A DNA stretch of 64,000 nt, taken from contig JBAIAA010000261.1 of NCBI GenBank assembly GCA_037893245.1, positions 992,001-1,056,000 of the forward strand, in the 5' to 3' direction. The first letter of the stretch is position 1, and every line of letters begins with the position of its first letter. The translations under genes were made by a program, and so were the position numbers. The notes beneath the pieces are model-generated. The model had not been told where the DNA came from. It saw only the letters and a program-made list of their open reading frames with translations, and made no database searches. Below are positions 1-64,000 of the stretch, in pieces. The stretch comes from Crossaster papposus (lineage: Eukaryota; Echinodermata; Asteroidea; Velatida; Solasteridae).

Positions 1-338
1 TAGCTCTAGCAGTCTTAGACTGGGGTTGTCTAATAGACTGTTGTTGACAGCTAAATACATCAAAGTGCACAAGACATTTTTGCCTGATGCACTGAGCTAT
101 GTCGGGCAGGGTTAGGGTTAAGACACGACTGTATTCCCTCTGTCCTAGCTTGATATTTTTGTATTGAGACAAGAAGTTCTTTTCTGCACTAAATGTTGAT
201 CATATTTATGGATGGACTATTTGCCGGTGTTTTAAGTTTAGGTCTAACTTGAGTCTGATGTTCTTTGACATTAAAGTGGGTACGACAATAAGAGATCTTT
301 TGTTTTAAAGGACATTGTTTTTTGGGTTTTTGTTTCAG

Positions 339-439
339 TTACCCGAAGTTCTGAAACCCCACATGCCACGGGCAGTGCCATCGTGACCGACCTGATGATC
401 AAAGTGAAAAGCCAGCTTGAGTCTGTGGTAGTGGTGTAG
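339..439 (+). CDS. Possible terminal exon of an unidentified + strand gene
   Basis: A good acceptor (tttttgtttcag, ending at 338) is followed in phase by 33 codons ending in TAG at 437-439: TRSSETPHATGSAIVTDLMI, then KVKSQLESVVVV. I do not recognise the family. Position and direction would fit a gene converging tail-to-tail on GTF2H4. The reading is short and could be chance; no upstream exon is visible in the first 330 bases. Confidence 0.25.
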
Positions 440-1394
440 AAATATAATTCCTGGTCTGCAGATAGGACATGAATCAGTGGCTAAAGCCGTGTTCCCATTG
501 GATTTTTCTGTAAAATTCTCCAGCCTATACCTTCCCCTCCCTTCACACTGACACGCCTTAGTGATCCTCCACGTCTTGCACGAGTGTTGCATCTTGTGTA
601 CACTTCCAGGCTCCATATAACCCCGCTTCACTTCGCAAATGTGCGGTAGATGGAAGCCCTGTCAACGTACCGCGGCGGTCATGTAAAACTACTATGCCGA
701 AAGTTCTTGCTTAGCCGTGATAAGTTATCAGGGTTGCTGAAAAGTCCAATGGAAACAACCTCGTCCTAGTACCTCGACCACGCGTAAACTGCTTTGTCTT
801 GAGGTCAAATGCGACTGATGTGTACAGCGCCCAAATGTGGGACATTCTACCAGTCTTGCACGGATAATCAATCAATCATATTTATTTCCACGTGGTATAA
901 AAGTTTAAGTGGGAACGCACGGTAGAACAAGTCTTTTGATTATGCAATGAGGCTTTAAATGTAATATTTGTACCTAAAACAAAGTTTTCAGGGCACTAAC
1001 CGGTCCTAAATTAAATTCTGTATACATTTTTTGAAAAATTGTATATCTTCTACATGCAGTGACCCTTGGGTGGTAAGACAATTATTTGTCAACTGCAGGA
1101 AAAGGCGACACATTTCAAATGTACAGAGCTTACACAATAGGTGTATCAAGATAAATTTTATTGAATATGTACAAAAAATACAATGTACATCAAATCTTAC
1201 ACAAATATAAGACATCTGTGTGCCTGATGTTTGTCAAATCAATTGGCACGCCATATAAAATACTGTCGTTTGGATCTGGGAAGTAACTACATGTAATTCA
1301 AAAAATGGTGTTAGATGAATTGTAATGCAAAAAAAGCTAGATTACAGGTTGGAGAAAAGATTTAAAGGTTTACATGGTGTCGGACACATTGCAA
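440..1394. other. No gene recognised; possible 3' flanks of convergent genes
   Basis: AT-rich sequence without a convincing exon. TTTATT at about 1157 would read AATAAA on the minus strand and could serve the GTF2H4 transcript, but nothing else supports it. Confidence 0.3.
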
Positions 1395-1720
1395 TTAAAG
1401 GCAGGATACACCATTGTTAATTGCTTGAACTATCATGACCTGTCCGAAGTTTTACAATCATGGATGCTGAGAAAAGCAAGAAAAACAGCATTCGTTTTCA
1501 ACCGGCGTCTGGCAGTGGTTCTTATGTTGTTGGTTTTTTTTTCTGGCGATCTGTATTTTGGTTAACAAATTTCAAATATTCGTAGCAATTACAGGATATC
1601 TAGTGCAATCATTTTGCTGGATGCCTACAATCGATATTTACTCTCAAATAAGCAAGAAATTTATTAATAATTCGGTAGTAAAAATTGTTGATATCTGCAA
1701 ATGGTGTATCCTACCTCTAA
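1395..1720 (-). mobile_element. MITE family A (TTAA-aaaggtaggatacacca)
   Basis: About 320-380 bp family with inverted ends aaaggtaggatacaccat / atggtgtatcctaccttt, usually flanked by TTAA. Internal landmarks are gatatctgcaaatgg, ctagatatcc, gcgatcgc palindromes and ttttacaatcatggatgc. This copy is reversed; left end ttaaaggcaggatacacc. Confidence 0.85.
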
Positions 1721-1943
1721 TAGTTAACACTAGGAATGAAAAATTTTGTGAAAATAATTTCATTTCCTACCTGTGTGAAATGTTTTTCAATTTTAGGTCA
1801 ACTTTCAATTGCAATGTACTGTAAAGTTGGTGTGTCTGTGCTTTTAGGGGATTGCACCCTGACAAAGATATTTTCAAATTGAATTGATAATTTTCTAGCA
1901 TTGTATTTGTTATGAGCCTTCGAATGAGACGTTGACGGTTGTT

Positions 1944-4900
1944 CTACGATTGTTGACCTTTCTTCTGTCGTTTCCAGAATTTCCTGACTTCATCGTGACC
2001 GGTCGGTGTCACTACCAATGTTCTGGCGACGGCATTGTCCAACATCAAGACGCCAAGATCCTACAGATGAAGAAAAAAAATAGACACTTAGATTGAGAAA
2101 TGCATATATTAGGGTAGTAAATCAAATACAGTGGAATGCTGCTATAACGAACACCCCAGGGTCCAAAGATTTTGTTCGGTATAGCAAATTTTCAGCCCTC
2201 TTTAAAGGTAGTATACACCATTTGCAGATATCAAAAATATTTACTACCGAATTATTAAAAAAATATCTTACTCATTTGAAAGTAAATGTTGATTCTAGGC
2301 ATCCAGCAATCGCCGAACGGCGATCGCGAAAAAACATAGATAACATAAGAATAACTGCTCAACGCCGGTTGAAAAAACCCGCTGTTTTTCGTGCTTTTCT
2401 CGGCATCTATGATTGTAAAACTTCGGACAGCTCAGTTAAACGATATTTACTATAAAATACAACCCCCCAAATCTACTTACTCATAATAATTCAAGCAATG
2501 ACCAATGGTGTATCCTACCTTTAACTTAAAGCCACGGATATAGTTTGATGTAGTTTGACAAATTAAAAATGGCCTAAATAGTGTTTGATATACCCAGTGG
2601 GTTTCTAAAAATCTGTCGACATATTTTCAACAACAATGTTTGGATAGAAAAATTTGGAGCAAAAGATGGTGTATTTTGTTGGAAAGCTGAAAAGATCCAA
2701 ATTGTAATGAACTTTTGGTTTACAAGACTTCAAAATTGCTCTGCTGAAAGCCTGGTGACAAAACTTTGTCAAGTGTCCACCATTTTTGGTATATTCAACT
2801 TCGACTTCTATTTGTCCTCTTCATTTTTTTCTTTACAAAATTCTTGACAAGATTTGTTTTCCTCGTCAATATGACCTAGGGCCAATTTTATGGAACTGCT
2901 AAGCACACAAATTTGCTCAGCGTGAAATTTCTTTGATGGCAAAAACAGGGTTACAAACCAAATTTTCAGGTTATTTTTATCGTTTGTGACTGGTATTTAG
3001 CTGGTTTTTGCTTAGTATAAAAGGCACATGGAGTTTTGGCTGGTAACCTGTTTTTTTACTGAGCAAACATTTGTTATGCTCAGCAAATTTCATGAAATTG
3101 GGCCCTGATCGCAAATGTGCCAACAGTACCTTAGCATAATCTCGTAGAAGTTCAAAGTCTTGCGATGACAGAAACTGGTTGTAGACAACGCCTGCAATAA
3201 AAGCACGCGCATTGTTAAAATTGCAAGGTCTATAATTAAGTGTATTTTTTTTATTTCAAATTGTCCGTTTGTTTTGTGCTAAAGAGACAAATATTGAACT
3301 TTTATTTTTCAAATATTTAGCAGCCATTCCAATACTAGTCTTTGCTAAAGACCACTGTATTTGGCAGTGTGCCTGCTAACGAAACGATTTATAGTCCAGC
3401 TCCCTTGATCGCACAGTGGTCTTTGCAAATTGCATCAAGCGGTTTATCTTTTCCCTTATTTCTCCACAGGCTTTCTTTGATCTTTTAGCTCCTGGGAAGA
3501 ATGGGTTAAGGTTATAGCCCAGGAATTAAATCTAGAGTAAAAAAGACCACTTTGAAAGTAGCCCTCGACGTTAAGATAATTTTGTACACGATAACAAAGA
3601 GATGTCTCCACAGGGATACACATTTTAGAATCTGTGCTGTTTTACGTGTTAGATATACTAGCGCATAGACAAATGACAGCTAGACAACTATTGTCATTAC
3701 CTGGTTGGAAAGACAGTCTGTCTCTCTCTAATTCCCAGAGTCTGTGCTCTTTTACGTGTTAGATATACTAGCGCACAGACAAATGACAGCTAGACAACTA
3801 TTGTCATTACCTGGTTGGAAAGACAGTCTGCCTCTCTCTAATTCCCAGAGTCTGTGCTCTTTTACGTGTTAGATATACTAGCGCACAGACAAATGACAGC
3901 TAGACAACTATTGTCGTTACCTGGTTAGAAAGACAGTCTGTCTCTCTCTAATTCCCAGAGTCTGTGCTCTTTTACGTGTTAGATATACTAGCGCACAGAC
4001 AAATGACAGCTAGATCAACTATTGTCGTTACCTGGTTAGAAAGACAGTCTGTCTCTCTCTAATTCCCAGAGTCTGTGCTCTTTTACGTGTTAGATGTACT
4101 AGCGCACAGACAAATGACAGCTAGACAACTATTGTCGTTACCTGGTTGGAAAGACAGTCTGCCTCTCTCTAATTCCCAGAGTCTGTGCTCTTTTACGTGT
4201 TAGATATACTAGCGCACAGACAAATGACAGCTAGACAACTATTGTCGTTACCTGGTTAGAAAGACAGTCTGTCTCTCTCTAATTCCCAGAGTCTGTGCTC
4301 TTTTACGTGTTAGATATACTAGCGCACAGACAAATGACAGCTAGATCAACTATTGTCGTTACCTGGTTGGAAAGACAGTCTGTCTCTCTCTAATTCCCAG
4401 AGTCTGTGCTCTTTTACGTGTTAGATATACTAGAGCACAGACAAATGACAGCTAGATCAACTATTGTCGTTACCTGGTTGGAAAGACAGTCTGTGCTCTT
4501 TCATGTGTTAGATATACTAGCGCACAGACAAATGACAGCTAGACAACTATTGTCGTTACCTGGTTAGAAAGACAGTCTGTCTCTCTCTAATTCCCAGAGT
4601 CTGTGCTCTTTTACGTGTTAGATATACTAGCACACAGACAAATGACAGCTAGACAACTATTGTCATTACCTGGTTGGAAAGACAGTCTGTCTCTCTCTAA
4701 TTCCTAGAGTCTGTGCTCTTTTACGTGTTAGATATACTAGCACACAGACAAATGACAGCTAGATCAACTATTGTCGTTACCTGGTTAGAAAGACAGTCTG
4801 TCTCTCTCTAATTCCCAGAGTCTGTGCTCTTTTACGTGTTAGATATACTAGCGCACAGACAAATGACAGCTAGATCAACTATTGTCGTTACCTGGTTAGA

Positions 4901-7900
4901 AAGACAGTCTGTCTCTCTCTAATTCCCAGAGTCCGTGCTCTTTTACGTGTTAGATATACTAGCGCACAGACAAATGACAGCTAGACAACTATTGTTGTTA
5001 CCTGGTTGGAAAGACAGTGCAGTCTGTCTCTTTCTAATTCCCAGAGTCTGTGCTCTTTTACGTGTTAGATATACTAGCGCACAGACAAATGACAGCTAGA
5101 CAACTATTGTGGTTACCTGGTTGGAAAGACAGTCTGTCTCTCTCTAATTCCCAGAGTCTGTGCTCTTTTACGTGTTAGATATACTAGCGCACAGACAAAT
5201 GACAGCTAGATCAACTATTGTCGTTACCTGGTTAGAAAGACAGTCTGTCTCTCTCTAATTCCCAGAGTCCGTGCTCTTTTACGTGTTAGATATACTAGCG
5301 CACAGACAAATGACAGCTAGACAACTATTGTTGTTACCTGGTTGGAAAGACAGTGCAGTCTGTCTCTTTCTAATTCCCAGAGTCTGTGCTCTTTTACGTG
5401 TTAGATATACTAGCGCACAGACAAATGACAGCTAGACAACTATTGTGGTTACCTGGTTGGAAAGACAGTCTGTCTCTCTCTAATTCCCAGAGTCTGTGCT
5501 CTTTTACGTGTTAGATATACTAGCGCACAGACAAATGACAGCTAGACAACTATTGTCATTACCTGGTTGGAAAGACAGTCTGTCTCTCTCTAATTCCCAG
5601 AGTCTGTGCTCTTTTACGTGTTAGATATACTAGCGCACAGACAAATGACAGCTAGACAACTATTGTCATTACCTGGTTGGAAAGACAGTCTGTCTCTCTC
5701 TAATTCCCAGAGTCGGATCTGATCACTGATGGTTGGCGGAACAATTGGTACCTGGTGAAAAACAAAGTGAAGTTGGTTTGTCAATTCATACAAAGTTGGA
5801 GAACTTTTTCTACTTTTATCAATGGGGTTGCTATAATTAAAACCAACGTCAATTTAGACAAAGTTGGATAACTTTTTTGACTCTTATTAATGGGGTTGCT
5901 ATAAATAAAACCAATGTCAATTCATACAAAGTTGGAGAACTTTTTCTACTTTCATCAATGGGGTTGGTATAAATGAATCTAACAGGGGCATTTCCCCCTA
6001 GGTCATTGGTGGCAATGTTGCACACTCCATTCCATATAGGAGTCATGCGCTTGTTCAGATTCGAGTATAGGGCGGTGCAGCATTACGGCTGTTGACTTAC
6101 TTTGGAACGCATTTCTGTGTGTGTGTTGGTCCGTAGGTAATGGAGTATCTGCTCGGCCGTAATGCCAAACGACACTGCTTGCTGTACACTCTCTCTTGTA
6201 ACCATGCCGACAGACAGGTTAGGAAATCTACATGCAAACAGAATTTACCAAACAAACACTTAGCTGCTTAAAGGTAGGATAAACAAATATCAAACAAATT
6301 TACTGCCGATTTATGATGAAATGTAAAAACTTATTTAAAAATAAATAATGATTTTAGTCATCCAGCAAAAATAGATAGATATCCTTTAATTGTTACGAAA
6401 AATTAAATTTTATAACAAAAACAATCGAAGGGGTTGGGTTCTTGGCCTATTGAGCTCAAAGACAGCAGCCGAGTTATATAACACTCGCACACTGGTAGCA
6501 CATATGTTACCGGCTCTACAAAAAGGTGTATTATGTCGCAAAATAGTAAAATTTAGTTGTAGACATGGTTAAAAATCCCACAATGTAAGCTTTTATTTGG
6601 TATATAATGGAGCTCGATAGCCCCTCTCATGTTGGAGATATGACGTGTTTACATATTGATTACTTTCTTGGAGTTTCAATTACACAACTGAGAAAACAGG
6701 CTTTGAAATAGCCGGCTCTGTTGTACTACAACAGAACGATGCACACAAAATTGTCGTTTTTGCCACTTTATTGATCAAAATTTCTTTGAAAGAAACCTGA
6801 AACTGTAGGTTATTAAAGATGTCATTCATGAAAAAAACTAAAAATAACATTTTTAAAAAGAAAGTTTTACCTCTCAACGTTGAGAGGGCCATTACATGAT
6901 AGTGCACAGCGCGACGTAATACACCTTTTTGTAGAGCCGATTACATATATGATATCACACAGGGAGTGAGATATGCGCTGTTATACACAAGACACGTGAT
7001 CATTCTAGACCAATAAAAATACAGTATCCAACACAGGGATATAACAATGCCATTTAGCAGTAATTTTACTCTAATCTGAAAAAGAAAGCGATGAAAAAAT
7101 TGAATCTTTTAATTATCACAACATTTGTGACCTGTTCCAACAAAACCCGGTTAAAGTCGCATAATGTGTTTTATTGCAATGTACTCGTGAAGTAATTTCA
7201 GGGTGGATTTTACCAATTTGAGGTTTTAGGGTTTGCTGAATCACAAACTATTATTCTACATTCTCCCCAAATTTGAACATGATCCGTCACTCAGAAGTGT
7301 AATTTTTGTCGATTTTGTGAAACAATTGTGTATAGAAATAATACGCTTTTATGAACTTCAAAGCTGTTTATCTTATAATTAGGTTGTAAGTGTTTTATCA
7401 CTAAATCCTTCTGCCAGAGGAGATAGAGTGGGGGTACATATGTAAATGATACATCATTTTAAAGCTAAAAACCTAGAGAATTTGAAAAAAGCAAAATCTA
7501 AAAACCACACATTTTCAACTTTGTCCGGCTTTCGTTGGAGCAGGTCACATTTTAATCTTATGCCAATAAAACCAAGAATTACGTCTGTTTGTACCCCAAT
7601 CATTGCTACAGTTATAGTTCCCCTCATCCTGAGCCACGCAGAGTTTAACGGGCTCTTAATTGTCGCCCTCAAACCCTGCGGACATTCGCAGCAATCATTA
7701 AACAAGTTGGCCAATACATGATATGAACGTCCACCCCTGGTAAAATGACAATTTCTACCACTATACTTAATTTTATTGGCGTTTACTTAGCTTTTCAGTC
7801 TTTTATGTTTCTTATTCTGTATAATATATAATAGCAAAGCTTTATTTCACGTTCTGTACGTTAATTTCTACAATTTTTCCGATCAATTAAATTTTTTACG

Positions 7901-10900
7901 TGGGAGGATGAATATTTGTGAGAACACATCCAAGCGAATGGACCAATAGAAATGCGCGTTGGTTCGCATGCCTTGGGCTGTTTTCCGAGCCCCAGCTTTG
8001 TCTTCGTCTCAGGCTTCATTCATACAGTTTAGCAATAGGCTGTAGCCCGAGACGGAGCCAAAGCCAGGGTTTGGAAAACGGCCCTGGTCTGTTTGTAACG
8101 GAGGCTCTGATTGGGCGCATGAATCTTTGCGCTGATAACCACGGATCTTGCCAAATGTCCGCAAGGGGTTTGAGCGCCATTAGTAGAAAGCTCGTAAAAG
8201 CGCTGCGTGGCTCAGGATGAGTTCCCCTAGGATATTACCTGTACAGCATCTGTGTGAACAGACCAAGGATCTCTACTTGAAGATCAGACTCGGTGTAGGC
8301 GTAGATACGGTAGTTGGTTTCAATCACAATGAACCCTTCCCGATGAGTGTCTGTACTCACATTAGTGACACCTGTTGAGTTAAAGATTTGTCCAAATCAA
8401 GCTGTCAAACTCTCTCCAGAACTGTCATAGTCTTACACTAAGAGTTATTGAAACCCTTAAAACACTGTTACATTTTACGGAGATTTCACGGCGATTTAAG
8501 GGTGAAACTGTATTTCTATTATTTAACCAGTTCGTGCCGGGATTATTTTAACATCACCGAGCCGAGGCGCTCGATTATTTTTAACGAAACTTGATCCGAG
8601 GCAGTTTTAGGCCGATGGTACCGAGAAGCACACCCACGCATTTCCGGCCTTGCTCGCTGCTGACAGACATTTCAGGCCTTACTCGTGACGTGTCTATGCA
8701 TGATTCGTTTTAAATCTGAAGAAAACTGTGCGTGTGTATATACGTCCTCCGGCGCTAACTGGTGAAGAACTCATAGTGTTAACCCTTCAACAGGGTAGAA
8801 GATTTTTGAGGATTTTATTTATTCATTTCATTCAACACCCAACAGCGATATAGTGACAATTACAGGATTGATAAGTGAGAGAAGGCAATGAGAAGAAGGT
8901 ACAGTTTTAGAGGTGGGAGAAAAACCCCAGAAGAATATTCAGGGGGAAAACCCACAAAATCAGGCATGGACTGAAAACCCAATTCACATATTGGCCCAGG
9001 TAGGATTCGAAACCGGGTCATAGTGGTGGAAGGCGAGGAAAGAACCGCTGCGCCAAGCTGGAAAGGGCTGGAGAGGGTTGAATGTGGGTGGGGTGGGGGA
9101 TGTGCACCTCCTGGAAAAAAGTAGTATCCTGACACTACTTCAGCGGTTGTGTACAAAGTCTATAAAGAGTCTATAATACATTTGTTTAAAGTATTTCCTG
9201 GCAAAATTGGAAATGTTTCTCAGTCCCAGATTCATGTCTTTTCAATATTTTTGCACTGATTGACCTTCATTGAGATGATATAAAAGCAAAACTAAAATGT
9301 CAGGTTGCCACATTCGTTCCCACCTCCTTGACCTTGGCAATATCGGGACATCGAGGGGGGGGGGGGGGGGGGGGAGTGGGTGTAGCCTTACCTGATGCTA
9401 GATTGATTGCTAGACTTGTCGGGTAATATCGCATACTCTTCCTCTGAAAACCAAAGGTGACACATGCAAACAAAATTAGATTCACAATTTTGACATCAAA
9501 AATATATTTTTGGCTTTCACTTGTAAAACAATGCTATTGGTGTCAGAGAGCTTACGAGACAGCATAACACACCAGCGGCCAATACACGCATCAATATTGT
9601 TTAACCGGCACGCTTTGTTTCGAATATTTGGATACAAAATTATTTGACAATGAACAGCCCTACAACAAGATGGCCTCCCAAATGTTTATGTTAAACTAAA
9701 CCAAACATTTCCGAGGCATCCTGTCACTGTCTCAATAGCAATGGTACGTGTACATTATACGTGCCCTGGAGACAATTTCACGAAACTGTAATTACGCACA
9801 ATGGTAAAAGTCCCCGTTTTTGACGAAGTGACACATCGGTCCAAAATCAAGATTTTAAGCAATCTTTGATTTTTGGATATTCTAACACGTTATGATGTCC
9901 TCTACATAATTACCAAATTTCGAGACACAAAATTCCGCCGCTCGTTAATTACGCTAATTACACAAAGCAATAAAAGTGCGACACTCAGTTGTTTGTTTTT
10001 TACGAAGTGACACATCTCTATCCGTCACTTTGTTTAACACGCGTACTATATTTTGATTCATGTATCCATATTCATATTTTAGCTTATGCATGGTACCCAG
10101 TCTCTTCAATAAGTGTTGTTATTATTACCCGTACTTTACGACCAGACTAACTGACCTCTTTGATCCACTCGTTCATAGCAAAGAACAGACGACACATGCG
10201 CGCATAATTTTGACAAATGCTGCGCTCGGTATCAATACAAATGTTCAACACGCCCGCGCACCTATAGCGCGCAGTATCAACATTTGACACGTGCTTTAAT
10301 CACGTACGTACACGTATTGCTGCAAGTTGCCATAGGACTGTTGTATTATTTGGCCAAAGCTGGTTTAGATGCCATTTTATTTGCTTCTTCTCAAAAACCG
10401 TTTCGGTCCAACAAAACCCGGACAAAGTCGAACAATGTGTTTTATTACAATGTACTTGTGAAGTCATTTCGGGTGGATTTTTAAGTTTTGGGTTTTCCTG
10501 AATCAAAAACTATTGATATAGAATCTCCCAAAATTTATAAAAAATCTGAACTTCAAAGCTGTTTATTTCATAATTAGGTCGTCAGGGTTTTATCACTAAA
10601 TTCTTCTCCCAGGGGAGATAGGGTGGGGGTATATATGTAAATGATACATCAATTTAAAGCTGAGAACCTAGAGAACTAAAATTGTCAAATTTGTCCGGGT
10701 TTCGTTGGAGCAGGTCACAAATAATGCTCTCCACATGATCGAGCCTTGACCAATCAAAAGCTATCAACTCTCTAAGGTATTTATCAAATTCTTTTCACTT
10801 AGCATTGTCTTGGTTTTACCTTTCTCTGGAAGACTAGACCTAGCTCTCGTAGGTGCTGCAGAAACTGCAATTGGGTCTCGTTCATCAATTCACATGAATA

Positions 10901-13900
10901 GTCCTGGTAAAAAACAAGAATTTGTGCACATTAAAATAGGGACAAAAGTGTGAAGTTATATATGTATTTGTGTCTGGGAGAGAATGCATGGTTAATAACG
11001 ATTGTTGAGTGAAGGCCGGATCATACTTCACGCTAAAGCGAATTCGATACAAATTGAAAATTTGCCGGAGTTGAAATTTGTTTAACTTTTGCAAATTTGT
11101 AGCTGTGAAGTTGCAAATTCGTGTTTGTGTTGGCTATCACGCCGTGTATGAACCGGGCTTAAAGGTAGAATACACCATTGGTAATTGCTTGAATTATCAT
11201 GAATGGGTGGGTTTGGGAGGTTGTATTTTTATAGTAAATATCATTTAATTGACCTGTACGAAGTTTTACAATCATGGATGCCGAGAAAAGCACGAAAAAC
11301 AGCATTTGTTTTCAACCCACGTCGAGCAGTTATTTTTGTTTTTTTCGCGATCGCCGTCAGCGATCGCGAATTTTTCTTTATAAAATTTTATATTTCGGAA
11401 TAATTACAAGATATCTAGCGCAATAATTTTGCTGGATGCCTAGAATCATTATTTACTTTCAAATGGGTAAGATATTTCTTAATAATTTGATAATAAATAT
11501 TTTTGATATCTGCAAATGATGTATCCTACCTTTAAAGTGGGCATTAGACAGTTTGGCCACACATGACCATACATGGAATTTATGTATTTTGGCAGGATCC
11601 GGAATTTTAAGAAATTAAACCAGATTTGAAATCTTGCCAGTGATAAACTAAAGTCATATTGTTATGCACGTAAAAGTCATTATTGTTGACCGGTGCTTTA
11701 AGTTTTTATAAATCAAGCTAAATATTGATTTTGTAAGTTGTTTATCACCTGCCGCAATTCGGGTCACAGTCTGACCTTATGCAGTACTGACCTTGTTTAA
11801 TCAGTTCGCGCCGGATGACGTATATAAACGCAAACATTTCCCCAAATTCAAAACGGATGACGCATAAACACGCCAAGTTCAAGTTCGGAAATGTATGTCA
11901 GCAGCGAGCAAGGCCGGGAATGCGTGGGTGTGCTTCCCGGCACTATCGGCCTGAACCCGCTTCGGATCGAGTTTCGTTAGAAATAATCCGCCCCTCGGCT
12001 CGGCGATGTTAAAATAATCCCGGCGCGAACTGGTTAAAGGTAGGATACACCATTTGCACCTATCAAAAATGTTTACTTCCGAATGATTAAAGAATGTCTT
12101 TACTTATTTGAAAGTAAATAATGATTTTAGGCATCCAGAAAAATTGCAAAACGGTACCCTGTACATGTAGTTAGTTCCCAAAAATGGCAAATTTTAGTAA
12201 CAGTCCCACAGTCAGAATGCAGATTATGTCGATTACCTTTCCTAAACTTGAAAAGCTGAGTCGAAAGAGGAATGACAGAGCATCCACAAGATCCAGTCCT
12301 CTTGACTGAAATGGCAAAACAACACAAGAGGACTTCAATATTTGAACCGTCCTACTACTATAACTGGGTCATTCCATGAAGTTGGGACACGGCACGATGC
12401 TACATCCCAATTATGTCCAGAACCTGTTGAGAACTTGTGAGGCAATTTCAGAACATAACTACACAGTTTTGCTATGCATAGAGCCAGCTATATCATAAAT
12501 GTTAGGCGTTCTGGCAAAATGAGACGGAACTGGGCACAAGGCATAGTGGAGAAAACTGCAAAATAATGAAAAATGAGAGATTTGTTTGACCATGGCAACA
12601 TTTTAATCTCAGAAGTTCCTTTGATCTTACCCCTTCCATTTTTGTTCCCCACCCAGGTTTGCACCCCTCTACCCCATTGGTCTGTCTTTTAATCTACCCA
12701 CTCTGACCTCATTGTTTTATTCATTTGGCCTAATCCTATTTTTGTTGGTTGTTCCACTCCACTCTGTTATTTCTCTTTTGTGTTTTTTCTCCCAACCATG
12801 TTGTGCATCATGCTTGTATGTCCCCCTTTATATGTTTGTTTCATGTACACAGCCATTTTGAAATATTAGGCCCTCTTAACAGATTTAAGTTCCTTTTAAG
12901 CCTGCGAGTTTTGCAGTTATCAAATTAACCGTGTAACCATTGTTTTGCGGTTACGGTTGACGGTTAACCGTAACCAACATTTAAAAAAATAAAATTAAAA
13001 ATTAAATTAAAAAAATTAAAAAATTGGCTTGCATTGCATATCTAATTAGCGCTGCTTCATCAAGGAATTATAGTGTGTGCGCGTAGTACGTGTTGATAAT
13101 CGCAGTTCTGCGATTGCTATTAATGTCTGCATTAAATCTTATAGGCCGACGGGCTATTATGTTAGATAAGCTATCAGAAATGTCCATACAAAATTTAATA
13201 AATTGTACTATTTGTGACCTGCCTTTTTGAAGGTTAACTGAAGAGGAAAAATGTAACCGTGTAACCGTTTGAACGGTCGGTTAACCGTGTAACCGTTTAA
13301 CCGCTGCAGGCTAAGTTCCTTTTCAGCTTGTTTATAACAATCTGCACTACTGCCACATCAGTCAGCTTTACTTTAAGGTGTAAACTGCAAATTCACGAGC
13401 GTTTTGAAATATATTTCGTTTTCTAGGTAGCCTGGTTTCATTTTCAAAATTCCTAACAAATCACGTTCAAAACCTTTCGCTTTCATCATCTGAAAAGTTA
13501 CTATGCAGTTTGTAAAATTAGCTACGGGTACTCAATTCCATAATCTGGAATTGGTCGGGTACTCGAGTATACGGTTCCGAAGCAGAGCCCTATCACCCTT
13601 GAATAGAACTTCTGTTTTTGCATCGCGGCCGCGCCGTGCATTGGGACGAATAATTCAATGTACAACAATCCACCAATCAGATGACAGGGATTTATTCAGG
13701 CGTTTCATAATTAACCCTAACCCCCTAGGCTCTCGCACTAGGAAGCATACCAAACCTAACAAACTTCAACAGCTCACACATGTTCAGTAATTTTTGGTAC
13801 ACTGTACTGAACCTAACAGTACTAAACCTGCCAAACTCCAACAGTTGAAGTTTTATTGACTTGGTACAGTGATAACTGGCCAGTGGTATTATGTGTTTTA

Positions 13901-16900
13901 GTGGGGACACACATACAAGGTGTAAGTGTACATACACTTACAGTTGACCAGGAACTGTGCCGTGACCATGTGGGTCACTTGTGTATAAATGCCTGTGCAT
14001 TCTCAAAATTTCTAACATTTTGACAAGTCTCATGCCTTTCTGTCCTGAACCTCACAGAATTCAACAGGCTCTCCCTGGGCCTTTGGTACTGAGTCAAACA
14101 AAGTCTAACAACAAGTTGTTACGGTTTGGTACCAAACCTGCCAAAACCTAGCGAAAGCTGCAGTTGGAGTTTGATGGGTTTGGGGTAGTTAGGGTTAATA
14201 TTAACCTCCGTCGTTTCAAGGTACTGTAGCATGAAGAACCACACTTGGGATGCTGTGTCCAAGAGCAGAAACTGGAAACCAGACGGCGTTATAACCGGCT
14301 TGCCTTGATCTTTCCTGCAAGGTATTATCACAAAACATAGTCAGGTGCTCTTGCATACATTTCAAGGATGAAACAAGAAGCAGACTTGCCCATTTTTAGA
14401 CATTCTCAAGCAATGATGCAAGAACAATTGTGACCCACCAGGCCAAAACCAGGCAGAAGTCGGCAAATGCCATTTCGAGATATGGCATTGTACACACAAA
14501 AATGTGTTGGCGGTCGATTTTTTTTTTTTTCATAAATTGTTAGTTAAAACTCTAATTTATAGGCTGTTCATGTTTTTAAAAATCGCCGAAAGTGATAATA
14601 TCAGCCTTCTCCTGATTTTTGTTGTCGTTGCTATTACTCAAATTGAGCAAACTTGTTGCCGCGAACGGCAACAAAATGTCTTTTTTTGAAGCGTCGTTAC
14701 TTTTCATTCCATAGCGGTACTGGTGCATGTGATGTATCATTTTAAAGCTTAAAACGCTAGCAATACAATGGTATAAAAATCTCTCATATGAAAAATGTTG
14801 ACTTTAGCCTGGTTTTGGGGTGGTGGGTCACAATTGTTAAAGTTTGTAACTTGAAACTTTGTTGTACCATTCTTTGAAAATGTGCACAGAAAGTGCACAG
14901 AAATGTGTACTTTATTATTTTGCCATAACGACCGAGGATCCCCTATTGTGTTTCCCTTTGTTCCTGTACTGTCACCTAACCCAATAGACTTATCAAACAC
15001 TTTAACGACTGAGGTCAAAATTCAACAAAGGACAAACGCCTGAAGACTAAAAGGATCTATTGTTCGCCTGTTGGGCTTCTGTTCTCGGGGGTTATGTAGT
15101 ACAGTCAAACCTTGATATAGCGGCCATCGACGGTGCCGGTTTTTGTGGCCACTATACGCAAGTGGCCACTATAGCAAAACGTACACATGTACACACATAT
15201 ACATGTACATGTATGAAGTCCAGGAACCAAACAACAGGGGAGATTTCAAAGTCAACAGAGGGCGCACTTCATTTCTGCGGCCGGAGTACACAGGTTTCAC
15301 GGCAATGTAATTGCACACATTTTATTTCCTGTGGGCTAATATGGGTTGGCCACTGGCCGCGTTACGCAGTGGCCGCATTAGCAGAAATGGTTATGGTATG
15401 TTTATGCAAGAATCAAACTGGGACCAAGCAAAGGTGGCCAGTTAAGCCAGGTGGCCGCTGTATCAAGGTGGCCGCAATGGCAGGTTTGACTGTACATGAA
15501 CTGATATGTGACCTGTCATCACAAAATTCGCATGATGTGATTCGGAGATATGGCCATCCAAAGTCAAAATATGAAGGGGTGGTCAATTTTGAGATTTTGC
15601 ATAATTTGGAAAGTCCAAGTTCTCCACTACATATTCCCATTTTTTGGGTGAGATCAGATGATCGAAAACCTCTTAAATTACGCGATTTTGCATAGTGTTT
15701 GCGTAGTTAGTGTTTGGATTAAAGTCCATTAGTGGTCTAATTAACACGATAATTAAATATGCAAATCAGGTCCTCGTAAGTATCCCACGTTGTTGTCTAT
15801 ACAATAGTTTGTTTGTGTGAACAATTTAGAGGAGAAATAAAGATTAGAGCATAGTCATTACTATGCTCAACCGAACCTTACTTGTCCTCTTTTGTAATCT
15901 TTTGCGTGTTTTGTTTAAGATGTTTAGAGTAAGTTTTTTCACAAACACGTTTTGTGAAACCCATGACTTTTTAGAGCGCTGTAAAAAATATGTATTGCAA
16001 AACCCCCAAGTGTTATGTACCATTGGAAAGCTCTCTTTCTCAAGAAATTGAAAATACCAATATCTTAATTTTTAATATTTTCGACTTCACTCTCATTTTG
16101 TGGTGACAGGTCACATATATCGTACTGTGTACAAGTTGCACTGTTGTAACAATGGACAGCGAAACATGGATTTCCTAATATAATTGCACTGCCAATGTGC
16201 GGTTACTTGTTAATTAAAATCACTATACTTACAGTTTCATGAGGCCAGAATGAACTAAAACATTAGCAATACCAGCAGACACACTATCCTGTCCCTTGGA
16301 GCCAACAAGGAAGTGAAGAACAAGCTGATAGTAAAATGGAACAAAAACAAATAAATAAAAAGAGGAATTTAAAGGGATCGTACACGTTTGGTAATTCGAA
16401 CCCATTGTTTGTTTCAATCCTATATATAGTTATAGATATATACCATAAAAATAACCTAAAATATTGCGATTTTGAGATATTGCCAAAAATCTGGAGCGGT
16501 TACAAAGTATGTCCACGCAGGAAGAATAATCTGCATTGGAATACACAGTCTGAGAAACGTCACTGCAGTAAAGCTTCTCAGATTCAAATTTCTGGGGATA
16601 AAAAGTGATATCTTATTTCATAACCGCAGTACTTCGAAGTGAAAAGTTTCTAAAAATGCATTATACTATCCAAAGCTGCTGTACTTCTTACCAAGTAAGT
16701 TTTTAATGCCATTAATTTTTGGAGTAATTACCAAACGTATATACGATCCCTTTAAGATTTATTCAATGCTCTTTTAAATTTCAAAATTAGAGATGTGCAT
16801 TTACAGGTAGTTTGGGAACCGGGTACCCGATACAAAAAAACACACGTGTACCCGGATATCCGGGTATCCGGGTACCCGTTAAAGAAACCCAACCCCAAAA

Positions 16901-19900
16901 TTCAATTTTGTGTGCAGTTGTTGAAGTTTGTTAGATTTGGTGCGCTTTCTAGTGCGAGAGCCTGGGGAGTCAGGGTTAATGTATATTGATTCATGCTACT
17001 ACGAGGGGTGATTGATAAGTTCGTGGTCTAAGATAGAAGGAGTGGTTTTAGAAAATCACACATTTATTTTCTTCTTAACATAGTGCCTTCCTACATAAAC
17101 ACACTTAGTACATACACACGGTGCATATGGTTTCTAAATTTGCGGTTACACTAATGGGAACAATTGGAGTCAAAAGGTCTCCACTGGGTATATTTCTACA
17201 GATGAATAGGTCTCCACAAGGTTTCTACAAAATAGATTCATGAATTTTACTCAAAAACTAGGGTTAGTGTTTTGGTTAGGGTTTTTGGTTGGGGTATAAT
17301 ATAGGGTATATTTGGTCCAAATTTCAACCTAGGAAATTAACCGCGGTTGAAATAAGTGCATTTAGAGGAGAATTTTTGACAGTCCCAAAAATGTGTACAC
17401 GAGAACGTACAAAGAGATGTCTATAGCCATGTTCGCACTGGACTTAAAATGATAAAGCATACCTAGACGATGGGTCCTTTTCCCATTTTAAGTCCAGTGC
17501 GGACAGCCTAGGACGTTTTCCTCTCAGGTACTTCTCCCGAGTCCAGTGGGTACTTCTACCGGCCAACTGCTGCCCGGGAAAACGTCCCTGGTCGCTTTTC
17601 CCTAGACGATAAGTCCAGTGCGAACAGCGCGACTCGGTAAAAACGTCCCAGTGCAAGGTCACGCTATACAAAGCACTGCGCATGCGCTCTTTGCATTGTT
17701 TACATGCGGGCACGCTGATACATGCAAATCGCATCGTGATCACATTCGCACGTGGTTTTGCAAAAAGATTACGTAGAGTTGGGGTTCCTTTGGTCAATAT
17801 TATGGCAGATATTATTATTGATACAGTCGGAAGTTTGATTGGTGCTACCAGTGCATCATTTCAAAATGATAATAAAGAACGTCAACGTGTCTTACGACGA
17901 AAGAAAGCACGACAACGGATACAATACCGTACGTACGATGGCATGGCGTCAATGATTTGATTGGGGGAAAAAACGCGCGCGCGCGATCGCGAATGGGTAC
18001 ACCGGGGTCAATGCAAAAAGGTCACGCAAAGCGCCCTCACGAGTCATTATAATGACAGCTTGGCTACTTCTCCCACGGTCTCGGTAAAATTTTCCCGTGT
18101 CGAAAGTCCAAGTGCGAACAGTGGTAACATTTGACATTTTTTTTTTACCATCGTCTCAGTAAAACCTTCCCAAAAAAAAGTCCAGTGCGAACACGGCTTA
18201 TGTGTAAACTTGGGAAACCAGCTATCATTATTACGCCTAATTGGGCCCTTTTACTTTGAGTGATGCCATTTTTGTGCACACACACACTACATGTCGGCGC
18301 TCTTTTATGCGCTCAAAATCACACACCCAATAGTCTTACCCAAATTCCCAATTTATTAATACGCGCTATACTATGCAAGAACAGGGGCCAATTTCATAGA
18401 CCTGCTTAAGCACAAAAAACCTTGCTTGGTAAATTAAGGTAGGAACCAAAATTCCATGCGATTGTTATGCTAAGCTAACAACAGCTAAATACCAATCAAA
18501 AACAATATACATCACATGGAGTTGTGGCTGGTAAGCTTGTTATACTAAGCAAGAATATTTTGTGCTTAAGTCATTTTTATGCTTAGGCAGCTCTATGAAA
18601 TTGGCACTAGGAGTCAAGACAATACATGTACATGTAATACAAATTGTGCACACATTACTTTATTCACGTAAAATCTTGGAAAATCGTAGACAATTATGTC
18701 AGGATCGTACAATCATAATCGGGGTGAATAAATAGTATAAATTACGCCTAAATGGTAAATGTTGGCATCTCTGCATTAGGGTTAAGATACACGCACAATT
18801 ACCTCCCATCGGTCCAGTGCATACTTGCTGAGGCTCTCAATGTCCTTGGCATTCTTGTCAGGGGCTGTTTTGCCCATGCCAGACCATGGTTTACCCCTGT
18901 TGAAGTAAATACAAGTATTAAAAAAAAAGTAATTCGCAATATTGTACACAGATTCTCTGTACATATTATACCTATACATGTATATATTACTTGGGTACAG
19001 TCATCACCACGCACTTTAGTTCTCTATTCAAATGAATAGCAGTTTGGCAATAGTGCAGAGTTGTAGTCGAGTACTTTCCGAGTACTACATGTAGCTTAAA
19101 TTTGGGAACTTAAGATGGTTTAGTAGAGATATATCTGCATAATACTCGACACTGGACAGTAAATAATTTGCTAAACAAATTTAAAACTTTTGACAATCAG
19201 AATTTTATATGAATTAAGATTTTAAGAAAAAAGCATTCGATAAGTATCCGGCCGAGTACTTTCCGAGTATTTCTGTCCCAAAACTTCTATTAAAAAGTAT
19301 ATTTATGCATCCTTTAAGTCCCAGGTTATTCGTTTCTCTAACACTGACTTGATTTGTTGTCTACTGTCAATGTTTGTCTCGTGTTTGTTCGCAATAAACA
19401 GCTCAATATGTGACCCGCTCCATCGTAATCAGGAATAAGTCGCTGGGGCCGTTTTACGCAATCGGTCGTTGAAGTGAACGAATGGGTGAAAATCGTGACC
19501 AAGTCGTTTTTCTGAACATTGTATTTTTAGGAAGTGTAGTTATCACAGATTATTGTCATTAATGTCTTGTATGTAAAAACGATCAATAAAGATGAAAATG
19601 AAGAGGATTTGTGTGCGCTGTCCGTATGATTTTGTTCAATTTTGTTTATTTCAAAGCTAATTTTCTCGGAATGTGGATTCGGCAAATTAATATACACCCG
19701 TCATTTTCATCAGACCATAACTCGTTAACCTAAGAAGATACACACTTGCTTCCTAACACAGTGCGTAATGCATTCGCATGCAATGCATTCAAGCTTATGA
19801 AATCTCCTTTCTCAACATGTGCATATCTCATAAAGTCATTTCGAGACTTATTCCTGATTTCGATACTCACATATTTGGTAGTAAACAAAGTACATGTACT

Positions 19901-22900
19901 CGGAAAGTACTCTACAATGGTGACAGTGCCGGTTCGGAAAACGACCTAGATGTAGACCTGTGCACAAACGTTTGTAACATACCCTCCCAATAACGTTATT
20001 CGCAGGTTTGCTCTGAAGATCTGGTTGAGTTGCCATCCGGGTAGGCCGCCAGGCAGAGTTTGGTCATGCCAGACCCGCAGGTCAGATAACACCTGCATCG
20101 CCTTCTTGTGTTCTCTGAAAGAGGGGAACAACAGGGGCCAATTTCATAAAACATTGTAAGCCCAACAAATTGCTTAGCATGAACATCCTTCTTTTGCAAA
20201 AACAGGGTTGCACACTAAGGGCCAAATTCATAAACGGTGATGATCACCGGATTATTTTAGTCGCGTACAACTATTGTACGGTGGCTAAAACAGAGAAGTG
20301 CGTGTGTGGATAAACTCCTGTGATCATGGCAATTCAGTAGGAAAATAGTCGGCTGTTTATCCAGCCGTGTACAAGTTTCTGCTTTAGCCGATGTTTAGTG
20401 TTCTAGCCATACATCGTTCTATTCACAGCGGATTACGTAATACGTTGAATAAAATGGCATATCCATCTTCGAAAACACGCATATCGCTGTGCTCTGATGA
20501 TCAGCTCAGTTGACACTAGTGGGAGGGTCGCCACGTCGAAAAAACGCGCTAATAATTTTACTCATGACCAGAAAATGGGTCTCATTGAGTGTGTAAAGAT
20601 GGAAAAAAGTTCTTCCTGTGCTATTTCAATGATACACAGCAGATCCATGGCAATACGTCTGTCCCACAAGCAAAATAGTAACTTGTACACGAGATAAACA
20701 AGCCCCTTGTTACTTAGACGCATGTCACTAACCATGTACGTTTGGTAAACAGCAGCTGATCTAAGCACTCTTTATGAATTCGGGCCTAGATTTGTACGTT
20801 CGATCATCAACTGTTTATACACAGTTTAGCCTAGTTAATCGTGATCAAGGGAAAATCACCGTTTATGAATTTGGCCCTAAATCTTTAGGAGTTTATTGTT
20901 TGTGATTGGTAATCAATTGTTTTTTGCTCGGCATAAAAAGCACAATAGAGTTTTGGCTAGTAACCTGTTTTTACTGAGCAAGACTTTTTGTGCTAAGCAA
21001 ATGTTTGTGCTTACATGTTTTAGGAAATTGGCCCCAGATCATACAGGGAGTTCCACTAAAAAAAGGAGGCTATTTCGAAGCCTGTTTTCTTAGTTGTGTA
21101 ATTTAAACTCAAAGGAAGTAATCAATATGCAAACATGTCATATCTCCAGAACAGAAGGGGCTATGAAGCTCTATAATATACACCAAATGACAGCTTACGT
21201 TGCGGGCTTTAATCCAACCATGTTCATTGTATATTAAACTCAATTTCATTTTTTTCAAAAATAATACATTTTGTGTGTGTGGATCCGGTCACATAAAGTA
21301 CAACTTGAATTGTCTGACTAACTGTTGTCAGACTCTGACAACAGGGCAAACACTTACGGTACATGAGATTTCTGTACCCATGACTCCACTGAAGATTTGA
21401 GCACCGGCTGGTCAACAAAAAGTACTCTAGTTACGTAATGCTTGGCAAGTGTTGGCAACTCCCTAAAAAAAGAAGAAAAAAAAAGAAAGAAAAGAGGCCA
21501 TTAAAGGTAGGACACACTGACATCATTTGCAGATATTGACAAAATTTACTATTATTAAGAAATATCTTACTCATCTGAAAGTAAATAACGATTCTAGGCA
21601 ACCAGCAAAATGATTGCGCTAGATATCCTTTCATTATTCTGAAAAATATAAATTTTGCAATCGCGAAAAAACACAAATAACATAAGAATAACTGCTCGAC
21701 GCCAGTTAAAAACAAACGCTGTTTTTCGTGCTTTTCTCGGCATTCATGATTGTAAAACTTCGGACAGGTTAGTTAAACGATATTTACTATAAAATACAAC
21801 CTCCCAAATCCACCCATTCATGATAATTCCAGCAATTACCAATGGTGTATACTACCTTTAAACATGGTTCGTTGTAAAGACCTGATTTGGACTTGAGTCA
21901 CATTTTTTGGTGATTCGACTCAAGTCCCAATGGGTAAATGACTCAACTTGAGTTGAGTCACTACAGGCAAATGACTTGATTTAACTCGAGTCCCTCATCA
22001 GAATGACTAAACTCGAGTCTCTCATCGGAATGACTAGACTCAACTCGAGTGAAGGCCAATAAGAATCGAGTCCCTAAAATATGAGCAAAACTTTGTGAAC
22101 AATATTTGCAATGATTTACACCAGTGCCGGTTTATGTTCATGGTACATAAAGTACATACTGTACATGTACATGTACAATAATATACATGATACAGTGACC
22201 ATCTGTTTTCCTTCCTCTATGATAAACAAACATACAATGTACACAGTGTCATGGACTAAGTTGTGTTTCTGTAATGTGCTTATTTTTTATGTAGTATTCA
22301 AATATTTGTGACTCAAATTGACTTGAGCTAAATACATGACTCGACTCAACTACACACTGTGACTTGACTCGACCTTCTTGAACTAATGACTTGACTCGAG
22401 TCACAACAAAATCAGTGACTAGTTACAATTCTGTTCGTTTGTCAAAGTACAAAATAAGTTTGGGATTAATCCTAACTCCCAACAGCTGCCTAGTTGGTAC
22501 TGGACCAAATCCGCAGAAATCCACTCCTAGTACTATGTGTAAGAGAACAAAATCCACTTGGAAGTTATTGAACTCACCGAACTACGTGTCTAGCTTGCAA
22601 CATTATAACCAGTTTGCGCCGGGATTATTTTAAATTCACTGAGCCGAGGCGCTGGATTATTTTTAACGAAACTTGATCCGAGGCAGGTTCAGGCCGATGG
22701 TACCGGGAAGCACACCAACGCATTGCCAGCCTTGCTCGCTGCTGACAGATATTTCCGGCCTTGCTCGTTGCGTCTTTATGCGTCATCCGTTTTGAATCTG
22801 GGGAAAACTTTGCATGTATATACGTACGGTCCTCCTGCGTGAACTGGTTAAAATGATTCGACTCGAGTGACTTGTTACAATTCTGTTCGTTTGTCAAAGT

Positions 22901-24168
22901 ACAAAATACGATTGGAATTAAGCCCAACTCCCAACTGCCTTGTTGGTACTGGACCAAATCCGCAAAAATCTATCACTCACTCCTAGTAATAGTGTAATAG
23001 AACATAATCCACTTAGAAGTTTAGTTATTGGACTCACTGAACTACATGTGTATAGATTAGCTTGCAATATTAAAAAATCCGGGTTTGCCGCAGATAGAGG
23101 GCAGGGTTTTGATATTTTGGGGGTACAATGATGACGACATAATGCAGTGCAAAAATCAAGATGGCAACCCCCATGACGTACTGTGAACACGCAAAGCTGC
23201 GTTGATTCGCAAGACCCCAAAATGTGAAGGACAAAATTGCATTTTCTCCTGCAAGAAACTGTTCAAAATTATGAAAAATGGCGTCATTAGAAATGAATTG
23301 ACAGAATTATACTTTGGAATAAACCCATAGGCTATAATCATGGAGGAAGGTTTCTTTTCTCCATGGCTATATTATATATAAAATGGGGCTCTTGAACTTT
23401 TTGTTTTCGTATTTCGGATTTAGACAAACCAAATCCAAAATTCGAAAAAAAGAAGTTCTACTTCTAGAGCCTGAGTAATAGTGGGCCTATACTTTAATTA
23501 ATAAAGTCATTTTGGAAGGATAAATATTAGCAATACCCTTGAGCTTGACTCTAATTTGATCAAAACTAGAGGGACTCGAAACTACACAATCGACGAAAAA
23601 AGTGGCGGCAGAATGCAACAATAAAATTTAATTCAATTGAGGTCGCAAATTTGGAGCGGCAAAATCCTTAATTTTTTAGATTTTTTTTTAAGATTACAAT
23701 TTTAAAGGACTGAGATGTCCTAAAAAAACCTCACAATTCCTATAATAATCACCGCAGGCCTCTGGGGCATCATTAATGTATAAAGTCTGAATTACCCTGT
23801 GCAGTGCACTCATTGAACCGTATCAATCAGGCGAGTGCATACATGTGTACGTGCACAAACCGCGCACTGACCCTGCCAATGCCATGATACAGTATTGGCG
23901 CGAGTATATTGATAGTGATACCGATCACGCACTAATCTAACGATCGAGTATACGTAAACGGGATGGGTAAACCTAACGTTAACGTTAACTTCTTAAATCG
24001 GTAGTAAACAAGTATTTCAAAAACTTAAATTCCTTGGATCTTTTACCTGAACACAGCCAAACACGTTGCTGGATGATTGTATAGTCTATCTAGTACAGTT
24101 GAAGGCAAAGTCTGCAAATATCCGTGCAAATCTCTACACTTCAGTTTCTCTTCCATGGAGGCTGCCAT
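1944..24168 (-). CDS. GTF2H4: TFIIH core subunit 4 (p52/TFB2), complete, 14 coding exons
   Basis: Structural subunit of the TFIIH core, which acts in RNA polymerase II initiation and nucleotide excision repair; in the family p52 anchors the XPB ATPase and its C-terminus pairs with p8/TTDA. Coding exons in transcript order: 24168-24047, 21462-21358, 20114-19983, 18896-18803, 16324-16233, 14314-14206, 12305-12237, 10903-10820, 9443-9392, 8371-8239, 6227-6101, 5751-5673, 3191-3130, 2060-1944. All introns are GT-AG and all phases join without a break, giving 458 aa against 462 in human. Blocks close to the human protein include [73 protein letters not shown] and [13 protein letters not shown]. 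The start is the first ATG; a second in-frame ATG lies four codons on (24156). It is head-to-head with PPP1R11. Intron 12 carries an array of duplicated exon-12 ends. Intron 6 has a non-standard donor (gttaat) that abuts a mobile element. Confidence 0.97.
2202..2524 (+). mobile_element. MITE family A, full copy
   Basis: TTAA on both sides. It cuts short another element whose end (gtggaatgctgctataacg, 2131-2201) lies to the left. In GTF2H4 intron 13. Confidence 0.9.
2879..3105. mobile_element. MITE family C (ggggccaatttcat)
   Basis: Palindromic family of about 225 bp with ends gggccaatttcatggagctg and its inverse, and internal gcttagcataa / cacatggagttttggctgg. This copy ends 25 bp before exon 13 of GTF2H4 in genomic order. 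Confidence 0.85.
3630..5715 (-). repeat. Tandem array of GTF2H4 exon-12 3' halves with splice donors (about 110 bp, 19 units)
   Basis: On the minus strand each unit is the last 40 nt of exon 12 (from CTCTGGGAATTAGAG to TTCCAACCAG), the donor gtaatg or gtaac(g/a/c), and about 70 nt of intron. The genuine exon end is the rightmost unit (5673-5751). Proceeding to lower coordinates there are about 18 further units with a period near 110 bp. Variants include agac/agatc and an inserted gtgcagtct in two units that recur together, a sign of higher-order duplication. Reading from exon 12 through its donor meets a TAA within about 20 codons, so use of a downstream donor would truncate the protein. Confidence 0.95.
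6268..6425 (+). mobile_element. MITE family A, 5' fragment
   Basis: Left TTAA end and ccagcaaaaatagatagat region are recognisable; the right part is replaced. 41 bp beyond the exon-11 acceptor of GTF2H4. Confidence 0.65.
6505..6950. mobile_element. MITE family D6 (ggctctacaaaaaggtgta)
   Basis: Ends accggctctacaaaaaggtg / cacctttttgtagagccgat. Related to 49481-49850, with a fragment at 21053-21293. Confidence 0.85.
7125..7550. mobile_element. MITE family D1 (tgtgacctgttccaac)
   Basis: About 420 bp with ends ttgtgacctgttccaacaaa and ttcgttggagcaggtcacat, internal ggtgggggtacatatgtaa. Other copies are at 10406-10720 and 32952-33367. Confidence 0.85.
8523..8765 (+). mobile_element. MITE family B (TTAA-ccagttcgcgccgg)
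   Basis: About 240-bp family with inverted ends ttaaccagttcgcgccgg / ccggcgcgaactggttaa. Internal landmarks are aaactcgatccgaagcggg, gggaagcacacccacgc and two ccggccttgctcg boxes. Confidence 0.88.
8811..9067 (-). mobile_element. tRNA-derived SINE, reverse copy
   Basis: The reverse complement has the A-rich tail (ttatttattcatttcattc on +), the body, box B (ggtttcgaatcc) and a head corresponding to the copy at 47262. In GTF2H4 intron 9. Confidence 0.85.
9353..9376. repeat. Poly-G run beside the GTF2H4 exon-9 donor
   Basis: Around twenty consecutive G on the + strand (C in the transcript), starting about 16 nt inside intron 9, whose donor is at 9391-9390. Confidence 0.9.
10406..10720. mobile_element. 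MITE family D1, internally deleted
   Basis: Left end gtccaacaaaacccggacaa, right end cgttggagcaggtcacaa. In GTF2H4 intron 8. Confidence 0.8.
11159..11535 (-). mobile_element. MITE family A, full copy
   Basis: TTAA both sides; contains a cgatcgccgtcagcgatcgcg palindrome. Abuts the foldback element ending at 11158. Confidence 0.9.
11797..12037 (-). mobile_element. MITE family B, full copy
   Basis: TTAA on both sides; reverse orientation. Confidence 0.9.
12034..12145 (+). mobile_element. MITE family A, 5' fragment sharing its TTAA with a family-B copy
   Basis: The TTAA at 12034-12037 is at once the right flank of the family-B element and the left flank of this fragment. It ends about 90 bp from the GTF2H4 exon-7 donor. 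Confidence 0.75.
12605..12840 (+). repeat. Dispersed repeat also at 38165-38357
   Basis: Pyrimidine-rich on +; landmarks tttttgttccccacccagg and catgttgtgcatcatgcttg. GTF2H4 intron 6. Confidence 0.75.
13711..14200. mobile_element. MITE family H (ttaaccctaacccc) abutting the GTF2H4 exon-6 donor
   Basis: Left end ttaaccctaaccccctaggc, right end ggtagttagggttaata. Internal cagtactaaacctgccaaac and caagtctcatgcctttctg are shared with 41227-41752; a fragment lies at 16911-16980. The right end is about 5 nt inside intron 6. Confidence 0.8.
15100..15496. mobile_element. Foldback element with tacagtcaaacct ends
   Basis: Ends tacagtcaaaccttgatata and atggcaggtttgactgta; inside are several gtggccact / tggccgc motifs in both orientations. 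GTF2H4 intron 5. Confidence 0.8.
15505..16119. mobile_element. Element with tgtgacctgtcatcac / gtggtgacaggtcaca ends
   Basis: Related to the elements at 35988 and 59925 by its ends but with different internal sequence. In GTF2H4 intron 5. Confidence 0.7.
16369..16755. mobile_element. TTAA-flanked MITE near the GTF2H4 exon-5 acceptor
   Basis: Inverted ends ttaaagggatcgtacacgtt and cgtatatacgatccctttaa, with gtttggtaatt / aattaccaaac continuing inward. TTAA on both sides. Its near edge is 45 nt upstream of exon 5 in the transcript. Confidence 0.9.
16999..17130. mobile_element. Mariner end fragment
   Basis: Begins tacgaggggtgattgataag and continues in the same way as the left end at 51720 (ggttttagaaaatcacacattta). 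No transposase reading is visible. In GTF2H4 intron 4. Confidence 0.75.
17424..18200. mobile_element. Foldback element with gttcgcactggacttaa ends
   Basis: The terminal motif gttcgcactggactta and its inverse (agtccagtgcgaacacgg) occur at both ends and, with variants, several times inside, as in nested copies. A related element is at 28205-28580. GTF2H4 intron 4. Confidence 0.8.
18384..18607. mobile_element. MITE family C
   Basis: Ends ggggccaatttcatagacctg and aggcagctctatgaaattgg; GTF2H4 intron 4. Confidence 0.88.
19407..19862. mobile_element. MITE family D4, rearranged copy
   Basis: Left end tatgtgacccgctccatcg is clear. Internal sequence matches 37260-37660 in inverse order. The right terminus is lost after cgagacttattcctgattt. 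Confidence 0.7.
20133..21035. mobile_element. Family-C element split by another foldback element
   Basis: Outer ends ggggccaatttcataaaac (20133) and gttttaggaaattggcccc (21035). Inside, 20218-20880 is a different element with ends gggccaaattcataaacggtg / caccgtttatgaatttggccc and a taa duplication. The outer copy starts 18 nt from the acceptor end of GTF2H4 exon 3. Confidence 0.85.
21501..21861 (+). mobile_element. MITE family A, full copy
   Basis: TTAA on both sides. It begins 37 nt from the acceptor dinucleotide of GTF2H4 exon 2. Confidence 0.9.
22395..23070. repeat. Tandem duplication of about 215 bp with a MITE between the copies
   Basis: Both copies (about 22395-22604 and 22857-23070) run from gactcgagt through gttacaattctgttcgtttg and tggtactggaccaaatccgc to tagcttgcaa. 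A family-B MITE (22605-22851) separates them. The left flank (21880-22400) is rich in actcgagtc / gactcaa motifs. All in GTF2H4 intron 1. Confidence 0.8.
22605..22851 (+). mobile_element. MITE family B, full copy
   Basis: Sits at the junction of the duplicated 215-bp segment in GTF2H4 intron 1. Confidence 0.88.
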
Positions 24169-24385
24169 CTTTGAATTGAATTGCATTGTGGGACCTTACA
24201 CTGGTAATATAGTGCGAAATACACGCTATACGAATGATCAGCTTTACCGAGTACCGAGTACCAGTGTCATGTCAAACATGTCAACAAGCAAAAGCGCACG
24301 CAAAACGTGACTAAAGTTATTAAAATAATATTTGTAACAACTAATTAACGACAATTTTTTTTAAATTTATTTAACTAACGTTACG
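24169..24385. promoter_or_regulatory. Candidate bidirectional promoter of GTF2H4 and PPP1R11
   Basis: Only 217 bp separate the two divergent start codons, so both 5' UTRs and core promoters must lie here unless there are non-coding first exons. It contains cattgtggg close to the GTF2H4 start and a short direct repeat taccgagtaccgagtacc near 24246. No TATA box is placed convincingly for either gene. The role is inferred from gene arrangement. Confidence 0.6.
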
Positions 24386-27300
24386 ATGTCTTCTACACAC
24401 ACGTTACCTACTCCAGGAGTGACTTCAACATTAACAGAAACGCAGAATCAAAGATCGGTAACGACGATAAATTATGTGCCGAGTTCAGACAACTCGACCA
24501 CGGGACAACTTAAGTTCAACTTGTCAAGTTGTCTCATCAACTCTCGATCTCATGGTCGAGTTTCACCATGGAGCTCCATGGTTGTACAAAGTCGAGTTGT
24601 CTCACCAGTCAAGTCATATATGTGCCCCTATTTAGCGCTTATTGCTCATGCCCCTATGAGTATGAATTACAGAATTCACAAAACGAAAAACCGTCATCAG
24701 ACTGTTTGTCAAGTAGTTGCGATAATCGTAACCCTCCATCGGCGGTCGATGGAGGGTTACGATTATCGCAACTATTTGTCAAGCACCTTTATATTTTGAG
24801 CACTTTTGCTGCTTCATTAAATGATAACAATTTACAACTGACAAAATGGTCTATTGACACTGTTGTTCCTTTAAAACAAGAAGTAGGCCTATAAATTGTT
24901 TATCATACTGTCTTTTCTTCAACAGCCATCAGTGACGTTGAAATTGAGAAAGCCCAAGTCTGATAAGAAAGTCAACTGGAAAAATGGTGTCATAGATAAT
25001 GAGCACATGGGCAAAAAGAAATCAAAATGTAAGTAATAAATGTGAGGGGTTCTGGCAAAATGAGAACTGGGCAGAGGTTGAACTGAGGATTCTCGGGTAT
25101 TAGGAACGAGGGATGAAATTCTTGTTGTAGTGCCGTTTGTTGCGCTTCAATCTGACATTTCGTTAACAAGTTATGACTGTTTAAAGTTGGCATTTATTAA
25201 CATGTCGCGGAGAAAAAAGTTGAGAAAAAGGTCTTTGAAATTTCGAGTTTTGTACATGAGTACTTTCATACCATTTTTTTTGCAAAACATGATGTAGTTA
25301 CCAGGCATACCAAAGATTACAAATATAAATCTTGGAAAAAAAATCACCTATTATATTATTCATTATTTTACAGTTTTCTCCACTGTGCCCAGCTCCGTCT
25401 CATTTTGCTGAAACGCCTCACATGTGCAATGTATTTGTTGCACCTGAAAAAGCATCATCCATTCTTGGACAATTTGAAATTGAACTTCTCCTAAATATAC
25501 GTGTAGTAGGTAGGGCTGTGCATTGGAATCATGTACCCGCGACTCGTCCTAACCCGCGACTCGTCCTAACCCGCGACTCGTCCTAACCCGCGACTCGTCC
25601 TAACCCGCGACTCGTCCTAACCCGCGACTCGTCCTAACCCGCGACTCGTCCTAACCCGCGACTCGTCCTAACCCGCGACTCGTCCTAACCCGCGACTCGT
25701 CCTAACCCGCGACTCGTCCTAACCCGCGACTCGTCCTAACCCGCGACTCGTCCTAACCCGCGACTCGTCCTAACCCGCGACTCGTCCTAACCCGCGACTC
25801 GTCCTAACCCGCGACTCGTCCTAACCCGCGACTCGTCCTAACCCGCGACTCGTCCTAACCAGCGACTCGTCCTAACCCGCGACTCGTCCTAACCCGCGAC
25901 TCGTCCTAACCCGCGACTCGTCCTAACCCGCGACTCGTCCTAACCCGCGACTCGTCCTAACCCGCGACTCGTCCTAACCCGCGACTCGTCCTAACCCGCG
26001 ACTCGTCCTAACCCGCGACTCGTCCTAACCCGCGACTCGTCCTAACCCGCGACTCGTCCTAACCCGCGACTCGTCCTAACCCGCGACTCGTCCTAACCCG
26101 CGACTCGTCCTAACCCGCGACTCGTCCTAACCCGCGACTCGTCCTAACCCGCGACTCGTCCTAACCCGCGACTCGTCCTAACCCGCGACTCGTCCTAACC
26201 CGCGACTCGTCCTAACTCGCGACTCGTCCTAACTCGCGACTCGTCCTTACTCGCGACTCGTCCTTACTCGCGACTCGTCCTTACTCGCGACTCGTCCTAA
26301 CTCGCGACTCGTCCTTACTCGCGACTCGTCCTAACTCGCGACTCGTCCTAACTCGCCCTAAGTAAAATTGTTTGACATCTGCAAATGGTGTATACTACAT
26401 ATACCTTTAAACATACACGTACTTTAATGTTTAAAACGAGGAAAACAAATTCATCAATAGCCTTTGGTCAAAAAAGCCAAAACAAGTAAAAAATGTACGA
26501 TTTTTAAACGATTTTGTTTAACAATTTTACCTTGTGTTTTGAGGAACACCCCTCCAGTGATTTTGATGGTATTTGCCTCAAACACATACCCTTATATTGA
26601 AAATAACGCGCTTATTTCACCCGCTGCTTGAGATGGCATGATGGGTGTTACAAAGCACATTAGGACTTTTAATATTTTAAGTATATAGTTGGTAGCATTC
26701 CGTTGAGGTTGCAACTAATGAAAAGTCATGGACCAGACTTCACGGGAGTCCAAATTGAATGTGACACCGAAAAGGACATGTTTTATCGACTGTTTAACCC
26801 TAACCCTCCCAAATCCTCCAAATTCCTCATTGCAAAATGCAGGATTTTGCAGGATTGAGGTCACTTGGAGTTTGATGCATTGCAGGATTTTGCAGGATTG
26901 AGGTTACTTGGGGTTTTACCCCTGCAGGAATATGGAGGATTCAGGTTATCAGGCTGAATGTGACACACAAGGATTTTGCAGGATTGAGGTCACTTGGAGT
27001 TTGATGCATCGCAGGATTTTGCAGGATTGAGGTTACTTGGGTTTTTACTGACTGCAGCCAGGGCAAGACTGCAGGATTTTGCAGGATACAGGCTGTATGG
27101 TCACCAGTGACCAATATTGGAGGATTTTGCAGGATTCAGGTTACTTGGAGTTTTAACAATTTAGGAATTGGAGGATTTGCAGGATTCAGGTTATGTGTAA
27201 GTAAAAATGGGTAGGGAGTTAGGGTTAAAGGTAGGACACACTATTTGCAGATCGTGATAAAAACCACATAAGAACCACTACCCGACGCCAATTGAAAACG

Positions 27301-27922
27301 AACGCCGTTTTTCGTGCTTTCCTCAGCATCCATGATTGTAAAACTTCGGACAGGTCAGTTAAACGATATTTACTATAAAATACAAACCCCCAAATCCACC
27401 CATTCCTGATAATTCAAGCAATTACCAATGGGGTATTTTACCTTTAACCAGTTCGCGCCGGGATTATTTTAACATCGCCGAGGCGAGGGGCGGGATTATT
27501 TTTAACGAAACTCGATCCGAAGCGGGTTCAGGCTGATAGTGCCGGGAAGCACACCCACGCATTTCCAGCCTTGCTCGCTGCTGAGTGCTGACATACATTT
27601 CCGAACTTGAACTTGGCATGTTTATGCGTCATCCGTTTTGAATTTGGGCAAATATTTGCGTTTATATAAGTCATCCGGCGCGAACTGGTTAAGCAAACCC
27701 ACATGTCGGTCTCTCGACCAATAAGAATAACTGAATTGCCTCACCGTCACAGGTTGTTGCATATATGAGAAGCCCCGCATGTTTGGGGAGAGCTCATCAA
27801 GCGATGACAGCGATGACGATGACGACTGTAAGATGTGCAGACACCAGAGGAAAGGCAACTACGAGAAACCACCGCCCGAAGGGACGGAGCCAGAAGGAAC
27901 AGAGGGCGGCAGCACTGCTTAA
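24386..27922 (+). CDS. PPP1R11: Protein phosphatase 1 inhibitor-3 (PPP1R11/Ypi1 family), complete, 3 coding exons
   Basis: Small, largely disordered inhibitor of the PP1 catalytic subunit. Exons 24386-24457, 24926-25028 and 27753-27922 join in phase (0, then 1) and encode 114 aa ending in TAA; human is 126 aa. Diagnostic pieces are the PP1-docking RVxF-type motif KKVNW inside [14 protein letters not shown], then [19 protein letters not shown]. The Cys-Cys-Cys is created across the exon 2/3 junction and matches the human protein exactly there. An acidic Ser/Asp run ([12 protein letters not shown]) follows, then [10 protein letters not shown]. The start is supported by the TETxNxRS stretch just before the exon-1 donor. 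Intron 2 holds a roughly 48-copy 17-bp satellite and several MITEs; a MITE also begins 27 bp after the stop. It shares a short upstream region with GTF2H4. Confidence 0.95.
25535..26357. repeat. 17-bp satellite, about 48 copies, in PPP1R11 intron 2
   Basis: Unit acccgcgactcgtccta. Copies from 25535 to about 26210 are nearly identical (one visible substitution near 25861). Over the last 140 bp the unit changes to actcgcgactcgtcct(a/t). GC-rich against an AT-rich intron. Confidence 0.97.
26797..27215. repeat. Degenerate repeats of gcaggattttgcagga flanked by ttaaccctaaccc
   Basis: Several imperfect copies of gcaggattttgcaggattgag alternating with ggtcacttggagttt, between ttaaccctaaccct on the left and gagttagggttaa on the right. 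It lies in PPP1R11 intron 2. Similar aggattcaggtta sequence occurs near 45710-45760 and 46550-46630. Confidence 0.7.
27225..27447 (+). mobile_element. MITE family A, internally deleted, sharing TTAA with family B
   Basis: TTAA at 27225 and 27444. The right TTAA is also the left flank of the family-B element 27444-27692. Confidence 0.85.
27444..27692 (+). mobile_element. MITE family B, full copy
   Basis: TTAA on both sides; ends 60 bp before the acceptor of PPP1R11 exon 3. Confidence 0.9.
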
Positions 27923-27949
27923 CTTCCAAGCCCTCGCATCGTCTTTTCG

Positions 27950-28190
27950 TAACCAGTCCGTGCCGGGATTATTCTGATATTGACCGAGCCCAGACACGGG
28001 ATTCTTTTTTGAGAAACTCGATCTTGAGGCGGGTTTAGGTTGATATCAGTGGGAAGCACAAATATGACAAATATTTCTGGCCTTGCTCGTGACGTGTTTA
28101 TCCATGATCCGTGATCCGTTTTGAACCTCTGAAAAACTTTGTGTATAGATGTACATTGTATTTATACATCTTCCGATGCGAACTGGTTGT
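27950..28190 (+). mobile_element. MITE family B in the PPP1R11 3' UTR
   Basis: Starts taaccagtccgtgccgg 27 bp after the stop codon and ends gatgcgaactggtt. More diverged than other copies. Confidence 0.85.
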
Positions 28191-28204
28191 GGTTTTTATT
28201 CTAA

Positions 28205-28580
28205 AGCCCTGTTCGCACTGGACTTAATTTGGGCAAACTAACCGAGCCAATGGGTAACTCGCAGGTAACTTACCCACGCCGCGTGGGTAGTTTAACCGAG
28301 CCAAATTAAAGGTGCCCAAGAAGATTGACCAGGTCAGTTTAAACGAGCCAGAAAATCCAGTGTGGACGCAACGTCTCGGTTAAATCTTCAATCACCCGGT
28401 CGAATGACCACAGGTCACATCAGCCAGTGACCTTTCACGGTTAGTTTACCCACGGTCTCGGCAATTCTACCCGCGTCAATTAAATCCAAGTGTGGACGAT
28501 GGGAAGATTAACCCATCGGAATGTTACCCGGCGTCATGGTAAAGTTACCCAAAATGTTTATCCAGTGCGAACACGGCTTA
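28205..28580. mobile_element. Foldback element related to 17424-18200
   Basis: Ends gccctgttcgcactggactt and atccagtgcgaacacggctt; internal gtaacttacccacgc-type motifs in both orientations. Just beyond the PPP1R11 3' end. Confidence 0.85.
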
Positions 28581-28677
28581 ACTTTCTGGATCCTTACGAA
28601 TTCCACCTCCAGGATTTTGGAAGGAGAGCCGAGAGCTACAGATACTTCACATGGCGCTGGATGCCATATGGAAGTTG

Positions 28678-28808
28678 CATACAGTGGCGTAACTACAGGA
28701 AGGCTTGATGGCGACACATTTAGTTGCCATTTAGTGCCCTCTTAAAAAATGTGTGCACCCTCACGTGCCCCCCCCCCCTACAAATAGAATCCTAGTTACG
28801 CCGCTGGT
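28678..28808. mobile_element. Short MITE with acagtggcgtaact ends
   Basis: Ends acagtggcgtaactacagg and cctagttacgccgctgg, with a C run inside. Confidence 0.75.
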
Positions 28809-28861
28809 TGCACAATCTGCTAATGGGTTTCTGCAGTGTTAGATTTGATAGGACTCGGAAA

Positions 28862-29010
28862 TTAACCCTAACCCTGCCAGATCCAGCACAGTGCATCTGT
28901 GGTGACTGCTTGACCTTGCTGGACTCTGCACACAAGTCAATCTGACAAAGTATGCAATCTGTTGCGTCTGGCAGGTTTTCAGCCAAAATACCCTAGAGGG
29001 TTAGGGTTAA
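28862..29010. mobile_element. MITE family I (ttaaccctaaccctgccag)
   Basis: About 149 bp, ends ttaaccctaaccctgccag and gagggttagggttaa, internal gactgcttgaccttgctg. Full second copy at 42448-42590; fragment at 36535-36602. Confidence 0.9.
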
Positions 29011-29446
29011 TGAATTTAAATAAATTATCATGTCGGCTATTTACCATTTTAATGAGGTACCTCTTAAGTCTGCCAACCATTATATTCTGCATTGTTGCTG
29101 CAGAATAGACTACTCAGTTAGGAAATAGCAAAAGAGCTTGAATGGAATTTGTTTTCTTCAGTTGTAACTTTTGCAGTTATGTTTAGCTGAAAACTGCCGG
29201 TGTTTTTGTTTGTAAACTTGCCTCGTGGAATCATGTATCTTTAGAAAATACAGTGAAACACATCCACTGTAGCCTTATCTGGTTAGAAATGTTCATGTAA
29301 ATGTATGTACATGTGTATATAGTGGCAGACTATTCCTGCAAATAACAAAGTAAAAGTCCATAGTCTTTTAGCGTCACCAGAAAGAACCCATTACACAATG
29401 TGTAATTCCTATCCCTGGTCTGTCATTTACAAGCATGAAGATTATG

Positions 29447-29690
29447 GGCCTTTTCGAAACCCTGGCTTCATCTTCGTCTTTGGCTTAAGGCGATTTTAGA
29501 TTCCCAACAGCTAGAAATCCAGCCACATTCTGATGCCTGTTGTGCTTCAGAAACATTCACTTGATCGATGTGATCCCAAAAGTTAGACTACATGTATTTC
29601 CATTTGCTTCCATTTCTATTTGCTTCTAAGTGATTCGGAATTCAGAGGCGCAGCTGAAGTCGAAGCAAAGGTTTCGAAAAAGGCCCTATG
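29447..29690. mobile_element. MITE with gggccttttcgaaaccctggc ends
   Basis: Ends gggccttttcgaaaccctgg / gcaaaggtttcgaaaaaggc. Related copies are at 62912-63155 and a shorter one at 7975-8095. Confidence 0.85.
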
Positions 29691-29949
29691 TAAATCCAAT
29701 GGAGATTTACAATGGTTTGGTCGAAAGCCACAGCTGCCATGCACAACTGACTTGCCAGGGTGGCCAACTGACTTGCCATAAGGAAATATCATAAAGGAAG
29801 GGTTAATTTGATCCTGTGTAAAAGTTTAAAAACGTCATATCCTACAGTAGTCAACAGTTGTTTTGTTATACATGTTGTACCTCTGTCTTAAAACTCGGGA
29901 GACATTTATGAGGACTGAAGATACGAAACGTTCTAGTAAACATGTATTT

Positions 29950-30400
29950 TACTTAGTCCGAGTAACTAGGACCCAGATATCGCTTTTTTGACATGATCTT
30001 GCGATAGTAGGGTCCTAGGGAGTCCCATTGGTTTTTCTACATTTAAATCAAAATGTCAACTTTTCTCATAGAAACATCCGATTTCACCCTCAAAACGGCC
30101 AGAAAGTACTCGATAAGCCATCTGAGATACAAGTACACATCGACGATTAAGATTGTGGTACTAAGGTTTACTTACGATTCGGATAAAATTTCCAGCTTAA
30201 TTCCGCAAGCTGCCGTGTCGGTATGCGATGCGTGTTGGTATCACATGCGATGCGTGTTGGTCGCGCGTGGAAAAGTGACCTTTTGATTAAAATGTAGAAA
30301 AACCAATGGCGCTCCCTAGGACCCTACTATCGCAAGATCATGTCCAGATGTTAAAAAAGCGATATTTGGGTACTAGTTACTCGGACTATATTTTACTGTA
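29950..30400. mobile_element. Foldback element with about 110-bp arms
   Basis: Arms contain tccgagtaactaggaccca, catgatcttgcgatagtagg and ttggtttttctacattt; the inverses recur at 30285-30395. Intergenic. Confidence 0.88.
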
Positions 30401-30639
30401 GTAACGTTAATCAGGTAAGCGAGGGTGGGTTGGGTTAGTTATGCGTCGTTATACAATGGATTCGTGATCGTTCTAGACCAATACAAATACAGTATCCAAG
30501 ACAGAGGTATAACAAATACGTATCTTCCATGATTCATTATTAATATTAGCCTTGAATGTAATAAGGCTGTGTATGTAGTCACTGCATCAGGGTGCTCCAG
30601 TGGTGTAACTACCGGTACATGTACAGACAAATATCAAGA

Positions 30640-30966
30640 ATTTAGAAAAATGTTGGTCAACCATGTTTAAAGATAAGTAGGCCTATATTTATTGGTGTGA
30701 ACCGTTGTACGTGTAAATACTAAATGTATAACTAACTTGTATATTTGTGGATTGTTCAAAAGTTATTATCTATGTAATTATGTATTATTTTGAGGAAACA
30801 GTTTGTAGCATAAAAGGATTAAACGTATGTAGATTTTCTTTTTACTGAACATGTATGTAAAATGTTTGTCATAAACACCCATTACTGTGCATGTATAGTC
30901 ATGAACTGTATAAGGGCTGAGGATTGCCCTTTGTGTTTACATGTACTTTATTCCTGTACTATAACC
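30640..30966. other. Nothing recognised
   Basis: AT-rich intergenic sequence between two foldback elements; no exon, repeat family or RNA seen. Confidence 0.5.
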
Positions 30967-31326
30967 TTTGCGTGTAGAATTTGAATAATATCTGGTACAC
31001 TGACTTGTTCACACAGCTTGGCACTGTTTACATTTAAATTCTCCAGACCAAAGACACTGTTGCTATATCACATGATTCGGGGCAAGCCTTACGCTAGCAA
31101 CCCCCGGCTCTGGAATGGTCTGGTGTCTTTGTACCATTCTCAACCATTGTGAACAATGTACATGTATTGGTGCTAAGCGTCTCTAACGTAACTATGCAAG
31201 AGCTTGCCCCGAATCACGTGATATAGCAACAGTTTATTTGGTCTGGATAATTTAAAGTCAAACTGTGCCAAGCTGTGTGAACAAGTCAGTGCACCAGATA
31301 TTATTTAAATTCCACACGCAAATGGT
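30967..31326. mobile_element. Foldback element with about 130-bp arms
   Basis: The left arm (gaataatatctggtacactg, tatatcacatgattcggggc) is inverted at 31195-31320 (gccccgaatcacgtgatata, cagtgcaccagatattattt). Confidence 0.88.
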
Positions 31327-31496
31327 CAATTCACCCTACGCTACCCGAGCAATCGAGAAACCGCGGTTTGAGGATTCTTTGTCCCTGTAATATATCTTTT
31401 ATGTCTCAATCTTCGTTTGTAATAAAAGGCAAAAGCATTCACACTTGACTCCATGGTTAAAATTGTTCAAGCAAGAAACTACAGAATAAATAAATT

Positions 31497-31545
31497 TGGG
31501 GAACACTTTGCGTTTATATACGTCACCCGGCGCGAACAGGTTAAG
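31497..31545 (+). mobile_element. MITE family B, right-end fragment
   Basis: Only tttgcgtttatatacgtcac to cggcgcgaacaggttaa remains. Confidence 0.7.
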
Positions 31546-31757
31546 CAAAATAAAATAAAATAAAAAAATACATGCTAGAAAATACTTGATCTTTATTTAT
31601 TATTTTGTTTTTAAAATGGTTCTGGAACCGCACCCGTTTACATTTACAGCACAAAATGAGTGCCACACAACATGGATAATTGTGTTTAAAGATGTCCATT
31701 GACATACATGTTGGGAGTTTGACTGTTTCAAGGTCAAACATTGCAAATTTGTAGTGT

Positions 31758-32162
31758 GGATATAGAGAGAGCATATGTGATGCGATCAAGCAAAATCAGT
31801 CTGCAGAAGGACTTTTTCATTTTGGGGATTTTTACATATTCTTTTGTAGCGTACTTCAGGCTCCATTTCAGTGAAAACCCCATGTGAATACGACCTTTGG
31901 TTAAAAAATTACAACCATTTGAACACCAGCACGTTAAAAATAAAGAAACTGAGAAAATCATGTTTTTGTATCACTTCCCTTCTGAATTTGGTTAAAAGAG
32001 CATTTTCATGTAAAAGAAAAAATATTTTCACCTTCTGATTTTGTAAAAAAGTCAATTTTGATTTTTTCACCCCTACGAACATAATTTTGGCCCTCCATGT
32101 ATCTCAAAACAAGAATTGCCGAGTTCCGACTGATTTTGCTTGATCGCATCACATATGACAAT
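31758..32162. mobile_element. MITE with catatgtgatgcgatcaagc ends
   Basis: Inverted ends of about 31 bp: catatgtgatgcgatcaagc, continuing aaaatcagtc, and the inverse at 32127-32160. Confidence 0.85.
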
Positions 32163-32951
32163 TTTTGTTAAAGAGAAAGTAGGGAACTTCACTAAACTGG
32201 CCGTCTTTATATAAAACCACTTCTATCCCCATCAACCCGAACAAAAGTTTATATAAACCGTTTATCAAACACAAGAAAGGAATAGATATTGCATTGCATA
32301 TTACATGTATATAAAATGTTCTGAATAATAATTGGCTAAATTATACAATTTCCGAGATTAAATAGCTTTTTAGTTTTTACAAAGAAAAAGTGACTGACTA
32401 GTTGAATAAACATAAAGTGCCAAATCTGAAACACAATTTACTAAATTTGTAGAGAAGACAAAATACAACAAGCCGTACTAACTGAATCAAGGTACCCTGT
32501 TAATACAGTGTGAAACTTAAAGGATCACAGAAATAGAAAATAAAAAGTACTTATATGATATAAAACAGGTTACAGTATTAATACACCCAATACAAAAAAT
32601 TGTGTGTGATTTTAGGGTTATTTGAGCCATTACAAATTTCAAAATTCTCTTCGATCGCCCCGCCCAGAAAAATTCCTCCTGTCGAAGTCGTGACGTCACG
32701 TAAAGAATAGCTAGTTGATAAATGTACATGAATACCCGGTTCAATTATTTGTCACGAACACAATAATTTTCTACACTTGAAACTCGGCTAAAATGAAATT
32801 AAAAATATTATTTCCCTACCTACCTACTGTACCTACTTGGATTTGTTTACACCCGTTATCGTAAAAACACCATTTATCTTGTTTGACTTCAACGCCTGCA
32901 CAATTTCACATTTCCCCCAAATTTGAAACATTTATGTTACATTTAACAAAA
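32163..32951. other. Nothing recognised
   Basis: AT-rich intergenic sequence with scattered short frames only. Confidence 0.5.
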
Positions 32952-33367
32952 TGTGACCTGTTCCAACAAAACCCGGACAAAGTCGCACAATGTGTTTTGT
33001 CACAATGTACTCCTGAAGTCATTTCTGGATGGATTTTACCATTTTGAGGTTTTAGGTTTTCCTAAGTCACTCACTATTAATCTACAATCTCCTCAAATTT
33101 AAACCCAAAATCCGTCTACCAGAAGTGTAAATTTGTGAAACATTTGTGTATAGAAATAATACGCTTTTCTGAACTTCAAAGCTGTTGATCTCATAATTAG
33201 GTTGTCAGGGTTTTATCACTAAATCCAGACCCCAGGGAAGATAGGGTGGGGGTACATATGTAAATGATACATCATTTTAAAGCTGAGAACCTAGATAATT
33301 TGAAAAAAGCAAAATCTGAAAAACTAAAAAGTGGACTTTGTCCGGGTTTCGTTGGAACAGGTCACAA
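32952..33367. mobile_element. MITE family D1, full copy
   Basis: Ends tgtgacctgttccaacaaaa and tttcgttggaacaggtcaca are perfect inverted repeats over 16 bp. Confidence 0.88.
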
Positions 33368-33554
33368 ATGAGGAATACTATTCAGTAAAAATTGCATTTA
33401 ATTGATATGTTAAAACTAATTTTTAAAAGTTTGACAAACCTGTCTGTTTAAAAAAAACAGAACAGGAGAAGACATGATTTTGATACAGGATGAACACAAC
33501 AATTTCTTACAAAGTTTTCATGTCGTTTCATGTCACAAACCAATTAACAGAACA

Positions 33555-33720
33555 GGGGCCAATTTCATGGAGCTGCTGGTATGCTAAGCACAAACAAATT
33601 CTTTAGCATTAAATTTGTCCTTGGAAAAAACAGCCTTACAAACTTTACAGCTTTATAAATTTTCAGCAAGACTTGTTGTGCTTAGCAATTGTTTGTGCTT
33701 TAATTAGCAGCTCCATGAAA
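33555..33720. mobile_element. MITE family C, short copy
   Basis: Ends ggggccaatttcatggagctg and agcagctccatgaaa. Confidence 0.8.
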
Positions 33721-33726
33721 GTGTTA

Positions 33727-33900
33727 TACCCAGCAAGAAATGGGACAAAGCGACTAGACTCCCCATTTGTCCCCCATATCACTCTTTACCTAACACACCC
33801 CTGCACCCCCAATAACCTAAAAAGAAACCACAACATTCTGCAAGCACAATGACTACCACAAAGGAGGGGTGGTTCTCTCTGTCCCATCTATTGCTTTATA
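33727..33900 (+). mobile_element. Foldback family J (tacccagcaaga...)
   Basis: Shares caccccaataacctaaaaag-like sequence, ccacaacattctgcaagcac and aaaggaggggtggttctctc with 38388-38548 (reverse) and 45228-45422. Confidence 0.75.
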
Positions 33901-35329
33901 TGCAAAGTGGCCCTGGGGGTTGCAGGTATAAATGGAGACAATCAATGAAAAAGAACTAAATACCTTTGTCATGTAAAAATTCATTTGAACAGCTTGGCTT
34001 CCTTTGAGAGGGTATTATTAATACTTGTGTTTGGATATAAACTCCACCATATGGATATACAAAATGTACAATGATCAAGGTAGTATTACCTTGGCCTTAT
34101 TCGTTTGTGCATGGGTTTATGGTACAGTACTGAAGCAATTACTGGTACCAAGGTTGTTTATAATACTTACAGAGTAAAGTTACACCATTTATGGCAACAG
34201 GCAAGCTTACACGAAATAGTATGCACGTTTCTTATATTCTTTTCTTAAAAAGACACATGGAAGTTGGGTATATAAATACAGTTAAGAAGTTTTGACAAGT
34301 TTCACCATACATCTAACAAAAGAAAAACGGTTCACGAGCAATGAAAATCCATTTGTTACTTGTGTGCAGTGTCTGTCTTCAACATGTGCAAATGTTTACA
34401 CTAAAAACCACTACAAACAAGCCTTATATTTTTCACCTGGCACTCCAAATCACTCCTAGAATGCCATAGGTCAACTGGGTCGTACTGAGTCCACCCTATA
34501 TGTTACACTGACGAGCAAAGCCACATGCCCATTCACCAACCATATATGTTTGTTGACGCAATGACATGAGAAATGAAGTGTTTTTGAACCCCTTGGGGAC
34601 ACATAGCCTAGTGTTTAAACTTTATATCACACATTACAGCAGTCAACAAGGTCAACAAGGTCAAATAAAATAGTGAATACATGCGTAATTTTTGAAAACG
34701 TATTTTTAACTTTTAGAAACATTCTATATACCACAATGAAAGTAAATCTAATGGGAGCTTTTACAAAAGTTAAATATTAACAAACTTACAAAATAAAAAC
34801 CCACAACCAAAATAACTCCAGGATGACTAATATTCTTATATATACATGTATATTCCTATAACAGGTCTTGCAATTCTGCCCCACCGTAGGCTAAATGCCG
34901 TGAATCGCTTTTGTGATGTAAACTTACTTGTGTTCAACTTTCATAATGTGGTCTATCTGAAAGATATAACTTTAACCCTACCCATGGTATCTCAACTAAA
35001 AAGTATCTGGAATCCACACAAATTCACTAATTTTCTCATGCACGTTGGTGGTTGCTCAATATGAAAGTATCCTGAATCCATCAAAATGGAACTATCGCAA
35101 TCTGCTGAAATACTCCAAAACAAGGGTAGGGATTTTGATTTTGATAGATTCAAGTAGGTAAAGGGTTAATTGTTATTTGTCATGTATGTTTTTTAATGTT
35201 TATTTTTTTGCACCAATGTCCATATTTGAAGTTGTTTTCTTGTGGGACTGATCCCGCGAGCGAGGATATATCCAAAAAAACATTCTATAAACGTAGCTGG
35301 GGGGGCGTTTCACAAAATATGAAGTACAT
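33901..35329. other. Nothing recognised; possible distal 3' UTR of the glutaredoxin
   Basis: AT-rich with no exon-like reading. TTTATT near 35200 reads AATAAA on the minus strand, about 560 nt beyond the glutaredoxin stop, and could be its poly(A) signal. Confidence 0.35.
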
Positions 35330-35483
35330 AGGAGTAAATATGTGGTTGGCTGGTACTATTAATTGTACATTTAAAACTGGTTTGTGGTCCTGGACATTGC
35401 TTATAAAGACCAGAGCGAATTTACTCGCCCAGGTCGGAGAAGGTTTTAAACGTACGTTTAAAACCAGCCAACCACATTTATTT
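35330..35483. mobile_element. Short MITE with aaccacattta ends
   Basis: Ends taaatatgtggttggctggt and accagccaaccacattta; a second inner pair is ttaaaactggttt / taaaaccag. About 280 bp beyond the glutaredoxin stop. Confidence 0.8.
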
Positions 35484-35708
35484 TGTAGTTAAAAAAAAAA
35501 GTAAATAATAAAAAAAGCCTGTATATTCATATGTTAAAAAAATATATTGTTGATCACAAGCCCACATATGTAGACTGATTTTGACAGAATACTTCACATG
35601 AATACAGTTGCAGGACTGCACATCTGTCCATTTGTAGGCCAATGATGGCTTTTTACTGTTACATTACCCGTCAAACTGGATTCTGACTTCATCCATTAAC
35701 TCGATCTT

Positions 35709-35766
35709 GGTCCAACATTTCTTAGATGGTCCAACATTTCTTAGATGGTCCAACATTTCTTAGATG
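35709..35766 (-). repeat. 19-bp triplication spanning the glutaredoxin stop codon
   Basis: Three copies of ccaacatttcttagatggt (+ strand). On the coding strand each contains ATC TAA, the last codon and stop of the gene; the first copy is the real end and two more stop-containing copies follow in the 3' UTR. Confidence 0.9.
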
Positions 35767-38014
35767 GCCCCGCATTCTCGAAGCATTTCTTCCAGTTTTC
35801 CTTCGTCGTTCAGCTTCTTGATCTCTGTGCCTCCACCGATGAATTTTCCCTTGATGAACACCCTTGGAACCTGTACAAAAATGCAATCAAATAAAAAAAA
35901 AGTGCATCAGTAAAGAAGAGTTCATTTTAGTGGTAAACTGCAGCACTAACTTCTGCTCATATAAACAGCAAGTGATCCAATGGTAAATATGTGACCTGTC
36001 ATCACAAAATGAGCGTAAAGTCGACAAAATCAAAAATTGAGATATGGGTATTTCTAAATTATGTGGAAACAGAGCTTTCCATTGGTATAACACTTGGAGG
36101 TTTGATACTCAATATCTTTTTTATTTTAATTTTTTTAGTCTGGAGTCTTAATACAGAGATTATGAGAAAACGGGCATTTCTTGCAAGAAATTGTGTGAAA
36201 AGCATAGAAAGGCATAGTCAAAATTGTCTCAAAAACTAATTTTGTTTTTATCTGATCGTCCTGAAAAATTGGGAATTGATTGTTGGGGATTTAGTCTTAA
36301 AAAAAACCCATATAATCTCAAAATCGACCACCCCTTCAAATTTTGACTTTGACTGGCCGTACTGGGAAATCACTCCGTACGACTTTACGCTCATTTTGTG
36401 ATGACAGGTCACATATGTCACGCATTTGCCACAGTTCCAAGAAAAATAATGTAGTACTCTGACGCTTCTTCAGCGGTGTTGTACAAAGTCCATGGAGAGT
36501 CGAGAAAAGTTGTCCAAGTATTTCTAGTCACACACAAATCAAACTGCCAAAATTTGCGTCTGGCGGGGTTTCTAGCCAAAATACCTTGGAGGGATAGGGG
36601 TAATTTGGTCAAGTTGACAACTAAAAATCTCTGTAAAAAAGTCAAATGCGGACAAAGCTTTAGGTTTAAAGGTATATACACCATTTGCAGATATCAATTT
36701 GTTGATATCAAAGATTAAGAAATATCTTACTCATTTGAAAGTAAATAATGATTCTAGGCATCTAGCAAAATATTTGCGCTAGATATCCTCTAACTATTCT
36801 GAAAAATAAAATTGTATAAAGAAAAATTCACGAAAAAACAAAGATAACATAAGAATAACTGCTCGACACCGGTTGAAAACAATCGCTGTTTTTCGTGCTT
36901 TTCTTGGCATCCATGGTTGAAAACTTCAGACAGGTCAGTTAAACGTTATAAAATCTACCCATTCATGATAATTCAAGCAATTACCAATGGTGTATCCTAC
37001 ATTTAAATGTAAATATTGATTGTAGGCATTCAATATCTTTTACAGGTTAGATATATCCTGTAATTGTTCCGAAAATTTGAATTTTATTTTTAAAAAAAAT
37101 TGATCACCGGATGCCAATCTAAAAAAAACAAGAACAACATAAGAACTGCACGGCGCTGGTTGAAAACGAACGCCGTTTTTTTCTTGCTTTTCTCAGCATC
37201 CGTGATTCTAAAACTTTGGACAGGTCAGTTAAACAATATGTGACCCCGCTCCATCAAAATCAGGAATACCGGTAAGTCTCGAAATGACTTTTTGGTGAGA
37301 AAGGAAAATTTCATAAGCTTTCTAATGATACCCATCACAAGTGTGTATCTGATTAGGTTAACGAGTTATGGTCTGATGAAGATGACAGGTGTATATTTAT
37401 TTGCCGAATCCACATTCCAAGAAAAACAGCTTTGAATTAAACAAAATTGACCAAAATCATATGGACAGCGCACACAAATCCTCTTTATTTTCACCTTTAT
37501 TTATGGTTTTTACATACAAGACATTAATGACAATAATCTGTGATAACTAAACTTCCTAAAAATACAATGTTCAGAAAATCGAGTTGGTCACGATTTTCAA
37601 CCATGCGTTCACTTCAACGGCCAATTGCGTAAAACGGCCTCAGTGACTTATTCCTGATGGAGCGGGTCACATATTTACTCTAAAATCCAACCCCAAAAGC
37701 CACTCCTTCCTGATAATTCAAGCAATTACCAATGGTGTATCCTACCTCTAAAGAGCACAAAGTATACTTACAGTGGTTTCCCCGGTCATCTTCCCCAGCA
37801 CACTCTGTATGCGTTTGCCATCGTCGCGCTTATCCAGTTCCACCGTCGCATAGTTGGCATTGTGTTCATCCAGGGCATTCTTGGCCATTGTGCAGTACGG
37901 ACATTGCGTCTTGGAGAACACCACTACAATCTTGTCGTGGAGGATATTTTGCACCAGCGTCCCCTCCGGCGAGTCCACGGGGACGTCAGGGATCGGGGAA
38001 AAAAAGTTACCCAT
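35760..38014 (-). CDS. GLRX2: Dithiol glutaredoxin, GLRX2-like, 2 coding exons
   Basis: Glutathione-dependent thiol-disulfide oxidoreductase. Exons 38014-37772 and 35870-35760 join in phase 0 to give 117 aa. Visible elements are the CPYC active site in FSKTQCPYCTMAK, the TVP cis-proline motif created exactly at the exon junction (MTGETT|VPRVF), and the glutathione-binding GG in KFIGGGTEIKKL. The TMAK after the active site is more like vertebrate GLRX2 than GLRX1, although GLRX2 in vertebrates usually has CSYC; the symbol is therefore a best fit. The N-terminus MGNFFS fits an N-myristoylation pattern (Gly2, Ser6), an inference. A good acceptor (tctattgcag) ends 2 nt before the ATG on the minus strand, so an upstream non-coding or alternative exon is likely. 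The stop codon lies in a 19-bp tandem repeat. Its nearest neighbour upstream is the divergent ABHD16A. Confidence 0.93.
35988..36416. mobile_element. MITE family D2 (tgtgacctgtcatcacaaaa)
   Basis: Inverted ends tatgtgacctgtcatcacaa / ttgtgatgacaggtcacata extend about 35 bp, to gagcgtaaagtcg. Near-identical copy at 59925-60335. In the glutaredoxin intron. Confidence 0.92.
36666..37006 (+). mobile_element. MITE family A, full copy
   Basis: TTAA on both sides, in the glutaredoxin intron; directly followed by another interrupted copy. Confidence 0.88.
37003..37752 (+). mobile_element. MITE family A interrupted by a family-D element
   Basis: Left part 37003-37234 and right part 37674-37752 belong to family A. 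Between them is a 439-bp family-D element (37235-37673). The right end is only 18 nt from the glutaredoxin exon-1 donor. Confidence 0.8.
37235..37673. mobile_element. MITE family D4 (tgtgaccccgctccatc)
   Basis: Ends aatatgtgaccccgctccatc / gatggagcgggtcacatatt. It is inserted in a family-A copy. A related, reshuffled copy lies at about 19407-19862. Confidence 0.88.
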
Positions 38015-40205
38015 TACTGCAATAGATGTCTCTAACTAAGACTAAGAGAACAAAAATACAAATCAAATAAGTTGAGAGGACCTATAATATTTTCGATCTT
38101 AACAAGATCTTCTTCAGAGTCAAATTGGCTGTGTACATGGAATCATGGAGCTTTAACATATATACAGGGGGCATACAAGCATGATGCACAACATGCATGG
38201 TCAGGAGAATAAACACAAAAGAGAAATTAAAGAGAAATAGCAGAGTGCAGTGGAACAATTAACAAAAGGAGGATTAGGCTAAGGAAATAAAAGACAAGGT
38301 CAGCTAGAGTGGGTATAGGTGCAAACATGGCCTGGGTGGGGAACAAAAAGGGGTAAAACCACAAGGAAATACATAAGCAATATATGGGACGGAGAGAACC
38401 CCCCCCCTCCTTTGTGGTGGTCTTGTGGAATGTTGTGGTTTCTTTTGAGGTTTTTAGGGGGGGGGGGGGGGTAGGTAACAATAGTCTAGGAAGTGTAAAG
38501 GTATGGGGGACTAGGGGAGTCGCTTGGTCCCATATGTTGCTGGGTATAAGGAAATAGTCTAGGGTAATAATCAAAAGGAAGAACCAACAAAGAAGTATGA
38601 AGGGTTGGGGGGGAGGAGTGGGCAACAGTATTATTACAAGAAAGGGGTGTAAAAGGAAAAAGGACGGGGGAAACCAGAGTGATGAGAGCAAACAAAAACA
38701 AACTTCTGGCAAGGCATAAATCTGAAACAGATGAAAATAGGAGAAAAAATAGAAGTTAATCATTTTCTAGTTGGATGTTGAGCCCATGTGGTTGAATGGT
38801 CCGAAGTTGATTTATCCAAAAAAAATCCAGGCTGACGCAAACTGAGTCTTTCCGATGGCCAAGTGATTCTATGCCCTGTAGTACATATCAAAAATGCAAT
38901 GGTTTAATACTGGTTGAAGTGGTGACCGTCAGGGGTGTTGACAGTCGATCGATGACCGTAGAAATGCTTCTTTAGGGCATTTTTGGTCTCCCAAAACAAA
39001 AATATACACAGGTACATTGTCAAAAACACGGCAGCCAAATTGGCCAATCAGCAGCGTTTTTTTGCAGTTGCACTATGACGTTACAGTGGACTTTGATTGG
39101 CTGGCGCGCGGGATTGCATAATTTTGCATGTCCACATCATCATAATCATACAGTCATAGAGCTATAAAGAACCCAATATTTTTGCAATAATATCAAAGTC
39201 AGACATTGGTTCAGACCATGGAGAAATCTTATTTCTCCATGTTCAGACATAAAGCCACTTTGGAGTTCCGACTGCGCATGTGCACAACAAGATTCAACAA
39301 TTTTTCTCAAGGAGGTCAAGTGATACAAACACGGCAGACAAATGCACACAAGGCTATGGGGGACGTGGTAACCAAATCCGCATTTTTTACATTTTCTTGT
39401 GAAATCGAAAAAAATAAATAATATTTGTTCGAACAAAAGTTTGGCCACACAAAGCGGCTGAAAACACCAAAACGTAAACAAAAATATGTTACTTAGTAAC
39501 TTTAAAACACGACGATCTCTTGAAATTTGCTGGTACCCCGCTATGCTTTTGCACGCAATCGATGAAATGTTTATATCGAAAGAAATATCGTCAAGGGAAA
39601 ATGTGCGCATGTGCAGTTGGAATACCAAATTGGCTTATACAGTATGGCTCCCGTTAACCAAAGTATCATCGTATGGCCAGTTGTCCCACTTGTGAAGTTG
39701 TTCGAGTCCAAATGTAGTTGGCATATCTTTGTGTACAGTGTAGATGAACACAACTTTGCTGACCTCGAGTCAATGCGACTGCGAGGTGAAAACAAACGCA
39801 GAGCAATTAATAGTACATGAGCACAACGCGAACGCCCCTGCGTTCACCTCGCAATCATGAATACTGATCGCAAACGGTAAACGGCCAGAAAGTTGCGAAG
39901 GTACGTGACGGTGTCCCGTGTAGTGAGTGGCATTCTCTGCGATTTCAATGTCAACGTGCGAATCAATCGTACATTCTTTCCATTAACTTGGTATTTTTTT
40001 TACCTAAAACTAAAGTTTTACCAAAATTCCAAAATAAGACCAATTGAAAGTTAACAGTGATGACTGATCATGATCAGCTAGCTGATGACAGATGAAGCAA
40101 ATTTTCACACCATACTAGTGTGATAGGGCGCCCTCTTGCGCGTTTTATTTCTTAGCTTTCCGCTCTAGCTGCGCTGGCTGGAGATAAGTGACTCTGCGTT
40201 CAAGA
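38015..40205. promoter_or_regulatory. Divergent upstream region of glutaredoxin and ABHD16A, with repeats
   Basis: Between the two divergent start codons lie a repeat copy (38160-38548), poly-G/C runs, and a foldback element (about 39246-39660) whose arms contain gcgcatgtgca. A further short inverted pair (gcgaggtga / tcacctcgc, about 39780-39855) follows. The ABHD16A transcription start is probably within 40100-40200. A 5' exon of the glutaredoxin may lie here, because an acceptor directly precedes its ATG. Confidence 0.4.
38160..38548 (-). mobile_element. Repeat region: element also seen at 12605-12840, followed by family J
   Basis: 38165-38357 is the reverse of 12605-12840 (landmarks gcatgatgcacaacatg, cctgggtggggaacaaaaa). 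38388-38548 is a reversed family-J copy. Just left, cttaacaagatcttcttcag resembles the 3' region of Penelope-like elements, a weak resemblance only. Confidence 0.7.
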
Positions 40206-43200
40206 ATGGCATCGCTTCGGCGTTGTATTTTTGGGCCTCAACTCTACAGAATTCATGCTCAGCGAGATACTTTGGTAAGAAGAATTTTCAACACCACATG
40301 TACTCAATATCACATATTTTGAATAGTTAAATTCACGCTTGTGTCAAAAGCATTAGCGAATTGTAATTTGGCCCAATTTCCGGACACAACATTCTCGCAG
40401 TCACCGAAGGAAGAAGGGGCAAGCCTAGCGGGGCCAGACTAGCCTGGCCAGGGCATTATTTAAAGCCTCAAATTTCCTCCTTCGCGCTACTTTACAAGGT
40501 GCATTTTACAATGGGAAGACAAACAAGGTTCCTAGATTTCCAACCGTGAGAATGTGTTGATTGATTTGATGTCGTGTACGTACTTTGCAAAACTGAAACT
40601 GAAAGAGCAACTATAATATACTCTACATGTATGTAGCTTTTTCTCTTCCACCATGCCGATTAACAAAGGAAAATTTCATTGTATTTGTAGCAACAAGCAG
40701 GGAATTTCAAAGCGTGCAGTTTGGGGGTTCAGAAAAATTTCGTTCGGAAAATATACGCAGTGGGGGGCTTAAAATATACAGTGTCCAGGCCATGCAACTC
40801 AAGAACATTTTTTATGAATGAGTTAGACTCCTTGATTTTAGGAAAATATATTATTAGCTTGAACTTTTTCAACTTATTTCAGTGCCAGTACACTTTTTGT
40901 AATTTCAAGATTAATTTGACATAATTGGTTAAATCTTTAATAGAAAATTGTTAATACAAAGGCCTATATTTATTTACATAAAATTGATACGTGTTTAACT
41001 GCCAAAATTGATGCATCATGCTTTCAAATGAGTAAGATATTTCTTAATAATTCGGAAGTAAATATTTTTGATATCTGCAAATGGTGTATCCTACCTTTAA
41101 ATGTACCTGTAGTATAATAAATAAGGATTACACGAATGTTCATGAATCATACTCTCAGTCAAACCATGGACGAATAACTAAAGAATGCTGTGCTCTGAAT
41201 TTATACTGAAACAGGTTTTTATGTTCTTAACCCCAAACCCCTTAGCCGCTCTCACTAGAATAGAAAGCATACAAAACTTTTTAAAAACGCCACTGCACAC
41301 AGGTTTAGTAAATATTAGTATTGAACCTTACAGTACTAAACCTGCCAAACTCCAACTTGTTGAAGTTTGACTTGGTACAGAGGGGTCTATGCATTGTTCA
41401 GCGTTCAGGATCAGGGTTGTGATGACTGGCCATTGGTTCTGTGTGTTGGACTGTGTTTGAGTGGGGACACCCAGGGCGATACACATCATCACACTTACAG
41501 TTGACCAGGAACTTTGCAGTGACCGGCCTGAAATGAACACCCACAAATAAATGCCCACAGGTGCATTCTCCCAAACTCCAACATTTTTTACAAGTCTCAT
41601 GCCTTTCTGCCCTGAACCTCACATAGTTCAACAGGGGTCTCCCGGGGCCTTTTGTACCAAGTCAAACAAAGTCCAACAACAAGTTGCTAAACCTGCTAAA
41701 ACCTAGCAAAACCTGCAGTTGGAGTTTGATGGGCTTGTGGTAGATAAAGTTAAAAGGCAATACACAAAAAAATGTTTTACAATATTACATTTGTTTGTCA
41801 CTTCAGAGGCTCAAAGCTACTCGTTCTAATATTATTAATCTTAATGATAATAGCCTATACAAGGTAAACCCAGGACCAAGTTGTGCGTTTTATTTTTCAT
41901 TTCAAGTAGCCATTGTTTGATGAGTATTTAGAAGGGTGCATTACCCAGTTCGCGCCGGAATTATTTTAACATCACCGAGCCGAGGTGTGAAATTATTTTT
42001 AATGAAACTTGATCCGAGGCGGGTTCAGGCCGATGGTACCGGGAAGCACGTACCTACGCATTTCCGGCTTTGCTCGTGCTGATGGACATTTCTGGCCTTG
42101 CTCGTACCGTGTTTATGCCTCATCCGTTTTAAATCTGGGGAAAACTTTGCGTGTATAAACGTCCTCCGGCACGAACTGGTTAAGGTGACTTTTGAAGTGC
42201 ATTGGAGCGTAAACAAGAGGAGGGGTTATGATGCATGAATTTGGGCAGTTTTATTTGTGTGTGACTAGAAATGATCATGTGTACATGGCTTGTCCCAACT
42301 GCCACACACACAAAATCTTACCTAATGAGTTGTTTCCCCTCTGTTCTTGATTTCCAGGGACACGAGTACCAACCAAATGCTTTGGAACGCCAGAGCAACA
42401 ATGTTGTCAGAATTGTAAGTGGATATATACTGGTAACTTGTCTCACTTTAACCCTAACCCTGCCAGATCCAGCACATTGCACCTCTGGTGACTGCTTGAC
42501 CTTGCTGCACACAAGTCAATGTGACAAAGTATGCAATCTGATGCATCTGGCAGGGTTTCTAGCCAAAATACCCTGGAGGGTTAGGGTTAATTAATGAGGG
42601 ATTCCCATGAGTAATTTTAAAGGCCTTTTACAGTTGCTGTATTTTATACCCAAACTTTACTTCCAGAACTGTAAGCTTCCATGAATCTTACATGGGCAAT
42701 ATGCATGTCCTAGCAGTTTGTTTCAATATTGTGGTCTGTTACGTGTAAAAAAACTAATAAACCATTTGGATTTTTCAGAAGACCATAAGACTTATATGGA
42801 ATCAATATCATTTGGTCTAGAGTACCCTTTACATTAGCCCTACAAATAGGGCTGTAATTACTGTAGCTCTCTTTTGTCTATATGTGACCTGGCACCACGA
42901 AATGAGCGGAAAGTCGCACATGGCCAAAACGAGTTATTGGCCGAAACGTTTGTTTTTCATGTGGGAGGGCAGTTTTGAGTTGTTAACGTTTTTACGTACC
43001 CCAAACAACCATCTTTATCATATCCCAAATTTGTATAGCTCAATTAAAACGACCGATTGCGTAAAACGACCTCAGCGACTTATTCCTGATTACGATGGAG
43101 CGGGTCACATATACTCGTTCTCATGCAATTACTCGATTACTGTCAGTGATCGCATCATATTTATGTTTTTGTTTTGTAAACAGATCACATTCTGCTGGTC

Positions 43201-46200
43201 GTTTTCTTACTACACTTCTCCATTCCTATTGGCCTACTTGTATCGCAAAAGTAAGTATAAAATACAGGGTGGTTTAACTTAAAGGTAGGATACCATTGCT
43301 TATTGCTTGAATTATCATGAATGAGTGGATTTGTGTGTTGTATTTTATAGTAAATATCGTTTAAAGTTAGGATACACCATTGGTAATTGCTTGAATTATC
43401 ATGAATGGGTGGATTTGGGGTTGTATTTTATAGTAAATATTGTTTAACTGACCTGTCCAAAGTTTTACAATCATGGATGCCGAGAAAAACACAAAAACAG
43501 CGTTTGTTTTTAACTGGCGTTGAGCAGTTATTCTTATGTTATTTGTGTTTTTCGCGATCGCCAGACGTCGATCGCTAATTTGTCTTTATAAAAAAAAAAA
43601 TTCAGAATAATTAAAGGATATCTAGCGCAATCATTTTGCTGGATGTCTGGAATCATTATTTACTTTCACATGAGTAAGATATTTCCTAATAATGTGGTAG
43701 TAAATGTTTTTGATATCTGCAAATGGTGTATCCTACTTTTAACTTACCTGTCCTACAGTTTTACAATCATGGATGCTAAAAAAAGCAGGAGAAACGGTGT
43801 TTGTTTTCAACCGGTGTCGAGGCAGTTGTTCTTATGTTGTTCTTGTTCTGTTCTGTAAAAACATCGCGATCGCCATCCGGCGATCGTTTACGTGATAACA
43901 TTTCAAATCTCCAGTAAAGGGGTCTAGAGGTAGAATTGGGTTAGGGTATAATGATGCATTTCCGGCCTTACTCGCTGCTGACAGAAATTTCCGAACTTGA
44001 ACTTGGCGTGTTTATGCGTCATCCGTTTTGAATTTGGGGAAAACTTTGCGTTTATATACGTCATCCGGCGCAAACTGGTTAAACTAACTAACCCAGTGTA
44101 AACCGGCCTCTTGTTAAATTTGAGTTCTCTATGAAATGCTAATTTGCGGGACTGTTCTTGACCAATGAAATACATTGAATCTAAGACATAATACCCAGTA
44201 TGTTTGGTATCATTGTCTTGTTTGTACAGATTATTTCAGCTACGGAGGTCTAGTCAGTGTCAGCAAGGTAGTAGGCGCGGCCCTGCCCGTACTTGCCTTA
44301 GCAATGTGTATAAGAGGTGAGTTGCACCAGCGTTAACATAATTTCCACAGTGTTTTTGTTTTTTTGATGGGCAAAATGTGATGTGCTATTGATGAGGGTT
44401 TTTCGGACTAGCCATAATTTTTGGGAACTTTCGGGAGTTGAGTATTGTCTTATACAACAAGTAAAGCTTTTCAACATTTAGCAGGCAAATCATTTGATAT
44501 ATGTGACCTGCTCCCACAAAACCAGACATAAGTGGTTTTTTTTTTTTAAAGTGAGATTTTGTTATTTTCATTTAGTACACATCTTCAGCTTTCATTTGGT
44601 ACCAAAACCACCTTTATACCAAACATACTTCCAATTTTATGAGGATTTTATTTCGATGTATTTGGGAGATAAATTACCACTTTTAGGACACATATTGGCT
44701 TAATAAATGCATGATTTGTGTACTTCCTCATCAATAAAGTTGATTTTGTTTAACCTATTACTGAGCGAGGGTTAAAGTATACATTAAAAAAAAAAAAAAA
44801 AATAACAAAAAACTAAAATAGATGTCTGCCAGATTTTTCACCCCATTTTAACTTTGACGAGCTGTATCTCGAAATAGCCTGCGCGACTTATGTCGGGTTT
44901 CGTAGGAGCAGGTCAAATATTCTGAAACGCATTCAGAATAACATTCTGTTGGGTTACTGGTAAATAAACCCAACTTCGGGCATAATTAACTTCATCCTCA
45001 TATGTTTTCCCTAAGTGGTATTTTGTAAATACCAGTCATGTAATTGTTATCTGTACTCTAAGGATACTATCATTGTTTTAAAGAAAAATAACCAACAACT
45101 TGTACAAATGATCACTGTAAGTTTAACTGTAACTGTCGTTAACTGATAGCATTATGGGAGAGCCACCAGATAGTGATTAGGTTCGCTTTTTGGCAATCCT
45201 TCAGGGATGTTATCAGTCTCGTCCTGTACCCTATATACCCAGCACGATATGTGGCAGAGGGGTACCCCCCTATTATCCCTATACTTTATACGCACTCAAC
45301 ACTATTGTAACCTAACCCATCCCCCCTTGAAACCTAAAAGGAATTCCTGATATTCCGGAAACACAATGGTCAAAACAAAAGAGGGGGGTTTTCTCTGCCA
45401 CATATCGTGCTTCATATGTATTGTATTTTGTTACTTATGCATTGTATTTCGTCATGTTTTTGTTCACCTGAGAAATAATAAATGAAATGAAATGAATGAA
45501 ATTAAATTTGTTATGACAAGATAGATAACTGACTGGGTTTCTGTGTTTTTTTATTTGTTCACGTTAGGAATTGGTCGTTATACTAATGAGGAATACTGCT
45601 CCTTCCTGGCATTGCTGGAAACTGCCAAAGCAAACAACAGCCTCGAACTGAAGGTTAGAAAACAAAAACACAGAATTGATGGCACTTAGAGAATGTTACC
45701 TCTGGAAGAAAATGCAGGATCCAGGTACATCAGGCCCAATCTGATGCTGGATGATTTTTTTGGAGGAGTGAGGTTAGGCCAGCATTTTTTTTATTTATGG
45801 ATTACGAACATAACATAAAATTTGGCAGGGGACGGAGGGCACTAAAAACATAAAATTTGATGTGATCTGGAAAAACCCTTCACATGTTGAATTTTGTTGT
45901 TGTCATCAATTCCACGGCTCAGATGCGCTGCGTACAATTCGCCAGGTAATGGTACATGTAAGTTACCCAGAATGCCTTGAGTTACTTTTAAAGAAATATG
46001 TGAAGCGCCGCGGCTCAGATTCACTGCATACATTTTGAAAGGTGCGAAACAACAATTTTAACATGTGAAGGGTTTTCCCAGATCACATCAAAAATGTTAA
46101 TGGTTTCTTTTTGTTTGTGTACATACAACTATTTTATCCAGGGTCGTTTAACAGTTTTAGGCACATTTAACAGTTCAATATTTATATGGTTTACTTACAT

Positions 46201-49200
46201 GTATATTGAACTTATACCAGCGATAAGTCTGCAAAATATCGGTGGCATTTACTACGTGCTTTGATACAAAATATTCAACTTACTCAAAACACTGCGTTGG
46301 AAAAGAAAATACAGTCCATCTATTAAACAAAAATACAAAATATTTAAAATCCTGATTAAGAAAAACAAATGTTAATTTTCTCATTTTTTTTCTTTTTTCT
46401 AAAATTGCAATATTCATAGTCGGCGGGTTCGTAATCGTAAATTAAAAAAATGCTGGCCTTACTTGTAATTAGGTATTTAACCAAAAAGACGATTTTGGAG
46501 GATTAAGATTATTTGTTACTTGCCCTTGGATGCATATTCTCAGAGCTGGAAATTTTTGCAGGTTTTTAAGGCAGTAAACAAAAATATTGGAGATTTTTGA
46601 GGATTTAGGTTACTTGTAGGAAACATGGGGTTGGGAGTTAAAGCCCGGTTCATGCTCAACGTGAAAGCAAATGCAAATTCGTGACGTCGCAGCAAGTTTT
46701 CGTGCAAAAGTTGAATGCATTTCCCTTCCGAATTTTCGCAGTGAATGCTCTGTGACGTCAAATTAGTATCGCATGTGCTTTCACACCGAGTTTATCAACC
46801 AGGCTTCGGGGCTAATAAAATATTCCTTTTGCACCAAAAAGTTACCCTAATGTATAGTTTGTGTACATTTTTTCTCATTTTATTAACAGAAGAAGCTCCA
46901 GTATTTTGACTTTGAATTCAGCCACTGGCCACCAGATTTCAAATGGAATGACATAAGCAGGTAACATCTGTAACACATTCACCATTCCCTTAAAGGCTGT
47001 GGTTATTATACAGCAGTGCTATAGGAAGAGCCAGAGCCCTAGACAACCAGACCAAACCACAGTAGTATATAAATGGTTTGAGGAGAAGTAGGAGAAATTA
47101 CTGTTCCTGAGATGTAGGTCAGCTCGACACGAAGCGGAGGGAGGTAGACGAGCTGACCTACACCGAGGGACCAGTAATTCCTACTATTTTCCAGAAATAA
47201 ACCGTGCTGTATTTGTTTGACTACACCTCATAAATATTTACTGCCTTGTCAATAACAAGGGAGTCAGGTTGGTGTAGCGGTTCTTTCCTCGCCTTCCACC
47301 ACTACGACACGGGTTCTAATCCGGTCTGAGCCAATATGTGGATTGGGTTTTCAGTCCCTGCCTGACTCCATGGGTTTTCCCCAGGATATTCTTCCTTCCA
47401 CCTCTAAAACTGTAACTTCTTCACATTATCTTCTCTCATCCTGTAATTGGCGCTATAGCGCTGTAGGGTGTTGAATGAAATAAATGAATAAATAATAACG
47501 GCCTTTGTATATTTTGCACCTTTATTCAGCACAAGATATTCAAGTTCCTCGTCAGTCAATGACAGAAATCTAGTAACGTTACTGAGACTGGTTCCGTAAA
47601 GATTGCATGACATGTCCTCAGCCGTTTTGACTAGACAATGTTCGCCGGGCTAGCGTTAAGGTTGAGGCCTGTAAATTTGCAAAGTTGATTCCATAATCTA
47701 GAACCAGTTCCTGACATCAATGGTTGACTACCCTGGTTTCGATGCACTCTCCTAGCTTCTTCTTTTTTTCTTCTTTTTTACGTAATTTCGCCTATCACAA
47801 AGCCAAAAGCCACTTGAGGTGTGGGCTACAGAGGAAAGCAATGTGGAAAAACCTGCCCCTCACACTAAAACTAGATCTCTTTAACTACTTTTTAGCCCAA
47901 TTTATAGACACACCATTTTTCCCAAGTTTTTGTTTTCTGGGCTAAATATCACAATGTTATTATTGTTCATATGATTTTTCATAAGGTTTTAATATGATAA
48001 CTGTGCCAGTAAGCAACTTGGTGAATTTGAAGCTCACCGATACTGACTACTTGATGATATCTGGAGACAGTGTAATGTGCGCACATTTATAGGGTCACGA
48101 AGTTGTCATTTTGGATAATTACTGTGTTCCCATAATTATTCAGTCACTTATGCTTTAGCAAATGTTATGGAAGTAAGGATATTTAAGTAGAATCACCAAA
48201 ATAAACTTAAAAAAATAAAAATAAAATATATACCCAAATATGGGCAGGGATTAACGATTTATGCAAATTAGACATATTTCCACCACTTGGATTTTTGTAG
48301 ATTTTTAGTATGTAATTCTAGGAACCTTGTAGAAGTGCACTGTGGTGAAAAACAATTTGTTGCAATTTGTTTGAGGTCAAAACTTATTTTTCCTGGACTA
48401 ATAGGGCAGTAGCCATAGAATTGTCCGGTTTTGAAAGGTGACAAAACTATCTGACAAAAGGGACCTATGAAAGATTTTGAAAGGTAAAACAACTCTCTGA
48501 ACAAACTGGTGTAAGAGAAAAAATACTTTTCAAGTTTCTTGGACTGAAATGTTTTGAAAGGCGAGAAAACTGTCTGACCAAAAGAAACCTATGAAAGATT
48601 TCGAAAGGTAAAACAACTTTCTGAACAAACTGGTGTGAGACAAAAAATACATTTCAAAAGGTTTTGAAAGGTGTAGTAGTGCAGTAGCAATAAATTCCGA
48701 AGCGTTTTGAAAGGTTCATACTTTTTTACAGCCATTTTGTCCAGTAAGCAGATTTTGAAAGGTTTTGAAAGGTAAAACCATAGGACAATACATTGGAACC
48801 ATGCACTCTTAAACGTTTTGTTTCACTTTATTTATCGAATTCTAGCTTTTTGTTAATTAAATCTGAAACTTTGGATATTAAAGATGTCATTTAAGACAAA
48901 AATTGAAAATCGGATTTTGACAAAAATATTGACCCTATTAACTATAACAGGTCATTACTCATAAATGCATAGCGCGACTTATGTCACCTTTTCCTGGAGC
49001 GGGTCACATATGTAAAAACGGAACCTATTGTACTTTTAACGTTTTTCGTTCCAACAAAAGGTTTTCACGTCTTTGGGCCTCGCAGTGTTTTTCCACGCAA
49101 ACAGCACGACAGTGGCTTGTAATCGGAGTCAAAAACCGTTCGACTCGATATTCCGTAAATGTAATTGTCTGTGTTTTCGTTGTAGCGATACAAGCAAGGT

Positions 49201-50925
49201 GAAGTCTAGGCTCCTGGCATCACCCAGGCCAAAGCAATCCGCATCGTCCGAAAGCCTTCTGTCACGAGTTGCCGGCATGCCCATGCAGTTCCTAAGCTAC
49301 GCCGTCATTCATACCTTTGGGAGAATGATCATCTATCCAGGACACACACCAATCTTTAACACACTCGTCTGTGAGTATTAACCCTACCCCCACCCCCCGG
49401 CCCTTATGAGTAGAAACTATCCCTAATCCTGCAAAATTCTCCACCACATTGGATTCAGCCTCAATCCTCCAGTCATGTTATTTGTGATCGGCTCTACAAA
49501 AAGGGGTCTTATTATATGTCGCGCTGTGCATTATCATGTAATGGGCTGCTCAACGTTGAGAGGGTAAACATATCATCAAAATGTGATTTTTTTTTTTTGG
49601 TCATAAATGAAATCTTTAATACCTACAGTTTGTGTGCATCGTTCTGTTGTAGTACAACAGAGCCGGCTATTTCAAAGCCTGTTTTCTCAGTTGTGTAATT
49701 TGAACTCCAAGGAAGTAATCAATATGTAAATATATCTCCATAAAGGGAGGGGCTATGGAGCTTTATTGTGGGCTTTCTAACCATGTGTATAACTCAATTT
49801 CATTTTTTCGCAACATAAGACCCCTTTTTTGTGGAGCCGGTCACATTTGTAAAATTTTGTTTTCAAGGTTAGTTGGCAAACACCTTTCTTTATATTTTGA
49901 GCACTTTTGGTGCTTCAAACTATCAAAATGCATAACTGACAAACGGTCTATTGCCCCTACAAACTTGCAACGATCATCACGATTCTTCGACAATTTTGCA
50001 GAATTTCTGCATCGTAATACTATTTCTTTTGCCCTCCCCAAAAAAACAATACTGATTACTTCTAAAAGTGTTCTTTCTCGTTCACAGGGCCCGCTTTAAT
50101 CGAAGGGCGAGGCAAGTTGTTTGAGAACAACGGCGCCGTGCGTTCCAAGCTCATTGCAAGAGACGGCAACGAGATCGATATCGTGGTCATCGATAAGAGA
50201 AACAAAGAGACATACAAGGGCAACAAACTGGTACTGATCGCTATACATGCTTGGAAACTTTGTCATTGCACAAATATTACATGTTTTTAGGAAGTTGACA
50301 AACGAAAACCGTTCTCTGGGGTCGACACACACACAGGAAGGAAACTCGGACAGGTATTCTGTGGTTTCGGTGATTTTTAGGCCGTTTATTCACACTAATT
50401 TTCCGGTCAAAACACTGACATGAAGCTGCCAGTTACAACGCAGCACTCGAAACTGGTCTAAACCGGTTCGGCGTATGCGCTATATAGAACGGGTTGCCCG
50501 GGCGTACCGTCAGTGAGCACCAGGCGATTCCACCATGGAATCGCTCTAGTGCCCTCTATCGGCAAACCGGCACAAACGTTACACTCTAGTTCCTAAGCCG
50601 AAGCCGTGGGAACTAATTTGTCAACTTTTAATACTGGGGGTAGCTATATATTATCGACTACCTATCGAAAAAATAAACCATGTTTCATTATACCTGTTAA
50701 ACTTCTGAAGCTTGGAGAAATGCTGATTTACGTTTTCCGCCATCTTTGCATGAGTAGCTAGGAGCAAGTTTAGTTGGGCGACTAGAGTCGACTAGACTTA
50801 ACCATAGTCAAACTAGTTATCACTTGAAACGCTGCGTAGTTTGACTAGGTAGTCCAACTGGATCAAGCTAGCCTTGGAGCCAAAGGTGCACCCAAGGAGG
50901 GGCCCCTCAGGGGGCTTGATTTCCC

Positions 50926-50956
<31 letters not shown>

Positions 50957-53900
50957 AGAGAAAAGTTTGGAAAAAAACCGTTTGACTTTGAGCGTACGAG
51001 TTGCAACGTGATTGGCTCATTGCGGAAAGACAAATTCCATCCCCCAAAATACTGCATGTCGGTGCACTGCCGTATACGAACATAGAAATGTACACGAATT
51101 ATATGTGACGACCGCCTTATACTGCATATAGTATCTAGAAAGACTAGCGTGTGAACGAGAACAATGGAATGACGTACGTATGACGTAACTAAACAAATTT
51201 GTGTTCTTTTTCCCTAATTTGATATATCGTTTATTCATACAGTACATACTAGGCATAGTTGAGTAAAGTTGTGATAGTAAAGCTTTCTTTTACTAACGTG
51301 TCGCTAACAGGCGCACTGTCGAATACAGTGATCTTTGGCAAAGACTACACTCAAACTTTCTCTAGGTACATGTTCCTGCATGTCTACTACCGCCGTGCGA
51401 TAGTTCCACGATTGCTTTGCCAAGCACATGCGTACTAGACTGTAGCACAAGTAGACTCATAAATACTTTTTGGATAGCTGCAAAGGTATACTGCAGGTTT
51501 AATGCAACGATCTCTGTGATTCAACAGGTCATTTGCTGTGAAGGAAATGCTGGCTTCTATGAAGTAGGCTGCCTGGTGTCACCATTAGAAGGTACGGTGT
51601 TTATCCGCCCATTAATTACTGACTCGCCCCTGCCACATCTGCCCAGTGTCGTGCTGTAGACCCCATGCATATTTGGCAGTTATCATCTTAATCATAAATG
51701 ACCGACCAGATGGGTCTTATACGAGGGGCGATTAGTGAGTTGTGGCTTAGGGTATGAGCAGTTGGTTTTAGAAAATCAAACACATTTATTGTTCATTCAA
51801 CATAGTTTCTTCCTATGTTAAAACACATATTGTCCTCTATTGTTATACGTCCCCTATTTCAATAAATGCCTGTAACCAGCCTTCTGAATGCGCGAAATAT
51901 AATACGGCACTGCTATGATTGATGAATAATGATCAAGCAAACAACATCATTCATTCAAAATTCACAACGTCTTTATTTATATCTTTAGTAATTATTATTA
52001 GTCCATTGATCCTGGAGCATACAGATCCGTAGAAGCGGCTATTTTTGGCCCCAGGAAGTGGTTCACACAATAATAACGGCATCATTTGAGACAAAATGGC
52101 GATCGTCGAGCTTCAACTTCGGGAAAGGGTGCCAAACCAGGAGAATAAGCCTGATTTTGAGCAGTATCGAATCCCCACTTTTTGATGGCAGCCATGGCCA
52201 CTATAGACATAAGGGCCAGAGGAGCATTGTCATTGTTGAAGAGCACTCCTCTTGTCAGCTTCTCATTTTGGGCAAAATGATGATCGCCGAGCTTCTCAAC
52301 TTCGGGAAAGAGTGCCAAACCAGGAGAATAAGCCTGTGTTTGACCAGTTCAAATCCACATTTCTGGATGGCAGCCATGGCCACTATAGACATAAGGGCCA
52401 AAGGAGCATTGTCATTGTTGAAGAGCACCTCTCTTGTCAGCTTCTCATTTGAGGCAAAAAGGCGATCGCCGAGCTCCTTCAACTTCGGGAAAGGGTGCCA
52501 AACCAGGAGAATAAGCCTGCGTTTGACCAGTATCAAATTCACATTTCTGGATGGCAGCCATGGCCACTATAGACAAAAGGGCCAGAGGAGCGCAATCATT
52601 GTGGAAGAGCACTCCTCTTGTCAGCTTCTCATTTTAGGCAAAATGATGATCTCCGAGCTCCTTCAACGTTTGGAAAGGGTGCCAAACCAGGAGAATAAGC
52701 CTGCGTTTGACCAGTTCAAATCCACATTTCTGGATGGCAGCCATGGCCACTATAGACATAAGGGCCAGAGGAGCATAGTCATTGTTGAAGAGCACTTCAT
52801 TTGTCACCTTCTCATTTGAGGCAAAATGGTGGTCGCCGAGCTCCTTTAACTTCGGGAAAGGGTGCCAAACCAGGAGAATAAGCCTGCGTTTGACCAGTTC
52901 GAATCCACATTTCTGGATGGCAGCCATGGCCACTATAGACATAAGGGCCAAATGAGCATAGTCATTGTTGAAGAGCACCTCTCTTGTCAGCTTCTCACGC
53001 CTAACCGTTTTGATTTTCTTCCGTATAGCTGTCTCAGGAGATCTGCATAGTAGGCCCCAGTGGTAGTGTGACCTTTCCAAACCTTCAGTGTAATCATTCA
53101 ACAAGTTAAACGGCTCACAAATTCAGCGAAGACTGTATAGCTCATCTCCTTTTAGCTAATAGCCCACGAACTTATCGATCACCCCTCATGGGCTCTTGTC
53201 AGACTTGACTTGTTTGTGGGTCTCCACAGAGTACCGAATTTATAAACAAGTATTCAAGTTTGCTTTCAGTGTATCGTAAACCATATTTTTATTTCATTTC
53301 TAGCAAAGTACTCGGTGTTGGGCTGGAACCATCCAGGCTTTGGTGGAAGTACCGTAAGTGGTTTCATTCTTAATAACCCTAACCCCTAAAGCCCCAGTCA
53401 CACCGGACTCCCGGACCATCCCGGACCACCCCGGACGTGGTCCGGGGCAGTCCGGGGTCCGATCCTTGTTGGGTCCTTGTTCGTCCGGGGCGGTCCGGGA
53501 TGGTCCGGGATGATCCTTGGCGGTCCGGGAGTCGGCCCCGGACGTTTTAAAATGTTTAAAACATCCGGGGTGATCCGGGGCGATGGCTTAATCCGGGGTG
53601 GTCCGGGGTAGTCCGGGGCGGTCCTTGTTGGGTCCTTGTTGGCTCCGTGTTCATCCTTAGTGCCTCCTTGTTCATCCTTGTTCATCCTTGGGCATCCGGG
53701 ATGGTTTATTCGGACACGGCAAGGCTACGGATGACCCCGGACGAACAAGGACCATACAAGGTTCATGCCGGATTGACCAAGGATGGACAAGGATGGACAA
53801 GGATAAACAAGGATGAACACGGACCATCACGGACCCAACAAGGTGCCAACAAGGACGGGCACGGTGCAACAAGGATTGAAGACGGAAATCGGGCCGGATG

Positions 53901-56900
53901 GACACGGATGGACACGGATGGACACGGCACCGATACGGTTGCCACACGGACCAGCAAGGACTGGCACGGACCAGCACGGATGAACACGGTACAACACGGT
54001 TGCAGTCCGGGGCGGTCCGTGTAGCATCCGTGTAGCATCCGTGGCAGTCCTTGTTGAGTCCGGGGCGGTCCGGGGTGATCCGGCATAGTCCGTGTCTCTT
54101 CCGTGCTGGTCCGTGCCGGTCCGGGGTCATCCGTGTAGACACCGTGTGCGGTCCGTGCTTGGTCCGTGTCACCTCCTTGTTGATCCGTGCTCATCCTTGT
54201 TGACTCCTTGTTCGTCCGTAGTGCTTCCTTGTTGGGTCCGGCGTGAAGGAGTTTTGACGGTCGTCGGTCGCTTTTTCGCTCCGGACCACCCCGGACTGAT
54301 AAAACTGTGGTCCGGGGTTGTCCGGGGTGGTCCTGGGTGGTCCTTGTTGGGTCCTTGTCCGGTGTGACCTAGGCTTTACTGATTTTGTGTGTTTAAATCT
54401 AATTTAAATTAAAACAATAATTTTTTATTTATTTTTTTAAATCAGCAACCCTGATATTTCCTGAGAATGAAGCCAATGCAGTGGATATTGTCATCCAATA
54501 TGATATCCACTGTCTGGGGTTTGAGCTCAAATATATTGTACACTTTGCCTGGTCAATAGACACTCCTATACACCTAGTCACATATATCTACCAAGGCAAT
54601 ACACCCAGTCCCAAATATTCTAGTTTTTCCTATACCAGGGCAAACCATTTCCTGAGAATGAAGCAAATGCAGTGAATATTGTCATCAAATATGCTATCCA
54701 CCGTTTGGGGTTTGAGCTCAAAGATATTGTACTATTTGCCTGGTTAATAGACACCCCTAAACACCCAGTCACATATTTATATATTCCCCTGTTTATTCTG
54801 TACCAGGGCAAACCATTTCCTGAAAATGAAGCCAATGCTCTGGATATTGTCAGCCAATATGATATCCACTGTCTGGGGTTTGAGCTCAAAGATATTGTAC
54901 TCTTTGCCTGGTCAATAGACACTCCTATACACCTAGTCACATATATCTACCAAGGCAATACACCCAGTCCCAAATATTCTAGTTTTTCCTATACCAGGGC
55001 AAACCATTTCCTGAGAATGAAGCAAATGCAGTGAATATTGTCATCAAATATGCTATCCACCGTTTGGGGTTTGAGCTCAAAGATATTGTACTATTTGCCT
55101 GGTCAATAGACACCCCTATACACCTAGTCACATATTTATATATTCCCCTGTACCCGGGTAAACCATTTCCTGAGAATGAAGCTAATGCAGTGGATATTGT
55201 CATCCAGTATGCTATCCACCGTTTGGGGTTTGAGCTCAAAGATATTGTACTATTTGCCTGGTCAATAGACGCCCCTATACACCTAGTCACATATTTATAT
55301 ATTCCCCTGTTTATTCTGTACCAGGGCAAACCATTTCCTGAAAATGAAGCCAATGCAGTGGATATTGTCATCCAGTATGCTATCCACTGTCTGGGGTTTG
55401 AGCTCAAAGATATTGTACTATTTGCCTGGTCAATAGACACCCATATACACCTAGTCACGTATTTATACATTCCCCTGTTTTTCCTGTACCAGGGCAAACC
55501 ATTTCCTGAGAATGAAGCAAATGCAGTGAATATTGTCATCAAATATGCTATCCACCGTTTGGGGTTTGAGCTCAAAGATATTGTACTATTTGCCTGGTCA
55601 ATAGACACCCCTATACACCTAGTCACATATTTATATATTCCCCTGTACCCGGGTAAACCATTTCCTGAGAATGAAGCTAATGCAGTGGATATTGTCATCC
55701 AGTATGCTATCCACCGTTTGGGGTTTGAGCTCAAAGATATTGTACTATTTGCCTGGTCAATAGACACCCCTATACACCTAGTCACATATTTATATATTCC
55801 CCTGTTTATTCTGTACCAGGGCAAACCATTTCCTGAGAATGAAGCCAATGCAGTGAATATTGTCATCAAATATGCTATCCACCGTTTGGGGTTTGAGCTC
55901 AAAGATATTGTACTATTTGCCTGGTCAATAGACACCCCTATACACCCAGTCACGTATTTATATATTCCCCTGTTTATTCTGTACCAGGGCAAACCATTTC
56001 CTGAGAATGAAGCCAATGCAGTGAATATTGTCATCAAATATGCTATCCACCGTTTGGGGTTTGAGCTCAAAGATATTGTACTATTTGCCTGGTCAATAGA
56101 CACCCCTATACACCCAGTCACGTATTTATATATTCCCCTGTTTATTCTGTACCAGGGCAAACCATTTCCTGAGAATGAAGCCAATGCAGTGGATATTGTC
56201 ATCCAGTATGCTATCCACCGTTTGGGGTTTGAGCTCAAAGATATTGTACTATTTGCCTGGTCAATAGACGCCCCTATACACCTAGTCACATATTTATATA
56301 TTCCCCTGTTTATTCTGTACCAGGGCAAACCATTTCCTGAGAATGAAGCCAATGCAGTGAATATTGTCATCAAATATGCTATCCACCGTTTGGGGTTTGA
56401 GCTCAAAGATATTGTACTATTTGCCTGGTCAATAGACACCCCTATACACCCTGTCACGTATTTATATATTCCCCTGTTTATTCTGTACCAGGGCAAACCA
56501 TTTCCTGAGAATGAAGCCAATGCAGTGGATATTGTCATCCAGTATGCTATCCACCGTCTGGGGTTTGAGCTCAAAGATATTGTACTATTTGCCTGGTCAA
56601 TAGGCGGCTATACAGCGAGTCTTGCAGCAGAAGAATATCCAGATATAGGAGGTGTTGTAAGTACTTTCTATCCATTCTCTGCCATGCATTTGTATACAGA
56701 CTGGTAAAACACATTCGGATCACATTTTGACTAGTTAAATTCTGTCAACAGACAAAAGAGATAGTTAGTAGATTTGCAGTTGACATATTCATCACCTTCA
56801 GTCAAAGAATGGCTATACATAGGGTGGGTCAAAAAAAGTTAACCCAAGTTTAAGGTGATTGTCCACCTACCTACTAAAATTCCAGAGAATTTGTGTTTAC

Positions 56901-59900
56901 CTCGTGTTGATTGGGGAAGACAATCAATACTAACTGGTGTAGCGGTTTGGGATTTTTTTTCAGGAGCTGGGTGGTGCGTGAATGAATATTCATGAGAAAG
57001 AGCAATGGCAACTCGTATACATTAAAGAATTATAAAGAATTATAAAGAATTATAAAGAATTATAAAGAATTATAAAGAATTATAAAGAATTATAAAGAAA
57101 GGCTTTCTCAACCAACTCGCCAATAGCATAGTTGGTAGAGAGGAGAGCTATGGATCGAAAGGTCTGTGGTTCGAATCCGACTATCGTTAACGTTTGTCTT
57201 TTTCTTCGACAAGTTTTCTTATGGGTTATTTTAATAATGATTATAGTAAATAATGATTATAGGCATCCAGCAAAATGTTTGTGCTAGATATCTTGTAATT
57301 GTTACGAAAAATTCAATTTTGACGGCGACTGCGAAAAACCCCCAAAACCACTGCCTGACGTCGATGGAAAACGAACGCCATTTTTCTTGCATTTCATAGC
57401 ATCCATGATTGTAAAAATTCAGACAGGTCAGTTTAACGATATTTACTATAAAATACAACCCCCAAATCCACTCACTCCTGATAATTCAAGCAATTACCAA
57501 TGGTGTATCCTACCTTTAAACACCCTTTTTTGTGGAGCCGGTCACATGTTTCTTACAATACGGTGTTTCTTACAATACGGTGATATGGAAAATAGTACAT
57601 GTAGTTTGTATTTGTGCTTTATTACTTGATAGATTCTAGATGCAACGTTTGATGATCTAGTGCCTCTAGCGATTCCGAAGATGCCTGCATTCATGAGTGA
57701 GTGGAGTTGTTCGAGACATTCTTGTATAAATAAGTTTGCAGAACTAAACTGAACTGTATCTCACACAAGGTAAATAGTGCGGTTAGCAAATGTATCTTAA
57801 AAGTTTGAATAGACCATTTGTTTTCGCTGTAATTTTCATAAATGGACAGGTAAGAACAGGGGCCAGTTCCATAGAGTTGCTTTTAACCAGTTTGTACCGG
57901 AGGACGTATATACACGCAAAGTTTTCTCCAGATTCTCCAGAGCAAGGCCGGAAATGTCTGTCGGCAGCGAGCAAGGCCGGAAATGCGTGGGTGTGCTTCC
58001 CGGTACCATCGGCCTTAACCTCTGATCGAGTTTAGTAAAAAAATAATCCCGCGCCTCGGCTCAGTGATGTTAAAATAGTTTTGGCGCAAACTGGTTAAGC
58101 ACAAAACTTGCTTAAGCACAAAACTTGAATTGCTTAATAAAACAAATTCGGTTATGTACATTATTTGTGATTGGTATATATTGGTATTTAGCTGTTTTTA
58201 GCTTAGCATAACAATCGCGTGGAATTTTGGCTTGTAACCAGATTTTAATAAGCTTGTCTGCTTAAGCAGCTCTATAAAGTTGGCCCCTGGTTCATACAAA
58301 TGTTGAATTGAAATCGAAGTCTCAAAATATTGTTTACTCGGAATATGCATCATTCACAGAGCTAAAACTTTCCAAGGTTAGTTGTCGAACACCTTTCTAT
58401 ATATTTTGAGTATGTTTGATGCTTCAAACGATAAAAATGCACAACTGACAAATGGTCTATTATCCCTTTAAACTTGCAATGGTAAAGAGCTGGTTCATAC
58501 CCGGCGCGAACTTGAATTTGTGACGTCACAGCAGGTTTTGCGCGATGCGATTTCGCAAAAATGTAACACATTTTCGCAGCGCATGCTTCGTGACTTCAAG
58601 TTCGCATCGCATTTGTGGGATGTATGAATATAAAATATTGTGACGCTGACCAGTTTTTTTAAAGTTTTGTGTTAGTCTGGTTCCTTGTCTTCCTTCAGAC
58701 GAAACAGCAATTTATGGATGTCGGGGTATTCTCAGGTTTAGGAAACCAGACTAGTTGGCTTGCACCCATTCACGAATGTGTTCACAGTGTTGCAAACAAA
58801 AATGTGGACTAATTAAATTGAATAAATTGGGGGCAGTGTTTAGAAAATAGTCAGGTATTTCTAACTATTGCTGGCCGGCAATCGTTGGAAATTGATACGA
58901 AATTCCACTTTTCTTGACAGCCACAACACGCCAGGTGCCCTGATGGTTAACCAGTTCCCGCTGGGATTATTTTAACATCACCGAGCCGAGGGGCGGGATT
59001 ATTTTTAACGAAACTCGATCCGAAGTGGGTTCAGGCCAATAGTGCCGGGAAGCACACCCACGCATTTTCGGCCTTGCTCGCTGCTGACAAACATTTCCGG
59101 CCTTGCTCGTTGCTGACAAACATTTCCGGCCTTGCTCGTGGCGTGTTTATGCGTCATCCGTTTTGAATCTGGGGAAAACTTTGCGTTTATATACGTCATC
59201 CGGCGCAAACTGAGGTTGACCTCAGTATGCCCAACCGACGTGGTCTCCGCTCGGAGCATAACTTAAAAGTATAACTTAAAACATTCAAACATGCAGGTGA
59301 TAAAGCTTTTTCTGTGGCTGGACCCAGATGCTGGAACTCAATACCTCTCAACATTCGTCATTGTAACTCGTAAACGTAAACTCAAATCATATCTGTTTTC
59401 ATCCTAGGTTTGCTCTCATCCTTCATTTTGCAATTTCATCATTTTCTGTTTACGTGGAGTTGTTCTCAAGCGCATTGAAACCTTTGGAAAAATGCGCTTT
59501 ATAAATGCCATTATTATTATTATTAATTATTATTATTATTATGTCAAGTAAGATACATGTATTTCATAATAGTCAATAGTTTTACATTTTGGATGTTTGT
59601 AAATAGTGTACTACTACCTTTAACCTATCTAGTGTCCATTTTGAAACAATGATAGTATGGTAAGTTTAGCCACTGATATCTTCAATGTCTTATATCCAAT
59701 ATCTTCCTAGGCAGTTTGGTTGTACACTCCATACGCACATACATGAATCTGAACGTAGCCGATCATCTCTGCAAGTAAGTACTATTTCGCGTGTGTTCAT
59801 TTTAACTACCTACTGCCTCTCCAGGGTATTGGACCAAATCTGGCAAAACAATGTAAAACAAATATGTATGAACTAATGGAACCACCACTGAAGTGTTGGT

Positions 59901-62900
59901 TGATGTTGATGGACTTAATAGTACATATGTGACCTGTCATCACAAAATGAGCGTAAAGTCGGCAAAATAAAAAAATGAGATATGGGTATTTCTAAATTCT
60001 GTGGAAACAGAGCTTTCCAATGGTATATAACACTTGGAGGTTTGATACTCAATATTTTTTTATTTTTATTTTTTAGTCTGGAGTCTTAATACAGAGATTA
60101 TGAGAAAACGGGCATTTCTTGCGAGAAATTGTGTGAAATTGAAAGAAAGGCATAGTCAAATTTTTTTTGTATCTGATCGTCCTGAAAAATTGGGAATTGA
60201 TTGTCGGGGATTTAGTCTTTAAAAAAACCATATAATCTCAAAATCGACCACCTCTTCAAATTTTGACTTTGACTGGCCGTACTGGGAAATCACTCCGTGC
60301 GACTTTACGCTCATTTTGTGATGACAGGTCACATATGTGACCTGGCACCACAAAATGAGCAGAAAGTTGCACACGTCAAAAACGAGTTATTGGCCGAAAC
60401 GTCTATTTTTCAAGTGGGAGGTCGGTTTCGAGTTTCTTTATCATATCAAAACAATTTATAGCTCAATTAAAACTCTAAAGTGTGTTTTTTGTGGCTGAAT
60501 TGCTTTGGCATGGTTCACAGACTTTGTACTCCGTTTTTCTCAAAACAAGGGAGCATGACTTTAGCTGTTTCAAAAGAGCATAGCGGCGGCTAGGAATAAG
60601 CTACAGCAACACACAATACATCAGTTGAAAGCTTAGGACATCTCCTTTCTAGAAATGTGATAAAGTCAATTTTGTGGTGCCAGGTCACAAAAAAATGCAA
60701 TCGTGGCCGTTGTTCCAAGGCATTTTGACATATTAATGAGGTTTTTGTTTGCGCTTCGAGTATGAGTATGATCTGAGTGCATGGCGCGCAGGCAACTATT
60801 AATAGTGGCCAACCATTGATTGTCGATCACCGGTCCGTTGCCAGTCCTTCGTCGCCGGTTCGTCACCGGTTCGTCACCGGTCCGTCGCCGGTCCGTCGCA
60901 GGTCCGTCGCAGGTCCGTCGCAGGTCCATCGCCGGACCATCGCCGGACCATCGCCGGACCATCACCGGACCATCACCGGACCACGGTTACGGAAGGTACT
61001 GCAATATTACCATGTATTGCATGTTGATGATTGTTTTTATATTCTCCCCTATAATCAATAACTGCTTCTAATATCTGTTGCAGATATCCTGGACCTATTC
61101 GATTAATACGGCGATCAAGGGATGAAGTCATTACTACATCGTAAGTGACCTATCAACGGTTAGGCCAAAAAAATAGTTCTGCTTTTGGTTACCCGGCCCA
61201 TAATTGTTTTCAGGTAAAAAACACAAAATACTACATTTACCTTTTAAGGTAAAATACACCATTGGTAATTGCTTAAATTATAAGGAATGGGTCAAATTGG
61301 GGGCTTGTATTTTATAGTAATTTTACAATCACGGATGCCGATAAAATAAGCAAGAAAAAAACGACATTCGTTTTTCAACCGGATTCGGGCAGTTGTTTTT
61401 ATGTTGTTTTTTTTCTTTTATTTTTATAAAATTCAATTTTTCAGAACAATTACAGGATATCTAGCGCACTAATTTTGCTGGATGCCTGAAATCAATATTT
61501 TTACCTTTAAATTATTAAGATATTTCTTAATAATTCGGTAGTAAATTTGTTTTGATATCTGCAAATGGTGTATCGTACCTTTAAACCATGACTACACGTT
61601 GACACACCTACATATGATAGACACTGAAAAAGGTTCGCTACCTACCTACCCCGTTTTCAAATGCCTTGTAATAGAAAGCAGAACTGTTTTTTTGCCTTAC
61701 AAATATCAACAAATCTGAAAATGTTTTTATTCTCCGCTACAGCCTGTGTGCCATAATTTCTGTCTCATTTTGCAAGCAATGCCTAAGATATTTCCCCCGA
61801 GATTAAACAATTCTTAACTTTTTTTCTGCAATTGTTTTACTTCCACAGTTTGACTCCAGACATAGCCACAAACAGAGGCAACAATCTCCTGCTGAAACTC
61901 TTTGAAAATAGGTTGGTATCAAAAAAGAGAATAGGAGGGGTGATTGATAAGTTCGTGACCTATGGTAAAAGGAGTCGCTTTTAGAAACTCGAGAAACAGA
62001 CTTTGTCCAGCGGGAATGAAGCATACGGATTCCTTCTGTGTCATATGGTACCAAAATTGTGATGGTGCAGTGCCCGCAATTACCGCAAAGGTAAGATACA
62101 CCATTGGTAATTGCTTGAATTATCATGAATGGGTGGATTAAATGGGTAAATATCGTTTAACTGACCTGTCTAAAGTTTTTCAATCATGGATGCTAAGAAA
62201 AGCAAGAAAAACAAGAACAATTTGGTTCGTTTTCAACCGTTCTTGTTTTTTGCGCAATCGCCGTCCGGCAATTTCTAATAAGTAAGATATTTCTTAATAA
62301 TTCGGTAGTAAAATTTTGTGATATCTGCAAATGGTGTATCCTACCTTTAACGCCTCAGAAGTCGAGTAACTTTGAACAAACTGTAGTGAGTAATAAGCTT
62401 ACATAATTTATAATTTATTTCTTTTGCACTATATGCATTCCTTAAGTTTTGCCACTTCTTATACACAGTATTTAGAGAGTCCCAAATGTTTGGACTAACC
62501 ATAACCCCGGGCTGGACTCAAACCTGCAACCTGCAGAATTAAGCCCCAGTCCCACACTTTGCCGATTTTTTGTGTTTTTTTAGTTTTTAGCGAACCACAA
62601 GGAAACAGTACAAAATTGGTACAACGATTTAGGCCACGAATAATTTTAAAAACTGCCACGGGATTGCCATATCTAATTGAGAAACGACAAAGAAGAGGAA
62701 GGATTACAATGGGCGAATGTGATTAAATCGTTGCGGTGCAGCGACAGTTTTGAACATTTCAAAACTGTCGTAGCGCCTCCGCGATTTGTGACGATCTGCA
62801 CGATGCGCAAGAACAAACTAAAAAGAAACGTCTAAATGCCAGATTGTTGTGGCTTTACCCGCAAACCTCGAGTTTAGTGCTCCAGACTACGAGGCCCCAA

Positions 62901-63329
62901 CCCACTCTCTGGACCTTTTTTAAATCCCTGGCTTCTTTGTTTTTAGCTTAATGCGATTTAAGATTTCCAACTGAGATCCCTTGCCCCATTTTGATGCCTG
63001 TTGTGCTTCAGAAACATTCAATCGATTCATACGAACCCCAAAGTTAGACTATTTCTATTTGCTTTAATTTCTATTTGCTTCTCAGTGATTCGGAATTCGG
63101 AGGCGAATTCAAAGTCAAAGCCGAAGACGAAGCAAAGGTTTCTAAAAGGCCCTCTGTTGCTCCTAACTGTCCCAATTGTGAAGCTTAACATTAATTCAAA
63201 ATCTGTAAAATGGCCTGGGTAAAAACACATTTTGCGATTCCTTATTATACAGATATCCCAAGCTGATGGAAGAAGACGCAGTCAGGGCACTATGGCAGTA
63301 TTTACAGGCGCCAGACCAACTCAATGCAT
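40206..63329 (+). CDS. ABHD16A: ABHD16A-type alpha/beta hydrolase (phosphatidylserine lipase), 16 exons in view, 3' end outside window
   Basis: Membrane-bound serine hydrolase; the mammalian enzyme makes lyso-phosphatidylserine. Exons: 40206-40274, 42358-42414, 43184-43250, 44230-44316, 45568-45653, 46890-46960, 49186-49370, 50088-50230, 51528-51591, 53304-53353, 56492-56656, 57633-57696, 59711-59774, 61084-61140, 61849-61911, 63253-63329. All are GT-AG with consistent phases: 456 codons plus one base, so about 100 residues of a human-length protein (558 aa) lie to the right. Key stretches are WSFSYYTSPFLLAYLYRK (membrane segment), ICCEGNAGFYEVGC, LGWNHPGFGGSTGKPFP, the nucleophile elbow AWSIGGYTA (Ser at about residue 329) and RRSRDEVITT, whose Asp (about residue 404) aligns with the family acid. 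The catalytic His is expected beyond the window. Intron 10 contains a GC-rich repeat element and an array of exon-11 partial copies; intron 9 contains a mariner remnant. Confidence 0.97.
41012..41100 (-). mobile_element. MITE family A fragment
   Basis: Terminal 90 bp with gatatctgcaaatggtgt and TTAA end, in ABHD16A intron 1. Confidence 0.75.
41227..41752. mobile_element. MITE family H, second copy
   Basis: Left end ttaaccccaaaccccttagc; shares long blocks with 13711-14200 in the same order. ABHD16A intron 1. Confidence 0.8.
41942..42183 (+). mobile_element. MITE family B, full copy
   Basis: Ends cagttcgcgccgg / ccggcacgaactggttaa; ABHD16A intron 1. Confidence 0.88.
42448..42590. mobile_element. 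MITE family I, second copy
   Basis: TTAA on both sides; begins 34 bp after ABHD16A exon 2. Confidence 0.9.
42878..43112. mobile_element. Hybrid MITE: D3 left end, D4 right end
   Basis: The left end tatgtgacctggcaccacg is family D3; the right end cgatggagcgggtcacata is family D4. Recombination between two families or a deletion across two adjacent elements would explain it. It ends 71 bp before ABHD16A exon 3. Confidence 0.75.
43279..43742 (-). mobile_element. MITE family A, one partial and one full copy in tandem
   Basis: TTAA at 43279 and 43739. A second start (ttaggatacaccattgg) at 43363 shows an internal duplication of the left end. A further diverged piece follows to about 43900. Confidence 0.8.
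43953..44082 (+). mobile_element. MITE family B, 3' half
   Basis: Begins at gcatttccggccttactcg and ends with the right TIR and TTAA (44079-44082). Confidence 0.8.
44499..44925. mobile_element. MITE family D5 (tgtgacctgctcccac)
   Basis: Ends atatgtgacctgctcccaca and ttcgtaggagcaggtcaaata; ABHD16A intron 4. Confidence 0.8.
45228..45422 (+). mobile_element. Foldback family J, third copy
   Basis: Ends tatacccagcacgatatgtgg and ccacatatcgtgcttcatat; internal gggggttttctctgcc. ABHD16A intron 4. Confidence 0.8.
45778..46462. mobile_element. Foldback element containing a second foldback (45845-46100)
   Basis: Outer ends aggccagcatttttttta and taaaaaaatgctggcctt. Inner pair tttgatgtgatctggaaaaac and cccagatcacatcaaa. 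ABHD16A intron 5. Confidence 0.85.
46645..46806. mobile_element. Short foldback element (cccggttcatgctcaacg...)
   Basis: Contains gcaaattcgtgacgtcgcag and its partial inverse tgtgacgtcaaattagtatcg. Related short elements at 11015-11158 and 58493-58628 share ccggttcata ends and the same palindromic core. Confidence 0.7.
47262..47500 (+). mobile_element. tRNA-derived SINE
   Basis: The tRNA-like head has a box A (tggtgtagcgg) and box B (ggttctaatcc). A body of about 130 bp (attgggttttcagtccctgc) and an A-rich tail (aaataaatgaataaataataa) follow. A diverged reverse copy is at 8811-9067. In ABHD16A intron 6. Confidence 0.85.
49481..49850. mobile_element. MITE family D6, second copy
   Basis: Ends ttgtgatcggctctacaaaa and ttttttgtggagccggtcac, internal gttctgttgtagtacaaca shared with 6505-6950. 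ABHD16A intron 7. Confidence 0.85.
50923..50946. repeat. Poly-C run
   Basis: Over twenty consecutive C followed by a short A run, in ABHD16A intron 8. Confidence 0.9.
51720..53189 (-). mobile_element. Mariner remnant with five-fold tandem repeat of the catalytic segment
   Basis: Ends are acgaggggcgattagtgag (left) and the inverse of tgaggggtgatcgataag (right), typical of mariner elements. On the minus strand, just inside the right end, TTTGAYYADLLRQLYG is mariner transposase. Then a frame break, then five copies (period about 183 bp, 52110-53000) of NNDNAPLALMSIVAMAAIQK and CGFELV, which correspond to the DNAPAH catalytic block. Stops, substitutions and missing N- and C-terminal parts make it inactive. 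It lies in ABHD16A intron 9. Confidence 0.88.
53389..54376. mobile_element. GC-rich foldback element built of ccggggtggtc / acaaggatg repeats, ABHD16A intron 10
   Basis: About 988 bp with imperfect terminal inverted repeats (aaagccccagtcacaccgga / tccggtgtgacctaggcttt). Inside are dozens of short variants of gtccggggcggtc, tccttgttgg, acaaggatg and gacacggatg, with one orientation dominating the flanks and the other the centre. Several long overlapping frames on both strands follow from composition; no known protein is seen. A TIR-bounded element filled with minisatellite is the best description. Confidence 0.75.
54440..56656 (+). repeat. Tandem array of ABHD16A acceptor plus partial exon 11 (168/159 bp, about 13 units)
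   Basis: Exon-11-like starts (GGCAAACCATTTCC) lie at 54639, 54807, 54998, 55157, 55325, 55493, 55652, 55820, 55988, 56156, 56324 and the true exon at 56492; a degenerate unit begins near 54450. Each unit has a pyrimidine-rich tract and cag acceptor (lost as ccg at 55157 and 55652), 38 codons up to the nucleophile Ser and Ile (AWSI), and then 54 nt of intron-derived sequence instead of the GGYTAS continuation. Spacings are 168 or 159 bp except 191 between 54807 and 54998. From 54998 to 56656 the frame is open throughout (553 codons) and in register with the true exon. Confidence 0.95.
57028..57100. repeat. Short tandem repeat aattataaag, about 7 copies
   Basis: Decamer array in ABHD16A intron 11, just before a tRNA-like sequence. 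Confidence 0.9.
57112..57186 (+). pseudogene. tRNA-like sequence (SINE head or tRNA pseudogene)
   Basis: Good box A (tagcatagttgg) and perfect box B (ggttcgaatcc) at tRNA spacing. The acceptor arms do not pair and the T stem is imperfect, so a functional tRNA is unlikely. Confidence 0.6.
57240..57519 (+). mobile_element. MITE family A, 5' truncated
   Basis: Matches family A from taaataatgattataggc to the right TTAA end (57516-57519). Confidence 0.8.
57858..58288. mobile_element. Family-C element with a family-B MITE (57883-58097) inserted
   Basis: Outer element: ggggccagttccatagagttgc at left, agcagctctataaagttggcc at right. The inserted family-B copy (reversed, TTAA on both sides) lies 25 bp from the left end, giving a clear order of insertion. 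Confidence 0.85.
58947..59213 (+). mobile_element. MITE family B, copy with duplicated box
   Basis: Left TTAA end present. The ccggccttgctcg box and its neighbour occur three times instead of two. The right end is cggcgcaaactgag. Confidence 0.85.
59265..59541 (+). mobile_element. 3' tail of a CR1/Rex-like LINE
   Basis: The frame reads FSVAGPRCWNSIPLNIRHC, the conserved C-terminal block of non-LTR reverse transcriptase polyproteins, then degenerates. The end is cgctttataaatgcc followed by (att)n, a usual LINE terminus. Strongly 5' truncated. In ABHD16A intron 12. Confidence 0.75.
59925..60335. mobile_element. MITE family D2, second copy
   Basis: Same orientation and about the same length as the copy at 35988; it differs by a few indels. 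Confidence 0.92.
60333..60690. mobile_element. MITE family D3 (tgtgacctggcaccac)
   Basis: Ends atatgtgacctggcaccaca / tgtggtgccaggtcaca. It begins within the last bases of the family-D2 copy, so the two abut. A copy with one family-D3 end and one family-D4 end is at 42878-43112. Confidence 0.85.
60825..60985. repeat. GC-rich 11-12 bp tandem repeat that changes orientation midway
   Basis: The left half is gtcgccggtcc / gttcgtcaccg copies. The right half is catcgccggac copies, with caggtccatcgccgg in between. It lies about 100 bp before the acceptor of ABHD16A exon 14. Confidence 0.85.
61244..61584 (-). mobile_element. MITE family A, full copy
   Basis: TTAA on both sides, ABHD16A intron 14. 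Confidence 0.88.
61934..62085. mobile_element. Mariner end fragment interrupted by a MITE
   Basis: Begins aggaggggtgattgataag. It continues with transposon-like sequence up to 62085, where a family-A MITE begins. Right after ABHD16A exon 15. Confidence 0.7.
62086..62350 (-). mobile_element. MITE family A inserted in a mariner fragment
   Basis: Left end caaaggtaagatacaccatt, right TTAA end 62347-62350. Shorter internal region. Confidence 0.8.
62912..63155. mobile_element. MITE related to 29447-29690
   Basis: Shares tgatgcctgttgtgcttcag, aaacattca and agcaaaggtttctaaaaggc in the same order. It ends about 97 bp before ABHD16A exon 16. Confidence 0.85.
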
Positions 63330-63386
63330 GTAAGCAAAGATTAACAGTCCTTAGATAACGTAACTTTGCCACTGCAGAGGATCGGA

Positions 63387-63560
63387 GCACCGCTATACCG
63401 AACACCGCTATACCGAACACCGCTATACCAAACGCCGCTATACCGAACGCCGCTATACCGAACGCCGCTATACCGAACACCGCTATACCGAACACCGCTA
63501 TACCGAACACCGCTATACCGAACACCGCTATACCGAACACCGCTATACCGAACACCGAAC
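63387..63560. repeat. 15-bp tandem repeat (accgctataccgaac), ABHD16A intron 16
   Basis: About 11 copies with few substitutions. It passes directly into the 17-bp array to the right, sharing the core accgaac. Confidence 0.93.
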
Positions 63561-63574
63561 ACCGCTACACCGAG

Positions 63575-64000
63575 CACCGAACATTTGGCTGTACCAAACA
63601 TTTGGCTGTACCGAACATTTGGCTGTACCGAACATTTGGCTGTACCGAACATTTGGCTGTACCGAACATTTGGCTGTACCAAACATTTGGCTATACCGAA
63701 CATTTGGCTGTACCAAACATTTGGCTGTACCAAACATTTGGCTGTACCAAACATTTGGCTGTACCGAACATTTGGCTGTACCAAACATTTGGCTATACCG
63801 AACATTTGGCTGTACCGAACACTCGGCTATACCGAACATTTGGCTGTACCGAACATTTGGCTGTACCGAACATTTGGCTGTACCGAACACTCGGCTATAC
63901 CGAACATTTGGCTGTACCAAACATTTGGCTGTACCGAACATTTGGCTGTACCAAACATTTGGCTGTACCGAACATTTGGCTGTACCAAACATTTGGCTAT
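63575..64000. repeat. 17-bp tandem repeat (accgaacatttggctgt), runs off the window
   Basis: About 25 copies in view with variants aac/caa and tgt/tat, plus two cactcggctat units that recur about 70 bp apart. Its full length is unknown. Confidence 0.93.

Follow-up and report, generated by a model that had tools for sequence, protein, structure and literature searches.

A boundary-spanning tandem array ahead of exon 11 of the ABHD16A lipase gene in the sea star Crossaster papposus

The window analysed here, a 64,000-nucleotide stretch of Crossaster papposus DNA, carries the ABHD16A lipase gene. The top protein match is from Patiria miniata (P0001), of which residues 1–456 of 543 align collinearly by tblastn with the plus strand of the window from 40206 to 63328, the remainder lying beyond the window. 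The same search gave two further weak matches, which were judged to be due to chance. A domain scan of P0001 itself identifies the ABHD16 N-terminal domain (PF22990) and the alpha/beta-hydrolase domain (PF00561). Exon 10 ends in phase 0 with GGA AGT ACC followed by gtaagt at 53353, exon 11 is 91% identical to P0001 residues 294–349 (tblastn), and intron 11, with its donor at 56657, has a length of 976 nt. The tblastn alignment and direct reading of the splice sites agree with the initial annotation in the identity of the gene, the numbering of its exons and the phase of exon 10.

At its 3' end, intron 10 carries a tandem series of 12 partial copies of its boundary with exon 11, and the true exon 11 follows as the final unit of the array (Table 1). 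Tandem Repeats Finder (TRF) reports a period of 168 with 11.7 copies and a score of 2698, far above chance, as well as a higher-order period of 495 bp. Each unit combines the acceptor-bearing end of intron 10 (its last ~50 nt) with ~37 codons from the 5' end of exon 11. Three unit lengths occur, 168, 159 and 191, and the two units of 191 bp (54448 to 54639 and 54807 to 54998) break the reading frame because 191 is not divisible by three; the initial annotation had listed only the first two lengths and regarded all units as multiples of three. It had also counted about 12 copies, each with an acceptor and 38 codons. The number of copies is as described, while the exon-derived part that they share comprises 37 codons (GKPF...AWSI), two copies lack the acceptor AG and the first is truncated. 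No other ABHD16A exon forms an array in a blastn comparison of exons 2–16 with 40-nt flanks against the window. The remaining matches in that comparison were seven short dispersed repeats resembling the exon 3 flank and one 21-nt match to the exon 15 flank.

Table 1. Positions in the window of the ABHD16A exons, intron and array copies around the exon 11 boundary
Feature	Position	Strand	Remarks
ABHD16A exon 10	53304..53353	+	tblastn with P0001; splice sites read directly
Intron 10	53354..56491	+	3138 nt; holds the array
Copy 1	54448..54638	+	191 nt; 5' edge truncated and diverged; start approximate
Copy 2	54639..54806	+	168 nt; AG kept; stop at 55032; S36L, D13N, Q17K
Copy 3	54807..54997	+	191 nt; AG kept; stop at 55032
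Copy 4	54998..55156	+	159 nt; in-frame acceptors begin here; 553 open codons up to 56656
Copy 5	55157..55324	+	168 nt; without acceptor AG (CCCG/GGTAAAC, weakly donor-like)
Copy 6	55325..55492	+	168 nt; acceptor in frame; no difference from true one over 33 nt of splice-site sequence
Copy 7	55493..55651	+	159 nt; acceptor in frame, with 3 mismatches in 33 nt to true one; exon block the same as in copy 4
Copy 8	55652..55819	+	168 nt; without acceptor AG; exon block identical to copy 5
Copy 9	55820..55987	+	168 nt; in-frame acceptor identical to true one
Copy 10	55988..56155	+	168 nt; in-frame acceptor identical to true one
Copy 11	56156..56323	+	168 nt; acceptor in frame, same sequence as true one; 99% identity to true exon in exon block
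Copy 12	56324..56491	+	168 nt; in-frame acceptor identical to true one
Authentic ABHD16A exon 11	56492..56656	+	165 nt; AWSIGG nucleophile motif; donor gtaagt

The shared block ends at AWSI, as noted before. A weaker likeness continues beyond it for about 18 nt with a 2-nt shift (CTATACA..AGTC), reaching 12 of 14 positions in copy 10, a level attained by a fraction of 0.00015 of 20,000 random 57-mers. The end of the block at the serine may therefore mark an indel rather than a duplication breakpoint.

The copies differ in their degree of homogenisation. Over the 111-nt exon block, copy 1 is 85–88% identical to the other copies and copy 3 is 88–95% identical, compared with 94–100% among copies 4–12 and the true exon. 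Copy 2 lies near the upstream edge, yet it is 98–99% identical to copies 4, 7, 9, 10 and 12, and the decay towards the edge is irregular for this reason. Neighbouring 495-bp blocks differ at 12 sites. Variable columns make up 9 of 111 in the exon block compared with 10 of 57 in the intron-derived tail, the exon block being less variable with P = 0.077.

An acceptor AG is present in 9 of the 12 copies. In the copies starting at 55157 and 55652 it is lost, with CCCG/GGT in place of CCAG/GGC (the slash marks the position of the splice junction). If the GGTAAAC of these two copies were used as a donor and joined to the next acceptor, 167 nt would be removed and the frame lost, judging from the coordinates, and we discarded this candidate. 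Direct reading bears out the earlier description of seven in-frame acceptors (54998, 55325, 55493, 55820, 55988, 56156 and 56324), all with AG/GGC and with no stop before 56656, and of an open run of 1659 nt or 553 codons from 54998 through the end of the exon. Of the nine upstream copies with an AG, six are identical to the true acceptor over all 33 nt compared, and five of these six are in frame. Together, the seven sites and the open run speak for a reading in which upstream acceptors are used in some messages, placing 53- or 56-residue repeats before the nucleophile as a coding repeat of variable length.

The open frame is in itself a weak indicator of coding. The minus strand of the array is likewise open, for 542 codons, so that openness does not indicate coding. 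In trials with random tails of 57 nt, the frame stays free of stops at a rate of 0.371, or about 0.124 once the divisibility of the unit length by three is counted in. The long frame exists because a single open unit with a length divisible by three was copied. Among other arrays, a neighbouring one in intron 9 (52082–52997, period 183) is likewise open over a long stretch (245 of 305 codons), and no long open run is seen in two further arrays, of 110 bp and 17 bp (25535). A Pfam search with the repeated reading frame matched four families, the lowest whole-protein E-value being 3.6e-22, but no stretch passed alone, and we attribute these matches to the repetition.

Comparison of synonymous and nonsynonymous differences among the units, a check proposed in the initial annotation, gave a divided answer. 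Across the in-frame copies 4–12 and the true exon there are 18 distinct changes, of which 10 are synonymous (10:8) where 5.6 are expected (permutation P = 0.024). The exon block alone has 6 of 9 synonymous changes with 3.0 expected (P = 0.038), and the intron-derived tail alone 4 of 9, or 4:5, with 2.2 expected (P = 0.16). The open minus-strand frame shows 7 synonymous and 11 nonsynonymous changes (P = 0.115). The three edge copies have 2 synonymous and 6 nonsynonymous changes of their own, compared with 6:3 in the in-frame exon blocks (Fisher's exact test, P = 0.15). The synonymous excess could have been inherited by the copies from the past evolution of the true exon, or it could come from weak coding constraint, and because of it the coding repeat retains a small chance.

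Homologous proteins argue against inclusion of the copies. Three protein searches supplied 264 proteins (the best 120 of 1142, the best 120 of 125 and all 61 matches), none of them known to come from this species, and a second copy of the unit was found in none of the 264, of which 240 contain one match and 24 contain none. One string resembling the tail (VTYLY, in P0161) is located elsewhere in that protein and is not accompanied by a second copy. The array also carries replacements at sites that are invariant or nearly so among 203 homologues: D13N occurs in 6 of the 12 copies, A19D and S36L are found in copies as well, and the residues N, D and L at the respective sites are seen in 0 of the 203. 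The added units would fall within the core of the hydrolase, before its nucleophile elbow, and the resulting exons of 333–1659 nt would be disfavoured under exon definition (PMC9225289). In view of these points, the frame-breaking 191-bp units and the open minus strand, the proposed polymorphic coding repeat is not upheld. We consider it very unlikely that upstream acceptors are active in some tissue or stage, such that the lipase gains a length-polymorphic run of 53 or 56 residues per unit, derived from exon and intron, under weak coding constraint.

A structure of this kind is known from amphioxus, where minisatellites across intron–exon boundaries, termed mirages, have been described in Adh3, the globins BflGb6 and BflGb9, and troponin C, with similar repeats in PGBD5 (PMC3087553, PMC3902484). 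The sea-star DNA shows the same features: a tandem array, a unit spanning the boundary, the authentic exon at the end, and homogenised inner copies with the edge copies left out, copy 2 excepted. BflGb6 is of the same type, in that its unit likewise joins the 3' end of an intron to the 5' part of an exon and its cluster is homogenised inside but not at its boundary; its units are 150–160 bp long, many with AG/GT signals, and its two haplotypes contain 6 and 3 units compared with 12 upstream copies in the sea star (PMC3087553). The sea-star array is unlike the amphioxus mirages in the frame that stays open through copies 4–12 and in the 495-bp higher-order unit. Introns derived from tandem duplications form another related class (Rogers 1989; Zhuo et al. 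2007; Gao and Lynch 2009; cited in PMC3087553). Their duplicated sequence carries splice signals, as does the array, in which two copies are weakly donor-like (GGTAAAC), but the sea star provides no evidence of new intron or exon use. Coding minisatellites such as those of MUC1 and CEL lie inside exons. They share with the array a unit divisible by three and an open frame, and differ from it in that the full sea-star units include intron-derived sequence, mostly with an acceptor, and in that the array contains frame-breaking units. The entries listed by a literature search showed no echinoderm or ABHD16A case. The earlier statement that no description was known is borne out for ABHD16A in the search that named this gene, although not for the kind of structure (PMC3087553).

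We conclude that the array is very probably a mirage, an intronic minisatellite extending over an intron–exon boundary, with the last acceptor used and the lipase normally unchanged. Tandem duplication together with unequal exchange may have enlarged the array, whose last unit is the true exon. Because introns 10 and 11 are both long (3138 and 976 nt), the spliceosome would be expected to pair sites across the exon. The acceptor closest to the donor at 56657, that is 56492, would then be chosen, yielding the ordinary 165-nt exon, while upstream in-frame acceptors would see little or no use. The array would normally leave with the intron and the lipase product would remain the same. This scenario follows an exon-centric proximity rule for exon-defined splice sites, which was drawn from human genes and whose tests with sites of equal strength concern 5' splice sites (PMC9225289). 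In amphioxus, RT-PCR suggested that regular splicing was undisturbed by mirages (PMC3087553), and PMC3902484 likewise reports no disturbance of splicing by mirages.

A further scenario, compatible with the mirage interpretation, is that decoy acceptors give rise to some mis-spliced messages and that array length tunes the level of ABHD16A. Identical acceptors would compete with the true one, reading from the acceptors at 54639 and 54807 ends at the stop at 55032, and the amphioxus authors allowed for cryptic use of mirage splice sites (PMC3087553); with mirages there reported to leave splicing unaffected, we regard such tuning as quite improbable. An assembly artefact, in which a shorter duplication was collapsed or expanded, is very unlikely even though the amphioxus draft seemed to contain an aberrant assembly of the BflGb6 mirage (PMC3087553, additional file 4, legend), because the copies carry private changes, three lengths and differing 495-bp blocks.

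As far as the literature search shows, the ABHD16A array widens the range of boundary-spanning minisatellites from lancelets to echinoderms. Such arrays have been proposed as a source of new introns (PMC3087553). As suggested earlier, the locus may fairly be called a stringent test of acceptor choice, and the proximity rule for exon-defined sites predicts use of the last acceptor. The array offers a natural experiment on this choice: its row of sites lies at varying distances from the donor, with several of the sites identical and seven in frame.

A query joined from the exons of the window gave ABHD16A-like proteins as its top matches (Patiria miniata 68%, Acanthaster planci 63% and Asterias rubens 59%, among the best 120 of 1142 matches). 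Residues 1–456 of the 543-residue Patiria miniata protein were placed in order on the + strand at 40206–63328 by tblastn against the window. Intron 10 of this lipase gene is 3138 nt long and intron 11 is 976 nt. A short dispersed repeat, 85–90% identical, also flanks exon 3 on its 3' side (query start 43184).

Exons flanking intron 10 of ABHD16A, with splice sites read directly, and copies of the short dispersed repeat
Feature	Position	Strand	Edges	Placed by
Exon 10	end 53353	+	...ttctag/CAAAGTAC...AGTACC/gtaagt	tblastn with Patiria protein
True exon 11	56492-56656	+	...gtaccag/GGCAAACC...GGTGTT/gtaagt	tblastn with Patiria protein
Short dispersed repeat	57480-57519, 37712-37751, 36967-37006, 27408-27447, 11158-11198, 62087-62124, 2486-2535	both		

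Tandem Repeats Finder reports the array in intron 10 as 11.7 units of 168 bp at 54633–56603, with a higher-order period of 495 bp. Upstream of the true exon 11 lie 12 copies, numbered here from the 5' end, with successive spacings of 191, 168, 191, 159, 168, 168, 159, 168, 168, 168, 168 and 168 bp. The copies share 37 codons (111 nt) of exon 11 ending in AWSI at the catalytic serine, followed by a tail of 57, 48 or 80 nt that runs to the next copy; after AWSI the true exon continues as GGCGGCTATACAGCGAGTC and most copies as GACACCCCTATACACCYAGTC. In copy 10 a stretch of 14 nt aligns with the true exon at 12/14 positions, shifted by 2 nt, a match that random 57-mers drawn from the window attained at a frequency of 0.00015 (20,000 trials). 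Sequence derived from the exon may therefore continue for about 18 nt beyond the serine, with a 2-nt insertion, in which case the divisibility of the unit length by three may be incidental. In copies 1 and 3, whose tails are 80 nt long (54559–54638 and 54918–54997), the end of the intron seems by eye to have been duplicated in a nested fashion (TACACC.AGTC occurs twice), and the inner acceptor, CTACCAAGGCAA, to have decayed. Directly upstream of the array, still within intron 10, a GC-rich foldback element at 53387–54378 has terminal inverted repeats (TAAAGCCCCAGTCACACCGGAC / TAAAGCCTAGGTCACACCGGAC, 19/22 by eye) and numerous internal ones, and looks like a non-autonomous DNA transposon.

An AG is kept at the homologous place in 9 of the 12 copies. 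Six of these (54807, 55325, 55820, 55988, 56156, 56324) equal the true acceptor across 30 intron and 3 exon bases, 55493 differs at 3 positions, and 54639 and 54998 differ at 12 each; copies 55157 and 55652 read CCCG/GGT, and copy 1 has no AG there. From seven of the AG copies an in-frame reading stays open as far as 56656; these are exactly the ones listed in the initial annotation, whose count of 553 open codons is also exact. Readings from 54639 and 54807 meet a stop at 55032.

The open frame is weak evidence of coding, at best, because the minus strand is itself open for 542 codons through the array, random tails often stay open, and the two 191-bp units break the frame. With random 57-nt tails from the window, 37.1% of trials preserved an open frame, which, with one third of lengths divisible by three, gives about 12%. 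No stop has arisen in the in-frame copies, but trials predict one just 32% of the time. Tandem arrays are abundant in the window. A second one in intron 9 (52082–52997, 183 bp x 5), which overlaps no recognised exon, contains a run of 245 open codons out of 305, and a 269-codon open run at 52010–52819 overlaps it. Further minisatellites lie at 25535–26356, 3627–5714, 63388–63998 and 60850–60979 (units of 17, 110, 15/17 and 11 bp); open runs do not exceed 58 codons in the 17-bp array at 25535 or in the 110-bp arrays.

Distinct changes relative to the true exon block were 6 synonymous and 3 nonsynonymous in copies 4–12 (binomial P 0.006–0.018, kappa 1–4), 8 and 7 in copies 2–12 (P 0.009–0.033), and 7 and 9 in copies 1–12 from codon 4 (P 0.048–0.130). 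A hand count of changes private to copies 1–3 gave 2:6, a ratio that does not differ significantly from 6:3 (Fisher P 0.15). When changes were redistributed across positions having the same base, synonymous changes numbered 10/18 over the whole unit against 5.6 expected (P 0.024), 6/9 in the exon block (P 0.038), 4/9 in the tail (P 0.156) and 7/18 in the open minus-strand frame (frame 1; P 0.115), with P 0.62–0.98 over the whole unit in the remaining four frames. These counts are small and not independent, and the same pattern would be expected if synonymous changes of the true exon had been transferred into the array; they nevertheless argue against a purely neutral reading.

On the other side stand four replacements, numbered along the 37-residue segment. 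Among 203 homologues (distinct proteins from the best 120 of 1142 and best 120 of 125 matches, mostly vertebrate by name), the site of D13N, a change found in 6/12 copies (2, 4, 7, 9, 10, 12), carries D in 197, E in 5, V in 1 and N in none. Q17K occurs in the same six copies (K in 4/203), A19D in copies 1 and 3 (D in 0/203), and copy 2 carries S36L, a change of the nucleophile (S in 203/203). A second copy of the segment was found in 0 of 264 retrieved proteins (203 + 61), with one match in 240 and zero in 24 at a threshold of 14/37 ungapped identities; none is known from Crossaster papposus, so the repeat is absent from those proteins, which does not show that the species never makes it.

A switch from intron to exon definition is reported once flanking introns reach about 250 nt, and human exon-defined sites reportedly prefer the closest pair across the exon, the equal-strength analyses concerning 5' splice sites (PMC9225289). 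Given this preference and the lengths of introns 10 and 11, acceptor 56492 is most likely the chosen site: the resulting 165-nt exon is predicted to prevail over exons of 333, 501, 669, 837, 1164, 1332 or 1659 nt, and the array would be spliced out with intron 10. Tandem duplication together with unequal exchange is the best explanation for the growth of the array, given the near-identical inner copies (94–100% among copies 4–12 and the true exon), the 12 sites differing between adjacent 495-bp blocks, and the divergence of copies 1 and 3 with copy 2 not diverged.

Minisatellites whose unit spans an intron–exon boundary have been described in amphioxus as mirages (PMC3087553), and PGBD5 and troponin C are reported as further cases (PMC3902484). 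The ABHD16A array shows all three sequence-level features of amphioxus mirages that were tested, and on these grounds we would class it with the mirages already described, in a phylum that is new for them as far as literature searches show.
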